Shown here: positions 1 to 64,000 of the stretch, piece by piece
How positions within the stretch are numbered: position 1 is the stretch's first letter
Layout of the letters: each line of letters starts with the position of its first letter
Source of the DNA: Methylovulum sp.
GTDB lineage: Bacteria > Pseudomonadota > Gammaproteobacteria > Methylococcales > Methylomonadaceae
Assembly (NCBI GenBank): GCA_030653435.1
Contig: JAURZI010000025.1
Location: 1-64,000 of the forward strand
DNA: 64,000 bases
Direction: 5' to 3'
Notes under the pieces: generated by a model
The model's input: only the letters and a program-made list of their open reading frames with translations
What the model was told of the DNA's origin: nothing
Database searches by the model: none
Position numbers and translations under genes: made by a program

Positions 1-490
1 TACAGCTTTAAAACCGTTGCCGGTGATGACGCCGCCTTGGTGAGCATCAATGCCAACACCGGCGCCGTGACATTAAGAAGCCCGGCCAACTTTGAAACCA
101 AAGCCAGCTATAGCTTTACCGTGGTCAGCACCGACGCGGCAGGCCTGACGGCTGAAAAAGCGGTGGTCGCCAATGTCACCAATGTCAACGAAGCCCCTGT
201 GTTCACGTCCGGCAGCACCGGTAGCGTCGCCGAAAACGCAGCTATCGCCACGGTGATTTACACCGCTGCCGCCAGCGATGTCGATGCCGGTGATACGCGT
301 AGCTACAGCCTGAAAGCGGCAACCGGCGATGTCGCCTTGCTAACCATCAACGCCAACACCGGCGCTGTGACACTACTAAGCCCCGCCGACTTTGAAACCA
401 AAGCCAGCTACAGCTTTACCGTGGTCAGCACTGATAAAGGTGGCCTGACGGCTGAAAAAGCGGTGGTTGCGAATGTGGTCAATGTCAACG
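1..490 (+). repeat. Two tandem ~300 bp cadherin-like repeat units
   Basis: The stretch from base 1 and the stretch from base 304 are near copies: the blocks at 43-150 and 343-450 differ at few positions and encode almost the same residues. The period is 300 bp, with a one-codon difference near the start of each unit. More copies probably lie upstream of the window. Such similar DNA copies can change in number by recombination and are a common place for assembly collapse. Confidence 0.85.
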
Positions 491-2001
491 AAGCGCCAAC
501 CTTGACGGGCTTCGCCTCTACCCTTGCCAGCGGCAATGAAGACAACGCAGTGACGGTTACCTTGGATCTGTTAAAAGCCCAAGGCAATGAAGCAGATGTT
601 GACGGCACTGTGAGCGCCTTTGTCGTAAAAGCTCTCAGCACCGGCAGCTTAAACATCGGTTCATCGGCCGGCACTGCGACACCGTGGAATGCCGCAACAA
701 ACAACACCATTGATGCCACACACATCGCTTATTGGACGCCTAAGGCGAATGCCAACGGTGTGCTCAACGCTTTTACCGCCGTAGCGAAAGATAATAATGG
801 GCTGGAATCTGTTGCCGCCATTCAAGCGACGATAAAGGTTAATCCGGTCAATGATGCGCCTGTCCTGACGATGCCCGCAGCAATCAGCTATACCGACACT
901 GTTTTCGATGACACGTTTGCAACCGTGACCCGCTCATTAGCGGCGAGTGATATGGATGGCAATGCCTTAAGTTATGGTATTGCCGGTGGCACAGACAATA
1001 ACAACGGCACCATCAGCAAGAGCAGCGCTTATGGTGTGCTGACGGTAGTTAAGGCGACTGGAGCTTACAGTTTTGTAGCCAATGATGCGGCTATTGAAGC
1101 CTTGACTGTTGCGGCAAACGCCAGCTTCAGGGTTACTGTGTCTGATGGCTTACTGAGCGACAGTCAACCTCTTGTTATCAACATTACCCAAAAAGGTGTC
1201 ACGGAGTCAGGCGGTAATGATGCCCTCGTGGGCACAAAAGGTGATGATATCATTAACGGCCAGTCAGGTGCGGATACGCTGACCGGCGGGGCCGGCAACG
1301 ACACGTTAAACGGCGGTGCCGGCAATGACCAACTGGACGGTGGTACAGGCAACGACCTTATTAGCGGCATCTCAGGTGCGAATACCTTAGTGGGTGGTTC
1401 AGGCAATGACACGTTAATTGGCGGCGTAGGTAATGACAGTCTGGATGGCGGTGCGGATAATGATGTGTTGACCGGCGAAGCAGGCAATGACTCGCTATCC
1501 GGCGGGATCGGCAATGACCAGCTCAGGGGCGGGGCGGGCAATGACTCACTGGCCGGTAATGCGGGTAATGATCTGTTGATGGGCGAAGCAGGCGATGACT
1601 CGCTGGAAGGCGGCGCAGACGATGATATTTTGACGGGCGGCGCAGGCAATGACCTTTTAGATGGCGGTGCGGGCAAGGATGTTTTGTCGGGTGAAGCAGG
1701 CAATGATATTTTTAAATTCACGTCACTTTCTATAGACACCATCAAAGATTTTGTCGTCGCAGATGACAGCCTGCAACTTGAGAACAGCCTATTTACCCAG
1801 CTGACTACGACCGGTGTATTAGACCTTGATCACTTCAAAATAGGCAAAGTTGCCGCCGATGCTGATGATTACCTTGTTTATAACAATAAAAACGGCGCGT
1901 TATTCTATGATGCCGACGGCAATGGTTCTGGGAGCGCCACGCAAATTGCCATGTTAGGCGTCAATTTAGCATTAACCCATGCGGATTTCGTCGTTATTTA
2001 A
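1..2001 (+). CDS. Giant cadherin-like/RTX surface or secreted protein, C-terminal part (5' end outside window)
   Basis: The reading frame is open from base 1, so only the last 666 residues are seen. In order they are two tandem cadherin-like repeats of about 100 residues ([26 protein letters not shown] signatures), two VCBS-like segments with NDAPV-type boundaries (about nt 480-1200), an array of GGxGxDxLxG nonapeptides (about nt 1230-1710), and a C-terminal domain ending in ADFVVI. RTX nonapeptides bind calcium, and proteins with this ending are normally exported by type I secretion using an uncleaved C-terminal signal. The likely role is a large adhesin or extracellular matrix protein; this is inferred from architecture. 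No secretion genes are in the window. A hairpin follows the stop. A catalytic domain in the unseen N-terminal part cannot be excluded. Confidence 0.9.
1230..1712 (+). repeat. RTX nonapeptide array (calcium-binding repeats)
   Basis: About seventeen consecutive degenerate 27 bp units encode G-G-x-G-N/D-D-x-L-x repeats. In known RTX proteins these fold into a parallel beta-roll that binds calcium outside the cell. The opposite strand also reads open here as a Ser/Pro-rich frame, an artefact of the repeat composition. Confidence 0.9.
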
Positions 2002-2011
2002 GTTCTGATCT

Positions 2012-2041
2012 GGCCTTACAGGTTTTAACACCTGTAAGGCC
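2012..2041 (+). terminator. Hairpin after the RTX gene, possible terminator
   Basis: A perfect 11-bp stem (GGCCTTACAGG / CCTGTAAGGCC) with an 8-base loop starts 11 bases after the stop codon. The T tract is poor, so termination is likely but not certain. It also sits between two convergent genes. Confidence 0.6.
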
Positions 2042-2088
2042 TTAAACAGTTGCTCCTGTATGGCAGGCTGTTTACCCTATGCTTACAG

Positions 2089-2466
2089 TTACCGGCTCGC
2101 CAGATAATCCCTAACTTGCCGGTCACTGGTCGTAATATGATTTACCCACAGGGTCATAAAACCAATAGCCTGCGTTTTCCCCCAATCACCTTCCCTAATA
2201 GCATCGCTTTTTGCAACTAACGAGTCCAGCATCTCGTTATGCTCCTCGCAATGGCGTTTATAGTCCGGGTAGGCCTGTTCCTTCAGTATTTCTTCTTCAT
2301 TATGAAAATGTTCACGGACATGCTTATAAAGCTGCATGATATGCTTAATCAACTCATCATTTGTCTCGCTCTCAATGATTACATTAGCCAATTCAAATAA
2401 ACGCCGATGTTCGCTGTCCATTGTTGCATTGCCTAACGAGTATTCATCTTTCCATTCAAATTTCAT
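2089..2466 (-). CDS. Bacteriohemerythrin
   Basis: This 125-residue protein is a single hemerythrin four-helix bundle of normal length that binds O2 at a non-heme di-iron centre. Visible ligand motifs are MDSEHRRLFELAN near the start, HVREHFHNEEE (H and E ligands), the YPDYKRHCEEHNEM helix, and a C-terminal HITTSD matching the usual HxxxxD. No signal peptide is present, so it is cytoplasmic. The ATG follows a GGGG-rich ribosome site. In Methylococcus capsulatus a bacteriohemerythrin has been proposed to supply O2 to particulate methane monooxygenase; that role here is inference, and O2 storage or sensing is equally possible. The next gene on the same strand is an Aer-like receptor, so a link to aerotaxis is also conceivable. 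Confidence 0.93.
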   Translation of the reverse strand: MKFEWKDEYSLGNATMDSEHRRLFELANVIIESETNDELIKHIMQLYKHVREHFHNEEEILKEQAYPDYKRHCEEHNEMLDSLVAKSDAIREGDWGKTQAIGFMTLWVNHITTSDRQVRDYLASR

Positions 2467-2624
2467 AGTGGCGCCCCTGTTTTTACGCTAAAAGTTAATG
2501 TTTTTATAATTATTCAACCGACTACCAAGCGGGTTGAGTTGTAGCGCGCCTTGCGCGCCTGCTCTGGCTTTTTTTATCCATCTATCCACTGTTGTGCGGA
2601 TTTAAAATGGGTACTGGTCACGCC

Positions 2625-2808
2625 TTACTCCCATCTGATCGAGAAAACATCTAAGTTTTGAAAACCGGAAACGCCTACCGGCACACGAAACGTAGGGCGC
2701 GCCGCGCGCGCCTTTTCCTGTACCGTGCTACCGATGGCCCGCACAGCGCGCCCTACGGTGGAAAAAGGCTGAAAAAACTTCAACGCTTCTTGACTCAGAT
2801 GGGAGTAA
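2625..2808. repeat. Composite palindromic element (nested inverted repeats), MITE- or REP-like
   Basis: The gap between the hemerythrin and chemoreceptor genes (2467-2841) holds no convincing gene but has a nested structure. Outer 14-bp perfect inverted repeats (TTACTCCCATCTGA, 2625-2638 and 2795-2808) enclose an inner GC-rich palindrome whose arms, 2691-2712 and 2736-2757, begin CGTAGGGCGCGCC and end GCGCGCCCTACG. The inner arms closely resemble those of the element at 11162-11240. A half-copy-like stretch (TAGCGCGCCTTGCGCGCC) lies at about 2540-2557. A small non-autonomous element or a REP-type repeat are the main options; no transposase is encoded. The 84-codon frame running through it is not believed. 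Confidence 0.6.
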
Positions 2809-2841
2809 TTATGCAGGCAGTTTTTCTCCAGCCACCTTTAT

Positions 2842-5193
2842 TCAAAACTCTTCCCATTCATCAGCGCCGGCTGCTACGGGCTGTGCTTGCCATTTCGGCT
2901 TGGACGCGGTGACCGGCGCCGGTTGGTTTAACCTGGCCTTGGCTATTGCCGTTTCTTTTCGTATCGGCGCAACAGTGCGGTCAGCAGAGTTTGCACGGCT
3001 ATCCAGTTTAAAACCAGCCACGGTAGCTGACAGATGTTGCGTTTGCTCTTCCATGGATTCCGCCGCCGCTGCGGCTTGCTCCACCAAAGCGGCATTTTGC
3101 TGGGTCACATCGTCCATTTGGGCAATCGCTTGATTAACTTGTTGGATGCCGGACGTTTGTTCAACCGAAGCCGAACTAATGTCAGACATGATCGCCGTAA
3201 CATTACGGATAGAGCTGACGATTTCCTCCATAGTCTGACCGGCATGGGCAACCAGTTTATTACCATCCTGAACTTTATCCACCGAATCATGGATCAGCAC
3301 TTTGATTTCTCCGGCCGCCTTCGCTGCGCGTTGTGCAAGACTACGCACCTCCACGGCGACAACGGCAAAGCCCTTGCCTTTGTCGCCCGCGCGTGCGGCT
3401 TCGACGGCGGCATTGAGCGCCAGAATATTGGTCTGGAAAGCAATATCATCGATGACCGAAATAATGTCACCTATTTTTTGCGAGGACTGATTAATATCAT
3501 CCATCGTCACGACCACTTGCCGCACCACATCGACACCTTTAGCCGCGATATCCGAGGCTTCAACAGCAAGCTGGCTGGCATGCTTGGCATTTTGCGTATT
3601 GGCCTGCACCGTAGAGGTCAGCTCTTCCATGCTCGCGGCCGTTTGTTCCAGACTGGCGGCCTGCTCTTCAGTACGGTGCGAAAGGTCATTGTTACCTGAC
3701 GCAATTTCTTTAGCCGCCGTACGGATGGCATCGGACGCGACTATAATTTCACCGATCATTTCTTTAAGTTTTTCGACGGTGGTGTTGGAATCGTCTTTGA
3801 GCTGGCCGAAAGTACCGGAATAGTCATTGGTGATGGTTTCGGTCAGGTCGCCACGGGACAGCGCATCCAGCACGCGCACGACTTCATTTAAACCGATGGA
3901 ACTGGTTGCCATGAGCCGGTTGATACTTTGCCCCAAAGCCAGGAAAAAACCCGTTTTGTCCTGTTCGTTGATGCGCTGGGTGAAGTCGCCCAGCGCCGCG
4001 CCATCGACAATCCCGGAGATTTCCTGCTCGATTTTAATCTCGGCGGTCCTGTCCAGCCATTCAGCGACAAAACCAATGCGCTCGCCATCTTCACGAATAA
4101 CGGGATTGGCAACAACAATCATATTGTGGCCGCCAATCATTAATTCTGACCGGAACGGACCGGTTAATTTTTCCAGCATGCCGCGTTGATGGGCCGGATT
4201 TTTATGAAAAAAGTCGATATTGGCACCCATCAGTTTGTCAGCATTAAAATCCGGCAATTGTTTGCGTATATCCTGTTCCGCCTTTTTAAACATATTCTCG
4301 ACAGAGCGGTTCATATAAATAATATTAAAATCGGCATTGGCGACCATGACGCCCGACTGGACATTATCCAGCGCCCGGTTGATCCGTAGCGCATCCGCTG
4401 CCAGTTGCCGGGACTCGGCCAATTGCGAATTCATCGTGACTTGCATGATATGCAGCCCACGCAATAAATCGCCCAACTGGTCATTTCTGTTTAAATCAAA
4501 TTTATTCCTTAGATTGCCTTCTATCATGCAATACAGAGCATAAATACCGGTTTCCACCGCACGAGTGACGCCACGCGCCAAACTGATGATGAGCATCGTG
4601 GCAACTGTCGCCGAGAGCGCCGCCATCGCCAGCAGCGAGTATTGCTGGGATAAAAACAACTGGTAGGCCAACAAGCCGATAGGGGCTAAAAAAGCGGCCA
4701 GGCTCAACGCCACTTTTTTCGATAGCGCCGTTTCGCTAACCGCTTTAGCCGCAGCAGCAAGACCCGTGGGCCTTAGCTTCGCCGTGTTGGCGTTCAATTT
4801 TTTGTATAAAATTTCTGCCTGTTCAATCTGTTCGCGTTTTGGCGCATAACGTGCCGAAAAATATTCATGAAGCTGTTCATTTTTATAAACCGGAATCACA
4901 TTGGCTTCGACCCAATAAAAATCGCCTGATTTGGTGCGGTTTTTTACCGGCGCCGCCCAAGGCTTACCCTGTTGTAATGTTGCCCATAAATCCGCAAAGG
5001 CGGCGGGCGGCATGTCAGGATGCCTAATGAGATTATGATTGGCGCCCAGCAATTCTTCCCTGGTATAGCCGCTGATGGCAACAAACGCATCATTGACATA
5101 AGTTATGCGTCCTTTTAAATCGGTTCGGCTAACTAATATTTCGCCCTTTTTCATCAAGACTTCTTTATCAGTCACTGGCATATTGATTTTCAT
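2842..5193 (-). CDS. Aer-like PAS-containing methyl-accepting chemotaxis protein
   Basis: This 783-residue chemoreceptor starts with an Aer-type PAS domain (about 15-120; motifs [25 protein letters not shown]) with no periplasmic ligand domain. Hydrophobic segments follow (about 160-205), then a HAMP-like region, a second PAS-like domain (about 270-385), a second HAMP stretch, and the signalling hairpin centred on [22 protein letters not shown]. It ends in DEWEEF, resembling the C-terminal pentapeptide tether for CheR/CheB. By analogy with Aer it should sense redox or O2 through the first PAS and signal to CheA/CheW; the cofactor is not provable from sequence. The frame can start at a GTG at 5205, but the ATG at 5193 ([11 protein letters not shown]) is the better match to Aer-type N termini. 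No che genes are in the window. Confidence 0.92.
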
Positions 5194-5440
5194 AATAAAT
5201 TCCACATTAAATTATTTTGTCGTTGATTAAATAATTAGGCCGTATAACTCACTTATATCTTACATAAATTTTTAATCATTATATATTATTTCAGTATTTT
5301 CATCATTTATTATGTTGGTATTACACCCGGAACAGTTTGAAAAAGGTATGCGATGCGTACCTAGGAACTGCTTCCGGCCCACAGTAAAGAAAAAAGAATT
5401 GATATTCAAAATATTAGATTGGATCTCGTTAGACGCTCGT

Positions 5441-5545
5441 TCCCAAGCTGCCGCTTGGGAATGCGGTCCTGGAAGCTCTAGCTTCCTGTCACTCTCGAAG
5501 CAGGAGCTTCTGAAACTTGGGTTACCAAGCCAGAGCTTGGTAACC
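5441..5545. repeat. Cluster of four consecutive hairpins with AGC...GCT cores
   Basis: The gap 5206-5587 has no credible gene. It contains four adjacent hairpins, each with a 4-base loop closed by AGC/GCT: TCCCAAGC-TGCC-GCTTGGGA (5441-5460), GGAAGC-TCTA-GCTTCC (5471-5486), GAAGC-AGGA-GCTTC (5497-5510), and GGTTACCAAGC-CAGA-GCTTGGTAACC (5520-5545, an 11-bp perfect stem). The arms differ in sequence while the design is constant, so this is a structured intergenic repeat family rather than a CRISPR or one terminator. It lies upstream of the chemoreceptor and just past the end of the GGDEF-EAL gene. Frames read across it are not believed. Confidence 0.7.
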
Positions 5546-5587
5546 AGCGCAAAACCGTATTGTGACTGTGCGAAGTATAGACATGGG

Positions 5588-8095
5588 TCACTCGCCCAAT
5601 AGCGCCTCAAACTCCGCCAACGGCACCGGCCTGCTGAACAAATAACCCTGATAGGCGAAACAGCCCAGGCGTTCGAGACCAGCCCGTTGTTCTTCAGTCT
5701 CCACGCCCTCGGCGATAACGTTAAGCCCTAAATTATTAGCCATGCCGATAATAGTCTGGACTATCGCGGCATCGTTTGGGTCGGTGGTGATATCCCTGAC
5801 GAAGGACTGGTCGATTTTCAATTGGGTAAGCGGCAGCTTTTTCAAGTAAGCTAACGAAGAATAGCCCGTGCCAAAATCATCCATAGAAAACCGGATACCC
5901 AACCGTTTTAGCTCGTCCATTTTTTCGATGGCTTCTGTGACGTTGTGCATGATCAAGCTCTCGGTCAGCTCCAACTTAAGCCGTGTAGCATCTGCACCTG
6001 TTTCTTCGAGTATCTTGCACAATTGCCCAACGAAATCGGGTTGGCTGAACTGGCGCACGCTCACATTGACAGCAAGCTGCAAATCCCGGGTAAGCGGCTT
6101 GCCCGCCCAGGCCTTGAGCTGCCTGCAGGCGGTCTGCAATACCCAGTCGCCAATCGGCACGATCAACCCGGTTTCCTCGGCGATAGGGATAAATCGGTCA
6201 GGGGAAATCAACCCGCGTTGTGGATGCGCCCAGCGCAGCAGCATTTCCGCGCCGAGCACACCTTGGGTGTTATGGATTTGGACTTGATAGTAAAGCGTGA
6301 ATTGCTCCTGTTCCAGCGCCTGCCTTAACTCTGATTCCAGGACCATGCGGGTTTCCAGTAATGTCTGCATGTCTGGATCGAAAAAACGCAGGGTATTGCG
6401 CCCGGCGCGTTTGGCCTCATACATCGCGACATCGGCATGCTTGAGCACCGATTCAGCGGTCAAACCGATACCGGAATACAGGCTGATGCCGCCGCTGGCT
6501 GAACTCAGGTGTTGTTGCCCGTCTAGCCAATAGGGCTGGTTTAGCATAGCCAAGACTTTTTCGCCGACGGCTTCAGCTTGCACAGCGGCCTGGTCTTGCC
6601 TGGAATCCAGATCTTCCAGCATGATGACAAATTCGTCGCCGCCCAAGCGCGCTACCGTATCACCTTGGCGCACACAGGATTTTAACCGTTGCGAAACTTC
6701 AACCAGCAACAAATCGCCGATGCCGTGGCCCTTGGTGTCATTGATGACCTTGAAGTTATCGAGGTCAATCAGCAGGACGGCACAATGGCTGTGGTTGCGA
6801 GCGCTGCAGCTTATGGACAGCTCCAGGCGGTCATTCAGCAAACGCCGATTGGGAAGATCCGTGAGCGGGTCGTAGAAGGCAAGGCGATAGATGGCGGCTT
6901 CGGCATCTTTATGCTCGCTGAGGTCGGTAAAGGCGCCGACATAATTGACGATTTGTCCGGCAGGGTCGGTCACTGCCGAGATCGTTAGCCACTTGGGATA
7001 AATCTCGCCATTTTTGCGCCTGTCCCATATTTCCCCTTGCCATTGTTTTTCCGTTATCAACTTTTCCCATAACGCCTTATAAAAAGCGGCATCATGCCGA
7101 CTGGACTTCAAAATAGCCGGGGTTTTGCCGATCACTTCTGCGGCACTGTACCCTGTCAGCCGCGTAAAAGCGCTGTTGACCCGCAGGATGTAGTTATTGG
7201 CATCGGTGACCATAATGCCCTCTTGCGATTCCATCGCGGTGGCAGCAATACGCAGCTCCCGTTCAGCCGATCTTTGCTGGCTGATGTCGCGGGCGATGAC
7301 AACCAGCCATTTGCGCCCGCCGTCCACCTTGAATAGCGGCGTCGTACGTACTTCGAACTCGCAGGAACGGCCCGCGTCATCAACACTGTGCGTTTGAAAA
7401 ATAATTAAATGACGCGCAACCCAGGCGAATTCTTCTTCCTTGGCGCATTTTTCGTACATCGTATGCTGCTCTGGGTTTATCGTGGCGAGTTCCAGGTTGG
7501 TCCTGCCTTGCCAGGCAACGTCACGAAGTTTGAACAACCGCTGGGCGAACTCATTGGCGACTAGCCAACGCCCTTCGCCGTCTTTAAGAAAAATAGCGTC
7601 CGGTATCGTCTCTATCAGCGTCGTTAGCTGTTTGCTGAGCAGGTGTAGCTTAGCCTCGCTGTCTTGCAAAGCCTGTTGCGACAGCTTCCGTTGTTCAATT
7701 TCCTGCTCCAGCTCCGCAGGTGATGGCAAGCGCAAGGCTAGCGGAAGCACCCACACCAAATAAACCGCCGTGATAATCGACAATACTGCGGTAATGGCTT
7801 TCAGCAAGGCATCCAACCCGTAGAACGGATGCCATAACAGCACGATAGAAAATAAATGCGTGGTACCGCAGGCCAGGATGAACACGCTGAACATCAGGAA
7901 AACCCAGCGGAATTGCAGGTCTTTGCGATGCCAGACAAAATAAGCCAATGCGAAGGGGATGGAGTAATAGGCCAACGCGATCAGGGCATCCGAGATGACG
8001 TATGTCCAGAGTAGGCCAGGCGTCCATTGGATACAGAAACCATGCGGCATCCAGCCATTTTCGCTAACGGCATCAGTGAGCAATTGTTCAAGCAT
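5588..8095 (-). CDS. Ethylene-receptor-type membrane domain fused to PAS-PAS-GGDEF-EAL (cyclic di-GMP enzyme)
   Basis: This 835-residue protein opens with a three-helix membrane domain (about 28-125) that aligns without gaps to plant ETR1. D36, Y43, I73, C76 and H80 match ETR1 D25, Y32, I62, C65 and H69, and the FILACGTTH motif carries the Cu(I)-binding Cys and His. A coiled coil and two PAS domains (about 150-275 and 280-400) follow. The GGDEF domain has an intact GGDEF at about 485 and the RxxD inhibitory site (RQGD) five residues before it. The EAL domain has EMLLRW at about 615, plus DDFGTGYSS and IAEGVE. Both cyclic di-GMP synthesis and breakdown look possible. The start has a strong GGAGG site. 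The fold match is clear; ethylene or copper binding is inferred from conserved residues, and some bacterial relatives may instead scaffold other sensors. Confidence 0.92.
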   Translation of the reverse strand: MLEQLLTDAVSENGWMPHGFCIQWTPGLLWTYVISDALIALAYYSIPFALAYFVWHRKDLQFRWVFLMFSVFILACGTTHLFSIVLLWHPFYGLDALLKAITAVLSIITAVYLVWVLPLALRLPSPAELEQEIEQRKLSQQALQDSEAKLHLLSKQLTTLIETIPDAIFLKDGEGRWLVANEFAQRLFKLRDVAWQGRTNLELATINPEQHTMYEKCAKEEEFAWVARHLIIFQTHSVDDAGRSCEFEVRTTPLFKVDGGRKWLVVIARDISQQRSAERELRIAATAMESQEGIMVTDANNYILRVNSAFTRLTGYSAAEVIGKTPAILKSSRHDAAFYKALWEKLITEKQWQGEIWDRRKNGEIYPKWLTISAVTDPAGQIVNYVGAFTDLSEHKDAEAAIYRLAFYDPLTDLPNRRLLNDRLELSISCSARNHSHCAVLLIDLDNFKVINDTKGHGIGDLLLVEVSQRLKSCVRQGDTVARLGGDEFVIMLEDLDSRQDQAAVQAEAVGEKVLAMLNQPYWLDGQQHLSSASGGISLYSGIGLTAESVLKHADVAMYEAKRAGRNTLRFFDPDMQTLLETRMVLESELRQALEQEQFTLYYQVQIHNTQGVLGAEMLLRWAHPQRGLISPDRFIPIAEETGLIVPIGDWVLQTACRQLKAWAGKPLTRDLQLAVNVSVRQFSQPDFVGQLCKILEETGADATRLKLELTESLIMHNVTEAIEKMDELKRLGIRFSMDDFGTGYSSLAYLKKLPLTQLKIDQSFVRDITTDPNDAAIVQTIIGMANNLGLNVIAEGVETEEQRAGLERLGCFAYQGYLFSRPVPLAEFEALLGE

Positions 8096-8485
8096 TTTCG
8101 CCTCCGCTGACCGCCGTTAGGCCTGGACACCGGTTTGCGTGCTGCAAAAACAGGGGCAAAGGGTGCGAAGGGGGGGGGAGAAAAAGCGGGCGGCTAGGGC
8201 AATGCCACCGGATAATTGCCGACAGGCTGCTTAGTGACCAGGTGTCGGGCAAGCAATAGCTGTCAAGGGATGTGTGTAGAATTTGATCGGCAAGGCGATT
8301 TAAAACTTGATTGGACACACGCGCCTCCTGCCTGATAGGCATTCGTCAATTACCCATGGACAGGCCATGAGGGGTAAGTTAACGAGGCGTGTTCTTGGCC
8401 CCATGATTTCGATGCCGGGGGCAGGGGCAAACCGAATCCAGTTGCTAATATAAGTGACTTGCCCTAAAAAGCAAGCGTATTTTTC
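8096..8485. other. Intergenic region between GGDEF-EAL gene and response regulator, no gene seen
   Basis: These 390 bases form the leader of the GGDEF-EAL gene on the minus strand. A run of nine G at about 8170-8178 and a short TGCCT-GAT-AGGCA hairpin at 8329-8341 are the only marked features. An open minus-strand frame (8088-8342) is low-complexity Pro/Leu-rich and is not believed. The promoter of the downstream gene should lie here, but I could not pick one with confidence. Confidence 0.4.
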
Positions 8486-9094
8486 CTAAGTCCCAAGATT
8501 CAGGGTTTCAGCCGCCGTAATAATATCCAGCGCCAGTTCCGCCAAACTGCGGCGCTGGCTACGGGCAGTTTTACGCAACAGCTCAAAGGCCGGTTTGCGG
8601 GCAAGACGGTATTGCACCATGGTAATCCCTATGGCAATGCTGATGTCACGCTCACTATCGAGGGCCTGTTGCAGCTGTTGCCCTGTCGTCCTCAAACCGC
8701 GAAGCTCTGCGGCGCGGGCCAGGGCGGCCTCTATGGCCGGCACCAGTTGCGGCACATCGACCGGTTTCACCAAATAGCCCAGCGCCCCGCAACTGGCGGC
8801 CTGTTCGGCAATCTCAACATCGCTATAGGCCGTCAGCAACATGAACGGGACATGGTCAAATGAGCGCAGCCGGGCTGCCAGTTCCAGCCCGTTCCTGCCG
8901 GGCATGTTGACATCGAGTACAACCAAATCCGGTCGTTCCCCGCTCGCCAGCATGGCTTCTGCATCGTCTACGGATTCTGCCGTGCTGACACGATAACCGG
9001 CAAGCGTCAGCCCCTGGACAAGAATCATCAATATCAGCCGGTCATCGTCGACGAGCAGCAAATAGCGTGGTTTACTCAGGGCATTAGCATTCAT
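8486..9094 (-). CDS. Response regulator with ANTAR RNA-binding output domain
   Basis: This 202-residue protein has an N-terminal receiver domain with acidic residues D16-D18, phospho-acceptor D61 (VVLDVNMPG), T88 and K110. A coiled linker and a C-terminal ANTAR domain (about 148-198; AIGITMVQYRLARKPAFELL and ARSQRRSLAELA) follow. ANTAR regulators of the AmiR/NasT/PdtaR type bind paired RNA hairpins and prevent transcription termination. It overlaps the upstream kinase gene by ATGA, so the two are translationally coupled and should form one two-component pair. Targets are unknown. Dual-hairpin ANTAR sites in leaders would be expected somewhere in the genome; I did not recognise one in this window. 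Confidence 0.92.
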   Translation of the reverse strand: MNANALSKPRYLLLVDDDRLILMILVQGLTLAGYRVSTAESVDDAEAMLASGERPDLVVLDVNMPGRNGLELAARLRSFDHVPFMLLTAYSDVEIAEQAASCGALGYLVKPVDVPQLVPAIEAALARAAELRGLRTTGQQLQQALDSERDISIAIGITMVQYRLARKPAFELLRKTARSQRRSLAELALDIITAAETLNLGT

Positions 9095-11016
9095 GTCTTC
9101 GGTTCCTGTTGAATGATCGGGGCGTCCAAACTCAGCGTCGTGACAACGGTATGCCCCTGTTGTGTCCAGAATAACGTGGCGCCTGCTTGCGGTAACAGCG
9201 AGGCGACCAGTTGCAGGCCGACGCCCAAGCTGCCTGCCGCCTCCAGCCCAAAGCTGGCCGGTATCGCGCCGGTGTTGTGGATGGCCAACCGTATCGAGCC
9301 GGGGCGCGGTTCATGGCTGAGCATAATGTTGACTAGCCCGCCAGCTCCGCCATGCTTGACGGCATTGATGACCAGCTCGTTCAATACCAAAGCCAAGGGT
9401 ACGGCTTCCGCTTCGGAAATAATACAGGGCACCCAGTCAACAGGGATATTAACAGCAACCGGTTTTTGCCACAGCGCTTCAACCTCCGCCGCTATCGCAA
9501 CAGTCAGTTCGCATACCCGCACCGACGAAGTGACCGCCCTGCCTTGTAAACCGTGGATGACGGAAATGCCCTGCACCTGGCCGATGGCCTGGTTGATGAC
9601 TTCCGTTGTCTCAGGGTGTTTTTGGGCAAACTGGCGGAGTATGCCCGTGATACCTTGCAAATTGTTCTTGATACGGTGATGCACTTCGCGCACCAGTATA
9701 TTACGGTGCTGAAGCTCGTTGAGCAGGCGCTGCTGCTCTTGCAGTTCTTTGTTAGTGGCATCGGTGATCGTGCCGACGTAATGGCTGGTTCGCCCCGCCT
9801 CATCCTTAACCGCCGTTATCGTGACCCGTCCCGGATATTCCTCACCGTTTTTACGGCGTAACCACATATCGCCCTGCCATGCCGAGTTACGCATAACCTC
9901 ACGCCAAACGCCGTCAAAATAAGCGTCCGGTTGTCGGCCTGATCTGAACATGGCCGTTTTTTTCCCTTGGACATCCTGTTGGGCATAACCGGTAATCGCC
10001 ATAAACGCTTGGTTGACACGCAAGATATTCAGGTCAGCATCCATGATCACAATACCCTCCTGGCATTCAAAGGCGATGGCGGCAATGCGCTGAGCCTCTC
10101 CGGCTTGTTTACGACCGGTGATATTTTCATGCGCGATGACCGCACCCTGCTGTGCCGCCTCTCCCAAAGGCGTGACGCTCATACTGAACCAGTATTGGTG
10201 CTGCGGTGTGTGACAGGGATATTCAAAGTTAAAGCACGGCAACCGGCCATCCAGCACAGCCTGGATTCCTGCATGTGCGGGATGGGTATCCGAACAGACT
10301 CCCAGATAATTGGTGCCAACGCCAATGTTTGATCCCGGCATACAGCAATAGCCGCTATAGTCCAAGGCAAAACGCCGCCAGGCTTCGTTGACCGCCAGTA
10401 TCACGCCAGTCCGGTCAATTACGGCAATTTCAACAGAGACAGAATTCAGGATGGCTTGGCTGAAAACCACGCTGGCCTGCAACGCGGCCAGCTTCGCCTG
10501 CTCACGTTCAGTGACATCAGTCAATACGATACGCACGACCTCTGCATCGCCGTTTTGCATAGGGCTGGTAACCAGATACCCCCAGAACTGCACGCCGTCA
10601 TTTTTTAACATCCGCAATACGCAGGACTGCTGCTCACCAGCTTGGAGGCGCTGCTTCTGGTGTAAATAATAAATGTCTTGATCTTCCTTGATGATAAACC
10701 GGGTAATCTCTCGCTTGAGCAACTCACTACGCTCTACCCCCAATAATTTGGCGGCAGTCAGATTGGCTTCCAGGATCAGCCCCTGCTCGTCCAACGTGCA
10801 ATATCCCAACGGAGCCAGATCATAGAGGTCGAAATAACGAGCCCGAGCGGCATCGAGCTCCTGGTGCATGCGGCGCAATTCCTCATTTTGCGCTTCCAGT
10901 TCCGCCTGATGCGTGTGTAATTCCTGAATGACCCGCTGCATGTCATCGGGGGATGGGGTAACACTTAGCAAAACCGTTGCTTCGGCTTGTTGACGTTTGT
11001 TGTCTTTATCTTGCAT
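9091..11016 (-). CDS. PAS-rich HisKA_2-family sensor histidine kinase
   Basis: This soluble kinase of about 641 residues has an N-terminal coiled coil (HTHQAELEAQNEELRRMHQEL), three PAS domains, a HisKA_2 dimerisation domain and a C-terminal HATPase domain. REVHHRIKNNLQ carries the phospho-acceptor (H446 or H447), and LNELVINAVKHG is the HATPase N box. HisKA_2 kinases such as PdtaS typically pair with ANTAR regulators, exactly the gene that follows with a 4-base overlap. The frame opens at an ATG at 11043, but a strong AAGAAGGTG site (11021-11030) lies just before the internal ATG at 11016 (MQDKDNK), so that start is chosen. No transmembrane segment is evident, suggesting a cytoplasmic ligand or redox signal. 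Confidence 0.92.
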   Translation of the reverse strand: MQDKDNKRQQAEATVLLSVTPSPDDMQRVIQELHTHQAELEAQNEELRRMHQELDAARARYFDLYDLAPLGYCTLDEQGLILEANLTAAKLLGVERSELLKREITRFIIKEDQDIYYLHQKQRLQAGEQQSCVLRMLKNDGVQFWGYLVTSPMQNGDAEVVRIVLTDVTEREQAKLAALQASVVFSQAILNSVSVEIAVIDRTGVILAVNEAWRRFALDYSGYCCMPGSNIGVGTNYLGVCSDTHPAHAGIQAVLDGRLPCFNFEYPCHTPQHQYWFSMSVTPLGEAAQQGAVIAHENITGRKQAGEAQRIAAIAFECQEGIVIMDADLNILRVNQAFMAITGYAQQDVQGKKTAMFRSGRQPDAYFDGVWREVMRNSAWQGDMWLRRKNGEEYPGRVTITAVKDEAGRTSHYVGTITDATNKELQEQQRLLNELQHRNILVREVHHRIKNNLQGITGILRQFAQKHPETTEVINQAIGQVQGISVIHGLQGRAVTSSVRVCELTVAIAAEVEALWQKPVAVNIPVDWVPCIISEAEAVPLALVLNELVINAVKHGGAGGLVNIMLSHEPRPGSIRLAIHNTGAIPASFGLEAAGSLGVGLQLVASLLPQAGATLFWTQQGHTVVTTLSLDAPIIQQEPKT

Positions 11017-11161
11017 AGCACACCTTCTTAATCCGGCCAGCATTGGGTGTACTATGATAGCCCGTTATCACAACCGCAGCCATGCACATCAAAGGGTTTC
11101 TGTAAAGCTTATGCGGATGCCTGCACCCCCCCAAGCTGAAATGGGGCCTAAATGAAAAAGT

Positions 11162-11240
11162 CGTGTAGGGCGTGCCGTGCGCGCCTTCTCGGCTGGATAG
11201 TGGGCGGCCTCTTGATGGCGCGCACGGCGCGCCCTACACG
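11162..11240. repeat. GC-rich palindromic intergenic repeat (REP-like)
   Basis: Two 24-bp arms (11162-11185 and 11217-11240), complementary except for one position, flank a 31-base loop. The arms read CGTGTAGGGCG(T)GCCGTGCGCGCC. They resemble the inner arms of the element near 2691-2757, so this is a dispersed family. It sits downstream of glnS and upstream of the kinase. A role in mRNA 3' end stability or simple mobility is possible; neither is shown. Confidence 0.7.
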
Positions 11241-11300
11241 GCAACTTGCTAATCTATTACCGCCCGAAATATATTGCGGGATTCGGACAGCAATGCTTTA

Positions 11301-12965
11301 TCAGTCTTTTACCCAACCATCCCGTAACGTCACCGTGCGGTTAAACACCAACTTACCCTCGCCGCTATCCACGGCATCCAGGCAGAAATAACCGGTGCGT
11401 TCAAATTGATAGCGGTTTTCCACCGTGGCATCCGCCAAGCTGGCCTCCACGCGACAACCGGTGAGCACTTCCAGAGAGCCGGGATTTATCGCATCCAGGA
11501 AGTTGTCTTCATTGTCCGGCTGCGGCACGGTAAACAAACGGTTGTATAAACGCACTTCCGCAGGATACGACTGTTGCTCGGCAACCCAGTGTATGACCCC
11601 TTTGACTTTACGGCCTTCAGGGTTTTTACCTAGCGTTTCAGGATCATAGCTGCAATGCAGTTCGATGATATTGCCGTCAGCATCCTTGATAACGTCATCG
11701 CAGCGGATCACATAAGACCCGCGCAGCCGCACTTCGCCGCCAACGACCAGACGCTTGTATTTGGGCGGCGGCAATTCGGCAAAATCATCTTGTTCTATCA
11801 GTATCACGTTGGCAAACGGCACGCTGCGTTTGCCCAGCTCGTGACGTTGCGGATGGTTGCTGATGTCCAGCTGCTCGACCTGGGTTTCGGGGTAATTGGT
11901 AATCACGACGCGCAAGGGTTGCAAAACGGCCATCGCCCGCAAGGCGTTCTCGTTTAAATCTTCGCGTATGCAATATTCCAGCACGCCCATTTCTATCCAT
12001 GAGTTTTGCTTGGTCAAGCCTATGCGTTCGCAAAAATCGCGTATCGCTTTCGGCGTAAAACCGGCGCGCCGCAAACCGGCAATCGTCGGCATGCGCGGGT
12101 CATCCCAGCCGCTGACATGTTTTTCGGTGACCAGCTGGTTAAGCTTACGCTTGCTGACGATGGTGTATTCCAACTGCAACCGCGCAAATTCTATTTGTTG
12201 CGGATGGCAAGGCGTGTGCAATTGCTCCAACACCCAGTCATACAAGGGCCGGTGATCTTCAAATTCCAACGTGCACAAAGAATGCGTAATGCCTTCAATG
12301 GCGTCGGAAATACAATGCGTGTAATCGTACATCGGATAAATACACCAATCATTGCCGGTGCGCTGGTGATGGACACGGCGTATCCGGTAGATCGCAGGAT
12401 CCCGCATATTGATGTTAGGCGACGCCATATCGATTTTGGCGCGCAACACATACTGACCATCGGCGAATTCGCCTGCCCGCATGCGTTTGAACAAATCCAG
12501 ATTTTCGGCGATAGGACGGTTCCGGTCCGGGCTTTCTTTACCCGGTTCCGTTAACGTGCCGCGGTAAGCCCTGATTTGTTCGGCAGACAAGCTGTCAACA
12601 TAAGCCTGGCCTTGTTCGATCAGTTGTACTGCGTAGTTGTACAGCTGCTCAAAATAATCCGAGGCATGGTACAAACCGTCCCACGTGAAACCCAGCCATT
12701 GCACATCACGCTTGATGGACTCCATGTATTCGACGCTTTCTTTTTCGGGATTGGTGTCATCGAAACGCAGGTTGCACGTACCCTTGTTTTCGATAGCGGT
12801 GCCGAAATTCAGGCAAATGGATTTGGCATGGCCGATATGTAAATAGCCATTCGGCTCAGGCGGAAAACGGGTAGCTACTTTGCCGTTGTTTTTGTTGATT
12901 TTAAGGTCATTGGCGATAATCTGCCGGATGAAATTTGCCGGGAGTTGGTTTTCGTTCGTGGACAT
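11301..12965 (-). CDS. glnS: Glutaminyl-tRNA synthetase
   Basis: This 554-residue class I aminoacyl-tRNA synthetase charges tRNA-Gln with glutamine in the cytoplasm. The HIGH motif is at residues 43-46 (YLHIGHAKS) after the PEPNG sequence typical of GlnRS/GluRS. The KMSKS-equivalent is VSKRK near residue 272, preceded by LEYTI. The C-terminal anticodon-binding beta barrels follow. The length equals that of the E. coli enzyme. It is a single gene, divergent from xseA across about 255 bases. No Shine-Dalgarno site stands out before the ATG. Confidence 0.97.
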
Positions 12966-13221
12966 GATGTATTTAGTTAAGTGCGTTATCGGCAGGCTTC
13001 CAATAACAGGGATTGAAGATGTGTGTTAAATTAGTTTTGATGCTTTTATATCTGGCCTGAAAGCCTTTTCTTTCCAGCCATACTACTGTAATTGCCAACC
13101 CCAGTAAAGCACGCTGCCCGACCGTTAAGCCTCGAAGTGCATCCATGCCGGTGCGACTGCTTAGCGGTAGGCCGCGCCGAATAGCCCATCATTTTCACCC
13201 GAATCCAGCGTTAAGTTAACT

Positions 13222-14580
13222 ATGTCTTCCCCAACCATCCCTGTGCAACGTCCCATCCTGACGGTTACCCAACTTAACCGCGCCAGCAGCTTATTGCTCA
13301 GCAACCATTTCCTGACCGTGCTGGTTGAAGGCGAGTTGTCCAATTTGAGCATGCCGTCTTCGGGCCATTTGTATTTCTCACTCAAGGATGCCAACGCCCA
13401 AGTGCGCTGTGCGATGTTTAAAAACCAGCAGCGCAGGCAAGCGTTCAAACCGGAAAACGGCAAACAGGTGGTCGTCAAGGCGCAAGTCAGTCTGTACGAG
13501 CCCCGTGGCGATTACCAGTTGATTGTGGAAGCCATCGAAGAAGCGGGCGACGGCGCGTTACGCCGGGCTTTTGAAGCCTTGAAACATAAATTGTCCGATG
13601 AGGGCCTGTTCGATGCGGCCAATAAACAGCCGCTGCCCATCCTGCCAGGCACCATAGGCATTATCACCTCGCCGACAGGCGCTGCGGTCAGGGACATATT
13701 GACGGTGTTGAAAAGACGTTTTGCTGCCGTGCCGGTCATTATTTATCCGGTTGCCGTACAAGGCGACAAGGCCAAATATGACATTGCCCAAGCCATCGCC
13801 GCCGCCAATGCCGAGCCACGCTGTGATGTCATCATTCTTGGGCGCGGCGGCGGTTCGCTGGAAGATCTGTGGGCATTTAATGAAGAAATCGTTGCGCGCG
13901 CCATTTTTGCCAGCGACATCCCGATCATTTCCGCCGTAGGCCACGAAACCGATTTTACCATTGCCGATTTTGTCGCCGACTTGCGCGCAGCTACTCCCTC
14001 AGCCGCCGCAGAACACGCCACCCCCGACAGCCAGGAATGGCTGGCGCGTATTAATTATCTGGAAACGCGCTTGCAGCAACAGATACAGCGCCAATTGACG
14101 CTGCAACAACAGGCTCTGGGCTGGCTCAGCAAACGCTTGCAACAACAGCATCCCGGCCAGAAACTGGCGAGAAACGCACAGCGTATCGACGAACTGGAAT
14201 TACGGCTGAACCAGGCCATGCGCTTAAAGCTGCGCCACCAAAAAAACCGCATGGAAACCCAAACGGCCCGATTAGGCCAGCATAATCCAGCCGAAAAAAT
14301 CAGCTATTACCGGCAAAAGCTGGATTATTTGCATCAGCGCCTACCTGCGGCGATAGCCCATAAACTGGAGAAACTGGGGCAACGGACCAGCCATGCCGGC
14401 CAAACCCTGCATGCCGTCAGCCCGTTGGCAACGCTAAGCCGTGGTTATGCGCTGGTCATAGAACCGGCATCAGGGAACATCATACGCTCTGCCGAGCAAC
14501 TGCTTGTCGGCGATATTATTGAGACGAAGCTAGGTCTAGGGCGTTGCACCAGTGAAATTAAGACGCTGGACAGAAGTTAA
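13222..14580 (+). CDS. xseA: Exodeoxyribonuclease VII large subunit
   Basis: This 452-residue large subunit of the exonuclease that degrades single-stranded DNA from both ends has an N-terminal OB-fold (about 10-110). The catalytic domain contains GIITSPTGAAVRDI and the signature GRGGGSLEDLWAFNEE at about 205-220, then GHETDFTIADFVADLRA. A long coiled-coil region and the C-terminal segment with LSRGYALV complete it. The small subunit XseB is not next to it. The gene is divergent from glnS and convergent with trkH, with only about 25 bases between the last two stops and no clear terminator there. Confidence 0.96.
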   Translation: MSSPTIPVQRPILTVTQLNRASSLLLSNHFLTVLVEGELSNLSMPSSGHLYFSLKDANAQVRCAMFKNQQRRQAFKPENGKQVVVKAQVSLYEPRGDYQLIVEAIEEAGDGALRRAFEALKHKLSDEGLFDAANKQPLPILPGTIGIITSPTGAAVRDILTVLKRRFAAVPVIIYPVAVQGDKAKYDIAQAIAAANAEPRCDVIILGRGGGSLEDLWAFNEEIVARAIFASDIPIISAVGHETDFTIADFVADLRAATPSAAAEHATPDSQEWLARINYLETRLQQQIQRQLTLQQQALGWLSKRLQQQHPGQKLARNAQRIDELELRLNQAMRLKLRHQKNRMETQTARLGQHNPAEKISYYRQKLDYLHQRLPAAIAHKLEKLGQRTSHAGQTLHAVSPLATLSRGYALVIEPASGNIIRSAEQLLVGDIIETKLGLGRCTSEIKTLDRS

Positions 14581-14605
14581 CGCACGTCCTCCTGAACCGT
14601 CCAGC

Positions 14606-16063
14606 TTATTTCTTCCAGAACTCCGGCACAAACAAGATGACGATAGAAAAAATTTGCACACGCCCCAATAGCATCGCAAAAGTGCAGACGCCGGTTTGGA
14701 AATCACTCAAACTCGAATAGTTAGCCGCCGGCCCCACTTGGTTAAGGCCGGGGCCGGCATTGTTAAAACAGGCGATTATGGCGCTAAACGCCGTCATAAA
14801 ATCCAGGCCGCTTAACAGCAACGTAAACACGAGAATGACGATACTGATGAAGTATAGAAAGATAAATCCGGTGACTGAAGTCACTATAGCGCTATTGATA
14901 ACGGTATCGCCGATTCTTAATGATTTCACCGCAGAAGGATGAATAAATTTAAACAGCTCCAAACGAGCTTGTTTCATCAGAATAATGGTCCTGATCATGC
15001 GGATGCCGCCGCCGGTAGAACCGGACGAAGCCGACAAACAGCTTAGAAATAACATCCACATTGGCACAAAAATAGGCCATTGGTTGAAATCCTGCGTGGC
15101 AAAACCGCAATCCGTGGCGATAGTCACTAGGTTAAACGAGGCGTGGCGCAAAGCGCTAAAAAAACTCGGATAGGTGCCGGCCTGATACAGCACGGCTGCT
15201 GTAACGACACAGCTGCCCAGCACCAGTATTAAAAAAGCCCGCGCCTCCATATCGTCGATATAAGGGTTAAATGAGCGTTTTTTTAGCGCGATAAAATGCG
15301 TGGCGAAATTAATCGCCGCCAGTAGCTGAAAAATGGTCAAAACAATTTCTATCGGTAAGGAATTGAAAAAACCGACATTACTGTCATGCGTGGAAAAGCC
15401 GCCCAGACTCATCGCGGCAAACGCATGGCAGATGGCATCAAACCAGTTCATGCCGGCCAAACGCAGGGCAATGATACAGACGACGGAAATACCCGCATAA
15501 ACCAGCCATAAGGCTTTTGCTGTTTGTGCGATGCGCGGCGGCAACTCCGATTCCTTGACAGAGCCCGGCGTTTCGGCTTTATACAGCTGCATGCCGCCTA
15601 TCCCTAAGATCGGCAAAATAGCGACCGCGAAAATAATGATGCCCATACCGGCTATCCAGTTTAATTCATGCCGCCACAAATTGATCGACATAGGCAAATT
15701 GTCCAGGCCAACCAGCAAGGTCGCGCCGGTTGTGGTCAAGCCGGAAACGACTTCAAAATAGGCGTCAACAAAACTCAAAGTCGGCAGGTAAAGCAACAAC
15801 GGTAAGGTGCAAAACACCGGCATCAACGACCAGGTCATCGACACCAGCAAAAATCCCGCTTGCCTGGATACTTTTTTTGGGGTTTTAAGGGTGGGGAAGA
15901 ACATCAACGCCCCGGCGGCCAGGGTAAAGACGGTGCCCAGCAAAAATGCCGATGTAGCGCCATCCGCCGCGATTATTGACGTCAGCAGGCAGGTCGCCAT
16001 TAATCCGCTGAACCCCATGGTGACTACGCCTAAGATGTGGATGATCGTAAAAATGACATTCAT
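14606..16063 (-). CDS. trkH: Trk-type potassium uptake channel subunit
   Basis: This 485-residue integral inner-membrane protein of the TrkH/KtrB family has repeated membrane-pore-membrane units. The selectivity-filter region TTTGATLL and the conserved SSGSTGGGIRMIR motif are seen. It conducts K+ and is gated by the RCK protein TrkA. trkA lies directly upstream on the same strand, 80 bases away, so the two very likely form one potassium-uptake operon. Length and ending (ILFVPEFWKK) are normal for the family. Confidence 0.95.
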   Translation of the reverse strand: MNVIFTIIHILGVVTMGFSGLMATCLLTSIIAADGATSAFLLGTVFTLAAGALMFFPTLKTPKKVSRQAGFLLVSMTWSLMPVFCTLPLLLYLPTLSFVDAYFEVVSGLTTTGATLLVGLDNLPMSINLWRHELNWIAGMGIIIFAVAILPILGIGGMQLYKAETPGSVKESELPPRIAQTAKALWLVYAGISVVCIIALRLAGMNWFDAICHAFAAMSLGGFSTHDSNVGFFNSLPIEIVLTIFQLLAAINFATHFIALKKRSFNPYIDDMEARAFLILVLGSCVVTAAVLYQAGTYPSFFSALRHASFNLVTIATDCGFATQDFNQWPIFVPMWMLFLSCLSASSGSTGGGIRMIRTIILMKQARLELFKFIHPSAVKSLRIGDTVINSAIVTSVTGFIFLYFISIVILVFTLLLSGLDFMTAFSAIIACFNNAGPGLNQVGPAANYSSLSDFQTGVCTFAMLLGRVQIFSIVILFVPEFWKK

Positions 16064-16143
16064 GGTAGCGTTTTAACGGTTAAACAACAGGATAGCTGCT
16101 GCCTGTAGCAATGGGCATAATTAGCGCCCGTAAAACAACGGAT

Positions 16144-17508
16144 TTAAATCGGTTGAAAGATTTTTTCGATGTTACAAACCAGTTTTTTATCAATGGCAAA
16201 CATCACGACATGGTCGTTTTCCTCAAATACCGTGTCATGGTGCACCGAAATGACCTGATGGTTACGGATCAACGCGCCCATGACAATGCCTTCCGGCAAA
16301 TTAATACTGTTCACTTGCCGACCGACAACAGAATTGGCGCCGTTATTATGATGGGCTATCGCTTCTATCGCCTCGGCCGTGCCGCCGCATAGCGAACTGA
16401 CCTGGGCGACATCACCACGACGCACATGCTTAAGTATGCTGCCTAACGTTTCCTGATTAGGCAGCACGGCAACATCAATGCCGGTACCGGGCAATAATTT
16501 GCTATACGACACATGATTGAGCAAACAGATGGCCTTGCGTGCGCCCAAACTTTTAGCCAACGACGCTGAAATAATATTAACGCCGTCATTATTGGTGATT
16601 GCACAAAACAAGTCGGTGCTCTCTATAGATTCATCCAGCAACAGCCTCTCATCAGCGCAATCGCCCAGCAATACGATAGTGCTTTTAAGGTCAGCGGCAA
16701 TTTTCCTGGCCCGCCGTGGATCTTTCTCGATGATTTTTACCTGATGGTAGTCGTCCTCTAGCGCTAACGCCAGCCGTTTGCCGACATGTCCGCCGCCGGC
16801 AATAATAATGCGCTTTAACGGTGGTTCCAGCTTGTTGAGTTCTTTCAGCACCCGCCGTACTTCCTTGTGCGGCGCGACAAAAAACACTTCATCGTCGGTT
16901 TCAATGTCGGCTTCGCCACTGACGACGATAGGATTGCCCTGCCTGAAAATAGCCGCAACGCGGATTTTGCCGTCAGCAAGGCGCTCTTTTAAGTCCTTGA
17001 TTTTTTTACCTGTCAAAAATCCGCCTGCGACCACTTTGACTGAAAACAGCCGTACCAATCCGCCTGCAAAATCAGAAATATGCAACACGCCAGGGAATTC
17101 AATCAAATTGCGGATAGATTCCATGACTATCTGTTCGGGGCTGATGACGAAATCGACAGGGATGCCGGATGGACTGAACAATTGCGGATGGGTCAGGTAG
17201 TCTATCGCACGCACGCGCGCGATGGTTTTAGGGCGGTTATACAAGGTGTTGATGATCAGGCAGGCCAGCATATTGGTTTCATCGCGGTCAGTCACGGCAA
17301 TGACTATGTCGGCGTTACTGACGCCGGCCTGCTCCAGGACGCTGGGATGCGCGGCGTTACCGGCGACTGTCGCAATATCGAAACGTTCCTTGAGTGACTC
17401 TAAGAGTTCCGGCTTGAAATCAATGACGACAATATCGTTTTCTTCACTCGCCAATGCCTCGGCAACTGATGAACCGGTTACACCGGCTCCAAGTATGAGT
17501 ATTTTCAA
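16144..17508 (-). CDS. trkA: Trk potassium transport regulatory subunit (NAD-binding RCK protein)
   Basis: This 454-residue protein has two tandem RCK units, each a Rossmann NAD-binding domain (GAGVTGSSVAEAL at the N terminus, IIAGGGHVGKRLALALE near 235) followed by a TrkA-C domain. It binds NAD(H)/nucleotides and gates TrkH at the membrane. The start is a TTG at 17508; it is accepted because the resulting MKILILGAG matches where TrkA proteins begin, with no earlier plausible start. The 225 bases up to ubiC hold no gene. Confidence 0.95.
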   Translation of the reverse strand: MKILILGAGVTGSSVAEALASEENDIVVIDFKPELLESLKERFDIATVAGNAAHPSVLEQAGVSNADIVIAVTDRDETNMLACLIINTLYNRPKTIARVRAIDYLTHPQLFSPSGIPVDFVISPEQIVMESIRNLIEFPGVLHISDFAGGLVRLFSVKVVAGGFLTGKKIKDLKERLADGKIRVAAIFRQGNPIVVSGEADIETDDEVFFVAPHKEVRRVLKELNKLEPPLKRIIIAGGGHVGKRLALALEDDYHQVKIIEKDPRRARKIAADLKSTIVLLGDCADERLLLDESIESTDLFCAITNNDGVNIISASLAKSLGARKAICLLNHVSYSKLLPGTGIDVAVLPNQETLGSILKHVRRGDVAQVSSLCGGTAEAIEAIAHHNNGANSVVGRQVNSINLPEGIVMGALIRNHQVISVHHDTVFEENDHVVMFAIDKKLVCNIEKIFQPI

Positions 17509-17733
17509 TCTTCAGTCCGCTATCGGTAAAATCTGGCGATAAACCTTGTGGCTCGTCGTAAGGCATCGGGTTTCGTTTGCTTACGGCAGATAACTGCCCT
17601 TATGCGCCATAAACTGAGGGAAATTATAACGGGAATGGGCTGTTGTTTCAATTGACGCAAGCCATGCCGCATATCGGGGGCATGCGGGTTGGCGCGCCCT
17701 ATCGTTGTTGCGCTCTTCAGGGCAAACCCAAGC

Positions 17734-18288
17734 TCACCATAGCCCAGGTAAAAAAAACTCACTGACCAGCATGGTCTTAGACATGATCGTATAAACTGTC
17801 CTTCTACCCCACACCGGCTGGTTGATGGCTGCGGCGGTACCGACCGCAGGTGTCCATAACGACGGCTTGACCAAAGCGATTCCCATAGCGCTACGCTCCA
17901 GTTCAGGGCAGGCAAATATCACCTCACCTAAAGGGCGCGTACCCAGTTGCGACAAATTGCTGCGCGCGACTTTGATCGTGTTGGCCGGAATTATGGTCCG
18001 GGCCAGGATTAACGGCTGACCATCGGCATGCAGCAATACTTCGCGGATTAAGCAATACCGATGTTCCGGCTGTTTAAGCAATGTCCGTTCGGATAAAAAA
18101 GGGCAGGCCCATTGTTGCAACAACACATCAACGGCTACAGCATGGCCATAGGAACGGCGTAAACGCTGGGTTAACGAACCGGATTCATACACCCACGATT
18201 GCAATGTTGCGGGCAGTTTGTGACGTGTGCCCTGGCGGTTTTCCTGCCATGACGGTTCCTGCTTAAATAATGCGCTCTTCCTAACCAA
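17734..18288 (-). CDS. ubiC: Chorismate lyase (chorismate-pyruvate lyase)
   Basis: About 184 residues, matching UbiC, which splits chorismate into 4-hydroxybenzoate and pyruvate as the first committed step of ubiquinone synthesis. Recognisable family blocks are LQSWVYESGSLTQRL, YCLIREVLL, ARTIIPANT, LGTRPLGEVIF and the C-terminal VSEFFLPGL. The frame is open further upstream inside recG, but those codons are only recG read in another frame. The TTG at 18288 lies 4 bases after the recG stop with GAGG about nine bases before it, and gives the expected UbiC length. It should be translated with recG. No ubiA follows, unlike E. coli. Confidence 0.9.
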   Translation of the reverse strand: MVRKSALFKQEPSWQENRQGTRHKLPATLQSWVYESGSLTQRLRRSYGHAVAVDVLLQQWACPFLSERTLLKQPEHRYCLIREVLLHADGQPLILARTIIPANTIKVARSNLSQLGTRPLGEVIFACPELERSAMGIALVKPSLWTPAVGTAAAINQPVWGRRTVYTIMSKTMLVSEFFLPGLW

Positions 18289-18292
18289 TCTG

Positions 18293-20413
18293 CTAAACCT
18301 CGGAATAAATGCTCGATGCACCCAACCAGCGCTCACAAATCGGCTGTATCGCATCAGGGCATTCGTTAAAAAAATGTTCGCTGACCTGCTGTATCGTCTC
18401 CAGTAATTCGGCATCCCTGGCCAAATCAGCGACTTTAAACTGCATCTGCCCCGTTTGGCGCGTACCCATCACATCACCGGGGCCGCGTAATTGCAAATCC
18501 TTTTCAGCGATGACAAAGCCGTCCGTACTGTCTCTTAATATCCCTAAGCGTTGCCGGGCGGTATCCGATAGAGGTGATTGGTACATTAACAAACAGTAAC
18601 TGTCGCCTTCCCCGCGCCCAACCCGGCCCCGTAATTGATGCAGCTGCGAAAGCCCCAGGCGCTCAGGGTTTTCAATTATCATTAATCCGGCATTGGGCAC
18701 ATCGACCCCCACTTCAATGACAGTCGTAGCAACCAGCAAATCCAGCTGATGCTGCTTGAATGCCTGCATGACCGCGTCTTTTTCGGTGGACTTAAGTCGC
18801 CCATGAATCAAACCTACGCGCACGGCTGGCAAGCTGGCAAGCAATAATTCAGCAGTTTTTTCAGCCGCCTGACATTGCAGGGTTTCTGACTCTTCTATTA
18901 GCGTACAAACCCAATAGACCTGCCTTTTTTTGCCTACCCAGTTATTAATCCTGTCGATAACATCGGCCCGGCGTTCGGCCGGAATCACACTGGTGACGAC
19001 AGGTTTTCTGCCGGGCGGCAGCTCATCAATAATGGATATATCGAGATCTGAATAATTCAGCATCGCCAGGGTACGGGGAATCGGTGTCGCGGTCATGACC
19101 AGTTGATGCGGCCTGAGGCCTGAATGTTGCGCCTTTTCCCTGAGTGCCAGGCGCTGGTGCACGCCAAAGCGGTGCTGCTCATCAATGATGACCAAACCCA
19201 GGCTATGGAACAGCACACTGTCCTGAAACAAGGCATGGGTGCCCATGACGATGCCGGCCTGACCGTCCGTCAATGTTTGCAAGATGGCTGAGCGCGCCTT
19301 GCCCTTGGTTTGTCCGGTCAACAGCATGACGGGTATGGATAAACCGGCAAACCACGTGCAAAAGTTCCGGTAATGCTGTTCCGCCAGTAATTCGGTGGGC
19401 GCCATTAACGCCACCTGATAGCCTGCCGTTATTGCCAGCAATGCCGAATAAGCCGCAACAACCGTCTTGCCCGAACCGACATCCCCTTGTACGAGGCGCA
19501 TCATCGGATGGTTTTGGCGGCAATCGGATTCGATTTCAGCTATCACGCGGCGTTGCGCGTTGGTCAGCTGAAAAGGCAGGCTGTCCAAAAAATCCGTCAT
19601 TTGCCGTTTTGAACCTTTAAATTCAGGCGCCAGCCAAATTCTCGCCTTATGTTTTATGCGCCGCAGGCTTAAATGGTGCGCCAGCAACTCCTCAAACGCC
19701 AGACGTTTCAGCGCCGGTACGCTACCGTTTTGCAAAGCGTCGATGGCAACGGTTTCATCGGGCGCATGCAAGGTCTGTATGGCCTCTGCCAAACTGGGAT
19801 AACGATAACGCTGCAAAATAGGCTGCGGAATCCAGTCGGCCAGCATGGCATCATCTTGTCCGCAGCATGCTAATGCCTGTTTAACCGCCTTACGGACAAC
19901 GCTCTGGCTCAAACCTTCAGTCAGCGGATAAACTGGCGTCAAGCGGTTTTCGATCGGCGCGGATTCCCGATTGGCAATCACCGTGTAATCAGGATGGACC
20001 ATTTCCAACCCGGCAAAACCATAACGCACTTCGGCGAACACCGACAGCCAGGTGTCCGGCTTCAACACCTGTTGCTGGTTGGCGCTAAAGTGAAAAAAAC
20101 GCAACATCATGGAACCGGTCCCGTCGCTGATCCGGCAAACCAGGCTTTTACGGCCTCTAGGCAAAATATCGGTAAATTCGACTTTGCCGCAGACTAATAC
20201 CGTCATGCCGGGAGTTAATGACCCAATTGCATAGATGCGGGTGCGGTCTTCGTAACGGTGCGGCAAATGGAAAATGAGATCACGCAATGTGCGGATACCC
20301 AGTTTTTCCAGGCGGTTTGCCGTTTGGGCACCTATTCCAGTCAAGGTGGTGACCGGCAGATTTTGCGGGGCCATTGGCGGTGTGCTCTGGACGCTTGCTA
20401 TCGTTGACACCAT
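18293..20413 (-). CDS. recG: ATP-dependent DNA helicase RecG
   Basis: This 706-residue helicase regresses stalled replication forks and branch-migrates Holliday junctions. The N-terminal wedge/OB domain begins around residue 60. Superfamily 2 helicase motifs follow: Walker A GDVGSGKT near 315, the DEQH box (IIDEQHRFGVHQR) near 411, MTATPIPRTLA, IEVGVDVPNA and QLRGRVGRG. Length is slightly above the usual 690. It lies between ridA and ubiC on one strand, part of an apparent rpoZ-spoT-ridA-recG-ubiC transcription unit. rpoZ-spoT-recG neighbours are typical of Gammaproteobacteria. Confidence 0.97.
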   Translation of the reverse strand: MVSTIASVQSTPPMAPQNLPVTTLTGIGAQTANRLEKLGIRTLRDLIFHLPHRYEDRTRIYAIGSLTPGMTVLVCGKVEFTDILPRGRKSLVCRISDGTGSMMLRFFHFSANQQQVLKPDTWLSVFAEVRYGFAGLEMVHPDYTVIANRESAPIENRLTPVYPLTEGLSQSVVRKAVKQALACCGQDDAMLADWIPQPILQRYRYPSLAEAIQTLHAPDETVAIDALQNGSVPALKRLAFEELLAHHLSLRRIKHKARIWLAPEFKGSKRQMTDFLDSLPFQLTNAQRRVIAEIESDCRQNHPMMRLVQGDVGSGKTVVAAYSALLAITAGYQVALMAPTELLAEQHYRNFCTWFAGLSIPVMLLTGQTKGKARSAILQTLTDGQAGIVMGTHALFQDSVLFHSLGLVIIDEQHRFGVHQRLALREKAQHSGLRPHQLVMTATPIPRTLAMLNYSDLDISIIDELPPGRKPVVTSVIPAERRADVIDRINNWVGKKRQVYWVCTLIEESETLQCQAAEKTAELLLASLPAVRVGLIHGRLKSTEKDAVMQAFKQHQLDLLVATTVIEVGVDVPNAGLMIIENPERLGLSQLHQLRGRVGRGEGDSYCLLMYQSPLSDTARQRLGILRDSTDGFVIAEKDLQLRGPGDVMGTRQTGQMQFKVADLARDAELLETIQQVSEHFFNECPDAIQPICERWLGASSIYSEV

Positions 20414-20441
20414 GCCGACAGCATGGCGGTAGCGGCTTAAC

Positions 20442-20846
20442 TCAGCAAGCCGGATATTCCTGCGGCGGCAACTGCATCACCGCATCCATTTCCACGGCGG
20501 CGGCTTTAGGCAGCGCAGCCACACCAATCGCAGCACGGGCAGGATAAGGCGGTTGAAAATAGCGCCCCATAATCTCGTTCACTATCGGAAAATGTGCCAA
20601 ATCCGTCAGAAAAACATTCAGTTTGACGATATCGGCAAGTTCTCCGCCAGACGCCTCGGCAACCGCTTTTAAGTTTTCAAACACCTGGGTAATTTGTGCA
20701 GAAATATCGCCGTCAACCAATGTCATGGTTTCAGGAACCAAAGGGATCTGTCCTGAAAGATAAACGGTATGATCGACTTTTACCGCTTGTGAATACGTGC
20801 CTATTGCCTGGGGGGCTTTATCTGTCTGAATAATTTCTTTGACCAT
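20442..20846 (-). CDS. ridA: RidA family reactive enamine/imine deaminase
   Basis: This 134-residue protein of the YjgF/YER057c/UK114 family hydrolyses reactive enamine/imine intermediates from pyridoxal-phosphate enzymes. Conserved blocks are [30 protein letters not shown] and the [15 protein letters not shown] segment with the substrate-binding arginine, ending in VEMDAV. It is likely trimeric and cytoplasmic. It sits between spoT and recG, 28 bases before recG. The last residues (PPQEYPAC) are longer than usual. Confidence 0.95.
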
Positions 20847-20963
20847 GCTGTTACCTTATTAGGGACAATTGATTGATAACCGTTCTTCCGCCCAAGCCTA
20901 TTTTTGTGTGCGGCTTAGCCACATTAGACGGGGCAAAAAAAGATCGGCACTATACACTAAACG

Positions 20964-21034
20964 TAAGGCGCAATGCCTTAATTATTAAGCCGGACGGACG
21001 GCTGGGGCATAACCGGAGTTCATCCGCCAGCCGT
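20964..21034 (-). terminator. Hairpins between spoT and ridA
   Basis: An 8-bp inverted repeat (ACGGCTGG 20998-21005 / CCAGCCGT 21027-21034) begins right after the spoT stop, followed downstream by TAAGGC-GCAAT-GCCTTA (20964-20980). Neither has a good T tract on the minus strand, so attenuation or an RNA processing site is as likely as full termination. Confidence 0.3.
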
Positions 21035-23209
21035 TCATGCTTTCATTCGGGTGATTTTCAAGACAATGGACAACTCTTTCAAGCGCCGCATAATCTTGGC
21101 AAGATGCACACGATCTTTAACCGTCAAGATAATCAAATCGACGCAAACCCGTTCATCCTGATCGACAACATGGACATTTTCGATGTTTGAATTAGATTCG
21201 GAAATAGCCGAAGCCACCGTTGCCAACGCGCCGCGTTGATTGAGTATCTCCAGCCTGAGCTCGACAGAAAAATCACCGACAATGTCTTGGCTCCATTCAA
21301 CATCCAGCCAGCTGGTATGCTTATTCCTTAAGACCGTGCGGTTACGGCATTCGTGGTGATGGACAACGATGCCCTTGCCCGGATTGAAAAATCCGATAAT
21401 GGCATCCCCCGGTATAGGGCGGCAACATTTGGCGAGCGTAACGACCATCCCTTCAGTGCCTTTTATGACTAGCGGCGTTTTCTGGATCTGACCATTATCC
21501 TTGTCATTGAGTTTGATATTGGCGCTAATATCATCCTGAGTCGCCTGTTTCGCTATCAGGAAAGGCATTTTATTACCTAGTCCGATGTCTTCAAGCAAGG
21601 CATCCAATGACGGCATGTCCATCACTTTCAGCAAGGCCTGCAAGCGGGGCCCGTCAAGATGGTCCATCTGCACATTCATGGCTTGCAGCTCTTTTTCCAA
21701 TAACCGGCGGCCCAAGCTGATGGCTTCCTGTTGCTTGAAATGTTTCAGGTAATTGCGGATGCTGGAGCGGGCCTTAGCGGTGATGACATAATTCAGCCAC
21801 AACGGGTTGGGCCTGGCCCACACGGCGGTGATCACTTCTACCGTCATGCCGTTTTCCAGCTTGGTTTGCAAGGGTACCAACTGTTTGTCGATTCTCGCCG
21901 ACACGCAGGCATTACCGATATCGGTATGCACCGCATAAGCAAAATCAACAATAGTCGCGCCGCGCGGCAATTTGATAATGCTGCCTTTGGGCGTGAACAC
22001 AAAAACTTCCTGGGGAAACAAATCGACTTTTAAGTTATCGATAAACTCCAGCGAATCACCCGCTGATTTCTGGATTTCCAGCAGATCCCTCACCCATTCA
22101 TTGGCGCGCGCCTTGAATTTTTCGGTCTTGTCATCTTCCGATTTATAGAGCCAATGCGCGGCAATGCCTGACTCCGCCATGCGGTGCATGTCGTGGGTCC
22201 TGATCTGTATTTCAATATTCAGGCCATGCGGGCCTATCAATATGGTATGCAGTGACTGGTAGCCATTGCCCTTGGGTAAGGCAATATAGTCCTTAAACCT
22301 GCCGGGTACTGGCTTGTAAAGGTTGTGGACTAGACCTAGCACCCGATAGCAGGTGTCCACATTGTCGCAGAATATCCTGAAGGCATAGACGTCGAAAACA
22401 GCGGCCAAGGATATTTTTTTATTGTGCATTTTTTGATAAATGCTCCACAGATGTTTCTGTCGGCCTGAAACCTGGCAAGCCAGCCCTGCTTCGTGTAAAC
22501 GGTTTTTTATCGCGCTTTCGATAGTGCCGACAACTTCCCCGCGGTTACCGCGTTTTTTTTTGACGGCGTCCTTTAACACGGCATATCGCCTAGGGTACAT
22601 CGCCTCAAAACTCAAGGTTTCTAGCTTGTGCCTAATGGTGTTCATACCCAGTCGATTGGCTATCGGCGCATAAATATCCAGCGTTTCACGAGCGATACGG
22701 CGTTTTTTTTCCGGCGGCATCACACCTAAGGTTTGCATATTGTGCAAACGGTCGGCAAGCTTGACCAAAATGACCCGTAAATCTTTGCCCATTGCCAGAA
22801 ACATTTTCCGCACATTTTCGGCTTGGGCTTCGGCATGTGATTTACTGTCTATTTTACTCAGCTTGGTGACGCCATCGACAAGCTCGGCAACTTCCACGCT
22901 GAATTTTTCCGCCAGTTCCTTTTTACTGACTGTCGTGTCTTCGATAACATCGTGCAGAATAGCAGCCATAATACCGTTGGCATCCATACGCATTTCAGCA
23001 AGGCTGATAGCAACAGCAATGGGATGACAAATATAGGCTTCGCCGGTCTTACGAACCTGCCCGGCATGGGCAGCCGCACCAAACTCATAAGCACGCACAC
23101 AGTCGTCAACCTGGCTTTGTTCCAGATAGCCGGACAAGCTCTCGCGCAAACGCCGGATCAGTTTATCCTGAGGGCGATCTAGCTCCAATTCGTCGGCTAC
23201 CAGCAGCAT
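21035..23209 (-). CDS. spoT: Bifunctional (p)ppGpp synthetase/hydrolase
   Basis: A RelA/SpoT homologue of about 724 residues. The N-terminal HD hydrolase domain is intact (HPIAVAISLAEM, ILHDVIEDT), so it should break down (p)ppGpp. The synthetase domain follows (GRFKDYIALPKGNGYQSLHT, EIQIRTHDMHRMAESGIAAHW), then TGS (VFVFTPKGSIIKLPRGAT), a zinc-finger-like region (CCRPIPGDAIIGF) and a C-terminal ACT domain. The frame starts with a TTG at 23224 overlapping the rpoZ stop; the first ATG, at 23209, gives an N terminus closer to known SpoT proteins and is preferred. Translation is probably coupled to rpoZ. It controls the stringent response. Confidence 0.95.
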   Translation of the reverse strand: MLLVADELELDRPQDKLIRRLRESLSGYLEQSQVDDCVRAYEFGAAAHAGQVRKTGEAYICHPIAVAISLAEMRMDANGIMAAILHDVIEDTTVSKKELAEKFSVEVAELVDGVTKLSKIDSKSHAEAQAENVRKMFLAMGKDLRVILVKLADRLHNMQTLGVMPPEKKRRIARETLDIYAPIANRLGMNTIRHKLETLSFEAMYPRRYAVLKDAVKKKRGNRGEVVGTIESAIKNRLHEAGLACQVSGRQKHLWSIYQKMHNKKISLAAVFDVYAFRIFCDNVDTCYRVLGLVHNLYKPVPGRFKDYIALPKGNGYQSLHTILIGPHGLNIEIQIRTHDMHRMAESGIAAHWLYKSEDDKTEKFKARANEWVRDLLEIQKSAGDSLEFIDNLKVDLFPQEVFVFTPKGSIIKLPRGATIVDFAYAVHTDIGNACVSARIDKQLVPLQTKLENGMTVEVITAVWARPNPLWLNYVITAKARSSIRNYLKHFKQQEAISLGRRLLEKELQAMNVQMDHLDGPRLQALLKVMDMPSLDALLEDIGLGNKMPFLIAKQATQDDISANIKLNDKDNGQIQKTPLVIKGTEGMVVTLAKCCRPIPGDAIIGFFNPGKGIVVHHHECRNRTVLRNKHTSWLDVEWSQDIVGDFSVELRLEILNQRGALATVASAISESNSNIENVHVVDQDERVCVDLIILTVKDRVHLAKIMRRLKELSIVLKITRMKA

Positions 23210-23220
23210 AACGTCAAAAA

Positions 23221-23460
23221 TCAAAACATCGGCGTGTAATCATGCGTCTCGACCGCACGATGCAGTTGCGTGATGTTTTCCGTGGTCACATGCCCGGCGG
23301 CAATTTCGCGCAAGGCCAGGACAGTGTCCTTATCTTTTCCGCGCGGCAGGAATTCAGTCGCTCCGTGACTCAGTTGACGCGCTCTCGTGCTTGCCAATAA
23401 AACCAGTTTGAAACGATTTTCCACATGCTCCAAACAATCTTCGATAGTGACTCTAGCCAT
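23221..23460 (-). CDS. rpoZ: RNA polymerase omega subunit
   Basis: A 79-residue omega subunit that helps assemble RNA polymerase around beta-prime and contributes to ppGpp binding. [20 protein letters not shown] is the standard N terminus, with ASTRARQL and the [11 protein letters not shown] helix following. An AGGA site lies before the ATG. It is immediately followed by spoT. The gmk gene, usual upstream neighbour in relatives, is absent; pgk lies upstream instead. Confidence 0.97.
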
Positions 23461-23487
23461 TTTTTATCCTAAATAAAACAACAGGGA

Positions 23488-23555
23488 AACCAGCCTGAAC
23501 TGGACGGGCTGGTTGGGAATGCAGTCGAGTAAGGTACGCATCAGGCACCTTACTC
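23488..23555 (-). terminator. Two hairpins between pgk and rpoZ
   Basis: On the minus strand after pgk there is first a 9-bp perfect hairpin (GAGTAAGGT / ACCTTACTC, 23527-23555). Next comes an 8-bp hairpin (AACCAGCC / GGCTGGTT, 23488-23514) followed by a T-rich stretch leading into the rpoZ leader. The second resembles a terminator for pgk transcription; both could also be leader structures for rpoZ. Confidence 0.4.
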
Positions 23556-23668
23556 AACTCTGATAACACCCTAAATCAGGGAACAGATACGCGAGCGTAC
23601 CCGGCCTCTCTCATCAGGGGGATGGCGCAGGAACTGCCAATCGTTGAAGTAATGACTGGCGCAACCCA

Positions 23669-24841
23669 TTACTGCCTTGATTTTAAAATAGCCACCGCCG
23701 GCAATTCCTTGCCTTCAAGAAACTCAAGGAAGGCGCCGCCGCCGGTGGACGTATAAGAGACATCGTCGTTAATGCCGAATTGGTCGATAGCGGCCAAGGT
23801 ATCGCCGCCACCGGCTATCGAAAAGGCGCTACTCTCGGCAATCGCTTTAGCCAACACTTGTGTGCCGTGGCTGAACTGTTCGATTTCAAAGACGCCGACA
23901 GGCCCGTTCCAAACAATAGTGCCTGCGGATTTTAACAATTCGGCATATTGCTTGGCTGTTTCAGGCCCTATATCGAGCACCAAATCATCTTCGGCAATAT
24001 CCGCCACTAACTTGACGGTGGCTACTGCCGTATCTGAAAATTCTTTGCCGCACACGACATCAACCGGTATCGGAATGTCTGAACCTGCGGCTTTTGCGGC
24101 AGCAATCAAGCGTTGCGCTTCTTCGATCAAATCCGGCTCATACAATGATTTGCCGACCGGATAGCCTGCTGCGGCAATAAACGTATTGGCAATGCCGCCA
24201 CCGACTATGAGCTGGTCGACTTTTTCTGACAATGATTTTAATACCGTCAATTTAGTCGACACCTTGGAACCGCCAACGATAGCAACCAAAGGTTTTGCGG
24301 GCGTTTCCAGGGCTTTGCCCAAAGCGTCCAGTTCACTGGCCAGTAACGGGCCTGCACAAACAACCGGCGCAAACTTAGCCACGCTGTGGGTCGACGCTTG
24401 TGCCCTGTGGGCAGTACCGAAAGCATCCATGACAAACACATCACAGAGGGCGGCCATTTTTTGGCCTAATTCATCACTGTTTTTTTCTTCGCCAACATTA
24501 AAACGCACGTTTTCGCAGAGCACGACTTCGCCCGGCACAATGGCCAGTCCATTGATCCAGTCTTTTTCCAACCTGACCGGCTTGCCCAGCAAGCTCGCCA
24601 AACGTTCAGCAACCGGTTTTAATGACGACTCCTCATCATAAACACCTTCAACAGGACGTCCCAGATGCGACAACAAAATCACCGCAGCGCCTGCTGCCAA
24701 GGCTTTTTCAATCGTCGGCACGCTGGCTTGGATACGAAGGTCACTGCTTACTTGGCCGTTTTTTACCGGAACATTAAGATCTTGACGAATTAACACGCGT
24801 TTACCCGCCAAGTCCAGATCAACCATTCTTTGAATCGACAT
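23669..24841 (-). CDS. pgk: Phosphoglycerate kinase
   Basis: This 390-residue glycolytic enzyme interconverts 1,3-bisphosphoglycerate and 3-phosphoglycerate with ADP/ATP. Seen are the N-terminal RQDLNVP substrate motif, [52 protein letters not shown] and the nucleotide-binding GGGDTLAAI near 350. Length is normal. It follows the thioredoxin-like gene by about 48 bases on the same strand. No other glycolytic gene is adjacent. Confidence 0.97.
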
Positions 24842-24889
24842 ATTTCACTCTCTTTAAAGTTGTGTGTATTAAAGTGTTAGCTTAGTTTC

Positions 24890-25444
24890 TCATTGTTTCC
24901 ATTTTATCGAACATCCGATGCTGGGTTGTTGCTCTTGCGGCCCAACACCGGTTGCTGCGATCTGCTTCATGGCCTCGAATAACTCACGACGGGCATCCGC
25001 CGGTGCGGTTTCCTTGCGACTGGCATCCAGACGTCCTCGGTATTGCAACTCAAAGCCTGCATTATAACCAAAAAATTCGGGGGTGCAGACCGCACCATAA
25101 GCCTTTGCGACGGCCTGCGTGTCATCAAGCAAATACGGAAAACTGTAATGGTGCCGCTCTGCCGCCAGCTTCATGTTCTCGAAAGAGTCAGCGGGATATT
25201 CAAGCGTATCGTTGGACATGATGGCAACCGATTCTATCCCCAGATGTTTTAGTTCCAGCGTATCGCGCAGAATCCGCTCATGCACAGCCTGCACATAAGG
25301 ACAATGGTTGCAGATAAACATCACCAACAAACCTTTTTCGCCCATACACTGTTGCAAGCTCCATGTGCGCCCATCAACACCGGGCAGTTCAAAGTCGGGC
25401 GCCCGTTTGCCAAAATCGCAGATTGGCGTCTCCAGTAAAACCAT
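24890..25444 (-). CDS. Thioredoxin-fold (AhpC/TSA-like) protein
   Basis: This 184-residue redoxin has a thioredoxin fold with APDFELPGVDG near the N terminus, a CNHCPYV active site at about 46-52, and SNDTLEYPADSFENM. It belongs to a widespread group of cytoplasmic thioredoxin-like proteins annotated as peroxiredoxin or thiol-disulfide isomerase relatives; the precise substrate is unknown. A GTG at 25453 could start the frame, but AAGGAG lies eight bases before the ATG at 25444, so that start is chosen. It lies between a DedA gene and pgk on one strand. Confidence 0.85.
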   Translation of the reverse strand: MVLLETPICDFGKRAPDFELPGVDGRTWSLQQCMGEKGLLVMFICNHCPYVQAVHERILRDTLELKHLGIESVAIMSNDTLEYPADSFENMKLAAERHHYSFPYLLDDTQAVAKAYGAVCTPEFFGYNAGFELQYRGRLDASRKETAPADARRELFEAMKQIAATGVGPQEQQPSIGCSIKWKQ

Positions 25445-25493
25445 GGTGGTCACTCCTTAATACTAAAGGGATAGATTGCCTGGGGTGGATTGC

Positions 25494-26105
25494 TTATTGT
25501 TGCTGCTTGTGGTGCTTGAAATACCATTTCGCCAACATAACGCATACTACCGCAACGACAGCCAATAAAATACCATACTCGACATGCCTGACCGTTTTAA
25601 GGAGCCGGTCGGCGATATTGCCAAAGTGGTACACTAGCCAAACAATACTTGGCACACTAATCAGGGCAGCCAAACCGTCGTAAAAGAAAAACACCTTAAA
25701 AGGCAAATGCAGTGTGCCTGCGGAAAAGAATGTCGGCGCCCGCAATAGCGGCATAAAACGTGATACAAAAATCACTTTATTGCCGTGTTGATGCAGTTTT
25801 TCTTGTACGGCGGCCAACCTCTCCACGGATAACAAGCGGCTGAACAAGGGTTTCTTGGTGATTTCTTTGCCATATTTCGCACCTAACCAAAAAATAGTGC
25901 TGTCGCCAATCAATACCCCGGCCATACAAACAATAATCATTCCCCATACATTCACTATACCGTAATAAGCCAGCATGCCTGCGACAAATAAGGTAATGTC
26001 TTCAGGGATCGGCAAACCCAATCCACAAGCTAATAAAATACCAAATACTAACAGATAAGGCATGACCCCACTAAAATTGAGCGCGAAACCTAACAAGTCC
26101 TCCAC
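25494..26105 (-). CDS. DedA family inner-membrane protein
   Basis: A 203-residue polytopic membrane protein of the DedA/SNARE-associated family. It has the G-LGLPIPEDI motif near residue 30, GDSTIFWLGAKYG, and the conserved FVSRFMPLLRAPTFFSAGTL stretch with the essential arginine. Family members act in membrane lipid flipping and proton-motive-force homeostasis (undecaprenyl phosphate or phospholipid scrambling). The start is a GTG with a strong GAGGAGGG site about eight bases before it. It may be cotranscribed with the thioredoxin-like gene and pgk. Confidence 0.92.
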   Translation of the reverse strand: MEDLLGFALNFSGVMPYLLVFGILLACGLGLPIPEDITLFVAGMLAYYGIVNVWGMIIVCMAGVLIGDSTIFWLGAKYGKEITKKPLFSRLLSVERLAAVQEKLHQHGNKVIFVSRFMPLLRAPTFFSAGTLHLPFKVFFFYDGLAALISVPSIVWLVYHFGNIADRLLKTVRHVEYGILLAVVAVVCVMLAKWYFKHHKQQQ

Positions 26106-26453
26106 TGTTTAACCCTCCTCTTAAATTATAGTTATTGATACAGCAAAGCTTAAGCTGTACGGCGCCGTAAACTCATCTACAAACACTTTGCCATTTTTAT
26201 TTATGTCTTGTCGTCACTAGATCCACAGTGCCCGCAGGCCGCTAAAAGCCACTGACGCTAAATATAACGTTGCCGGCATAGCTGTTCCATTTACATGGGC
26301 CATATCAAAGAATCTAGCCTGACTGCACACCCCTATGTTGAATTAGGCTGCTTGCCCATCGGCAGGCATTATAGCAAGCTTTGCCGGCATGCCTGTGCAT
26401 TTGCAAGGCACCCGTCAAAATGGCGGTAAATCATTAATGTTTAACGCCACAGC
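26106..26453. other. Intergenic region between pgaD and dedA, no gene seen
   Basis: These 348 bases have no credible reading frame or RNA gene. A perfect 10-bp palindrome AGCTTAAGCT is at 26147-26156, and a small GCTTGC / GCAAGC hairpin at about 26350-26378. The dedA promoter on the minus strand should lie near 26110-26180, but no clear -35/-10 pair could be chosen. No T-tract terminator for the pga genes was recognised. Confidence 0.35.
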
Positions 26454-26930
26454 CTAATGATTTTGCCTTTCGCCGTCGGGTAGGCCGGGTTCGAGATGGA
26501 CAATATTTCCTAGCTCGTCAAAGTAGACAGTAATTAAACTGGAATCCCGGCAACACTGCAATTCATCCCTATTGACCTGATAAAACGCGCATAACTGCCG
26601 GTCATCGACTACCTTGCCGGATGCGGCAAGAAACCGCCGCCGCCGTCTGGCGCGAAAAAAAACCCAGCATAACCAAAGCAGCATCTGAACCAGCAAGGTT
26701 GCCAAGAACATTTTTAATAGCTGCAATAAACTGCTGTAACCGCCAAACCAGCGCATTTCAGCATTCATGGCATAGTCCCCCAGCAACCATTCGCCTAAGG
26801 TCACCAGCGGGATCAACAAATACACCCACATTAACCAGCAAACCGCCCAAACCAGCAAGCTGCCCATACGCTTTTGCAGGCTTTGCAACTGGGGATGGTC
26901 GATAATATAGTCATCGATATAGCTATTCAT
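26454..26930 (-). CDS. pgaD: PgaD-like subunit of poly-beta-1,6-N-acetylglucosamine synthase
   Basis: A 158-residue protein with two strong transmembrane segments (about 22-45 and 70-95) followed by an Arg-rich cytoplasmic start (FRARRRRRFLA) and a soluble tail. In E. coli PgaD joins PgaC to form the synthase, and cyclic di-GMP stabilises the pair. Sequence alone is weak for this family, but size, topology and position directly after pgaC with an ATGA overlap make the call solid. The frame is open to 26963, inside pgaC; the ATG at 26930 (MNSYIDDYII) is the proper start. Confidence 0.85.
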   Translation of the reverse strand: MNSYIDDYIIDHPQLQSLQKRMGSLLVWAVCWLMWVYLLIPLVTLGEWLLGDYAMNAEMRWFGGYSSLLQLLKMFLATLLVQMLLWLCWVFFRARRRRRFLAASGKVVDDRQLCAFYQVNRDELQCCRDSSLITVYFDELGNIVHLEPGLPDGERQNH

Positions 26931-28309
26931 TTTTTGCGTAAGCCCCTGTCCAGCGTGACCCATAAGGCGCGTTGCCCCCGTTTTTTCCTAATCGCCTTAA
27001 TGGAACCGGCAATCGTCGTCCCCACACTCATCAGCCAATAGACGATCGGATACCATATCATCCAGTAATAATAGCGTGCCGTGCCACCGTTACGGTATTC
27101 ATAACGCGAATCAATCGCCAAACTGACACCGAACTGGATCAGGCAGGTCAAGCTCAGCAAGGTGCTGGTCCAGCTTGGGCTCAGATTATGCAGGGATTCG
27201 TAATGGGAACCCGAAAACAGCGACAGCGCCCCGCACAATAAATGTAGCAGAATCAGATAAGCCCATACCGTACTGACCAAACATTCAAGATATAACGCCC
27301 ACATGCCGCGTGATGACCAGCGGAACAACGCCGTAAAATACCGTAGCAGAACTTCAGTGCCGCCTTGCGCCCAGCGCGACCGCTGCCGCCAAAGCCCTTG
27401 CAGCGTTTCCGGCATCAACACCCAGCACAAGGCATTCGGTTCAAAATAAATCGACCAGCCTGCCAGTTGCAGCTTCCAGCTGATATCGATGTCTTCGGTG
27501 ACCATGTCGTTGCTCCAGTAACCGACATCGTGCAACGCGGATTTACGGAACGCGGCAATGACGCCGGAAACCGTGAAGACCCGTCCATAAGACCGTTGCG
27601 CCCGTTTAATCATACCGACAATCGCGGAAAATTCGCCGACCTGGATGCGGCCCAGCAATGTCGACCGGTTGCGGATACGCGGATTGCCGGTCACCGCACC
27701 CACTTTGGGATTATTGAGGAAATGCCGCACCATCCAGGTAATGGCTTCGGGGGCCAGCAGCGCATCGCCGTCTATACAGATTAAAAACTCGCTGTTCGCC
27801 AGCAGCGCCGCAGTACGCAAGCCCATCGCCTTACCCTGATTGGTGTGCAAATTGACGACCCTAAGCTGGCTGTGTCGCGCGGCCAACTCTTGCAGCACAG
27901 CCAAGGTATTGTCTTTGCTGCCGTCATTGATAGCGATGATTTCGATGGTGGGATATTTCTGCTGCAACAAAATTTCCACAGTTTCACGAATGTTCTCGGC
28001 TTCGTTATAACAAGGGATCAAAATAGACACCGGCGGATAATGCGCCAACTCAGGCAAATACCCTGCGTGTTGCCGTGCGCCCCTTTCGAACCGGACATAA
28101 AAAATGATCGCGCCAAACATCCAGACATAAGCCATAAACAACGGATAGAAATAAATAAACCCGTCCATAGCCTCGGCGAATGGCTTCCAGGCTTGCATGA
28201 CGGGCAGCCATTGGGCATCAGATAGCGCAACCCATTCCATTGTGGTCTGGGCCATGGTATTAAGCGTCTCCAGCACTGCTGCGAGCATCTCCTCAAAGAA
28301 CATAATCAT
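26927..28309 (-). CDS. pgaC: Poly-beta-1,6-N-acetylglucosamine synthase glycosyltransferase
   Basis: This 460-residue family 2 glycosyltransferase polymerises UDP-GlcNAc into the biofilm polysaccharide PGA/PNAG. Catalytic motifs are visible: ILIPCYNEAENIRET, IAINDGSKDNT, DGDA near 179, TEDID near 270 and QRSRWAQGG near 311. Membrane helices flank the catalytic domain at both ends. It follows pgaB by 21 bases and overlaps pgaD. E. coli PgaCD is allosterically activated by cyclic di-GMP, so the GGDEF-EAL protein in this window is a possible controller (inference). Confidence 0.95.
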   Translation of the reverse strand: MIMFFEEMLAAVLETLNTMAQTTMEWVALSDAQWLPVMQAWKPFAEAMDGFIYFYPLFMAYVWMFGAIIFYVRFERGARQHAGYLPELAHYPPVSILIPCYNEAENIRETVEILLQQKYPTIEIIAINDGSKDNTLAVLQELAARHSQLRVVNLHTNQGKAMGLRTAALLANSEFLICIDGDALLAPEAITWMVRHFLNNPKVGAVTGNPRIRNRSTLLGRIQVGEFSAIVGMIKRAQRSYGRVFTVSGVIAAFRKSALHDVGYWSNDMVTEDIDISWKLQLAGWSIYFEPNALCWVLMPETLQGLWRQRSRWAQGGTEVLLRYFTALFRWSSRGMWALYLECLVSTVWAYLILLHLLCGALSLFSGSHYESLHNLSPSWTSTLLSLTCLIQFGVSLAIDSRYEYRNGGTARYYYWMIWYPIVYWLMSVGTTIAGSIKAIRKKRGQRALWVTLDRGLRKK

Positions 28310-28330
28310 GACGGCATACTGGGACTCAGG

Positions 28331-30259
28331 CTAAGGCAAATTGGGAAGTGAAAAAGAGTGCTGCAACGCCTTTAGGGGCGGCTGATCCTGAAAAACATTA
28401 TCAGGATAATAGCCAATATGTTTCGCATGGTGCTGCTTTAACCATTCCAGCTGCCCGATAAATACCGCTACAGGAATTTTTTGCTGGATTTTCCAGTTGA
28501 CGGCTTGCAGCTCAAACAATGTTTTGTCCAAGCCCCCTGGATAAGCTGCGGCTTTGCTGACCAGTTCGGCCAACCATTCCAACGGGTGTTCCGCTTCTTC
28601 CATAAACGGCATCGCCTCAATAGCGACATAGTCATAATGCGCCAAAAATGTCTCGAAAGATTGTGCGTACCATTCTTCGCTATAAGGTTTTAATAAAGGC
28701 AAGGCATACATGTTCCGCGCCGTTTTTATGCCCGGTCGATAAGTACGGACACGATTGGCCAACTCATCGGTAAACTGGCTAATCAACTCGGTTTTATGCT
28801 GTGCCCAGGCCAGACGCATCGCGCCTGTTGCATGGAGCTGTTCAAATTGGCCGGGCAATCCCCAGGCTTGGTGCGTAAAGGCCAGCGCTACAGGCGACAC
28901 GTCTTCATAATCGGATAAAATCCCGTCATCGTGGAACAACACACCGTCGAAATTACAGTATTTAGCCAAATCTTCATAAATTTCGGCAACAAACGCCCTG
29001 GCTTCAGGTTGAAAAGGCGACAAGCGGGTGTAAATATGGCTAGATTTTTGTGCGTTACCGTCATGCCATTCCTGCACATACCAGCTATCCGGCAAGTTGT
29101 TCTGATACGCCATAATAGGCATCCAGGCATAGACCTTAACGTTGGCGACCCGTTTTAGCTGCCAAGCAACACGGTTGAACAAGTCTTTCCTAACCGGCAA
29201 ATGCCGGTTAGGAAAATACAACGCATCGGCATTGCCATCGCCATCAGGATCAGCATAAGCCTGAAGAAAAACGGTATTGATACGCATGTCTTTGATGCGC
29301 TGCACGGCACGATCCAGATTAAGCTCGGTTTGCAGGGCATCAGTGTCATAGAGATAATCCAGATCCAGATGCGCGACCCGCAACGGCCTGTCGGTACGCT
29401 GGCTGGTGACAATATCGGCAAATTGTCGGATATCAGGGTTATCGACAATAATGAGGCGGCGTAACGCTTTAATGTCCGCCGTAGTGTTAAAGCCGTCAAT
29501 CAGCCCCATCGTCACCGGCATACCGGCTTCTATCGAGGCTTCCAACACCATACTGTTGTATTCGCCATAAGGCCAAACCATAACCCTAGGCCTGACTCCG
29601 GTATGCTGAAAAATAAACTCGGCACTGCTTATCAGGCTGGAACGAACGCGCACCCAATAGTTTTCATCGGCTTCGTAGCGCGCCGTAGCAGAGTCGTAAA
29701 GGCGGGTCACCGCCGCCGCCTGACTATTTCCCTGCGGATTAGCGGGTATGCCTTTATGTAAATCGTAACTGTGTGTGGCAATTTCCACCAAACCAGAACG
29801 CTTCAGCTCCCTCACCTGATCCCAAGTAAGCAAGGGCTGGGTGACATCAGCAGGCTTATCGATGCCGTCCATCCAGCTGCCCACCAGGGCAACCGTAGCA
29901 GGATAACGATATTTTTTCAGCAACGGAAAAACAGTGCGGTAAAAGCTTTGGTAGCCGTCATCAAAGCTTAGCAACACCGGCTTATCCGGCAGCGAGGCTT
30001 TGCCGGCTGCGGCATCCAGGACAGCTTGCACACTAACGACATGGTAACCCTGTTCCTTTAGCCAAACCATTTGGGCTTCGAAGCGATCCACTGTGACATC
30101 GGTAGCATAAACAGTGGATTCTTCACTCCCCACTATATCGTGATAATTGAGCACTAAAAAACGGCTTTCGTCGGCATAAGCCAAGCTGCAAAGCCTGACC
30201 AAGCCCAATAAGGACAAAGCCAGCAACAATATAAATTTTTTTAGGGCGTTCAATAGCAT
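28331..30259 (-). CDS. pgaB: Poly-beta-1,6-N-acetylglucosamine N-deacetylase/hydrolase
   Basis: A 642-residue exported two-domain enzyme. After a signal peptide (about 1-30, ending near LAYA) comes a polysaccharide deacetylase domain with SFDDG near 99 and HSYDLH near 163, matching the metal-binding Asp and His pair of E. coli PgaB. The C-terminal half is the glycoside-hydrolase-like domain (LHATG, LFHDDGILSDYED near 440, IEAMPFMEEAE). It partly deacetylates PNAG for export. E. coli PgaB is a lipoprotein; a convincing lipobox is not clear here. pgaA, the outer-membrane porin gene usually first in the operon, is missing upstream, where a divergent gene starts. Confidence 0.95.
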   Translation of the reverse strand: MLLNALKKFILLLALSLLGLVRLCSLAYADESRFLVLNYHDIVGSEESTVYATDVTVDRFEAQMVWLKEQGYHVVSVQAVLDAAAGKASLPDKPVLLSFDDGYQSFYRTVFPLLKKYRYPATVALVGSWMDGIDKPADVTQPLLTWDQVRELKRSGLVEIATHSYDLHKGIPANPQGNSQAAAVTRLYDSATARYEADENYWVRVRSSLISSAEFIFQHTGVRPRVMVWPYGEYNSMVLEASIEAGMPVTMGLIDGFNTTADIKALRRLIIVDNPDIRQFADIVTSQRTDRPLRVAHLDLDYLYDTDALQTELNLDRAVQRIKDMRINTVFLQAYADPDGDGNADALYFPNRHLPVRKDLFNRVAWQLKRVANVKVYAWMPIMAYQNNLPDSWYVQEWHDGNAQKSSHIYTRLSPFQPEARAFVAEIYEDLAKYCNFDGVLFHDDGILSDYEDVSPVALAFTHQAWGLPGQFEQLHATGAMRLAWAQHKTELISQFTDELANRVRTYRPGIKTARNMYALPLLKPYSEEWYAQSFETFLAHYDYVAIEAMPFMEEAEHPLEWLAELVSKAAAYPGGLDKTLFELQAVNWKIQQKIPVAVFIGQLEWLKQHHAKHIGYYPDNVFQDQPPLKALQHSFSLPNLP

Positions 30260-30540
30260 GGCATTACAAAAAGAGGCGCATCAAAACATATCAACAAAAA
30301 CCGGCCTTGGATCCAGCAACGGTAACAACAAAGCATGAAGATCATCACACAATCGCAAAATCGTTTATTCTATCAAAATACAGCGGCTAACTTCGAAAAC
30401 ATCAACAACGCAAGCCAAGCATGCACCACCCCTGCCATGAACAAGCGCTTAAAACTGGGGGTAACAACAGGGCATACCCGTATAGGTTTTATGCGGCAGG
30501 CCCTTTACAATAACTTTATTTATATTTACCTTGCCTACGC

Positions 30541-32202
30541 ATGACTAAAAGACACCTTATTTTGCTAGCCTTACTCAGCGCCGTATTAGCCGCTATCGCC
30601 ATGCTGTTCATACCCAAACCCATACAACACTCAGGCATTATGCCGCCAACTACGGTTTACCCGCATAGCGATGAAACCAGCAGCGTCGAAAAACCCTGCT
30701 CCAATGAACATCCCGACTGGCGGCAAGCACAGGTGATTGATGGCGTGACCATTGCGGCCGCGCCAACTTGCGAGCCTGACAACCCTTACGATATTGCCGC
30801 AGCCGTCAAAGGCACCAATAACGTGTCCATGGCGACCTTGATGCAAACCGACCTGGCGCAAGACGCTCTGACCCTAAGCGATGATATCGACCATGACGGC
30901 GACCCCGATGTCATCCGCATTAAATTGGAAGTCGTCGAACTTAACGGCTCCAGCCCGGACGGCGAGTTCCTGATGAACACTTACGCCATTGCTCCGGGCA
31001 TCCAGCCTGGGCTGTGGGTTTACGCGCCCAAAACCCGCGGCATGGCGGTAAAAAACTTTAACTCGGCAGTGGCGGCCCGGCTGCTACGCGCACCGTCCCC
31101 TACCATCCGTGTCGAACAGGGCGACAAAGTGTATATCACGTTGGAAAACACCCATTATTTACCGCATACCATCCATCTGCACGGTGTCGATCATGCCTGG
31201 ATGACTGCCAGTGGCGGCGATAACGACGGCGTTGAAGAACATCCTGTTTTTCCGGGCAAAACACATATTTATGAGATACAGCCCAGGCACGCGGGCACCA
31301 TGTTGTATCATTGCCATGTCCAGACCGCACAGCATTTTATGATGGGCTTGAGCGGCCTGTTTATCGTCGAAGAAAACCAGCCGGACAACTGGGTGCAAAC
31401 CTTTAATATCGGCGCTGGTCAAGTACGCCACCCATCGGTTGCCGTGAGCAAAACCTATACCCAGGAATACGATCTGCTTTATCAATCCATAGATAAAAAA
31501 CTGGCGCATATCATCCAGGATGCCATCGACCCCAGACTGATCGCCCAGCGCATGAGCCGCGACTACAACATGACGGAATCCTTTGAAAATTACTTCCTGC
31601 TCAACGGGCACTCCTTCCCCTACACCTTACGGGACGGGATGCTGGTCGTCACGGACAACGAAAACATCAAGCTGCGGATTGGCAACGTGCAGCGTTCCGC
31701 CGTGGCGCTGCATTTTCATGGGCATAAAGCCACCATCACGGCCTATGACGGCGTAGACCAGCCCGAAGGCTTGCAGATTACCCGCGACGTGTTTGATATA
31801 GCACCGGCACAACGCCTGGATCTCTCGCTGAAAACCCAAAACAACGGCCTGAACAGCTACGGCCCCGGCTTATGGATGTTCCATGACCATGTCGCAACGG
31901 GAACCACCACAGATGGCATGGAACCTGGCGGCAACATGGCCATCCTTGCCTACAAAGACTTGCTCGATGAACAAGGCATGCCAAAAATGCACGATGAGTT
32001 GCTCAACGAGGTGTTCAGCAAAGATTATTACGCCAAAAAACAAGCGCTATGGGGACAAGGCGATTTTGCACATTTGCTGGGTGAAGCTGGCTGGATTGCG
32101 CCGGATTATCTACACATCATTGTATTTGGGCTGGCTTCCGGCCTAGCCATCGGCCTCTTTGCCTGCATTGCCATTATCTATAACAAGAAAAAAGCCCAAT
32201 GA
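30541..32202 (+). CDS. Membrane-anchored multicopper oxidase
   Basis: This 553-residue protein has an N-terminal membrane anchor or signal (about 5-24) and a C-terminal transmembrane helix (about 522-545), placing two cupredoxin domains outside the membrane. Copper motifs are HTIHLHG (209-215), YHCHVQTAQHFMMGL (C258, H265), HFHGH (391-395) and FHDH (448-450). The Cys needed for a blue type 1 copper appears only in the first half; the second half has Asp where HCH would have Cys. The next gene, overlapping by ATGA, encodes a membrane cupredoxin that could exchange electrons with it. Substrate is unknown: copper or metal oxidation, nitrogen oxides or organic electron donors are all possible. 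Confidence 0.88.
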   Translation: MTKRHLILLALLSAVLAAIAMLFIPKPIQHSGIMPPTTVYPHSDETSSVEKPCSNEHPDWRQAQVIDGVTIAAAPTCEPDNPYDIAAAVKGTNNVSMATLMQTDLAQDALTLSDDIDHDGDPDVIRIKLEVVELNGSSPDGEFLMNTYAIAPGIQPGLWVYAPKTRGMAVKNFNSAVAARLLRAPSPTIRVEQGDKVYITLENTHYLPHTIHLHGVDHAWMTASGGDNDGVEEHPVFPGKTHIYEIQPRHAGTMLYHCHVQTAQHFMMGLSGLFIVEENQPDNWVQTFNIGAGQVRHPSVAVSKTYTQEYDLLYQSIDKKLAHIIQDAIDPRLIAQRMSRDYNMTESFENYFLLNGHSFPYTLRDGMLVVTDNENIKLRIGNVQRSAVALHFHGHKATITAYDGVDQPEGLQITRDVFDIAPAQRLDLSLKTQNNGLNSYGPGLWMFHDHVATGTTTDGMEPGGNMAILAYKDLLDEQGMPKMHDELLNEVFSKDYYAKKQALWGQGDFAHLLGEAGWIAPDYLHIIVFGLASGLAIGLFACIAIIYNKKKAQ

Positions 32203-32846
32203 ACTTACAAAAAATAATACTCATCGCCACCATTTTATTAGGCTTCATCAAACCCGTTTTTGCCACCATGCAACATGAGCACATGCTGATGGACGAAAAA
32301 GGCATGATCATGAATGCCAATACCGACAAACTGCCGCGCGATTGCGAAAAAATATCGGAAAATGTCGATATAACCATCCGTGCAGGCCAAAAACACGCGC
32401 TGAAATTTAACGGCAAAATGTTTGCTTTCGACAACCAGGAATGGGACGTCAAGCCTTGCGCCAAAATAAATATCACCTTTATCAATGATGATCAGATACG
32501 CCATCAATTGATGATACACGGCTTGCCGGGTTATTTGTATCCTGAAGGGATGTTCCATCTGGAGCTCTACGGTGCAGGTGAACTGCGGGCATCGCTGATT
32601 GTGCCCAGCCTGAAAAAAACCTATCTGGTGCATTGTGAATTGCCGCAACACATGGAAAAAGGCATGAAAGCGCAATTAAAAGTGGCGGGCGGCGATGGCG
32701 ATTTGCCTAGCATCCCAGGCATCAGTGCGGGGATTAAGGCGGATGACTATCCGGTAGATTGGTCGCAAGCAACCGTGGCTATCGTAGTGCTTTGCATGCT
32801 AGCGGGCATTGCCGTCCCTCTTGTTGCCCTTAAGCGCTGGTCTTAA
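32199..32846 (+). CDS. Membrane-anchored cupredoxin (type 1 copper protein)
   Basis: This 215-residue protein has a signal peptide (about 1-22), a cupredoxin domain and a C-terminal transmembrane helix (about 188-210) followed by a short positive tail. Type 1 copper ligands can be read directly: H102 and the C146-x4-H151-x4-M156 loop (HCELPQHMEKGM), the same spacing as in rusticyanin. A Met/His-rich stretch (MQHEHMLMDEKGMIMN) follows the signal peptide and could bind copper. It starts inside the stop of the multicopper oxidase gene, so the two are made together and probably form an electron-transfer pair at the periplasmic face. Function is otherwise unknown. Confidence 0.85.
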   Translation: MNLQKIILIATILLGFIKPVFATMQHEHMLMDEKGMIMNANTDKLPRDCEKISENVDITIRAGQKHALKFNGKMFAFDNQEWDVKPCAKINITFINDDQIRHQLMIHGLPGYLYPEGMFHLELYGAGELRASLIVPSLKKTYLVHCELPQHMEKGMKAQLKVAGGDGDLPSIPGISAGIKADDYPVDWSQATVAIVVLCMLAGIAVPLVALKRWS

Positions 32847-32860
32847 AAACCAAATCATGA

Positions 32861-32914
32861 AGCGCAACAACACTTGCAAGCCGATTGATAATCGCTTTCA
32901 AATGTTGTTGCGCT
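32861..32914. repeat. Long near-perfect hairpin after the cupredoxin gene
   Basis: Arms AGCGCAACAACA (32861-32872) and TGTTGTTGCGCT (32903-32914) are perfectly complementary. The pairing continues inward through TTG/CAA, AAG/CTT and CGATT/AATCG with two mismatches and one bulge, leaving a 3-base loop. It lies between convergent genes (cupredoxin and rpmE). A second 6-bp hairpin, GACCAA / TTGGTC, follows at 32925-32941. T tracts are weak on both strands; a bidirectional terminator or structured RNA 3' end is likely. Confidence 0.55.
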
Positions 32915-33003
32915 ATGCCCCGACGACCAAGCCGGTTGGTCTTCAGACAGGGTTTGAACTTAAGCCGTTTATGTCCGGCACCCAAACCAACAATCTGCAA
33001 AAC

Positions 33004-33204
33004 TTATTTTCCGTATTTTTTACGGAATTTATCAACACGGCCTGCGGTATCAACAACGCGTTGTTTGCCTGTATAAAAAGGATGGCATGAAGAACAAACT
33101 TCTATCTGCAAATCCTTGGCTATAACAGAGCCGGTCACAAATGAATTACCGCAACCGCAAGTTACCGTAATTTGTTTATAGTTAGGATGAATTTCTGGTT
33201 TCAT
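33004..33204 (-). CDS. rpmE: Ribosomal protein L31 (zinc-binding form)
   Basis: A 66-residue large-subunit protein with MKPEIHPNY at the start, zinc ligands CGCGNSF and [10 protein letters not shown] (four Cys: C16, C18, C37, C40), and the [14 protein letters not shown] tail. This is the C+ form, which needs zinc, as opposed to the zinc-free paralogue induced under zinc limitation. It is divergent from xthA. Confidence 0.97.
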
Positions 33205-33253
33205 ATCGCTTTCACATTACCCACAAGCGGGCTACATACTTATTGAAGAACCC

Positions 33254-33285
33254 CGTATAATACGGTTTTCAATACAAAACCGCAA
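33254..33285. promoter_or_regulatory. Candidate divergent promoter region of rpmE and xthA
   Basis: A perfect 13-bp palindrome CCGTATAATACGG (33254-33266) contains TATAAT (33256-33261) on the plus strand, 38 bases before the xthA ATG, and TATTAT on the minus strand. For rpmE a TTGCGG (33280-33285) lies exactly 17 bases from that TATTAT. The plus-strand -35 is weak. The two promoters would overlap and compete. Confidence 0.4.
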
Positions 33286-33298
33286 CTTGAATTTGACT

Positions 33299-34066
33299 AT
33301 GCGTATCATAACTTTTAATGCCAACGGCATTCGCTCCGCAGAACGCAAGGGCTTCTTTAACTGGATGCAATTACAGAATGCTGACATTATCTGCATACAG
33401 GAAACCAAAGCACAGACACACCAATTGGATCTGGACTGCTATTATCCAAAAGGCTACCACTGTTTTTATCATGATGCCGATAAAAAAGGTTATAGCGGCG
33501 TTGCGTTATATTGCAAAAAACAGCCTGACAATCTGATCAGCGGTATAGGTTGGCCGGATTTCGATGCTGAAGGCCGCTTTATCGAGGCCCAATTCGGCAA
33601 TTTAAGCGTGGTCTCCCTTTATTTGCCTTCCGGCTCCTCCGGCGAAGAACGCCAAACCATCAAATTCAGCTTCATGGAGCGCTTTATGCCTTATCTGCAA
33701 GATCGCCTCCAATCCGGTCGCGACATGATCGTTTGCGGCGACTGGAATATCGCGCACAAAGAAATCGACTTGAAAAACTGGCGGGGCAATCAAAAAAACT
33801 CGGGTTTTTTACCCGAAGAGCGCGCATGGATGACGCAATTATTTGCTGACGGGCAGTGGCTGGACGCTTTCCGACTCATTAATCAAGAGCCTGAACAATA
33901 CACCTGGTGGTCGAACAGAGGACAGGCGTGGGCAAAAAACGTAGGCTGGCGCATTGATTATCAAATCATCAGCGCCTCATTAAAAGACAAAGTGGCTGCA
34001 ACAGCGATCTATAAGGATGAGCGCTTTTCCGACCATGCGCCGCTCACTGTGGACTATGATCTGTAA
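33299..34066 (+). CDS. xthA: Exodeoxyribonuclease III (AP endonuclease)
   Basis: A 255-residue base-excision-repair enzyme that cuts at abasic sites and digests 3' ends. Catalytic blocks of the family are present: TFNANGIRSA, CIQETKAQ, YSGVALY, GDWNIAHKEIDLKN, the WRIDYQ segment, and FSDHAPLTVDYD. A TTG at 33287 would add four residues, but the ATG at 33299 gives the canonical MRIITFNANGI start. Confidence 0.95.
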   Translation: MRIITFNANGIRSAERKGFFNWMQLQNADIICIQETKAQTHQLDLDCYYPKGYHCFYHDADKKGYSGVALYCKKQPDNLISGIGWPDFDAEGRFIEAQFGNLSVVSLYLPSGSSGEERQTIKFSFMERFMPYLQDRLQSGRDMIVCGDWNIAHKEIDLKNWRGNQKNSGFLPEERAWMTQLFADGQWLDAFRLINQEPEQYTWWSNRGQAWAKNVGWRIDYQIISASLKDKVAATAIYKDERFSDHAPLTVDYDL

Positions 34067-34075
34067 GCCTAGGCG

Positions 34076-35329
34076 TTATTGCCAATTATCGGATTGCTCC
34101 GGGGCATTCCACGGCGCAACCTTAAGCAAAAGCAACATGCCCGGAATGGCGGCAATAAAGCACAGCAGAAAAAAAGCCTGCCATCCGCACCACGTCACCA
34201 AATAGCCGGTAGCCGCATTGGCAACCGTGCGCGGCACTGCCGCCAAACTGGTAAACAACGCGAATTGTGTGGCCGTGTACAGCGGATGGGTAGTATGGGC
34301 AATAAACGCCACAAAAGCTGCCGTGCCCAGGCCTACGCCCAACGCTTCGACACCAATGACCGCAGCCAACCCTATCAGGCTGTGCCCTATTGTCGTCAAC
34401 CACGCAAAGCCCAATATAGCCAGCATCTGCACCAGGCCAAAAAGCCATAAAGCGCGGTTTATGCCTAGCTTGACCATCCAGACACCGCCGACCAAACCGC
34501 CCAACACACTCGGCCACAAACCGGCATTTTTAGCCACTAGACCAATCTCCGTCTTGCTAAAACCCATATCCAGGTAGAACGGCGTAGCCAGCGCAGTCGC
34601 CATGCTATCGCCCAATTTATAAAAAAAGATAAAAGCCAATACCAAAAGCGCTGATTTCAGGCCATTGCGCCCGACAAACTCCTGGAATGGCTCAACCACG
34701 GCAGCCCTCAAAGTTTTTGGCGCCGCGTTTTTAAGCATAGGTTCGCTGACAAAAAACGTCATCAGCATACCGGGCAACATGAACAACGCCGTGACCACAA
34801 ACACGCTGCGCCATGGCAAATGGTCCGCCAAAATCAAAGACAGCGAACCCGGCACCAATCCGGCTATTTTATAAGCATTGACATGAATGGCATTGCCTAG
34901 GCCCAATTCATGGTCCGGCAGTAATTCCCGCCGGTAGGCGTCCAGGACAATATCTTGCGAGGCGCTAAAAAAGGCCACCACTACCGCCAGATAAGCAATC
35001 GTCCACAGATTAAGACTAGGGTTCAACATTCCAAAGGCCGGTATAGCCAGCAGCAATGCCGTTTGCGAAATCAACAGCCAGCCGCGCCTACGGCCTAACG
35101 GCGGCGTGTAGCGGTCAAACAGCGGCGACCACAAGAATTTCCAGGTAAACGGCAATTGGATCAGCGCGAACAAGCCGATAGCCTTTAAGTCAACGCCTTC
35201 AGAACGTAGCCATGCAGGCAGCAAGCTAATGAGGATATACAGCGGCAAACCGGAACTGAAACCGGTAAATATGCAGATCAGCATGCGTTTGTTGAGCAGC
35301 TTCCGCCAGATATTTGGATGGTCTGTCAT
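34076..35329 (-). CDS. ampG: AmpG-type MFS muropeptide permease
   Basis: This 417-residue major facilitator transporter has twelve predicted helices and AmpG hallmarks: FTGFSSGLPLYIL in the first helix, PFTWKFLWSPLFDRY, GRRRGWLL, and FFSASQDIVLDAYRREL. AmpG imports anhydro-muropeptides from the periplasm for cell-wall recycling. Length fits single-domain AmpG proteins. It is convergent with xthA, ten bases apart. No recycling enzymes are adjacent, so the substrate is inferred from family. Confidence 0.88.
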   Translation of the reverse strand: MTDHPNIWRKLLNKRMLICIFTGFSSGLPLYILISLLPAWLRSEGVDLKAIGLFALIQLPFTWKFLWSPLFDRYTPPLGRRRGWLLISQTALLLAIPAFGMLNPSLNLWTIAYLAVVVAFFSASQDIVLDAYRRELLPDHELGLGNAIHVNAYKIAGLVPGSLSLILADHLPWRSVFVVTALFMLPGMLMTFFVSEPMLKNAAPKTLRAAVVEPFQEFVGRNGLKSALLVLAFIFFYKLGDSMATALATPFYLDMGFSKTEIGLVAKNAGLWPSVLGGLVGGVWMVKLGINRALWLFGLVQMLAILGFAWLTTIGHSLIGLAAVIGVEALGVGLGTAAFVAFIAHTTHPLYTATQFALFTSLAAVPRTVANAATGYLVTWCGWQAFFLLCFIAAIPGMLLLLKVAPWNAPEQSDNWQ

Positions 35330-35382
35330 GGTATTTTAAAGTCCAAGCCAACCCGTACACTTAGGCCCAGAGCGGGATGGCT

Positions 35383-35427
35383 ATAAATAAAAAGGCCGAT
35401 GACCAACCTTATCAGTGGCCATCGACC
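35383..35427 (-). terminator. Rho-independent terminator after nhaD
   Basis: On the minus strand a 12-bp stem with one or two mismatches (GGTCGATGGCCA / TGGTCATCGGCC, 35394-35427) is directly followed by TTTTTATTTAT (35383-35393). This ends nhaD transcription before ampG, so the two are probably separate units. Confidence 0.85.
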
Positions 35428-35474
35428 TTATTGCAGCTAACGTGTCACGCCGGACTTGTCACCGGCGACAACGG

Positions 35475-36836
35475 TCAACCGTTAACCAGGTAATGCGTAA
35501 AAATACTCGCGGCATATCCTGCGGCAATCGCAGGCGTCCACTTCAGGTGACTGAAGAAAGTGTATTTATGGTTAGATTGACCCATCAACGCCACACCTGC
35601 CGCAGAACCGACCGACAACAGCGAACCGCCGACGCCCGCCGTTAACGTCACCAATAACCATTGATACAAGTCCATATCCAGCCCCATGTTCAATACGGCA
35701 AACATCACGGGGATATTATCGACAATCGCTGAAATCAAACCGACTAAAATATTGGCTGTTGTCGCTCCTAAGCCTTCATACATGGCGCCTGACAATAATT
35801 CAAGATATCCGATATAACCCAAGCCGCCTACAGCAAACACGACGCCAAAGAAAAACAGCAGTGTATCCCATTCAGCATGGCGCACTTTATTGAAAATATC
35901 GAAGCCGTCTTCACCTTCAACCGTGTAGTTAACTTTAATGTAGTACCCGTAAAGCATCAGCGCAGAAAGACCTACCATCATGCCCATGAAAGGCGGCAAA
36001 TGCAGGGCTTGCTTAAAGCTTACCGCCGTCGCAATAGTGAATAAAAACATCACACAAATCTGGATGGCGCCGGGCTTTAACTGCACAGCCGCTTCATTGG
36101 ACTCTAACGGCTGTTCATCAGGCACGGCAAAATACATGACTGCCGCAGGTACGCCGTAATTAACCAAAGAGGGGATGAATAATTTGAAGAAATCGAAGAA
36201 TTCCGCGTATTCAGCCTGCCAGACCATTAACGTCGTAATATCGCCAAAAGGGCAGAACGCACCGCCAGCATTGGCGGCAACAACCAAATTAACAAAACCG
36301 ATACTGACAAATTTGGGGTTATCGGCACCTACCGCCATCACGACCGCACCGACTAATAACGCCGCCGTCAAATTATCTGCAACTGACGATAAGAAGAACG
36401 TGATAATGCCCGTAATCAAAAATAACTTACGGTAGCCAAACTGTTTTCTTACCAGCCACGAACGCAATGCTTCAAACACATTACGCTCGGCCATCGAATT
36501 GATATACGTCATCGCCACCAGCAAAAACAGCATCAACTCGGCATATTCTTTCAAATCGTGTTCAAATGCAGCGTGCATATCTTCGACTGAAACGCCTTTT
36601 TCTGCAGCCAAAATAGCCGCATGCGCCCAAATAATGCCTGCAGCAAGAATAACCGGCTTGGATTTACGCAAATGGGTAAATTCTTCCGTCATGACAAAGC
36701 CGTAGGCAATCAGGAAAATCAGCACGGTATAAATACCCCGCTCTGTCCCGGTCATACCTAGACTTTCGAAGGTCTCCGCCATTGCCATTTGCGGCACCAG
36801 CAGGACTAATAAAAACACTAATAAATAACGCGCCAC
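35475..36836 (-). CDS. nhaD: NhaD-type Na+/H+ antiporter
   Basis: A 453-residue polytopic membrane protein of the NhaD family, exchanging Na+ or Li+ for H+. The N terminus (MARYLLVFLLVLLVPQMAMA) looks like a cleavable signal or first helix. Conserved blocks include SSVADNLTAALLVGA, NAGGAFCPFGDITTLMVW, AEWDTLLFFFGVVFAVGGLG, and IVDNIPVMFAVLNM with paired DN residues typical of the arsenite/antiporter superfamily. The start is a GTG after a GGGGGG ribosome site. It has a strong terminator and a divergent sulfite reductase gene upstream. Confidence 0.93.
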   Translation of the reverse strand: MARYLLVFLLVLLVPQMAMAETFESLGMTGTERGIYTVLIFLIAYGFVMTEEFTHLRKSKPVILAAGIIWAHAAILAAEKGVSVEDMHAAFEHDLKEYAELMLFLLVAMTYINSMAERNVFEALRSWLVRKQFGYRKLFLITGIITFFLSSVADNLTAALLVGAVVMAVGADNPKFVSIGFVNLVVAANAGGAFCPFGDITTLMVWQAEYAEFFDFFKLFIPSLVNYGVPAAVMYFAVPDEQPLESNEAAVQLKPGAIQICVMFLFTIATAVSFKQALHLPPFMGMMVGLSALMLYGYYIKVNYTVEGEDGFDIFNKVRHAEWDTLLFFFGVVFAVGGLGYIGYLELLSGAMYEGLGATTANILVGLISAIVDNIPVMFAVLNMGLDMDLYQWLLVTLTAGVGGSLLSVGSAAGVALMGQSNHKYTFFSHLKWTPAIAAGYAASIFTHYLVNG

Positions 36837-36918
36837 ACTACCCCCCTTTCTCTTTAAATTATCAATAAATAAACAACAAAAAATTTAACTATTAATGGTA
36901 TCACCAAACTAATAAATT

Positions 36919-36947
36919 TTGTCATTTTATGACGCACAGTATATGAT
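36919..36947 (+). promoter_or_regulatory. Sigma-70-type promoter for the sulfite reductase operon
   Basis: TTGTCA (36919-36924) and TATGAT (36942-36947) are separated by exactly 17 bases and lie 45 bases before the chosen ATG at 36992. The surrounding DNA is AT-rich. It fits a housekeeping promoter well, though no regulator site is evident. Confidence 0.55.
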
Positions 36948-36991
36948 GGCGAATCGTGATTTTCCGCCTGCAAGGCACTAAAACCCTTACT

Positions 36992-38644
36992 ATGTACCAG
37001 TATAACGACACCGACCAAACACTTGTTGATGAACGGGTAGCCCAGTTTAGACGGCAAACCGAACAATTTTTAAAAGGCGAAATTACTGACGATCAATTTC
37101 GCGCATTGCGCTTAAGAAACGGCCTTTATATCCAAACCCATGCGCCCATGTTGCGGATAGCCGTCCCTTATGGCCTGCTTAGCTCCAGACAGCTACGCAA
37201 AATAGCGCATATCGCCCGTCATTACGATAAAAACTACTGCCACTTCACCACGCGGCAAAACATTCAGTTTAACTGGCCAAAGCTCGAACAGGTGCCTGAT
37301 ATTCTTGCGGAACTGGCGGACGTGCAAATGCACGCCATACAAACCAGCGGTAACTGTATAAGAAACACTACCGCAGATCATTTAGCAGGCATCTGTATCG
37401 ATGAAATTGAAGACCCACGCCCTTACTGCGAAATTATCCGTCAATGGAGTACGTTGCATCCCGAATTCGACTACCTACCCCGCAAATTCAAGATTGCCGT
37501 CAGCGGCGCCTTGCATGACAGGGCGGCGACACAGTTTCATGACATCGGCTTGCATCTGGTTAACAACGATGCCGGGGAAACCGGTTTCAGGGTATTGGTT
37601 GGCGGGGGTTTGGGCCGTACCCCTATCATCGGGCAAGTCATCAAACCTTATCTCGAAAAAAAGCATTTGTTATCGTATCTGGAAGCGATTTTACGGATAT
37701 ACAATCTATTCGGACGCAGGGATAACAAATACAAGGCCCGTATTAAAATTCTGGTTAAAGAATCAGGATTGGATAACTTTGCCGATCTGGTCGAGCAAGA
37801 ATGGCTATTGACCAGGGACGCGCAAGAATTAAGCGCTGAACGCATCCAGGCGATGAAAATGCAGTTTGTGGCGTTTGACTACGACGCCGATGCCGGACAA
37901 GACCACAGTTTTGCACAATATCAGCAAGACCAGCCAAAATTTGCGACATGGATCCGGCACAACACCGTAGCCCATAAAATGGCGGGCTATCGCGCCGTGT
38001 TCCTGTCGTTGAAAGCCCCCGACGTACCTCCCGGCGACATGACCGACGCGCAGCTTGACGCCGTTGCCGATTTAGCTGACCGTTACAGCTTCGGTCAGTT
38101 ACGGACCACACATAGGCAGAACCTGATTTTTGCCGATGTTAAACAGGCGGATTTATACCCCTTATGGCAGCAACTGGATGCGCTCAAACTGGCTACGCCG
38201 AATATCGGCACAGCTACAGACATCATTTGCTGCCCAGGCCTTGATTTTTGCTCACTCGCCAACGCAAGCTCAATCGGCATCGCAAAAGAAATCAATGAAG
38301 CGCTGGATGATATGGACTATCTGCATGATATTGGTGATGTGAAAATCAATATGTCCGGTTGCATGAACGGCTGCGCCCACCAAAGTGTCGGGCACATCGG
38401 CATACTGGGCGTCGATAAAAAAGGCACGGAATGGTATCAGCTGACTTTGGGCGGCTCATCCGAAAATGAAGCGGCTATCGGGGATAGGCTAGGCCCTGCC
38501 GTTGCCAAACATGAAGTCACCCAGGCCATCACGACGATACTCGATGTTTACGTCAAACAACGCCTGGATGGCGAATCGTTTCTGGATATGGTCAAACGGG
38601 TCGGCATCGATCCCTTCAAGGAGCAAGTTTATGCAACTCATTAA
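36992..38644 (+). CDS. Siroheme sulfite (nitrite/sulfite) reductase, CysI-like
   Basis: A 550-residue assimilatory reductase of the nitrite/sulfite reductase family, reducing sulfite to sulfide with six electrons. Duplicated ferredoxin-like and siroheme domains are visible, including HFTTRQNIQFNWPKL and TSGNCIRNTTADHLAG. The [4Fe-4S]-siroheme cysteines are in CCPGLDFC near 413-420 and CMNGC near 456. The GTG at 36956 gives an unusual extension, so the ATG at 36992 (MYQYNDTDQ) is used. The following gene is the DUF934 partner seen with this class, pointing to sulfite rather than nitrite. No flavoprotein CysJ is adjacent, so ferredoxin or another donor is likely. Confidence 0.92.
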   Translation: MYQYNDTDQTLVDERVAQFRRQTEQFLKGEITDDQFRALRLRNGLYIQTHAPMLRIAVPYGLLSSRQLRKIAHIARHYDKNYCHFTTRQNIQFNWPKLEQVPDILAELADVQMHAIQTSGNCIRNTTADHLAGICIDEIEDPRPYCEIIRQWSTLHPEFDYLPRKFKIAVSGALHDRAATQFHDIGLHLVNNDAGETGFRVLVGGGLGRTPIIGQVIKPYLEKKHLLSYLEAILRIYNLFGRRDNKYKARIKILVKESGLDNFADLVEQEWLLTRDAQELSAERIQAMKMQFVAFDYDADAGQDHSFAQYQQDQPKFATWIRHNTVAHKMAGYRAVFLSLKAPDVPPGDMTDAQLDAVADLADRYSFGQLRTTHRQNLIFADVKQADLYPLWQQLDALKLATPNIGTATDIICCPGLDFCSLANASSIGIAKEINEALDDMDYLHDIGDVKINMSGCMNGCAHQSVGHIGILGVDKKGTEWYQLTLGGSSENEAAIGDRLGPAVAKHEVTQAITTILDVYVKQRLDGESFLDMVKRVGIDPFKEQVYATH

Positions 38645-39083
38645 AGACCGACACATTATTGATGATACCTGGCGTTACCTCGCCGATGATGCCGCGCCTA
38701 TTGATGGGGACATCACAGTATCGTTAGCACGTTGGCTAAACGATAAAGCACAACTGCTAGGCCATCAGGGCAAACTCGGCGTCAGAATCGGCCCTTCAGA
38801 CTCTGCTGCAGATCTGGCTGATGATTTGGCACACCTGCAACTGATCGAACTGGATTTTCCTGACTTCGCCGATGGCCGCTTATTTTCACAAGCTTGGCTA
38901 TTAAGGTGCCGGTATCACTATGCAGGCGAAATTCGGGCTACCGGGCATTATATGTCCGACCAAGTGTTTTATTTATCGCGTGTTGGCGTTAACGCTTTCA
39001 AACCTGAGCAAGCCGGACATTTAGCTGTCGAACTGTCCCATCTCAATGACTTTACAGTGCAGTATCAGAAATCGGTTAACTAG
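38631..39083 (+). CDS. DUF934 protein, sulfite reductase partner
   Basis: A 150-residue protein of the DUF934 family, annotated as a probable oxidoreductase component linked to sulfite reduction and nearly always adjacent to CysI-type genes. Conserved features are LARWL, LGVRIGPSD, LIELDFPDFADGR and GEIRATGHYMSDQ near the C-terminal third. The frame is open further upstream inside cysI, but AAGGAG lies seven bases before the ATG at 38631, deciding the start. It overlaps the cysI stop by 14 bases. The molecular role is not established. Confidence 0.9.
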   Translation: MQLIKDRHIIDDTWRYLADDAAPIDGDITVSLARWLNDKAQLLGHQGKLGVRIGPSDSAADLADDLAHLQLIELDFPDFADGRLFSQAWLLRCRYHYAGEIRATGHYMSDQVFYLSRVGVNAFKPEQAGHLAVELSHLNDFTVQYQKSVN

Positions 39084-39126
39084 GGGCAACAAGGCCGCTT
39101 ATTGCGTCTATAGCGTTTAGGTTTTG

Positions 39127-39170
39127 ATGCCGACTACCCACTTTGCTGAGTCTTAATGGGTAGCCGGCAT
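39127..39170 (+). terminator. Hairpin after the sulfite reductase operon
   Basis: A 14-bp stem with one mismatch (ATGCCGACTACCCA / TGGGTAGCCGGCAT) with a 16-base loop starts 43 bases after the DUF934 stop. There is no T tract, so it may be a 3' end stabiliser or attenuator rather than a strong terminator. Confidence 0.45.
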
Positions 39171-39315
39171 GGCAGGACTCTCCCTCCGCTCAGCTGTTAT
39201 CTTAGACACGCGCCGGAGCCGTTGAGCGCAGTTCGGGCATGCCAAGAAAGCCCTTGTGTAAAAAGCTGGCTGGTTCCAGAATTGTCGCCCATTTAACACG
39301 AGGATAATTTCTGCT

Positions 39316-40788
39316 ATGGCACGCACCCTTCTAGTTGTCGACACACTTTCCGACTGGAACCCTTATTACCCCAGTGACCAAGTCATTTCCTTCGAATCCT
39401 ATCTGGCTACCGGGCAAGAGGATTCGGGGCAACGCGTCCGTGTCATCAACCTTTGCAGCAGCTATTCTTATCTTTCCGACGGTTATTATTGCTCGTTGTT
39501 GGCCGAAGCCCGCAGCCATCACGTCATACCTTCCGTTAAAGTGCTGAATGACCTGGGCAAAAATGCGCTTTACCGGCTGCAACTGGAAGATTTATCCGGG
39601 CCGCTGGCCCGCGCCTTCAAACGCCAGAATAAAAACAGCGAAATCACGCTGTTCAGCTATTTCGGCGCGACAGCGGACGCTAATTTTCATGAACTGGTCA
39701 GGTTGCTGTTCGACCGCTTCCCCTGCCCAATTCTGGAAATCACGCTACGCTTCGAACAACAATGGCAGATCACCGATTTAAAAGCCGTGCCACACCGCCA
39801 CCTGGATGACACGATGCAGACATTTTTTGCCGAATCGCTGGACAAATTCAGCAAAAAAGTCTGGCGTAAAGGCCGAGCGCGTAAAGCGGCGCGTTACGAC
39901 TTGGCCATATTGATTAATCGCGAAGAACAGCTGCCGCCGAGCAACCGCATCGCACTTAAAAAATTCATCAAGATGGGCACAGAACTGGGCATTGATGTCG
40001 AACTCATCACCGCTCAGGATTATGGCCGTTTACCCGAATTCGACGGCCTGTTTATCCGCGAAACCACAGCCATAGACCACTATACCTACCGGTTTGCCAA
40101 AAAAGCCGAGGCCGAAGGGCTGATGGTTATCGATGACCCCAGCTCCATGTTGCGTTGCGCCAACAAAGTCTATCTCGCCGACTTGTTCCGCACCCATCGC
40201 GTACCGTCCCCCAAAACCTGGATATTGCATAATGGCAATGCCGAACATCTGGATAAGCTCGAAGTCGAGGCTGGTTTCCCGGTCGTCATTAAAATCCCGG
40301 ATGGTTCGTTCTCGCGCGGTATCGTTAAAGTCAATGACCGGCAGGAGCTTGAGCTTAAAGTCGCCGAACTGTTTCAACAATCCGCGCTGCTGTTGGCCCA
40401 GGAGTTCCTTTATACTGAATTCGACTGGCGCATCGGCATTTTTAACAATAAGGCCTTATTCGCCTGCCGTTATTATATGGTAAAAAATCACTGGCAAATT
40501 TACCGCCACGGCGCAAACCGCGTCGATAGCGGCGATTTCGAAACGCTGGCCACTTTCGAAGTCCCCAGGGCTGTGCTGGAAGCCGCGCTTAAAGCCACGC
40601 AATACATAGGTAACGGTTTTTACGGTGTCGATGTCAAGGAAAAAAACGGCAAGGGCTATGTGATAGAAGTCAATGACAACCCGAATATCGACAGCGGCAT
40701 TGAAGACAAATATCTGGGCGATGAACTGTATCGGCTCATCATGACCGAGTTTCTGCGGCGTATGGAAAATCACAGCAAGGGTCTATAA
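39316..40788 (+). CDS. RimK-like ATP-grasp protein with N-terminal RLAN-type domain
   Basis: A 490-residue protein: the N-terminal half has the RLAN-type extension (LVVDTLSDWNPYYPSDQVIS, NDLGKNALYRLQLEDLSG, LFSYFGATADANFHEL). The C-terminal half (about 210-480) is an ATP-grasp ligase with GFPVVIKIPDGSFSRGIVK, AQEFLYTEFDWRIG and the metal-binding VIEVNDNPNIDSG. Such proteins join amino acids, often glutamate, to carboxyl groups of peptides or small molecules; the substrate of this subgroup is not known. GAGGA lies 13-17 bases before the ATG. It stands alone between non-coding stretches. Confidence 0.88.
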   Translation: MARTLLVVDTLSDWNPYYPSDQVISFESYLATGQEDSGQRVRVINLCSSYSYLSDGYYCSLLAEARSHHVIPSVKVLNDLGKNALYRLQLEDLSGPLARAFKRQNKNSEITLFSYFGATADANFHELVRLLFDRFPCPILEITLRFEQQWQITDLKAVPHRHLDDTMQTFFAESLDKFSKKVWRKGRARKAARYDLAILINREEQLPPSNRIALKKFIKMGTELGIDVELITAQDYGRLPEFDGLFIRETTAIDHYTYRFAKKAEAEGLMVIDDPSSMLRCANKVYLADLFRTHRVPSPKTWILHNGNAEHLDKLEVEAGFPVVIKIPDGSFSRGIVKVNDRQELELKVAELFQQSALLLAQEFLYTEFDWRIGIFNNKALFACRYYMVKNHWQIYRHGANRVDSGDFETLATFEVPRAVLEAALKATQYIGNGFYGVDVKEKNGKGYVIEVNDNPNIDSGIEDKYLGDELYRLIMTEFLRRMENHSKGL

Positions 40789-41096
40789 CAACTCTTGCTT
40801 GCCAGACCGCAAGCAGACTTAGCTGCTAGAGATGCCAACCCCCAAACTTAAAGAGATGTTCCAAGCCCGACACCCGGAAAATTATGGTGGTCATGAGCTT
40901 TGGTCACAAGGGTAATTGCTGTAGAATCGCCTAAGTTACCCACAAACACCCATCGTCGCGACTACCGGATCCGGTCGCAGGACCAACGCCAATCTGTAAA
41001 TCTTAATATACGCTAACGCATAGTTTCACAAACATAACCATTACAGTAAATAATCCCCGTTTTTTACGGCTCTATTACTACCAAAAGGATATTAAA
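40789..41096. other. Intergenic region before the unknown small protein, no gene seen
   Basis: These 308 bases contain no convincing frame or tRNA. A compact hairpin is at 40958-40978 (GCGAC / GTCGC around the perfect palindrome CCGGATCCGG, 40965-40974). A CCGT-TTTTT-ACGG hairpin sits about 30 bases before the next gene's ATG. A promoter for the small protein must be here but no pair was clear. Confidence 0.35.
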
Positions 41097-41465
41097 ATGG
41101 ACGCAATTACGGCATCAACCAGCACAGTAAGACAACAACAAAATGCAGCCGTTAGCCCGGCATCATCCCAACGCACAAAAGGCTTAGAAAGCAAGGAAGC
41201 GGCTATTGAAATCCGATCAGATAACGATACGGATGACAGCTTAAAGGTTGCCGGCAGCACCGTGAAGCTTTCCGATTCGGCAGTAAAACTCTCCCAGTCA
41301 GCACCCGTCACAAGCAGCAGCAAATCCGCATCCATTGACAATAATGCCAAAGCCCAACAATCGTTAAACCAATTACTTTCAAGCTTTAACACTGCCCCGT
41401 CACAAGCGCTCAACGCCCACAGCAACGTCACCTCCGGCCTAGTGTTAAAATCGTTGGCAACTTAA
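41097..41465 (+). CDS. Unknown small Ser/Ala/Gln-rich protein
   Basis: I do not recognise this 122-residue protein. It has a good AAGGAT ribosome site, no signal peptide, no transmembrane helix and no Cys. It is rich in Ser, Ala, Gln and Asn, with a partial repeat (STVKLSDSAVKLSQS) and a likely amphipathic helix (KAQQSLNQLLSSFN), so it may be largely disordered. The VKLS/SxA wording vaguely recalls motility-type small proteins such as FlgM, but this is too weak to call. No flagellar gene is near; the YjfB-like gene ten kb away is the only other hint of motility. Confidence 0.65.
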   Translation: MDAITASTSTVRQQQNAAVSPASSQRTKGLESKEAAIEIRSDNDTDDSLKVAGSTVKLSDSAVKLSQSAPVTSSSKSASIDNNAKAQQSLNQLLSSFNTAPSQALNAHSNVTSGLVLKSLAT

Positions 41466-41581
41466 CACCATCACCCATAACCTGTGCATTTTCTGTTCAA
41501 AACCGATTTAAAAATCTCTAACACGCTGTTTTGCCACCCCAAAAATTTTCCCTCGTTTTGTAAACGCTACAAGGAAATAAA

Positions 41582-43219
41582 ATGATTAATAAACCCGCTG
41601 ATATAACCCGCCCGGCGGATCTGCAAAGACATAACCTGGGAACCGGACCGATCCGCAGCAACCGGCCTGTTTATCAGGATTTTCTCCCGCCCTGCAACCA
41701 TGCGTGTCCTGCCGGTGAAAATATCCAGGCTTGGCTGGCATTGGTCCAGGCCGGCCACTACCAGCAGGCGTGGCAAGAAATCATGAAAGACAATCCCATG
41801 CCTGCCATTCATGGACGGGTTTGCTACCATCCTTGCGAAACCCAATGTAACCGCGAACAGCTTGATGGGGCAGTCAGCATCCATGCGGTTGAACGTTTTC
41901 TGGGCGATATGGCTTTGCTTGAAAATTGGCAAATTAAGGCAGATTTTAAACCTAGCGGCAAACGGATTCTGGTTATCGGCGCCGGGCCTAGCGGCTTGTC
42001 CGCCGCTTACCATTTGACACGGCTAGGGCACAAGGTAGTGATTTACGAGGCCGGCCCGATAGCGGGCGGCATGATGCGTTTCGGTATTCCAGCCTATCGT
42101 TTACCCCGTCATGAGCTTGATTTGGAAATCAAAAGAATCGAAAACTTGGGCGTAGACATCGTTCTCAATCGAAAAGTTGATAATTTGCTGGCCGACAAGA
42201 AAGAAGGTGGATTCGATGCGGTATTTGTCGCCGTAGGTGCACATTTAAGCAAACGGATTGATATTCCGGCCAGAGAGGCCTCAAAAATGCTAGACGCCAT
42301 TACCTTTTTGCGGGAAGCATCAGCAGGAAACGCACCCAAACTGGGGCGCAAAGTCGCCATTTATGGGGGAGGCAATACCGCTATGGATGCCGCCAGGACC
42401 GCCAAACGACTGGGTGCCGAAGAAGCCTTGATCATCTACCGCCGCGACCGCGAACACATGCCTGCGCATGACTTCGAAGCCGATGAAGCCATCGAAGAAG
42501 GCGTAAAAATCAATTGGCTGCGCTCCATCACCGAAATGGATGAAACCTCATTAACAGTTGAAATCATGGCCTTGGATGCAAGCGGTCGGCCCCAACCCAC
42601 AGGAACCTACGAAACGCTGGAAGCCGATGCGCTTATTTTGGCGGTCGGCCAGGACACCGACACCGGCTTTTTGCGCTCGGTCTCCAGCATAGAGTTCACC
42701 TCCGATGGCACCGTGATCGTAGATTCCGGCATGAAAACCGGTGCGGCAGGCATTTTTGCCGGCGGCGACATGGTACCTAGCGAACGGACCGTCACGGCTG
42801 CCGTCGGCCATGGCAAAAAGGCTGCCCGCCATATTGATGCCTGGTTACGCGATACCCGCTATATTGCCGCTCCCAAACATGATCTGGTTGGCTACGAAAA
42901 GTTGCACACCTGGTACCAGACCGATGCCGACCAAAAAAAACAAGATCATATACCGGCAAACCGACGGACCGAAGATTTCTCGGAAATTATTGCCGGACTT
43001 AATACGGCTGATGCAACATTTGAGGCGCAACGATGTTTTTCCTGCGGCAACTGTTTTGAATGCGATGGCTGTTATGGCGCCTGCCCGGAAAATGCCGTCA
43101 TCAAACTAGGCCCCGGCAACCGCTACCGTTATGACTACGACTTATGTACCGGCTGTGCGGTCTGCTATGAACAATGTCCTTGCCATGCTATTGAAATGGT
43201 TACTGAAAAGAGAGTTTAA
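41582..43219 (+). CDS. GltD-like NAD(P)-dependent flavoprotein with extra Fe-S clusters
   Basis: A 545-residue protein related to the glutamate synthase small subunit. The N-terminal Fe-S region has CNHACPAG and CYHPCETQCNR. It is followed by FAD binding (VIGAGPSGLSAAYHL near 125), NAD(P) binding (YGGGNTAMDAARTAKRLG near 260) and the FAGGDMV motif. A C-terminal 2[4Fe-4S] ferredoxin-like domain (CFSCGNCFECDGCYGACP, CTGCAVCYEQCPC) is added, which GltD lacks. No glutamate synthase large subunit is present; instead nifJ follows within 3 bases. It most likely transfers electrons between NAD(P)H and ferredoxin, or to the pyruvate oxidoreductase. AAGGA precedes the ATG. Confidence 0.9.
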   Translation: MINKPADITRPADLQRHNLGTGPIRSNRPVYQDFLPPCNHACPAGENIQAWLALVQAGHYQQAWQEIMKDNPMPAIHGRVCYHPCETQCNREQLDGAVSIHAVERFLGDMALLENWQIKADFKPSGKRILVIGAGPSGLSAAYHLTRLGHKVVIYEAGPIAGGMMRFGIPAYRLPRHELDLEIKRIENLGVDIVLNRKVDNLLADKKEGGFDAVFVAVGAHLSKRIDIPAREASKMLDAITFLREASAGNAPKLGRKVAIYGGGNTAMDAARTAKRLGAEEALIIYRRDREHMPAHDFEADEAIEEGVKINWLRSITEMDETSLTVEIMALDASGRPQPTGTYETLEADALILAVGQDTDTGFLRSVSSIEFTSDGTVIVDSGMKTGAAGIFAGGDMVPSERTVTAAVGHGKKAARHIDAWLRDTRYIAAPKHDLVGYEKLHTWYQTDADQKKQDHIPANRRTEDFSEIIAGLNTADATFEAQRCFSCGNCFECDGCYGACPENAVIKLGPGNRYRYDYDLCTGCAVCYEQCPCHAIEMVTEKRV

Positions 43220-43222
43220 ACA

Positions 43223-46200
43223 ATGACCGCAAATCAGCTTGTAACCGTTGACGGCAATGAAGCCGTCGCTTATGTGGCTTATCGGATTAACGAGGTGTGT
43301 GCAATTTATCCGATCACGCCATCTTCCGCGATGGCGGAATGGGCCGACCAATGGGCGGCGGAAGGCAAAACCAATATCTGGGGCAATATACCGTTGATCG
43401 CTGAAATGCAAAGCGAAGGCGGTGCTGCCGGGGCGGTGCACGGAGCCTTGCAAACCGGGGCGCTGACGACGACCTTTACTGCGTCGCAGGGCTTGCTGTT
43501 GATGATCCCCAATATGTATAAAATAGCAGGCGAATTGACCGCCACGGTTATTCATGTGGCCGCACGTTCGCTGGCGGCCCAGGGGTTGTCGATATTTGGC
43601 GACCATTCCGATGTCATGGCCGTCCGCGACACCGGTTTTGCGCTATTGGGTTCCAGTTCGGTTCAGGAAGCCCATGATATGGCGCTAATCGCCCAAGCGG
43701 CGACCCTGGAATCACGCGTGCCCTTCATACACTTCTTCGATGGCTTTCGGACATCACACGAAGTCAATAAAATCGAATTGCTTGCCGATGAGCAAATCCG
43801 CGCCATGATCGAGGGTGATCTGGTCAGGGCGCACCGCGGACGTGGACTCAATCCCGATAATCCGTTTATACGCGGTACGGCGCAAAATCCTGACATTTAT
43901 TTTCAGGCCAGGGAAACTGTCAATTCCTTTTACGCTAAAATCCCGGTTATCGTCCAGCAAGCGATGGATAAATTCGCCGGACTGACTGGACGCAGTTACC
44001 GCTTATTTGAGTACAGCGGCGCCGATAATGCCGAAAAAATCCTCGTAATTATGGGTTCCGCCGCTGAAACGGTAAAAGAAACGGTCAGCAGCTTGGTTAA
44101 ACAAGGTGAAAAAGTAGGAGTCATCCATGTCCGTTTGTATCTGCCGTTTGCACAAGACGCTTTTCTGGAGGCACTCCCGCTGACTGTCCAATCCGTTGCC
44201 GTTTTGGACAGGACCAAATCACCGGGCGCTACCGGAGAGCCGCTTTTTCTTGATGTCATGACCACTTTTGCGGAAGCGTTCAATGCCGGCAAGCTAGCCA
44301 ACATGCCCAAGACTATCGGCGGCCGTTACGGGCTTTCGTCAAAAGAATTCACCCCCGCCATGGTCAAAGGCGTATTCGACGAACTGGGCAAGGCACAGGC
44401 CAAAAGCCATTTCACGATAGGCATCCACGACGATGTGACCCATAGCAGCCTGGATTATGACCCAGCCTACACTATCGATTCCGATAACGTGATCTCGGCC
44501 TTGTTCTTCGGACTTGGGGCCGACGGCACGGTAGGCGCCAATAAAAACACCATTAAAATCATCGGCGACATACCGGGTTTTTATGCACAAGGTTATTTCG
44601 TCTACGACTCCAAGAAATCAGGCTCGCAAACCGTTTCGCATTTGCGCTTTGGGCCGGAACCCATACATGCGCCTTACCTCATCCAGACGGCGCAATTTAT
44701 CGGCTGCCATCAGTTCAATTTTCTTTTTAAGACAGACCTGTTGGCACAGGCGGCACCCGGTTCGGTATTCTTGCTGAACAGCCCTTTTGCAGCCGATGAA
44801 GTTTGGGATCGCCTGCCCCGACATGTGCAGGAAAAAATCATCACCAAGCGTTTGTCCTTTTATGTCATCGACGCCTCCAAGGTGGCGTTGGAAAGCGATA
44901 TGGGCAACCGCGTCAATACCATCCTGCAAACCTGTTTTTTTGCCCTCTCCGGCGTACTGCCCAGGGAACAGGCTATCGCTAAAATAAAAGAAGCCATCAA
45001 AAAAACCTACAGCAAAAAAGGCGAAGACGTCGTCACGAAAAACTTCGCGGCTGTCGACCAAACGCTAGCGAACCTGCATCAGGTCAAGATTCCGCAGCAC
45101 GCCACCAGCATCTTGGAAATGCCATTGATTGTACCGGTTGAGGCACCCCCATTTGTCCAGCAAGTGACCGCCAAAATGATGGCAGGCACGGGGGATGAAC
45201 TTTCCGTCAGCCAATTGCCGCAAGACGGTACCTACCCTTCCGGCACCACGGCCTGGGAAAAACGCAATGTCTCCCAATATGTGCCCGAATGGGAGCCCGA
45301 CCTTTGCATCCAATGCGGCAATTGCAGTTTCGTTTGCCCGCATTCCGTCATCCGGGCCAAGTTTTATAACCAACATGCGCTGGAAAATGCGCCGCCCGCG
45401 TTTAAATCAGCAGGTATCAGCGCCAGAGGCTTTCCTGAAACCCGTTTTACCTTGCAGATCTATCTTGAAGATTGCACCGGCTGTAATTTGTGCGTCAGCG
45501 TTTGTCCTGCCATCAGCCTTAAAGAAAGCGGCGTCAAGGCTATCAACATGAAACCGAAAGCGCCGCTGATGACGCAGGAAAAGGACAACATCCGCTTCTT
45601 TGAAACCTTGCCGCATAATGACCGGCACCATGTTGATTTTTCGTCTATTCGCGGCACCCAATTTCTTCAGCCGCTGTTTGAATTTTCCGGCGCCTGCGCG
45701 GGTTGCGGTGAAACACCTTATGTCAAACTGGTGTCGCAATTATTCGGCGACCGGTTAATTGTCGCCAATGCCACCGGCTGTTCTTCGATCTATGGCGGCA
45801 ATCTGCCCACCACGCCGTGGACCAAAAACGCCGAGGGACGCGGTCCGGCCTGGTCGAATTCTTTGTTTGAAGATAATGCCGAATTCGGTTTTGGCTTTCG
45901 CTTAACTGCCGATAAACATCGCGCTTTGGCGATGCAGCTCACGCGGGAATTCCAAGCCGAACTGGGTGGTGATTTCGTCAATGAAATCTTGAATGCGCCA
46001 CAGAAAACCGAATCCCAGATCCGTAGGCAACGTGAACGGGTGGCAGAATTAAAAGCCGTATTGCTGCACTTAAACTCCGAAAATGCCCAAGATTTGCTAT
46101 CGGTTGTCGACCATCTGGTCCGGCGCAGCATCTGGATTATTGGCGGCGATGGCTGGGCCTACGACATAGGATCAGGCGGGCTGGACCATATTCTCGCCAG

Positions 46201-46804
46201 TGGACGGGATGTCAATGTGCTGGTTCTGGACACTGAAGTATATTCCAACACCGGCGGACAAATGTCCAAATCAACGCCATTGGGTGCAGTCGCCAAATTT
46301 GCTGCGGGTGGCAAAACAGTGGCTAAAAAAGACATCGCCCTGCAAGCCATTTCCTACGGTAATGTTTATGTTGCCCGTATCGCGATGGGGGCCAACCCTC
46401 AGCAAACCTTATTGGCTATGCGCGAAGCGGAGGCCTATCCGGGGCCGTCATTAATCTTGGCTTACAGCCATTGCATCGCACACGGCATCAACATGGAACA
46501 TGGCCTGAAGCAGCAGGATTTGGCCTCAGCCAGCGGATATTGGCCATTAATACGCTATAACCCGGTTTTACGCCAATCTGACAAAAACCCTTTTGTGTTG
46601 GATTCGCCACGCCCGCGCATAGCTTTTAAAGATTACGCCTACAATGAATTACGCTACAAAATGCTGCAACGGACTAATCCTGATGAGGCCGAGCGCATGC
46701 TTGACCTGGCGCAGCAGATCGTCAACCAAAAATGGGGCATTTATGAACAAATGGCGACCAGCTCCGGCAGCCAGTTCCATCCTGATGCCAATCTTACCGA
46801 TTAG
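43223..46804 (+). CDS. nifJ: Pyruvate:ferredoxin/flavodoxin oxidoreductase
   Basis: This single-chain enzyme of 1193 residues interconverts pyruvate + CoA and acetyl-CoA + CO2 with low-potential electrons. Domains in order: the N-terminal pyrimidine-binding domain (AVAYVAYRINEVCAIYPITP), domains II-III, a 2[4Fe-4S] ferredoxin domain (CIQCGNCSFVCPHS near 695, CTGCNLCVSVCPA near 751), and the thiamine diphosphate domain (CAGCGETPYVKL near 826, GDGWAYDIGSGGLDH near 975, YSNTGGQMSKSTP). All key cysteines are present, so it looks functional. The enzyme is normally oxygen-sensitive, suggesting hypoxic or fermentative carbon flow. It is the middle gene of a tight three-gene operon. Confidence 0.96.
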   Translation: MTANQLVTVDGNEAVAYVAYRINEVCAIYPITPSSAMAEWADQWAAEGKTNIWGNIPLIAEMQSEGGAAGAVHGALQTGALTTTFTASQGLLLMIPNMYKIAGELTATVIHVAARSLAAQGLSIFGDHSDVMAVRDTGFALLGSSSVQEAHDMALIAQAATLESRVPFIHFFDGFRTSHEVNKIELLADEQIRAMIEGDLVRAHRGRGLNPDNPFIRGTAQNPDIYFQARETVNSFYAKIPVIVQQAMDKFAGLTGRSYRLFEYSGADNAEKILVIMGSAAETVKETVSSLVKQGEKVGVIHVRLYLPFAQDAFLEALPLTVQSVAVLDRTKSPGATGEPLFLDVMTTFAEAFNAGKLANMPKTIGGRYGLSSKEFTPAMVKGVFDELGKAQAKSHFTIGIHDDVTHSSLDYDPAYTIDSDNVISALFFGLGADGTVGANKNTIKIIGDIPGFYAQGYFVYDSKKSGSQTVSHLRFGPEPIHAPYLIQTAQFIGCHQFNFLFKTDLLAQAAPGSVFLLNSPFAADEVWDRLPRHVQEKIITKRLSFYVIDASKVALESDMGNRVNTILQTCFFALSGVLPREQAIAKIKEAIKKTYSKKGEDVVTKNFAAVDQTLANLHQVKIPQHATSILEMPLIVPVEAPPFVQQVTAKMMAGTGDELSVSQLPQDGTYPSGTTAWEKRNVSQYVPEWEPDLCIQCGNCSFVCPHSVIRAKFYNQHALENAPPAFKSAGISARGFPETRFTLQIYLEDCTGCNLCVSVCPAISLKESGVKAINMKPKAPLMTQEKDNIRFFETLPHNDRHHVDFSSIRGTQFLQPLFEFSGACAGCGETPYVKLVSQLFGDRLIVANATGCSSIYGGNLPTTPWTKNAEGRGPAWSNSLFEDNAEFGFGFRLTADKHRALAMQLTREFQAELGGDFVNEILNAPQKTESQIRRQRERVAELKAVLLHLNSENAQDLLSVVDHLVRRSIWIIGGDGWAYDIGSGGLDHILASGRDVNVLVLDTEVYSNTGGQMSKSTPLGAVAKFAAGGKTVAKKDIALQAISYGNVYVARIAMGANPQQTLLAMREAEAYPGPSLILAYSHCIAHGINMEHGLKQQDLASASGYWPLIRYNPVLRQSDKNPFVLDSPRPRIAFKDYAYNELRYKMLQRTNPDEAERMLDLAQQIVNQKWGIYEQMATSSGSQFHPDANLTD

Positions 46805-46815
46805 AGGGAACACAC

Positions 46816-47856
46816 ATGGACTTATCAACCGATTACATGGGCTTAAAACTCAAACATCCCATCATAGCCTCGTCTTCACCCTTGTCAAATACACTGGAGG
46901 GCATCAAATTATTGGAAGATAGCGGCGCTTCGGCCATCGTGATGTATTCGCTGTTTGAAGAACAGATTCGCCGGGAGAACGCAGCGTATGATTTTTTTCT
47001 GGAATCCGGCACGGAAAGCTTTGCCGAATCCATTAATTATTTTCCGCACATCGACATGGCGCATAAAGGGCCAGAACAGTATCTTAACCTGATTAGAAAA
47101 GCCGTTGAAGCCACTGACATCCCCATGATCGGCAGCCTGAACGGCGTCACCAACGCCGGTTGGATAGATTATGCCAAACAAATCCAGCAAGCGGGCGCCA
47201 GCGCCCTTGAGCTGAATATTTACTTTATCCCTACTGACATCGACATGTCGGCTTCAGCAGTGGAACAGTGCTATTTCGACATCCTGGATGCCGTAAAAAA
47301 TGCTGTTTCCATACCTGTTGCGATTAAGCTCAGCCCATTTTTCAGTGCCACGGGCAATATGGCTAAACGTTTGGATGAAGCAGGTGCCGACGCATTGGTG
47401 TTATTTAACCGATTCTATCAGCCGGATATTGACCTGGATAATTTGAAAATAGACACACGCACGGACTTAAGCACACCGGCAGAAATTCGCTTGCCTTTAC
47501 TCTGGATAGCCGTGCTATATGGCCGGATTAAAGCCTCTTTGGCTGCCAGCCGTGGCATTCATTCATCAACGGAAATAATAAAATATCTGCTGGCAGGGGC
47601 TGACGTTGTGATGGTTGCCTCCGCCTTGATGAAACACGGCCCACAGTATCTAAGTGTGCTGGTAAAAGAGACTGACACCTGGCTGACAGCAAGAGATTAT
47701 CATTCCTTGGCCGAAGTCAGGGGCGTCATGAGCCGACAAAATGTAAAGGATCCGGGCGCCTTTGAACGGGTCAATTACATTAAGGTATTGGAAAGCTTTG
47801 AAAACCCTTTTACTTCGGGCATCGGACATGGCCCCAAAATAGCGGATATTAGGTGA
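46816..47856 (+). CDS. Dihydroorotate dehydrogenase-like flavoprotein
   Basis: A 346-residue FMN-binding TIM barrel of the dihydroorotate dehydrogenase family, beginning MDLSTDYMGLKLKHPIIASSSPLS. The phosphate-binding end (LLAGADVVMVASAL) is present. The segment that in true PyrD reads ELN-SCPN is here ELNIYFIPTD, so the usual substrate and catalytic loop are changed. It lies 11 bases after nifJ and is probably part of the same redox unit, rather than in pyrimidine synthesis. Substrate unknown. Confidence 0.85.
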   Translation: MDLSTDYMGLKLKHPIIASSSPLSNTLEGIKLLEDSGASAIVMYSLFEEQIRRENAAYDFFLESGTESFAESINYFPHIDMAHKGPEQYLNLIRKAVEATDIPMIGSLNGVTNAGWIDYAKQIQQAGASALELNIYFIPTDIDMSASAVEQCYFDILDAVKNAVSIPVAIKLSPFFSATGNMAKRLDEAGADALVLFNRFYQPDIDLDNLKIDTRTDLSTPAEIRLPLLWIAVLYGRIKASLAASRGIHSSTEIIKYLLAGADVVMVASALMKHGPQYLSVLVKETDTWLTARDYHSLAEVRGVMSRQNVKDPGAFERVNYIKVLESFENPFTSGIGHGPKIADIR

Positions 47857-47936
47857 GTGCAACGGCACAACACAAATACTATTTTATTTTCAATGAGTTA
47901 AAATCATTTTGGCATAACATAAAACGTCCAGATACA

Positions 47937-48803
47937 TCACTCAATGTTTTGTATCTGTTCGCGCATTTGTTCAATCAGCACTTTAAGCTCAATGGCTATT
48001 TGCGTCATTTCCTTGTCCGCCGATTTTGAACCTAGCGTGTTGGCTTCGCGGTTTAATTCCTGCATAAGAAAATCCAAGCGCCGGCCGACCGGTTCAGGTT
48101 GCTTCAGCACGCGCAAGACTTCGGCGATATGGGTTTCCAGCCTATCCAGCTCTTCGGTGACATCCAGTTTTTGCGCCAGCAATACCAATTCCTGCTCCAT
48201 ACGGTCGAAGTCAGGCTGCACAACCAATTCGGCCACCCGCTCCTTGAGCCGATTACGTATCAATTGCAGGACTTCGGGCATGCGTTGGCTTGCCGAGGAG
48301 GCAAAGCCCTGCATTTTCAGGCAGCGTTCTTCGATCAGGAGTTTAAGCTGAGCCCCTTCCCTAGCCCGCACAGCCACGAACTGTGCTAATGTTTTCTGAA
48401 GCAACGCGGTGATGCCTATGGCGATGTCATCCTTGTCGATATCCGGTTCCTGCTGTATTCCTGGGAAAGCCAAAATGTCCAATGCCGAAAATGCCAGCGA
48501 GGCGGGCATGAGCTGTTCAATTTGATCGCTTGCAGCCAGAAGCGCCGAGACGGCCGCCATATTGACAACAAAACCTTGCCCGTCTTTGGCCTGTTTTTTA
48601 CAATTAATCGTACATTCTATCTTGCCACGGCTGACTTTTTCAGCAATAGCCGTACGCAGTTCCGTCTCTATAAAACGCAACCGATCCGGCAGCTTTAACG
48701 TAATATCACAGTAACGGTGGTTCACCGAGCGTAGCTCACAATTAACCGTTATTGTGCCTATATCTGCCTCATTGCCGGCATAAGCGGTCATACTTCTGAT
48801 CAT
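47937..48803 (-). CDS. yicC: YicC-type endoribonuclease
   Basis: A 288-residue member of the YicC family, starting MIRSMTAYAGNE, with ELRSVNHRYCDI, a long central coiled region, and the C-terminal FLMQELNREANTLGSKS motif. YicC-type proteins are RNA endonucleases implicated in sRNA turnover. It is divergent from rph with 177 bases between, and convergent with the nifJ operon. The usual neighbour gmk is absent. Confidence 0.93.
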   Translation of the reverse strand: MIRSMTAYAGNEADIGTITVNCELRSVNHRYCDITLKLPDRLRFIETELRTAIAEKVSRGKIECTINCKKQAKDGQGFVVNMAAVSALLAASDQIEQLMPASLAFSALDILAFPGIQQEPDIDKDDIAIGITALLQKTLAQFVAVRAREGAQLKLLIEERCLKMQGFASSASQRMPEVLQLIRNRLKERVAELVVQPDFDRMEQELVLLAQKLDVTEELDRLETHIAEVLRVLKQPEPVGRRLDFLMQELNREANTLGSKSADKEMTQIAIELKVLIEQMREQIQNIE

Positions 48804-48980
48804 TTTTCACCTGTAGCGTGGTTGTTATTGCGACAAACCCATTTATCATGCCGCAACTATACTCTGCTTGGACAAGAATTAGCACTTATCAGACGGAGCA
48901 AATTTTTTGTGCATGATTAAACAGGTATGACTTACAGTTCAGGTATACTGTGCGGTTTTCATTTTGGCGGAACATTAAGC

Positions 48981-49703
48981 ATGAGACCTAGCGGACGCAA
49001 CCCGGATCAACTAAGAGAGATAACATTTACCTGTGGCTACACAAAACATGCAGAGGGTTCTGTGCTCGTTGAATTTGGCGATACCCGTGTACTGTGCACC
49101 GCGAGCGTCGACAAATCTGTGCCCCGGTTCCTTAAGGGCAAAGGCGAAGGCTGGGTGACTGCCGAATATGGCATGTTGCCGCGCTCAACACATAGCCGCA
49201 TGGGGCGGGAGGCCAGTTATGGCAAGCAAGGCGGGCGGACGCTGGAAATCCAGCGTTTAATCGGTCGTTCGCTGCGGGCGGCAGTTGATTTAAAAGCACT
49301 GGGTGAACATACCATTACGATAGACTGCGATGTATTACAGGCTGACGGCGGCACCCGCACCGCATCAATTACCGGCGGTTTTGTCGCGCTGTCCCTAGCT
49401 GTCCAAAAAATGCTCAAGCGCAAGCAAATCAAAGCCAGCCCGTTGCATGGCCAGGTCGGGTCTGTGTCGGTAGGCATTTATAACGGCGTGCCGGTGCTGG
49501 ATCTGGATTATGCCGAGGACAGCAATGCGGAAACCGATATGAATGTCGTGATGAATGATGCCGGTGCATTTATCGAAGTCCAGGGCACGGCCGAAGGCCA
49601 TGCGTTCAGAAAAGACGAGCTGGATGCCATGCTTATCCTGGCGGGGGGCGGTATCCGGCAACTGATGGAAAAACAACGAATTGCCTTGGGCATAGCTGAT
49701 TAA
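48981..49703 (+). CDS. rph: Ribonuclease PH
   Basis: A 240-residue phosphorolytic 3'-5' exoribonuclease that trims tRNA 3' ends. Family blocks [67 protein letters not shown] and DLDYAEDS are all present. An upstream start at 48927 would add 18 odd residues, so the ATG at 48981 with GGCGGAA before it is used. The ORF looks full length, unlike the frameshifted copy in E. coli K-12. Translation couples to rdgB by a TAATG overlap. Confidence 0.95.
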
Positions 49704-50344
49704 TGTTGTCAGTACCGCAACGCATCGTGCTGGCCAGCGGCAATCCCGGCAAGATTAAAGAAATCCAGGCCCTGCTGGCGCAATACCCTATCGTGCCACA
49801 ATCGGCATTCAATGTGCCGGAATGCGATGAAACCGCCTGTACTTTTGTAGAAAACGCGCTGTTAAAGGCCCGGAATGCTGCGCTGCATTGCCGGTTGCCT
49901 GCAATAGCCGATGACTCCGGGCTAATCGTCGATGCGTTAAACGGTGCACCGGGTGTACACTCTGCCCGTTATGCGGGCACAGGGGCCAGCGACCGGGATA
50001 ATCTGGACAAATTGCTCAACGCCCTTGTTGGCGTACCTGAGGCCCAGCGCACGGCGCGGTTTGTCTGCGTCATGGCGTTCATCGGCCATGCCGGTGATCC
50101 CTGCCCGATCATTACTCAAGGCGTTTGGGAAGGCCGGATACTAGCCCATGCCGCCGGCAATAACGGCTTCGGTTACGATCCGGTGTTCTGGGTGCCTGAG
50201 CAACACTGCACATCAGCCGAGTTACCGGCTGCTGTCAAAAACTTGCTAAGTCACAGGGGGCAGGCCTTAAGACAGATAACGGCATTGATAAAGGCTGGCT
50301 GGGAAGCAGCGCACCTTCCAGACCAGCCAGACAGGCAAGTTTAA
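49703..50344 (+). CDS. rdgB: RdgB/HAM1-type non-canonical purine NTP pyrophosphatase
   Basis: A 213-residue house-cleaning enzyme that hydrolyses dITP, ITP and XTP to the monophosphates. Seen are VLASGNPGKIKEIQALL, ETACTFVENALLKAR, ADDSGLIVDALNGAPGVHSARYAG, GNNGFGYDPVFWVP and SHRGQALRQ. The catalytic Asp is in ADDSG. It overlaps rph by one base and is clearly in one operon with it. The tail is slightly longer than usual. Confidence 0.95.
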   Translation: MLSVPQRIVLASGNPGKIKEIQALLAQYPIVPQSAFNVPECDETACTFVENALLKARNAALHCRLPAIADDSGLIVDALNGAPGVHSARYAGTGASDRDNLDKLLNALVGVPEAQRTARFVCVMAFIGHAGDPCPIITQGVWEGRILAHAAGNNGFGYDPVFWVPEQHCTSAELPAAVKNLLSHRGQALRQITALIKAGWEAAHLPDQPDRQV

Positions 50345-50415
50345 TTTGTAGCGCACCTTAATAAAAATCGGGCGTAGCCCGGCTGAAACCACACGATGTC
50401 ACGACCCCACCCTTG

Positions 50416-51462
50416 ATGAACGCTCCCTTTGATATCGCCAAACAATTTGCCGCTGGTGTCCAGGCCCTGACACCGCTAGGCAACGGGCTGATTAACGACA
50501 CTTTCCTGGTCAGCACCGCCGCATCGCAGTTTGTCCTGCAACGCATCAATGCCCAGGTTTTCCCTACACCGGAATTGATAATAAGCAATTTTCTAACCAT
50601 TAACCGGCATATCCGGCAAAAAGGCTTTAGCCGACTACGCATCCCTGATCTAATCAAGACCTCCGACGGCCAGCCCTTTTACCAAGATGGCAACGGCGCT
50701 TGCTGGCGTGCTCAGTCCTTTATCGACCACACAACCAGCCTGGAAACACTAAGCACGGTCGCTGAAGCCGCACAAACAGGTTTTGCACTCGGCCATTTTC
50801 ATCGCCTGCTTAGCGATCTTGATCCTGCACTGCTGCACGACACCTTGCCCGGCTTTCACATTACCCCCGATTATTTAACGCGCTATGATGCTGTGGCAAA
50901 CCGGTCAACGATAGCCGATCGGTATTGCGCTGAATTTATCGGCAACTTCCGATCTGCCGCAACCGTCCTTGAAAACGCCAAACTGCAAGGTTTGCTACCC
51001 TTACGCGTCATCCACGGCGACCCCAAGCTGGACAATTTCCTGTTTGATCAAGACAGCAAAACCATAATCAGCCTTATTGACCTGGACACCGTCAAGCCGG
51101 GGCTAGTGCATTACGATATCGGAGATTGCCTACGTTCCTGCTGCCATTGCCCGGTAACGGACCGCTTCGATCTGGACCGGTGTGCAACCCTATTGCAACA
51201 CTACCTGGCTGAGGCTAAAGCCTTTTTTTCAGCCTGCGAGTACGATTTTTTATACACCGCCATCCAACTGCTCCCGTTTGAATTAGGTTTACGGTTTTAT
51301 ACCGATTACCTGGAAGGGAACCCGTATTTTAAAGTCACTGCCCCTGAACAGAACTTGCAACGCGCCATCCGGCAATTCCGCTTGTGTGCCTCCATTACGG
51401 CTCAGGAAGCTGCGATAAAAACCTTGGTGACAAGGCTTAAGGAACGACACGAAATAACTTGA
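50416..51462 (+). CDS. APH-family phosphotransferase, N-acetylhexosamine kinase-like
   Basis: A 348-residue aminoglycoside/choline kinase-fold phosphotransferase. The catalytic loop VIHGDPKLDNFLFD and the metal-binding LIDLDTVKPG are intact, and RVIHGD-N-FD plus DLDTVKPG resemble N-acetylhexosamine 1-kinases more than drug-resistance enzymes. It could phosphorylate a free amino sugar, which would fit a cell recycling cell-wall or PNAG sugars (inference). A TTG at 50413 precedes; the ATG at 50416 is preferred. It is 71 bases after rdgB and possibly cotranscribed. Confidence 0.82.
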   Translation: MNAPFDIAKQFAAGVQALTPLGNGLINDTFLVSTAASQFVLQRINAQVFPTPELIISNFLTINRHIRQKGFSRLRIPDLIKTSDGQPFYQDGNGACWRAQSFIDHTTSLETLSTVAEAAQTGFALGHFHRLLSDLDPALLHDTLPGFHITPDYLTRYDAVANRSTIADRYCAEFIGNFRSAATVLENAKLQGLLPLRVIHGDPKLDNFLFDQDSKTIISLIDLDTVKPGLVHYDIGDCLRSCCHCPVTDRFDLDRCATLLQHYLAEAKAFFSACEYDFLYTAIQLLPFELGLRFYTDYLEGNPYFKVTAPEQNLQRAIRQFRLCASITAQEAAIKTLVTRLKERHEIT

Positions 51463-51776
51463 GCAACTTATAAAACTGGCGCTTCAGGCATGGCGACATA
51501 ATTCCATTACCGCAGATGCTGATCACATGCAATTCGCAAACTTTTCTGCCCGTTTCATAAACCTTGTTAAAAATACAGGCAAAGCGTTGGGTCGTTGAAG
51601 GTAGCTTCGCCTGGCAGAAAGTGCCGCCGCTTATGGAACAACTGTGAAGGTTTGATTAATACCAGTTTGCAAATGGCTGTATTGGCATTTCTGATGTTAC
51701 TGTTGAAAAGACTGTAAACACCACTCTGACGTTGCCACAAAAGCCAGCCCGCAAAAAATGGGGGGCAAAAATCGTG
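51463..51776. other. Intergenic region before the YjfB-like gene, no gene seen
   Basis: These 314 bases between two convergent genes contain no believable gene or tRNA. A short frame at about 51650-51790 lacks a start codon. Near 51750-51770 a loose GCCC / GGGC hairpin with T-rich flanks could terminate the YjfB-like gene on the minus strand. Confidence 0.3.
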
Positions 51777-51962
51777 TCAAACATGTACATCAATACTATT
51801 CGCTGACACTGTCGACGAAGCAATCAGTTGTAATGCAGCTTTGCCCTGTTGGACTTGAATATCCTGGGCTTTTTTAAGCACCGCAATATCAATTTGCTGG
51901 GCCGTTTTTTGGGTAGACAGCTGTGTCGCAAATGCGGCGATTGATGAGACTGAATCTAGCAT
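51777..51962 (-). CDS. YjfB-like putative motility protein
   Basis: A 61-residue protein of the YjfB family (small putative motility proteins): hydrophobic start MLDSVSSIAAFATQLS, then IDIAVLKKAQDIQVQQGKAALQLI, which matches the family core of helix plus LKKAxDIQ. The ATG follows an AGGAT site. Function is unknown; B. subtilis YjfB is part of the sigma-D (motility) regulon. It lies between a convergent kinase gene and the end of the polyketide synthase, with a strong terminator separating it from the latter. Confidence 0.75.
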   Translation of the reverse strand: MLDSVSSIAAFATQLSTQKTAQQIDIAVLKKAQDIQVQQGKAALQLIASSTVSANSIDVHV

Positions 51963-52083
51963 GGAATACCATCCTGTTAGTCGTTTATATTAATTGGGCA
52001 GCCTCCCCTTTATGAAACCGAAGAGGAAAAAGCTGCAGTGAGCGCAGACATAATCTCTCGTCTGCTTACAATTTATATCGGCA

Positions 52084-52142
52084 AAAATGAAAAAAGTTTA
52101 GGCGTTGTAGACATTCGCCCGCAGCCAGACCAACGCCTAAAC
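52084..52142 (-). terminator. Strong rho-independent terminator after the polyketide synthase
   Basis: On the minus strand a perfect 12-bp stem (GTTTAGGCGTTG / CAACGCCTAAAC, 52096-52107 and 52131-52142) is directly followed by CTTTTTTCATTTTT. It starts about 70 bases after the synthase stop, so the synthase gene is the last one of its transcript. This matters because the protein ends in an incomplete module. Confidence 0.85.
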
Positions 52143-52212
52143 AGACACAACCCATGCTGTGCAAGTCGCGGCAATATCCGCTGTTGCGTCCATTAATGGC
52201 ATAGATTTTATG

Positions 52213-55200
52213 CTACGCATTGATGTCAAACAGCTTGTCCTGTCCCCTCGCCGCCAACTCCTGCAAATAGATGCGGGCATTTCCCGCGGCATCATAAAAC
52301 GTGATGTCGTATTTACTATCTTGCTTGCCTCCGATGTTTTTCTGCACCAAATGGATCAGGGTTTGTTCGGGCAACGCGCCTTCCGCACTGATCTGTCTAA
52401 GCGAAAACGGGAACAATAACCCGCTATCGCCATGCCGCCGCCCGCTGTTATCTTGCGACAAGAATAACAACAATTGCCAAGCGGTGTTCATATAAAAGGG
52501 TTGAAACAGCATGCTTGTTAAACGATTAGCCAGCGCCGTCGGCACATTGAGTGTCGCCAGCAGCTCTGTACCGTTAACGTAGACATCTTGGATAGCATTG
52601 GCAGGCAACTCGGCTTGCCCGCCGATCTGCCCGATAAAATCTTCAAACAGCGTATCTGATCGGGATGACGCCAGCTTTGAACGGATAGTCGAAAACTTCT
52701 CTGCCTGGGGTAGACCTGTTTCTGCCGTAGCCAGCATGATTTCGCCGAAATGGCGGGTTAGCATAGGCTGGTCTGCGCTGTTGATTTTGTAAATCAGATC
52801 TGCCGCCACTTTATGCAGGGATACGTTGATGTCCTGCGGACCGCCACACCTACCGGCTGGAGGACCCCATACCATGTTTTTTAAGCCGTTGATAACCTGG
52901 CCGGTAGCCTGCTCAGCAGCTGCCCTGGCGAGTTCCAGATAGGACAAACCTATGGCCGGCTCTGTTTGGCCTAAACCCTGCTGGGTTATAGGCCCTATTT
53001 CGCAGCTTAATTGCGCTTGCCGGCGGTCGTCGGGCTTATTGCTGTGCGGCACAACAGGCCGGGCTTTTTCTTGGCTGACTGCTGGCGCAGTCTCCTCCGG
53101 CACCCAATAACAAGTCCTGGCAAATGGATATGCAGGCAGATGAATGCGCTGGGGCGGCGTGTCACCGTACAGGCTTTGCCAGGGTATGTCATAGCCTTGA
53201 CAATACAAATCCGCCAGCGCGCAGAGATTTTCCTGATAACTGTCGGCGGGCAAGCTGTGGCTGGGCTGTAACAAACCGGCCAGCATGCGCTGCATGGCTT
53301 TTTGTCCGACAAATTCGCGCGGCACTTCGCCTTGAAAAACATCAGGCCGCTGTTCCCCGTAGTTTGCGTTTTGCCAAGCATAAAGCGCATGCTCAATGTC
53401 CTGGACGACTATCGCGCAACGATGCTGAAAATGTTGCCGACCTTCCAGCAAGGTATAACTGATCCGGTTAAGCCCCTGTTTGGCCGCTTCTGCTGTGTGC
53501 AGATAAGCCCGCATATCGTCGATTTTCTCCTGCAAGGCTTCTTCGGTCTTGGCCGACAGCGCCAGCACAAAGTATGGCGCGTCAACGTTAGACGGCTGCA
53601 TCACCGGCGTATAGCCCTGCACCAGCATATGCGCGTTAGTGCCGCTCATGCCGAACGCGCTGACCGCGCCGATGCGCTCATTTCCGGGGCGTTTAGGCCA
53701 GGGTTTATTACTTTTGTTGACATAAAACGGGCTATCCTGCCAGTGGATGTAACCGTTTTCCGTTTCGCAATGCAGGCTGGCGGGGATGCTTTCATGGCGT
53801 AACGCCTGCACCAGGCTGATCAGACTGAGCAAACCGGATGCGGCGAAGGTATGACCGAAGTTGGTCTTCGTGGAGGTCAGCGCACAATAGCCGGATTTGT
53901 CGGTATCGCCTTGAAACGCATCGTAAAGCGCGTTGATCTCCACCGGATCGCCTAATTGTGTGCCGGTGCCGTGGGTGACGATATAATCTATGTCTTGCGG
54001 TCGGGTTCCGGTTTGTTGGTAAACACCTTTGAGCAACTCGGTTTGCGCCACGCCGCTGGGCGCGGTGATGCCATTGGTTTTGCCATCATAATTAACGCCG
54101 CTGCCCCGAATGACGGCATGGATAGGGTCGCCGTCAGCCACGGCCTGAGCCAAGCGTTTCAGCACGACGACTGCCACCGCTTCGCCTGGGACCATGCCGT
54201 TGGCCCGCCGGTCGAACACATAACATCTGCCGTCCGGCGATAACATGCCGGCCTGGGTCATGCCCACATAGGCCTCGGGGGCAATCATCAGGTTCACGCC
54301 TGCGGCAAGCGCCGTGTCGCATTCCCGGTTACGCAAACTTTGGCAGGCCTGATGCGTGGCTACCAGCGACGACGAACAGGCGGTGTTAATCGCCATCGTC
54401 GGCCCCTTAAAATTCAAGAAATACGCCAACCGGGCCGCCAATATGCTGGTGTTGCTTGACGTCAGGCTCACGCCTTTCAGCAAGCGTTGATAACCGCCGC
54501 CGTCTTCCACGCCGACAAACATGCCTATCTTGTGCTTGTCCAATTGCCGGGCGCCATAACCGGCATCTTCCAATGCTTTCCAGGATTCCTGCAACAAATG
54601 CCGTTGCTGGGGATCCATCAGCTCGGCTTCAAACGGCGAGATCTCAAAAAACAAGGGATCGAACTCGGCCAAGCCTGGAATACAGCCGCTCCATTTACAA
54701 TTGGTTTTACCGGTATCCTGGACGGCATCACCGTAATACTCGCGCCAATCAAAGCGGTCGGCGGGAATTTCATCGACGGCGTCGCTGCCGCTAGCCAATA
54801 TCTGCCACAGGTCTTCAATAGTCCGCGCCTTGGGAAACCTGCCACTCATGCCAATGATGGCTATCGGTTCAGGAATCGGGCTTGCGTCGCTATCAACAAC
54901 CGGCTGACGCTGTGCCGCAACTATCGGCGTTTGACCCGCCGGCGCTTCGGGTTGATGCACAGGCTGTTGCGCTTGTTGATAAAACGCCTGCATCGTTTGT
55001 GCATGCGTGGTCAGAAAATAGCGGGTCAGTTGCTGTAAGGTCGAATAACCGAAAAATAAGGCCGGGGTAATGTCCAGGCCGTAATGCTTACTGAGTCCAC
55101 GGGCAAACGCGGCAAGACTGATCGAATCAAAACCGAAATCCGCCAGATTGCTTTCGCTATCCAATTTATCGCGGCTAATTTTGAGCTGCCGGTTAATCAA

Positions 55201-58200
55201 GGCCTTCAAATCCCAGCTTATGCACTGCTCGATATTCAAGCCTTGCATTTCCGGCCGCCGACCTTTGCTTAATATCGGCACAACACGGGCAACAGCCGCT
55301 TGCTGCGCCATGCCGACCATACGCTGCACCTTGTCTGCCAGCCCAACCAACACCAGATACTGGCTGTTTTCCTGAGCCAGCAATTGGTCGAATAGAGCTA
55401 CCCCTTCTGCGTTTTCCAGCGCCCGTTGACCGCTGGATTTCAGGTAAAAATGCGTTTGCTGGGCTTCGCCGATGTGCATGCCGCCTTCTTTCCACAAAGG
55501 CCAGTTTATCGCCAGCGCCTTGCCCGAATAATCCAAGGCCTGACGATGCTTGGCATAAGCGGTTTGGAAACGGTTGCCTATAGCATAGTCGCAGGAACCG
55601 AAATCCCCCAACATCGCGGATGACGAAGAAAAATAGCAGATAAAATCCAGATCGTCCCCGCCCAGCAATTGGTCCAGCACCAAAGTACCGTTAATTTTAG
55701 GCGCCAGTACGTTTTGAAAACTATGCACGCTGGTTTCCAGCACACTGGGCGCACCGGTAATGCCGGCGGCATGGATCACGCCGGTGATCGCACCGAAGCG
55801 CTGCTTGGCCTGAGCCAAACCCGCGCTCATCGCCGCCACATCGCAAACATCGGCTTGCAGATAAAATACCTGTGCGCCTAAGCCCTCCAGATAGGCTAGC
55901 CGGGCGCGTTTATCGTCATCAAGGGCGGAGCGTCCGGTCAGTATCAGATTGGCGGCACAGGTTTTTGCCAGATGTCCGGCAAAAAGGTAACCCAACCCGC
56001 CGCAACCGCCCGTAAGCAAATAAGTCCCGTGGGTTTTGAGTGCGCGTCCGTTTTCGGCTTGCAGCGTAGCGGCCTTAAGTTGGGCGGTATGGCGCAGGCC
56101 TTGCCGATACCAGGCACTACGGGCTTGAGGCGCATGCAGCTCTGCCCATAAGGTATGGAGCCAGTCTTCTATTGCTGCATTGCCTTGGTGCTGGGGGCTA
56201 TCGGCTTGAAAGATGACCGCCGCTGGCGTGTCCGGCAACACCAGCCCTAAAGAATGCTCAAAACCTATCCAGGACTCCAGATAGCATTGTTCCACTATGC
56301 CGCTGTATGAACCCGCCAGCAACAAACGCCCCACCCGCAGCTTTGCCCTGGCTATAGCCTGGAGGCTGCGGACTATAGGCGCAGTGTCCCTGATATAAAC
56401 GGTATCTTCGACAGGCCATAGATAGAGCATGGCGTCCACCTCGGCATGGTCTGCCCGCATACGCGCAAAAGCATGTTGATAGCCTTCCTCGTCCAACACA
56501 CGGTAGGTGTCAGGAGCGTCTTGACCGTCGCCTGCACCCTGCGCTATGAACAACACGCGGGTATGCGGTGACAGGGTTTTAAGCGTCGCACGCAAAACGA
56601 GCTGGGCATGCGGGTTCGACAGGAAGCAAACCAAGGTGTTAATCGTGCGGGAGGAAGGTGCCGGCAACGGAGATGCCTGCCATACTTCTTCGAACGTCAT
56701 TACTGCGTAAGACGCGTCCGTGACGGCCGGGACTTGCAGATCACGATCCCGTGGAAATTCCGGCACTGCCGCTGGTTTATCGTTAACCGGTATCCAGTAA
56801 TGTTCCCGTGCAAAGGGATAAGTGGGCAGGCTGATACGGGCCGGTTTGTTTGCGCCATAAAGCTTGTCCCAGTCTATCACCCGTCCATTGACCCAGGCGT
56901 CGAGCAGCTTGCCGTATTGGTGTTGGGCTATCCAGCTGTCGATGACGCCCGCCATATCGTCATCGGCGGACAAAGCCGCGAACGATTCCTGTTGGTTTTT
57001 TACCTGTCCGCTGAACAGGCCGTCACCAGCCTGCCGATGCTCAAGAAAGCCCTGTAGCTTGGCTGCCAATTCAGACAGGGACTCTGCAACAAACGCCAAG
57101 CGCTCTTCCATCGCCACACGCCCGCGTTGCAACGTGTAAGCCAGGCTGTCGAGGCTTACCGTCGCCCCCTCGCTACGAACAAACGCCAGCAAGTTTTCGG
57201 CGGTGGCCTGCAAACGTTCCGAGTGCTTGGCCGATAGGACAATCAGCGCAGGCGCGGGGCTTGCATTATGCCGCGCATCGGCATTGGCCCGGTATTCCTC
57301 GATGATGACATGGGCATTCGACCCGCCCACGCCGAAGCTGCTCACGCCAGCCCGTCTCGGCATAGGCTGGTTTTGCGCGTCCACTAAAGCGTCCCAGTTG
57401 CAGGTGTCTTTGACCAGATAGAAAGGCGTCCCCTGCAATTGCAGATAAGGATTGGGCACGTTTAAATGCACATTGCCTGGAATAGTTTTGTGCTGCAGCA
57501 TCAATAGGACTTTCACGATGCCGGTGACACCGGCTGCCGCTTCCAAATGCCCGACATTGGTTTTGACCGAACCCAGACCGCAATGAGGCAGGTCAGCAAC
57601 CGCCACGCCCTGTTGCTGGTACAGGCTTGCAAAAGCGCTTTTCAGCGCATTGAATTCGACAGGGTCGCCCAGTTCCGTGCCAGTCCCGTGCGCCTCGACA
57701 TAACTGACTGTTTGCGGATGGATACCGGCACGGTTATAGACATCTACCAACAATTCCTTTTGTGCCGCCCCGTTTGGGGCAGTCGGCGATGCGGCCCGTC
57801 CGCCGTGGTTTTCGCCGCTACCGCGAATCACGCCGTAGATATGATCCTTGTCTTTAAGCGCCTTGCCCAATGGTTTTAAAAATATCGCGGCGACACCTTC
57901 CCCTCTGACATAGCCGTTGGCGCGCTGGTCGAAAGTCATGCAACGTCCGTCCTCACTCAATATGCCCGCCTGACTGGAAGCTATCGTGATACGCGGACTG
58001 GCCAGCACGTTGACGCCGCCTACCAGCGCAGCTTCGCAGCTGCCCTGACGCAGGCTTTCTATCGCCCGGTGCACGGCGATCAACGAGCTGGAACAAGCCG
58101 TGTCAATTACCTCGCTGGGGCCACGCAGATTGAGCAAATAGGAAATCCGGTTGGCGATCATAAACGGGAAGGGTTCCGTAGGCGTTTGCACATCCCCTTT

Positions 58201-61200
58201 CAGCTTGGCTTCCTGCCATAGATCCTTATAGTCAGCCGTCGCCACCCCGGCAAACACGGCGGTTTTGCTGCCGGATAAGGCGCTGGCGCTATAACCGGCA
58301 TCTTCTATCGTTGCCCAGACGGTTTCGATAAACAAGCGGCATTGGGGATCCATCGCTTCCGCTTCTATCGGGGAAATGCCGAAAAACAGCGGGTCGAAGC
58401 AATCGGCATCGGCGATAAATCCGCCCCACTTAACCCTGGTCTTGCCGGGTTCGTCGTGCGGGTCGCCGTAATACTCGCGCCAATCCCAACGGTTGCCCGG
58501 CACTTCGGTAATCATGTCCTGGTTATTGGCTAACTGTTGCCAGAATTCCTGCAGGTTTGCAGAACCGGGAAATTTACCGCTGATGCCGATAATGGCAATA
58601 GGCTCGTCTGCGGATGCAACGGCGGCATCCGGCTCTTGGGTTTGTAGCAGGCGAAATGGCTTAGTTTGGCTACATGCGGATGCTGCCGGTTTTACCGCAA
58701 CCGTATTAATATCGGCGCTGGGCGTCGCGTGTTTATCGAGCAATGCCTGATGATGGTGTCCGATAAGATAGCGGCCCAATGCCGCCAAATCAGACAGTTC
58801 AAAAAATAAGGTCGGCATCAAGGCCAAACGGTATGTTTTATTGAGTTGGTTGGCAAAGGCCGTAAAACTGATCGAATCGAAGCCATAATCCGATAAATCG
58901 CGCTCCAGGCCGATTTTGTCCGGTTTTATTTTTTGCACCTCGGCGACAATGTTGACCAGTTCGCTGTTGACGGCGTTGCTTAGCCATTGCCCGCCATCAA
59001 CCTGACCTGCTGAGGATTTCTCCTCATTGCTTAATGCAGGGCTAACAACGGCGGCTTGAGGCACATGCTTAAACGGCAGGAACTGGTTGCGGATACTGGC
59101 GGCCTCCCCATAGGCGACCAAGACCTGTGCGTATGGGCTTTGCAGAGCCAGATCGAAAGCATGCAGCCCCGCCTGGGTCGCCATCGCCACCATACCGGTA
59201 GCCTGTTTCATCAGGGTCTCGTTCTGGCTGTCCATACGCATGCCCCCTTCTTGCCATAAGGGCCAGTCCAGCGACAGCGTTTTGCCAAAGCCCTGGCCTT
59301 GCCGGACGCGTTGGTTCCGGTATTCGGCATAAGCATCCAAAAACGCATTGGCACCTGCATAATCCGCCTGTCCCGGATTGCCCATAACTCCGGCAATAGA
59401 CGAAAACAGCACGACAAAATCCAGACGCATATGGGCCGTCGCGGCATCAAGCGCCAGTAGGCCCGCTATTTTAGGGCGCAGTACGCGCTGCACGTCGGCA
59501 TCGGTTTTGTTAGCCAGATACGCATCCTGGATAACGCCTGCGCTATGGATAATACCGTTCAAGCGCCCGTATTTTTGCTGTATGGCTGCCAATAATGCTT
59601 TAACTCCGTCAATATCCGCCACATCTTGCTGCCGATACATCACCACCGCCCCGGCGGCTTGAAGCTCGGCCAGCAGGCTTTGTTTTGCCGCATCCAACGG
59701 CGAGCGTCCAGTCAGAACCAGCCTAGCCCGGTGAGTGACGCCCAAATGCCGGGCAAGCAACAGCCCTACCCCACCTAAGCCGCCAGTGATCCAGATCACA
59801 TCACCTGCCCGGCATGGCGGTTGGCTGTCGTAATCAGATAAACTGATTTCCTTGAGCGCTCTGACCGTTCTTGTACCGTCAGACGCATAACGAATGTCCA
59901 CATCGCCGTCCAGCGTTTGAATTTCTAAGGCTAGCCGCTGGATTAACGGTGTTGTGCCAACCCTGTCATGCGGCGCATAACGGATGACTTTGCCCAGTAT
60001 GCGGGCCTGTTCCAGATGGGCGGTTTTAAACAGGCCCGAATAAGCTGAATGCAGGGCCGACCCGCTATGGTCCTGAACAAGCACCAGCATAGGTTGCGCG
60101 TATGCGGGCGGATGTTTAACACCCGCTTTAATACGGTTAAACACCTGCAGAAAATTAGCCGTAATCTCCTGAGCCTGATCGTGGCCCAAAACGGCTAAGG
60201 TTTCCACTATGGCGTCCGGCCATTGCCTGAGCAAGGCATTGCTGAGTTCAGGATCGGCTACGGCGAGCATAAACACCGGTGCCATAGTGGGCAGCGGCTG
60301 GGGGCTACCAACCAAGGCTTGCGGCTGCCAGTCTTGCGTCGCATAGACCAGCGACACGGGTTGTCCGTCCTGCGGAAAAACCATCGTGAAACCCTTGGCG
60401 GCGACCAGGATCCGGCCTTGCATGTCGGTAATATCCAGATCCATTTTTATAATAGGTGCGAATACAGCGGATGCACTCCGTGGTTCGGCCCGACGGACAT
60501 AAACATAGACCTGTTCCGGCAATGATCCATAAACCAGGCATTCGTCCAAACTAAAAGGCATGGGCAGCAAGCTGGCCATACCGCTAGCCAAAGACCACAC
60601 GACGGCGCTAAGTATCGCGCCGTTCAGCAAGCCGGGATGCAACACATAAGCCTCGCCGCCTGTGCCCAGATTTGCAGGCAATGCCAGTTCTGCAATCGCC
60701 TCCACAGCATTGTAATGCAGCCGTAGGATACTCAGCAGACTAGGGCCGTGCGTCGATTGCAACAGCCGGTCGCAATCGGGTGTGCCCAGCACCGACGGGC
60801 AACGGGCGAGTATCGCCGGAATTGCTAATCTGCCGCCGCCCTGCTGGCTGACAGCCGACAGTAGTTTGCCCTGGCAATACACAATGTCCTGCCCCGTTGA
60901 ATCCGGCGCACTGGCTTCAAACACCAGATGCTCATGTTGCGGATACACATGCAGTGCTAAGTTCGCGCCCTGCGCCTGTACCTTCAAGAGCTTGGGCCAT
61001 ACGATATGGCTTAAACCCTTTACGCTGACGCCGGTCAGATAAGCCGCCCCGGCTGCCCTGGCCATTTCCAGGTAAACAGCCGCCGGCAAGATGCCGCTAT
61101 GGTCTTTCAGGAAGGACTCCGCGCCCGTCAATGCAACCGTATAGCGCATGCCCTGAGCCAAGGCCTGCTCGCTATGCAGCAAAGGATGTAACGGGTGCTG

Positions 61201-64000
61201 TGCGGCCGCCATAGGCGCTTTTGCCATGACACGGGACGTAAAACCACGCATACGCACACAGATCCGGCCTTGCCCGTCGCACAAATCGATATCCAGTTTC
61301 TGGATGTTATCGCTGGCATCCACAGCGCCGCTACGGCGTATCCATGCCCACATCAGCGCCGTGCAACAGCCGGTGATAACCAGTTCTTCCAGCGCAAAAG
61401 GCAGCAGCGCCGTTTTTTCGGCAGCATCCGCTTGCGCCAGCGCCAGGCCTATCGTGGCCTGCAAAGCGGCATCCATCAGGCTGGGATGCAAGCAGTAGCT
61501 ATCCAGGCCGGGCGACAGCGCCGCCGGTAAGACCAGCTTTGCCAACACCTGTTGATTACCGACATAAACAGCGGCTATGGCTTGGTAAGCTGCGCCATGC
61601 TCTATGCCCATGCTTTTATATACGGCATAACATTGTTCGGCACTGAACGGGCTATGTTGCATGTCGGCCTGTAGGCGCTGGAGTTCCAGGATGCCTGGGT
61701 GTTCGGCATCACCCGGCACAGCTGTGCCCTGGCTATGCACAGACTGTTGGGCAGCGGATTCGGTATAGATTTCGTACTGAATCCGGTCATTTTGTCCGGC
61801 CATTAACCGGATATGGACATCTTGCGCTTGATCACCGACGATCAGCGGTTGTGACCAGACGATATGGGTGAGCCTGAATGCTGGCGGCTGTTGTTCGCGC
61901 GTTCCGGTCGCACAAGCTAGCGCCGCCCGAGCCATCTCAAGATAAACCACTCCCGGCAACACTTTTTGCCCCTGGACGATATGGTCGGACAGGAAAAACT
62001 CCTCGCCGGTGAAGGTGGAGCGGTACGATTGCCCGTAGAGCGTGGAGGTGTTGCTGTGCAGCAAGGGGTGCAGGTAATCAGCGCCAGGCACGTTGACTAG
62101 AGCCGCCGGCTCCGGTTTCCAATAACGTTCCCTGGCAAACGGATAAGTCGGCAAATGGATGCGGCGGGGCGGCGCGGCGCGGTATAGCAAGGCCCAATCC
62201 ACGTTAGCTCCTTGAGTCCAGGCTGCGGCGAGTTTGTCAGCATCGCCTGCGGCTAAGCGTTCGGGAACATCCGCCGGGTTGGCGTAGCCCTTTTTACTGC
62301 TTTTCGCGACCACTACACCTGTCCAGCAACGCCCATCCAGTGCTTCTGCGTTAGCAAACGCCTGGAGTTTCTCGGCTAATTCGTCAAGGCTGCCGACAAC
62401 CCAGGCCACGCGTTGCTCCATTGCCTCGCGGCCGGTTTGCAGGGTATAGGCGAGGTTAGCCAGCGTCAGAGTCGGATCGATAGGCTGCGTACCTAGTGCC
62501 CGCTGTAGGAATCGGGCTAACTGATCGGCGCTGTCCTGCAAGCGCTCGGTATTTTTCGCCGACAACACAATGACGGCGGACCTGCCCCGGTCTTCATCGG
62601 CAACGACCGGGATGACATATTCCTCAACCACCAGATGGGCGTTCGTACCGCTGTGACCGAACGAATTCAAGGCCGCCATCAGCGGCTTACCGTTCCGGGG
62701 TTGCCAGTCCGCCAAGCCGGTAGCCGGATAAAATGGCGATTGCCCGAACTCAATCAGCGGATTGAGCTGTTTAAAATGCGGCATGCCGGGGATTTGCCTA
62801 TGCTTTAACGACAGCAATATCTTGATCAAGCCGATCACCGCCGCGCTAGCCGTGCTATGTCCGATGTTGGCTTTGGCGCTGCCCACCGCACAATACTGCG
62901 TCTTGTCGGTAAACTGCTGGAATGCCCGCACCAGTGCATTCGCTTCTATTGGATCGCCTAATTTGGTGCCGGTGCCGTGGGCTTCGATATAGCTGATCTG
63001 TTCGGGATCGATGTTGTAACGCCGGTATATATCGCAAATCAAGGCTTCTTGCGCGACGCCGTTGGGCGCGGTAATACCGTTGCTGGCCCCGTCCTGGTTA
63101 GTCCCCGAACCCCGAATCACGCCATACACGGCATCGCCGTCGGCTATCGCGTCTTCCAAGCGCTTCAGCACGACCATGCCCACCCCTTCCGACATCGCCA
63201 TGCCGTCGGCTGCGGCATCGAAAGCATGACAACGGCCGGAATAAGACAGCATATCGGTCTGAGACAGACCGACCAGCGGTGTAGGGCCCATGACGGCAAA
63301 CACACCGCCCGCCAGCGCCATGCCGGTTTCCCGATTGCGTAAACTCTCGCAAGCCAGATGCAAGGCCACGCCGGATGACGAGCAACCGGTGTTGACGACA
63401 AAAGCGGGCCCTCTTAAATTCAGGAAATAAGACAGTCGCGAGGCAATAATGGCCTCCGAAGCGCCGGTAAAGGTTTCATGCACATAACCGGTAGGTTCGG
63501 CGCCGACAAAAATGCCGGTGCGCGTATCGGCCAGCGTTTTGGGGTTGTAACCGGCATCTTCCAGACTCTTCCAGCTTTCTTGTAGAATCAGGCGCTGATG
63601 CGGATTCATTGACTCCGCTTCGCGCGGCGAAATATTAAAAAACAGCGGATCGAAGCAATCCCGATGTTCTAAAATGCCGCCCCATTTGCAATAGCTTTTT
63701 CCCGGCTGCTTGACCGGGCTGTATTGGTCTTGGGCCAAATAATGCGCCGGCAATTCAACAACCGAATCCCGGCCTTCAAGTAAATTCTGCCAAAAACCGG
63801 CCACATCGCTTGCGCCTGGAAACTGGCCTGACATTCCGATTACAGCTATCCCGCCTGAGCCTGGTCTTGCCGTCATCGGTTGCTGTTCTGTAACGTCCGC
63901 TTGCCGCTCTGGCGTGGGTTCCCGGCTTACAGCTTGTTGCAATCCCGGATCAGCCGTGCAGGTACGCGCTAGGTATCCTGCATTAATCATGTCTTTATAC
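52213..64000 (-). CDS. AT-less (trans-AT type) modular polyketide synthase, C-terminal 3 modules; open at the right edge
   Basis: The reading frame is open to the window edge; the first ATG in view is at 63990, and residues are numbered from it (3925 aa). Domain order: KS1 47-457 (C203, NTGCSSSG context), DH1 about 637-920 (DHIVQGQKVLPG and HPSLMDAALQ: intact), DH2 about 930-1202 (shortened DHSGILPA; Asp replaced by Asn in HPGLLNGAIL), KR1 about 1390-1570 (TGGLGGVG, Y near 1543), ACP1 (S1706), KS2 1796-2231 (C1966), KR2 about 2655-2835 (Y near 2800), ACP2 (S2956), KS3 3041-3459 (C3205), and a DH-like remnant about 3640-3925 lacking the catalytic His and Asp. No acyltransferase occurs, but each module keeps the linker ending YPFAR-YW typical of trans-AT systems. 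KR1 has an Asp in its IQD motif (B-type-like), KR2 does not. There is no ACP or thioesterase after KS3. Product unknown; the AT must be encoded elsewhere. Confidence 0.93.
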   Translation of the reverse strand, partial: YKDMINAGYLARTCTADPGLQQAVSREPTPERQADVTEQQPMTARPGSGGIAVIGMSGQFPGASDVAGFWQNLLEGRDSVVELPAHYLAQDQYSPVKQPGKSYCKWGGILEHRDCFDPLFFNISPREAESMNPHQRLILQESWKSLEDAGYNPKTLADTRTGIFVGAEPTGYVHETFTGASEAIIASRLSYFLNLRGPAFVVNTGCSSSGVALHLACESLRNRETGMALAGGVFAVMGPTPLVGLSQTDMLSYSGRCHAFDAAADGMAMSEGVGMVVLKRLEDAIADGDAVYGVIRGSGTNQDGASNGITAPNGVAQEALICDIYRRYNIDPEQISYIEAHGTGTKLGDPIEANALVRAFQQFTDKTQYCAVGSAKANIGHSTASAAVIGLIKILLSLKHRQIPGMPHFKQLNPLIEFGQSPFYPATGLADWQPRNGKPLMAALNSFGHSGTNAHLVVEEYVIPVVADEDRGRSAVIVLSAKNTERLQDSADQLARFLQRALGTQPIDPTLTLANLAYTLQTGREAMEQRVAWVVGSLDELAEKLQAFANAEALDGRCWTGVVVAKSSKKGYANPADVPERLAAGDADKLAAAWTQGANVDWALLYRAAPPRRIHLPTYPFARERYWKPEPAALVNVPGADYLHPLLHSNTSTLYGQSYRSTFTGEEFFLSDHIVQGQKVLPGVVYLEMARAALACATGTREQQPPAFRLTHIVWSQPLIVGDQAQDVHIRLMAGQNDRIQYEIYTESAAQQSVHSQGTAVPGDAEHPGILELQRLQADMQHSPFSAEQCYAVYKSMGIEHGAAYQAIAAVYVGNQQVLAKLVLPAALSPGLDSYCLHPSLMDAALQATIGLALAQADAAEKTALLPFALEELVITGCCTALMWAWIRRSGAVDASDNIQKLDIDLCDGQGRICVRMRGFTSRVMAKAPMAAAQHPLHPLLHSEQALAQGMRYTVALTGAESFLKDHSGILPAAVYLEMARAAGAAYLTGVSVKGLSHIVWPKLLKVQAQGANLALHVYPQHEHLVFEASAPDSTGQDIVYCQGKLLSAVSQQGGGRLAIPAILARCPSVLGTPDCDRLLQSTHGPSLLSILRLHYNAVEAIAELALPANLGTGGEAYVLHPGLLNGAILSAVVWSLASGMASLLPMPFSLDECLVYGSLPEQVYVYVRRAEPRSASAVFAPIIKMDLDITDMQGRILVAAKGFTMVFPQDGQPVSLVYATQDWQPQALVGSPQPLPTMAPVFMLAVADPELSNALLRQWPDAIVETLAVLGHDQAQEITANFLQVFNRIKAGVKHPPAYAQPMLVLVQDHSGSALHSAYSGLFKTAHLEQARILGKVIRYAPHDRVGTTPLIQRLALEIQTLDGDVDIRYASDGTRTVRALKEISLSDYDSQPPCRAGDVIWITGGLGGVGLLLARHLGVTHRARLVLTGRSPLDAAKQSLLAELQAAGAVVMYRQQDVADIDGVKALLAAIQQKYGRLNGIIHSAGVIQDAYLANKTDADVQRVLRPKIAGLLALDAATAHMRLDFVVLFSSIAGVMGNPGQADYAGANAFLDAYAEYRNQRVRQGQGFGKTLSLDWPLWQEGGMRMDSQNETLMKQATGMVAMATQAGLHAFDLALQSPYAQVLVAYGEAASIRNQFLPFKHVPQAAVVSPALSNEEKSSAGQVDGGQWLSNAVNSELVNIVAEVQKIKPDKIGLERDLSDYGFDSISFTAFANQLNKTYRLALMPTLFFELSDLAALGRYLIGHHHQALLDKHATPSADINTVAVKPAASACSQTKPFRLLQTQEPDAAVASADEPIAIIGISGKFPGSANLQEFWQQLANNQDMITEVPGNRWDWREYYGDPHDEPGKTRVKWGGFIADADCFDPLFFGISPIEAEAMDPQCRLFIETVWATIEDAGYSASALSGSKTAVFAGVATADYKDLWQEAKLKGDVQTPTEPFPFMIANRISYLLNLRGPSEVIDTACSSSLIAVHRAIESLRQGSCEAALVGGVNVLASPRITIASSQAGILSEDGRCMTFDQRANGYVRGEGVAAIFLKPLGKALKDKDHIYGVIRGSGENHGGRAASPTAPNGAAQKELLVDVYNRAGIHPQTVSYVEAHGTGTELGDPVEFNALKSAFASLYQQQGVAVADLPHCGLGSVKTNVGHLEAAAGVTGIVKVLLMLQHKTIPGNVHLNVPNPYLQLQGTPFYLVKDTCNWDALVDAQNQPMPRRAGVSSFGVGGSNAHVIIEEYRANADARHNASPAPALIVLSAKHSERLQATAENLLAFVRSEGATVSLDSLAYTLQRGRVAMEERLAFVAESLSELAAKLQGFLEHRQAGDGLFSGQVKNQQESFAALSADDDMAGVIDSWIAQHQYGKLLDAWVNGRVIDWDKLYGANKPARISLPTYPFAREHYWIPVNDKPAAVPEFPRDRDLQVPAVTDASYAVMTFEEVWQASPLPAPSSRTINTLVCFLSNPHAQLVLRATLKTLSPHTRVLFIAQGAGDGQDAPDTYRVLDEEGYQHAFARMRADHAEVDAMLYLWPVEDTVYIRDTAPIVRSLQAIARAKLRVGRLLLAGSYSGIVEQCYLESWIGFEHSLGLVLPDTPAAVIFQADSPQHQGNAAIEDWLHTLWAELHAPQARSAWYRQGLRHTAQLKAATLQAENGRALKTHGTYLLTGGCGGLGYLFAGHLAKTCAANLILTGRSALDDDKRARLAYLEGLGAQVFYLQADVCDVAAMSAGLAQAKQRFGAITGVIHAAGITGAPSVLETSVHSFQNVLAPKINGTLVLDQLLGGDDLDFICYFSSSSAMLGDFGSCDYAIGNRFQTAYAKHRQALDYSGKALAINWPLWKEGGMHIGEAQQTHFYLKSSGQRALENAEGVALFDQLLAQENSQYLVLVGLADKVQRMVGMAQQAAVARVVPILSKGRRPEMQGLNIEQCISWDLKALINRQLKISRDKLDSESNLADFGFDSISLAAFARGLSKHYGLDITPALFFGYSTLQQLTRYFLTTHAQTMQAFYQQAQQPVHQPEAPAGQTPIVAAQRQPVVDSDASPIPEPIAIIGMSGRFPKARTIEDLWQILASGSDAVDEIPADRFDWREYYGDAVQDTGKTNCKWSGCIPGLAEFDPLFFEISPFEAELMDPQQRHLLQESWKALEDAGYGARQLDKHKIGMFVGVEDGGGYQRLLKGVSLTSSNTSILAARLAYFLNFKGPTMAINTACSSSLVATHQACQSLRNRECDTALAAGVNLMIAPEAYVGMTQAGMLSPDGRCYVFDRRANGMVPGEAVAVVVLKRLAQAVADGDPIHAVIRGSGVNYDGKTNGITAPSGVAQTELLKGVYQQTGTRPQDIDYIVTHGTGTQLGDPVEINALYDAFQGDTDKSGYCALTSTKTNFGHTFAASGLLSLISLVQALRHESIPASLHCETENGYIHWQDSPFYVNKSNKPWPKRPGNERIGAVSAFGMSGTNAHMLVQGYTPVMQPSNVDAPYFVLALSAKTEEALQEKIDDMRAYLHTAEAAKQGLNRISYTLLEGRQHFQHRCAIVVQDIEHALYAWQNANYGEQRPDVFQGEVPREFVGQKAMQRMLAGLLQPSHSLPADSYQENLCALADLYCQGYDIPWQSLYGDTPPQRIHLPAYPFARTCYWVPEETAPAVSQEKARPVVPHSNKPDDRRQAQLSCEIGPITQQGLGQTEPAIGLSYLELARAAAEQATGQVINGLKNMVWGPPAGRCGGPQDINVSLHKVAADLIYKINSADQPMLTRHFGEIMLATAETGLPQAEKFSTIRSKLASSRSDTLFEDFIGQIGGQAELPANAIQDVYVNGTELLATLNVPTALANRLTSMLFQPFYMNTAWQLLLFLSQDNSGRRHGDSGLLFPFSLRQISAEGALPEQTLIHLVQKNIGGKQDSKYDITFYDAAGNARIYLQELAARGQDKLFDINA

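Follow-up and report, generated by a model that had tools for sequence, protein, structure and literature searches.

A putative membrane sensor gene and its neighbours

In the window, by which we mean the whole 64,000 nt stretch of Methylovulum DNA analysed, an open reading frame on the minus strand (5588-8095) encodes a protein of 835 aa. The frame starts at 8095 and stops at 5588, and its ATG has GGAGG, a ribosome-binding-site-like sequence (8101-8105, minus strand), 5 bases on its 5' side. An earlier note on this DNA gave the correct coordinates and left the strand unstated. A promoter scan found 1 promoter where 3.5 were expected.

Five Pfam domains, each matched far above its cut-off, make up the protein. 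An ETR1_N ethylene-binding domain (EBD; residues 28-123, 7727-8014, 2.4e-36) that includes three hydrophobic stretches is followed by a first PAS domain (PAS_4; residues 162-275, 7271-7612, 3.1e-22), a second PAS domain (residues 290-391, 6923-7228), a GGDEF domain (residues 406-567, 6395-6880, 1.6e-47) and an EAL domain (residues 589-823, 5627-6331, 1.8e-77), all on the minus strand. Pfam thus bears out the previous description of an ETR1-like membrane domain joined to PAS-PAS-GGDEF-EAL. Neither HisKA nor HATPase_c had any Pfam match in the 835 aa protein. As it has no kinase domain, it lies outside the histidine-kinase class of ethylene receptors (ETR1, SynEtr1 and AzoEtr1), though it may sense in the same way.

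The neighbouring signalling genes, identified by Pfam, are also on the minus strand. Upstream are a gene for a 202 aa response regulator with an ANTAR output (8486-9094) and, overlapping it, a gene for a PAS-rich HisKA_2 histidine kinase of 650 aa (9091-11043). A PAS-bearing chemoreceptor (MCP) of 787 aa is encoded downstream (2842-5205). Beside the orthologues L035 and L036, the same set of kinase, regulator and chemoreceptor is found, with a kinase homologue in the same place and an ANTAR regulator that is 71 % identical. The chemoreceptor homologue also adjoins the orthologue in L034, where the upstream sequence is too short to show the other two genes. In L210 (61 % identical), a HisKA_3 kinase and a LuxR-type regulator are upstream and a Tll0287-type chemoreceptor is downstream. 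In L211, whose kinase and regulator are assigned by size, the frames match in size and the chemoreceptor match is that of L210. L212 has a HisKA_3 kinase and a LuxR-type regulator upstream, and a receiver-HDOD protein instead of a chemoreceptor downstream. We note that the kinase type and the regulator output beside the EBD gene vary between genera. Counting the window, a kinase and regulator are upstream in all six of the orthologues of at least 60 % identity that have room for them (L211 by size), and a chemoreceptor is downstream in 6 of the 7 at this level of identity. L213 and L214, which are more distant, are flanked by unrelated genes, and L203 is too short to tell. Among the other EBD genes of the host genome, a chemoreceptor adjoins only that in L116. 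A small hemerythrin-like protein is encoded next to the chemoreceptor gene of the window (2089-2466).

The ethylene-binding domain

The ETR1_N match listed above reached 124.3 bits, where 27 is the cut-off, and covers 96 of the 97 model positions, with 96 residues placed on 96 model positions. Seven ETR1 residues are reportedly needed for ethylene binding (a 2006 study by Wang, from which the position numbers are taken), and all seven are kept in the window protein as D36, Y43, I46, P47, I73, C76 and H80 (DYIPICH). Five of these (D36, Y43, I73, C76 and H80) had been assigned correctly before, and I46 and P47 are the remaining two. From the alignment and sequence, the codons for D36 (ETR1 Asp25 position), C76 (Cys65, a Cu(I) ligand position) and H80 (His69, likewise a Cu(I) ligand position) are at 7988-7990, 7868-7870 and 7856-7858, respectively, on the minus strand. 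Passages of PMC12643061 give Asp25, Cys65 and His69 among these ETR1 positions.

The spacing from D36 to H80 equals that from D25 to H69 in ETR1. The domain had been described as aligning to ETR1 without gaps; this holds for the functional stretch but not for the whole domain, where a 3-residue gap falls between helices 2 and 3. Identity to plant ETR1 is 42 of 113 aligned residues, calculated with a manually entered ETR1 N-terminus, which was also the one in the multiple alignment. The seven binding positions are common to ETR1 and the window protein, whereas the cytosolic part of ETR1 is unrelated in output.

All seven positions are also found in L034, L035 and L036. Compared with four orthologues (these three and L127), the EBD is 70-79 % identical with dN/dS of 0.05-0.12, values that are rough because synonymous sites are near saturation, and both figures indicate that the domain is under constraint. 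Hydropathy peaks lie near residues 28-55, 64-88 and 97-117, and AlphaFold2 placed helices at 26-57, 60-85 and 92-121 at low confidence. The AlphaFold2 model of the whole protein, made from a 4-sequence alignment, is poor (mean pLDDT 49.9, pTM 0.27) and gives the binding site no support. Searched against the PDB, the EBD had no matches at E 1.

AzoEtr1 of Azospirillum brasilense is among the nearest characterized receptors. The protein in L162 is taken to be AzoEtr1 because it is from the same strain (Sp7), is the single EBD match there, is a frame of 529 aa against the 525 aa published, and consists of an EBD and then a kinase. The window EBD is identical to it at 57 of 135 residues without gaps and at seven of the seven binding positions, and in both proteins a PAS domain follows the EBD. 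However, AzoEtr1 has a histidine kinase for output and its response regulator is separate, whereas the window protein has a GGDEF-EAL unit in the same chain. According to passages of PMC11819568, AzoEtr1 residues 1-130 produced in yeast are able to bind ethylene, and in A. brasilense both c-di-GMP and biofilm fell in response to ethylene, by a route that was left open. SynEtr1/UirS (Slr1212) of Synechocystis, compared here by description only (passages of PMC5812497 and PMC7700396), is likewise a multidomain sensor with an ETR1-type EBD in the membrane but, unlike the window protein, has a GAF photoreceptor and a histidine kinase output.

Output and PAS domains

The GGDEF signature (residues 485-489, 6629-6643, minus strand) and an RQGD I-site (residues 476-479, 6659-6670, minus strand) are present. 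The claim that GGDEF, I-site and EAL are all intact therefore stands for the first two; the EAL signature itself (residues 617-619, 6239-6247, minus strand, located by alignment and sequence) reads EML. In L034, L035, L036 and L127 the corresponding residues are EVL. The residues that we take to be catalytic in the EAL domain (E617, N677, E709, D739, D740, K760, E796 and Q816) are all present and are invariant in a 4-sequence alignment (A1), in which the GGDEF motif and the I-site are also invariant, except for the two middle residues of the latter. With GGDEF and RQGD intact and the EAL catalytic positions kept, cyclase and phosphodiesterase activities are both possible for this protein.

The GGDEF-EAL unit resembles those of MorA (4rnh) and MucR (5m3c), with E values of 1e-114 or better, and that of DibA. 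The phosphodiesterase DibA is the best NCBIfam model (NF045675; residues 266-829), yet at 640.5 bits against a curated cut-off of 980 the window protein falls outside that family. The sensors of the MorA, MucR and DibA proteins are not known to be EBDs.

Between orthologues, the first PAS domain is the fastest-changing part of the protein (52-56 % identical) and had no relatives in the PDB at E 0.001. The second PAS domain is the most conserved part (81-83 % identity), and the closest solved sequences are 3ewk, labelled "Sensor protein" (1.1e-22), and NifL 2gj3 (2.6e-18). We take 3ewk to be MmoS of Methylococcus capsulatus, a sensor in the regulation of soluble methane monooxygenase. Both of these PAS domains bind FAD, and a redox input via the second PAS domain is therefore likely by analogy, although the resemblance is limited to this one domain and its flavin role is putative.

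The host and its five EBD genes

The host genome (G000; 4.66 Mb in 161 contigs) contains a match to pMMO subunit A (1.4e-130), and the host is a pMMO-bearing methanotroph. Cyanobacteria, singled out in the earlier note as notable carriers of EBDs, are thus the wrong context for this gene. Among the best 80 of 557 matches to the protein, three are full-length and from named genomes (one Methylococcaceae MAG and two Methylobacter MAGs) and are 70-72 % identical.

There are five EBD genes in the host, each with GGDEF and EAL in one frame, and they account for five of the 26 EAL matches in the genome, which also has 38 GGDEF matches. The binding-site residues are DYIPICH in the window protein and in L114:9595, NYIPICH in L114:4473 and L115, and NYMSICQ in L116. 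The Asp25 position is therefore lost in three of the five paralogues, in one of them together with His69, and the window protein belongs to an intact minority (two of five). This loss suggests that ethylene binding is not what the whole family is kept for.

Distribution of the fusion

An EBD was found in 26 of 61 genomes of relatives within the order; in 21 of the 26, one or more EBDs are joined to GGDEF. The lineage set contained 53 EBD matches, made up of 50 and the orthologues L034, L035 and L036; L161 was left out as its domain is too short. L034-L036 were recovered by searching with the query protein, which biases them towards the fusion, and counts are therefore given without them and then with them. 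GGDEF or GGDEF-EAL was found on 28 of 49 EBD proteins (31 of 52). By output the 49 were 26 GGDEF-EAL (29 of the 52), 2 GGDEF, 15 histidine kinases and 6 without a call, the last including contig-end and fragment cases; the histidine-kinase calls, here and below, come from a profile grown out of AzoEtr1.

For comparison, EBD proteins were collected from outside the order in samples of the class (12 of 369 genomes above cut-off, three of these inside the order) and of the phylum Pseudomonadota (28 of 398 genomes above cut-off, three of these already counted). Five matches below the cut-off (4 class, 1 phylum) and a 48 aa fragment (G674, phylum) were left out, and the plasmid-borne L162-L165, all histidine kinases, served as references and were not counted. 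None of the remaining 36 EBD proteins carries GGDEF or EAL. Histidine kinase was called for 29, and by Pfam the seven without a call are two HWE kinases, two proteins with PAS only and three with EBD only. A Fisher test of output class between lineage and outside gave p 6.5e-10, a value that includes the query-found rows, treats kin as independent, and is unfit to lean on.

The fusion had been thought unusual in such a bacterium. Its presence in all five EBD genes of the host and in 21 of the 26 EBD-bearing relatives contradicts this, and the label fits only outside the lineage (0 of 36 in the sampled other Pseudomonadota). EBD-GGDEF-EAL is the commonest EBD form in the lineage, a lineage-enriched rewiring that is missing from the outside sample. 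At the level of titles and abstracts, the literature search found neither an EBD-GGDEF-EAL fusion nor a methanotroph ethylene receptor. As a 2020 review already credits bacterial EBD proteins with a wide range of output domains (passages of PMC7700396), the shuffling of domains is no novelty in itself; what is new is the rewiring of EBDs to a c-di-GMP output across a lineage, more than the single gene.

Within the order, pMMO is no guide to whether a genome has an EBD: of the 61 relatives, both EBD and pMMO (scored as AMO) were found in 21, EBD only in 5, AMO only in 30 and neither in 5. A search of 121 genomes of the family with the protein found at least nine near full-length places, its own included; two of these contain a TAG in frame. 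In-frame TAG codons were seen in the EBD-GGDEF-EAL relatives L134 (G033:C34) and G867:C2:4136154-4138646, which are possibly broken genes or sequencing errors.

Variation at the binding site and the EBD tree

The full seven-residue set is kept in 12 of the 29 lineage GGDEF-EAL fusions, and the Asp25 position is Asp in 16, Asn in 9 and His in 4. A quick EBD tree was built on few columns (135) for its 89 rows, after removal of 3 of 92 rows that fell short of 110 residues, and has 47 open forks. In this tree, 15 rows with Asn (11) or His (4) at the Asp25 position form one group (SH-aLRT 94), which sits mostly on GGDEF-EAL and has L114:4473-7064, L115:5234-9094 and L116:5799-9629 from the host. 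Judged from these residues, the group argues against all family members being ethylene receptors.

The window protein groups with L034, L035, L036 and L127, and the histidine-kinase rows L157 and L158 fall inside this group (92), so output swaps occur over short distances. A single origin of the fusion was considered and rejected, since the tree needs 12 changes involving GGDEF-EAL and the starred branches force at least 4.

Proposed function

We favour, with some reserve, the view that the window protein is an ETR1/AzoEtr1-like gas receptor in the membrane that senses ethylene through Cu(I), a c-di-GMP turnover unit having taken the place of the histidine-kinase output. The putative three-helix EBD would form a dimer with Cu(I) held at C76 and H80, together with D36, and the copper would bind ethylene or a similar small olefin. 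The change on ligand binding would travel down a helical linker (about residues 126-163) and be integrated with whatever state the two PAS domains are in, the second of them probably a flavin/redox sensor. The balance of GGDEF and EAL activities would then shift, with net phosphodiesterase control expected, and ethylene would alter c-di-GMP and hence attachment versus swimming. The copper- or ethylene-controlled lifestyle switching suggested in the earlier note is consistent with the sequence. In favour of the receptor reading are the strong domain matches, the seven kept positions in the window protein and in L034-L036, the similarity to AzoEtr1, the constraint on the EBD, the difference in output class between the lineage and the outside sample, the chemoreceptor gene beside close orthologues and the toxicity of ethylene to methanotrophs. 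The changed Asp25 position in three of the five host paralogues and the mismatch between EBD and pMMO among the 61 relatives speak against it.

Methane monooxygenase co-oxidizes ethylene to toxic epoxyethane, which gives a methanotroph a plausible reason to sense ethylene, and the gas may alert the cell to danger or tell it that plant roots are near. According to passages of PMC11507031, ethylene at 3-50 ppmv inhibits methane oxidation in forest soils, with monooxygenase-made epoxyethane the likely poison; these passages name no receptor.

Three other readings were weighed. It is rather unlikely that the pocket now serves a different small ligand (CO, acetylene, some other alkene or an oxidized product), for which the copper-pocket set would have been kept. 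The frequency of Asn or His at the Asp25 position (13 of the 29 GGDEF-EAL fusions) and the well-supported grouping of such rows do suggest that the pocket is being retuned in the lineage, but the canonical set persists in the window protein and in its orthologues. That the EBD is now a mere membrane anchor or dimerizer, the signal being carried by the PAS domains, chiefly the flavin-like second one, is improbable. The conservation of the second PAS domain and its resemblance to 3ewk and NifL would fit, but an anchor has no need to keep all seven binding positions, and the EBD evolves at roughly the slow pace of the EAL domain (70-79 % versus 72-77 % identical). A Cu(I) sensor in which copper itself signals supply for pMMO, a copper enzyme, with ethylene irrelevant, would suit the kept ligand positions C76 and H80 and a pMMO-bearing host, but is quite improbable given that Y43, I46, P47 and I73, non-ligand positions that ETR1 needs for ethylene, are kept too, that pMMO does not predict EBD presence among the relatives, and that the annotation of the immediate neighbours shows no copper genes.

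If the domain does bind ethylene, as the receptor reading supposes, c-di-GMP, the principal messenger in bacterial lifestyle decisions, would come under the direct control of a plant hormone and soil gas within one protein and without a phosphorelay. The route from a bacterial ethylene receptor to c-di-GMP would then be testable on a single purified protein, and ethylene, an inhibitor of soil methane oxidation (passages of PMC11507031), would be tied to a sensor in a methanotroph. More tentatively, and as a possibility that we hold to be doubtful, the EBDs of the lineage may together be a standing input to c-di-GMP that has been repeatedly fused, multiplied and retuned at the Asp25 position, i.e. 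a bank of copper gas sensors that would report when methane monooxygenase meets ethylene or other alkenes and bear on whether the cell settles or swims. The Asp-to-Asn/His series provides natural variants of the copper site.

Two further frames in the window were recorded. The one at 37-2001 ends in GGAGND-type calcium-binding repeats and appears RTX-like by eye, and a very long frame of 3925 aa occupies 52213-63990 on the minus strand.
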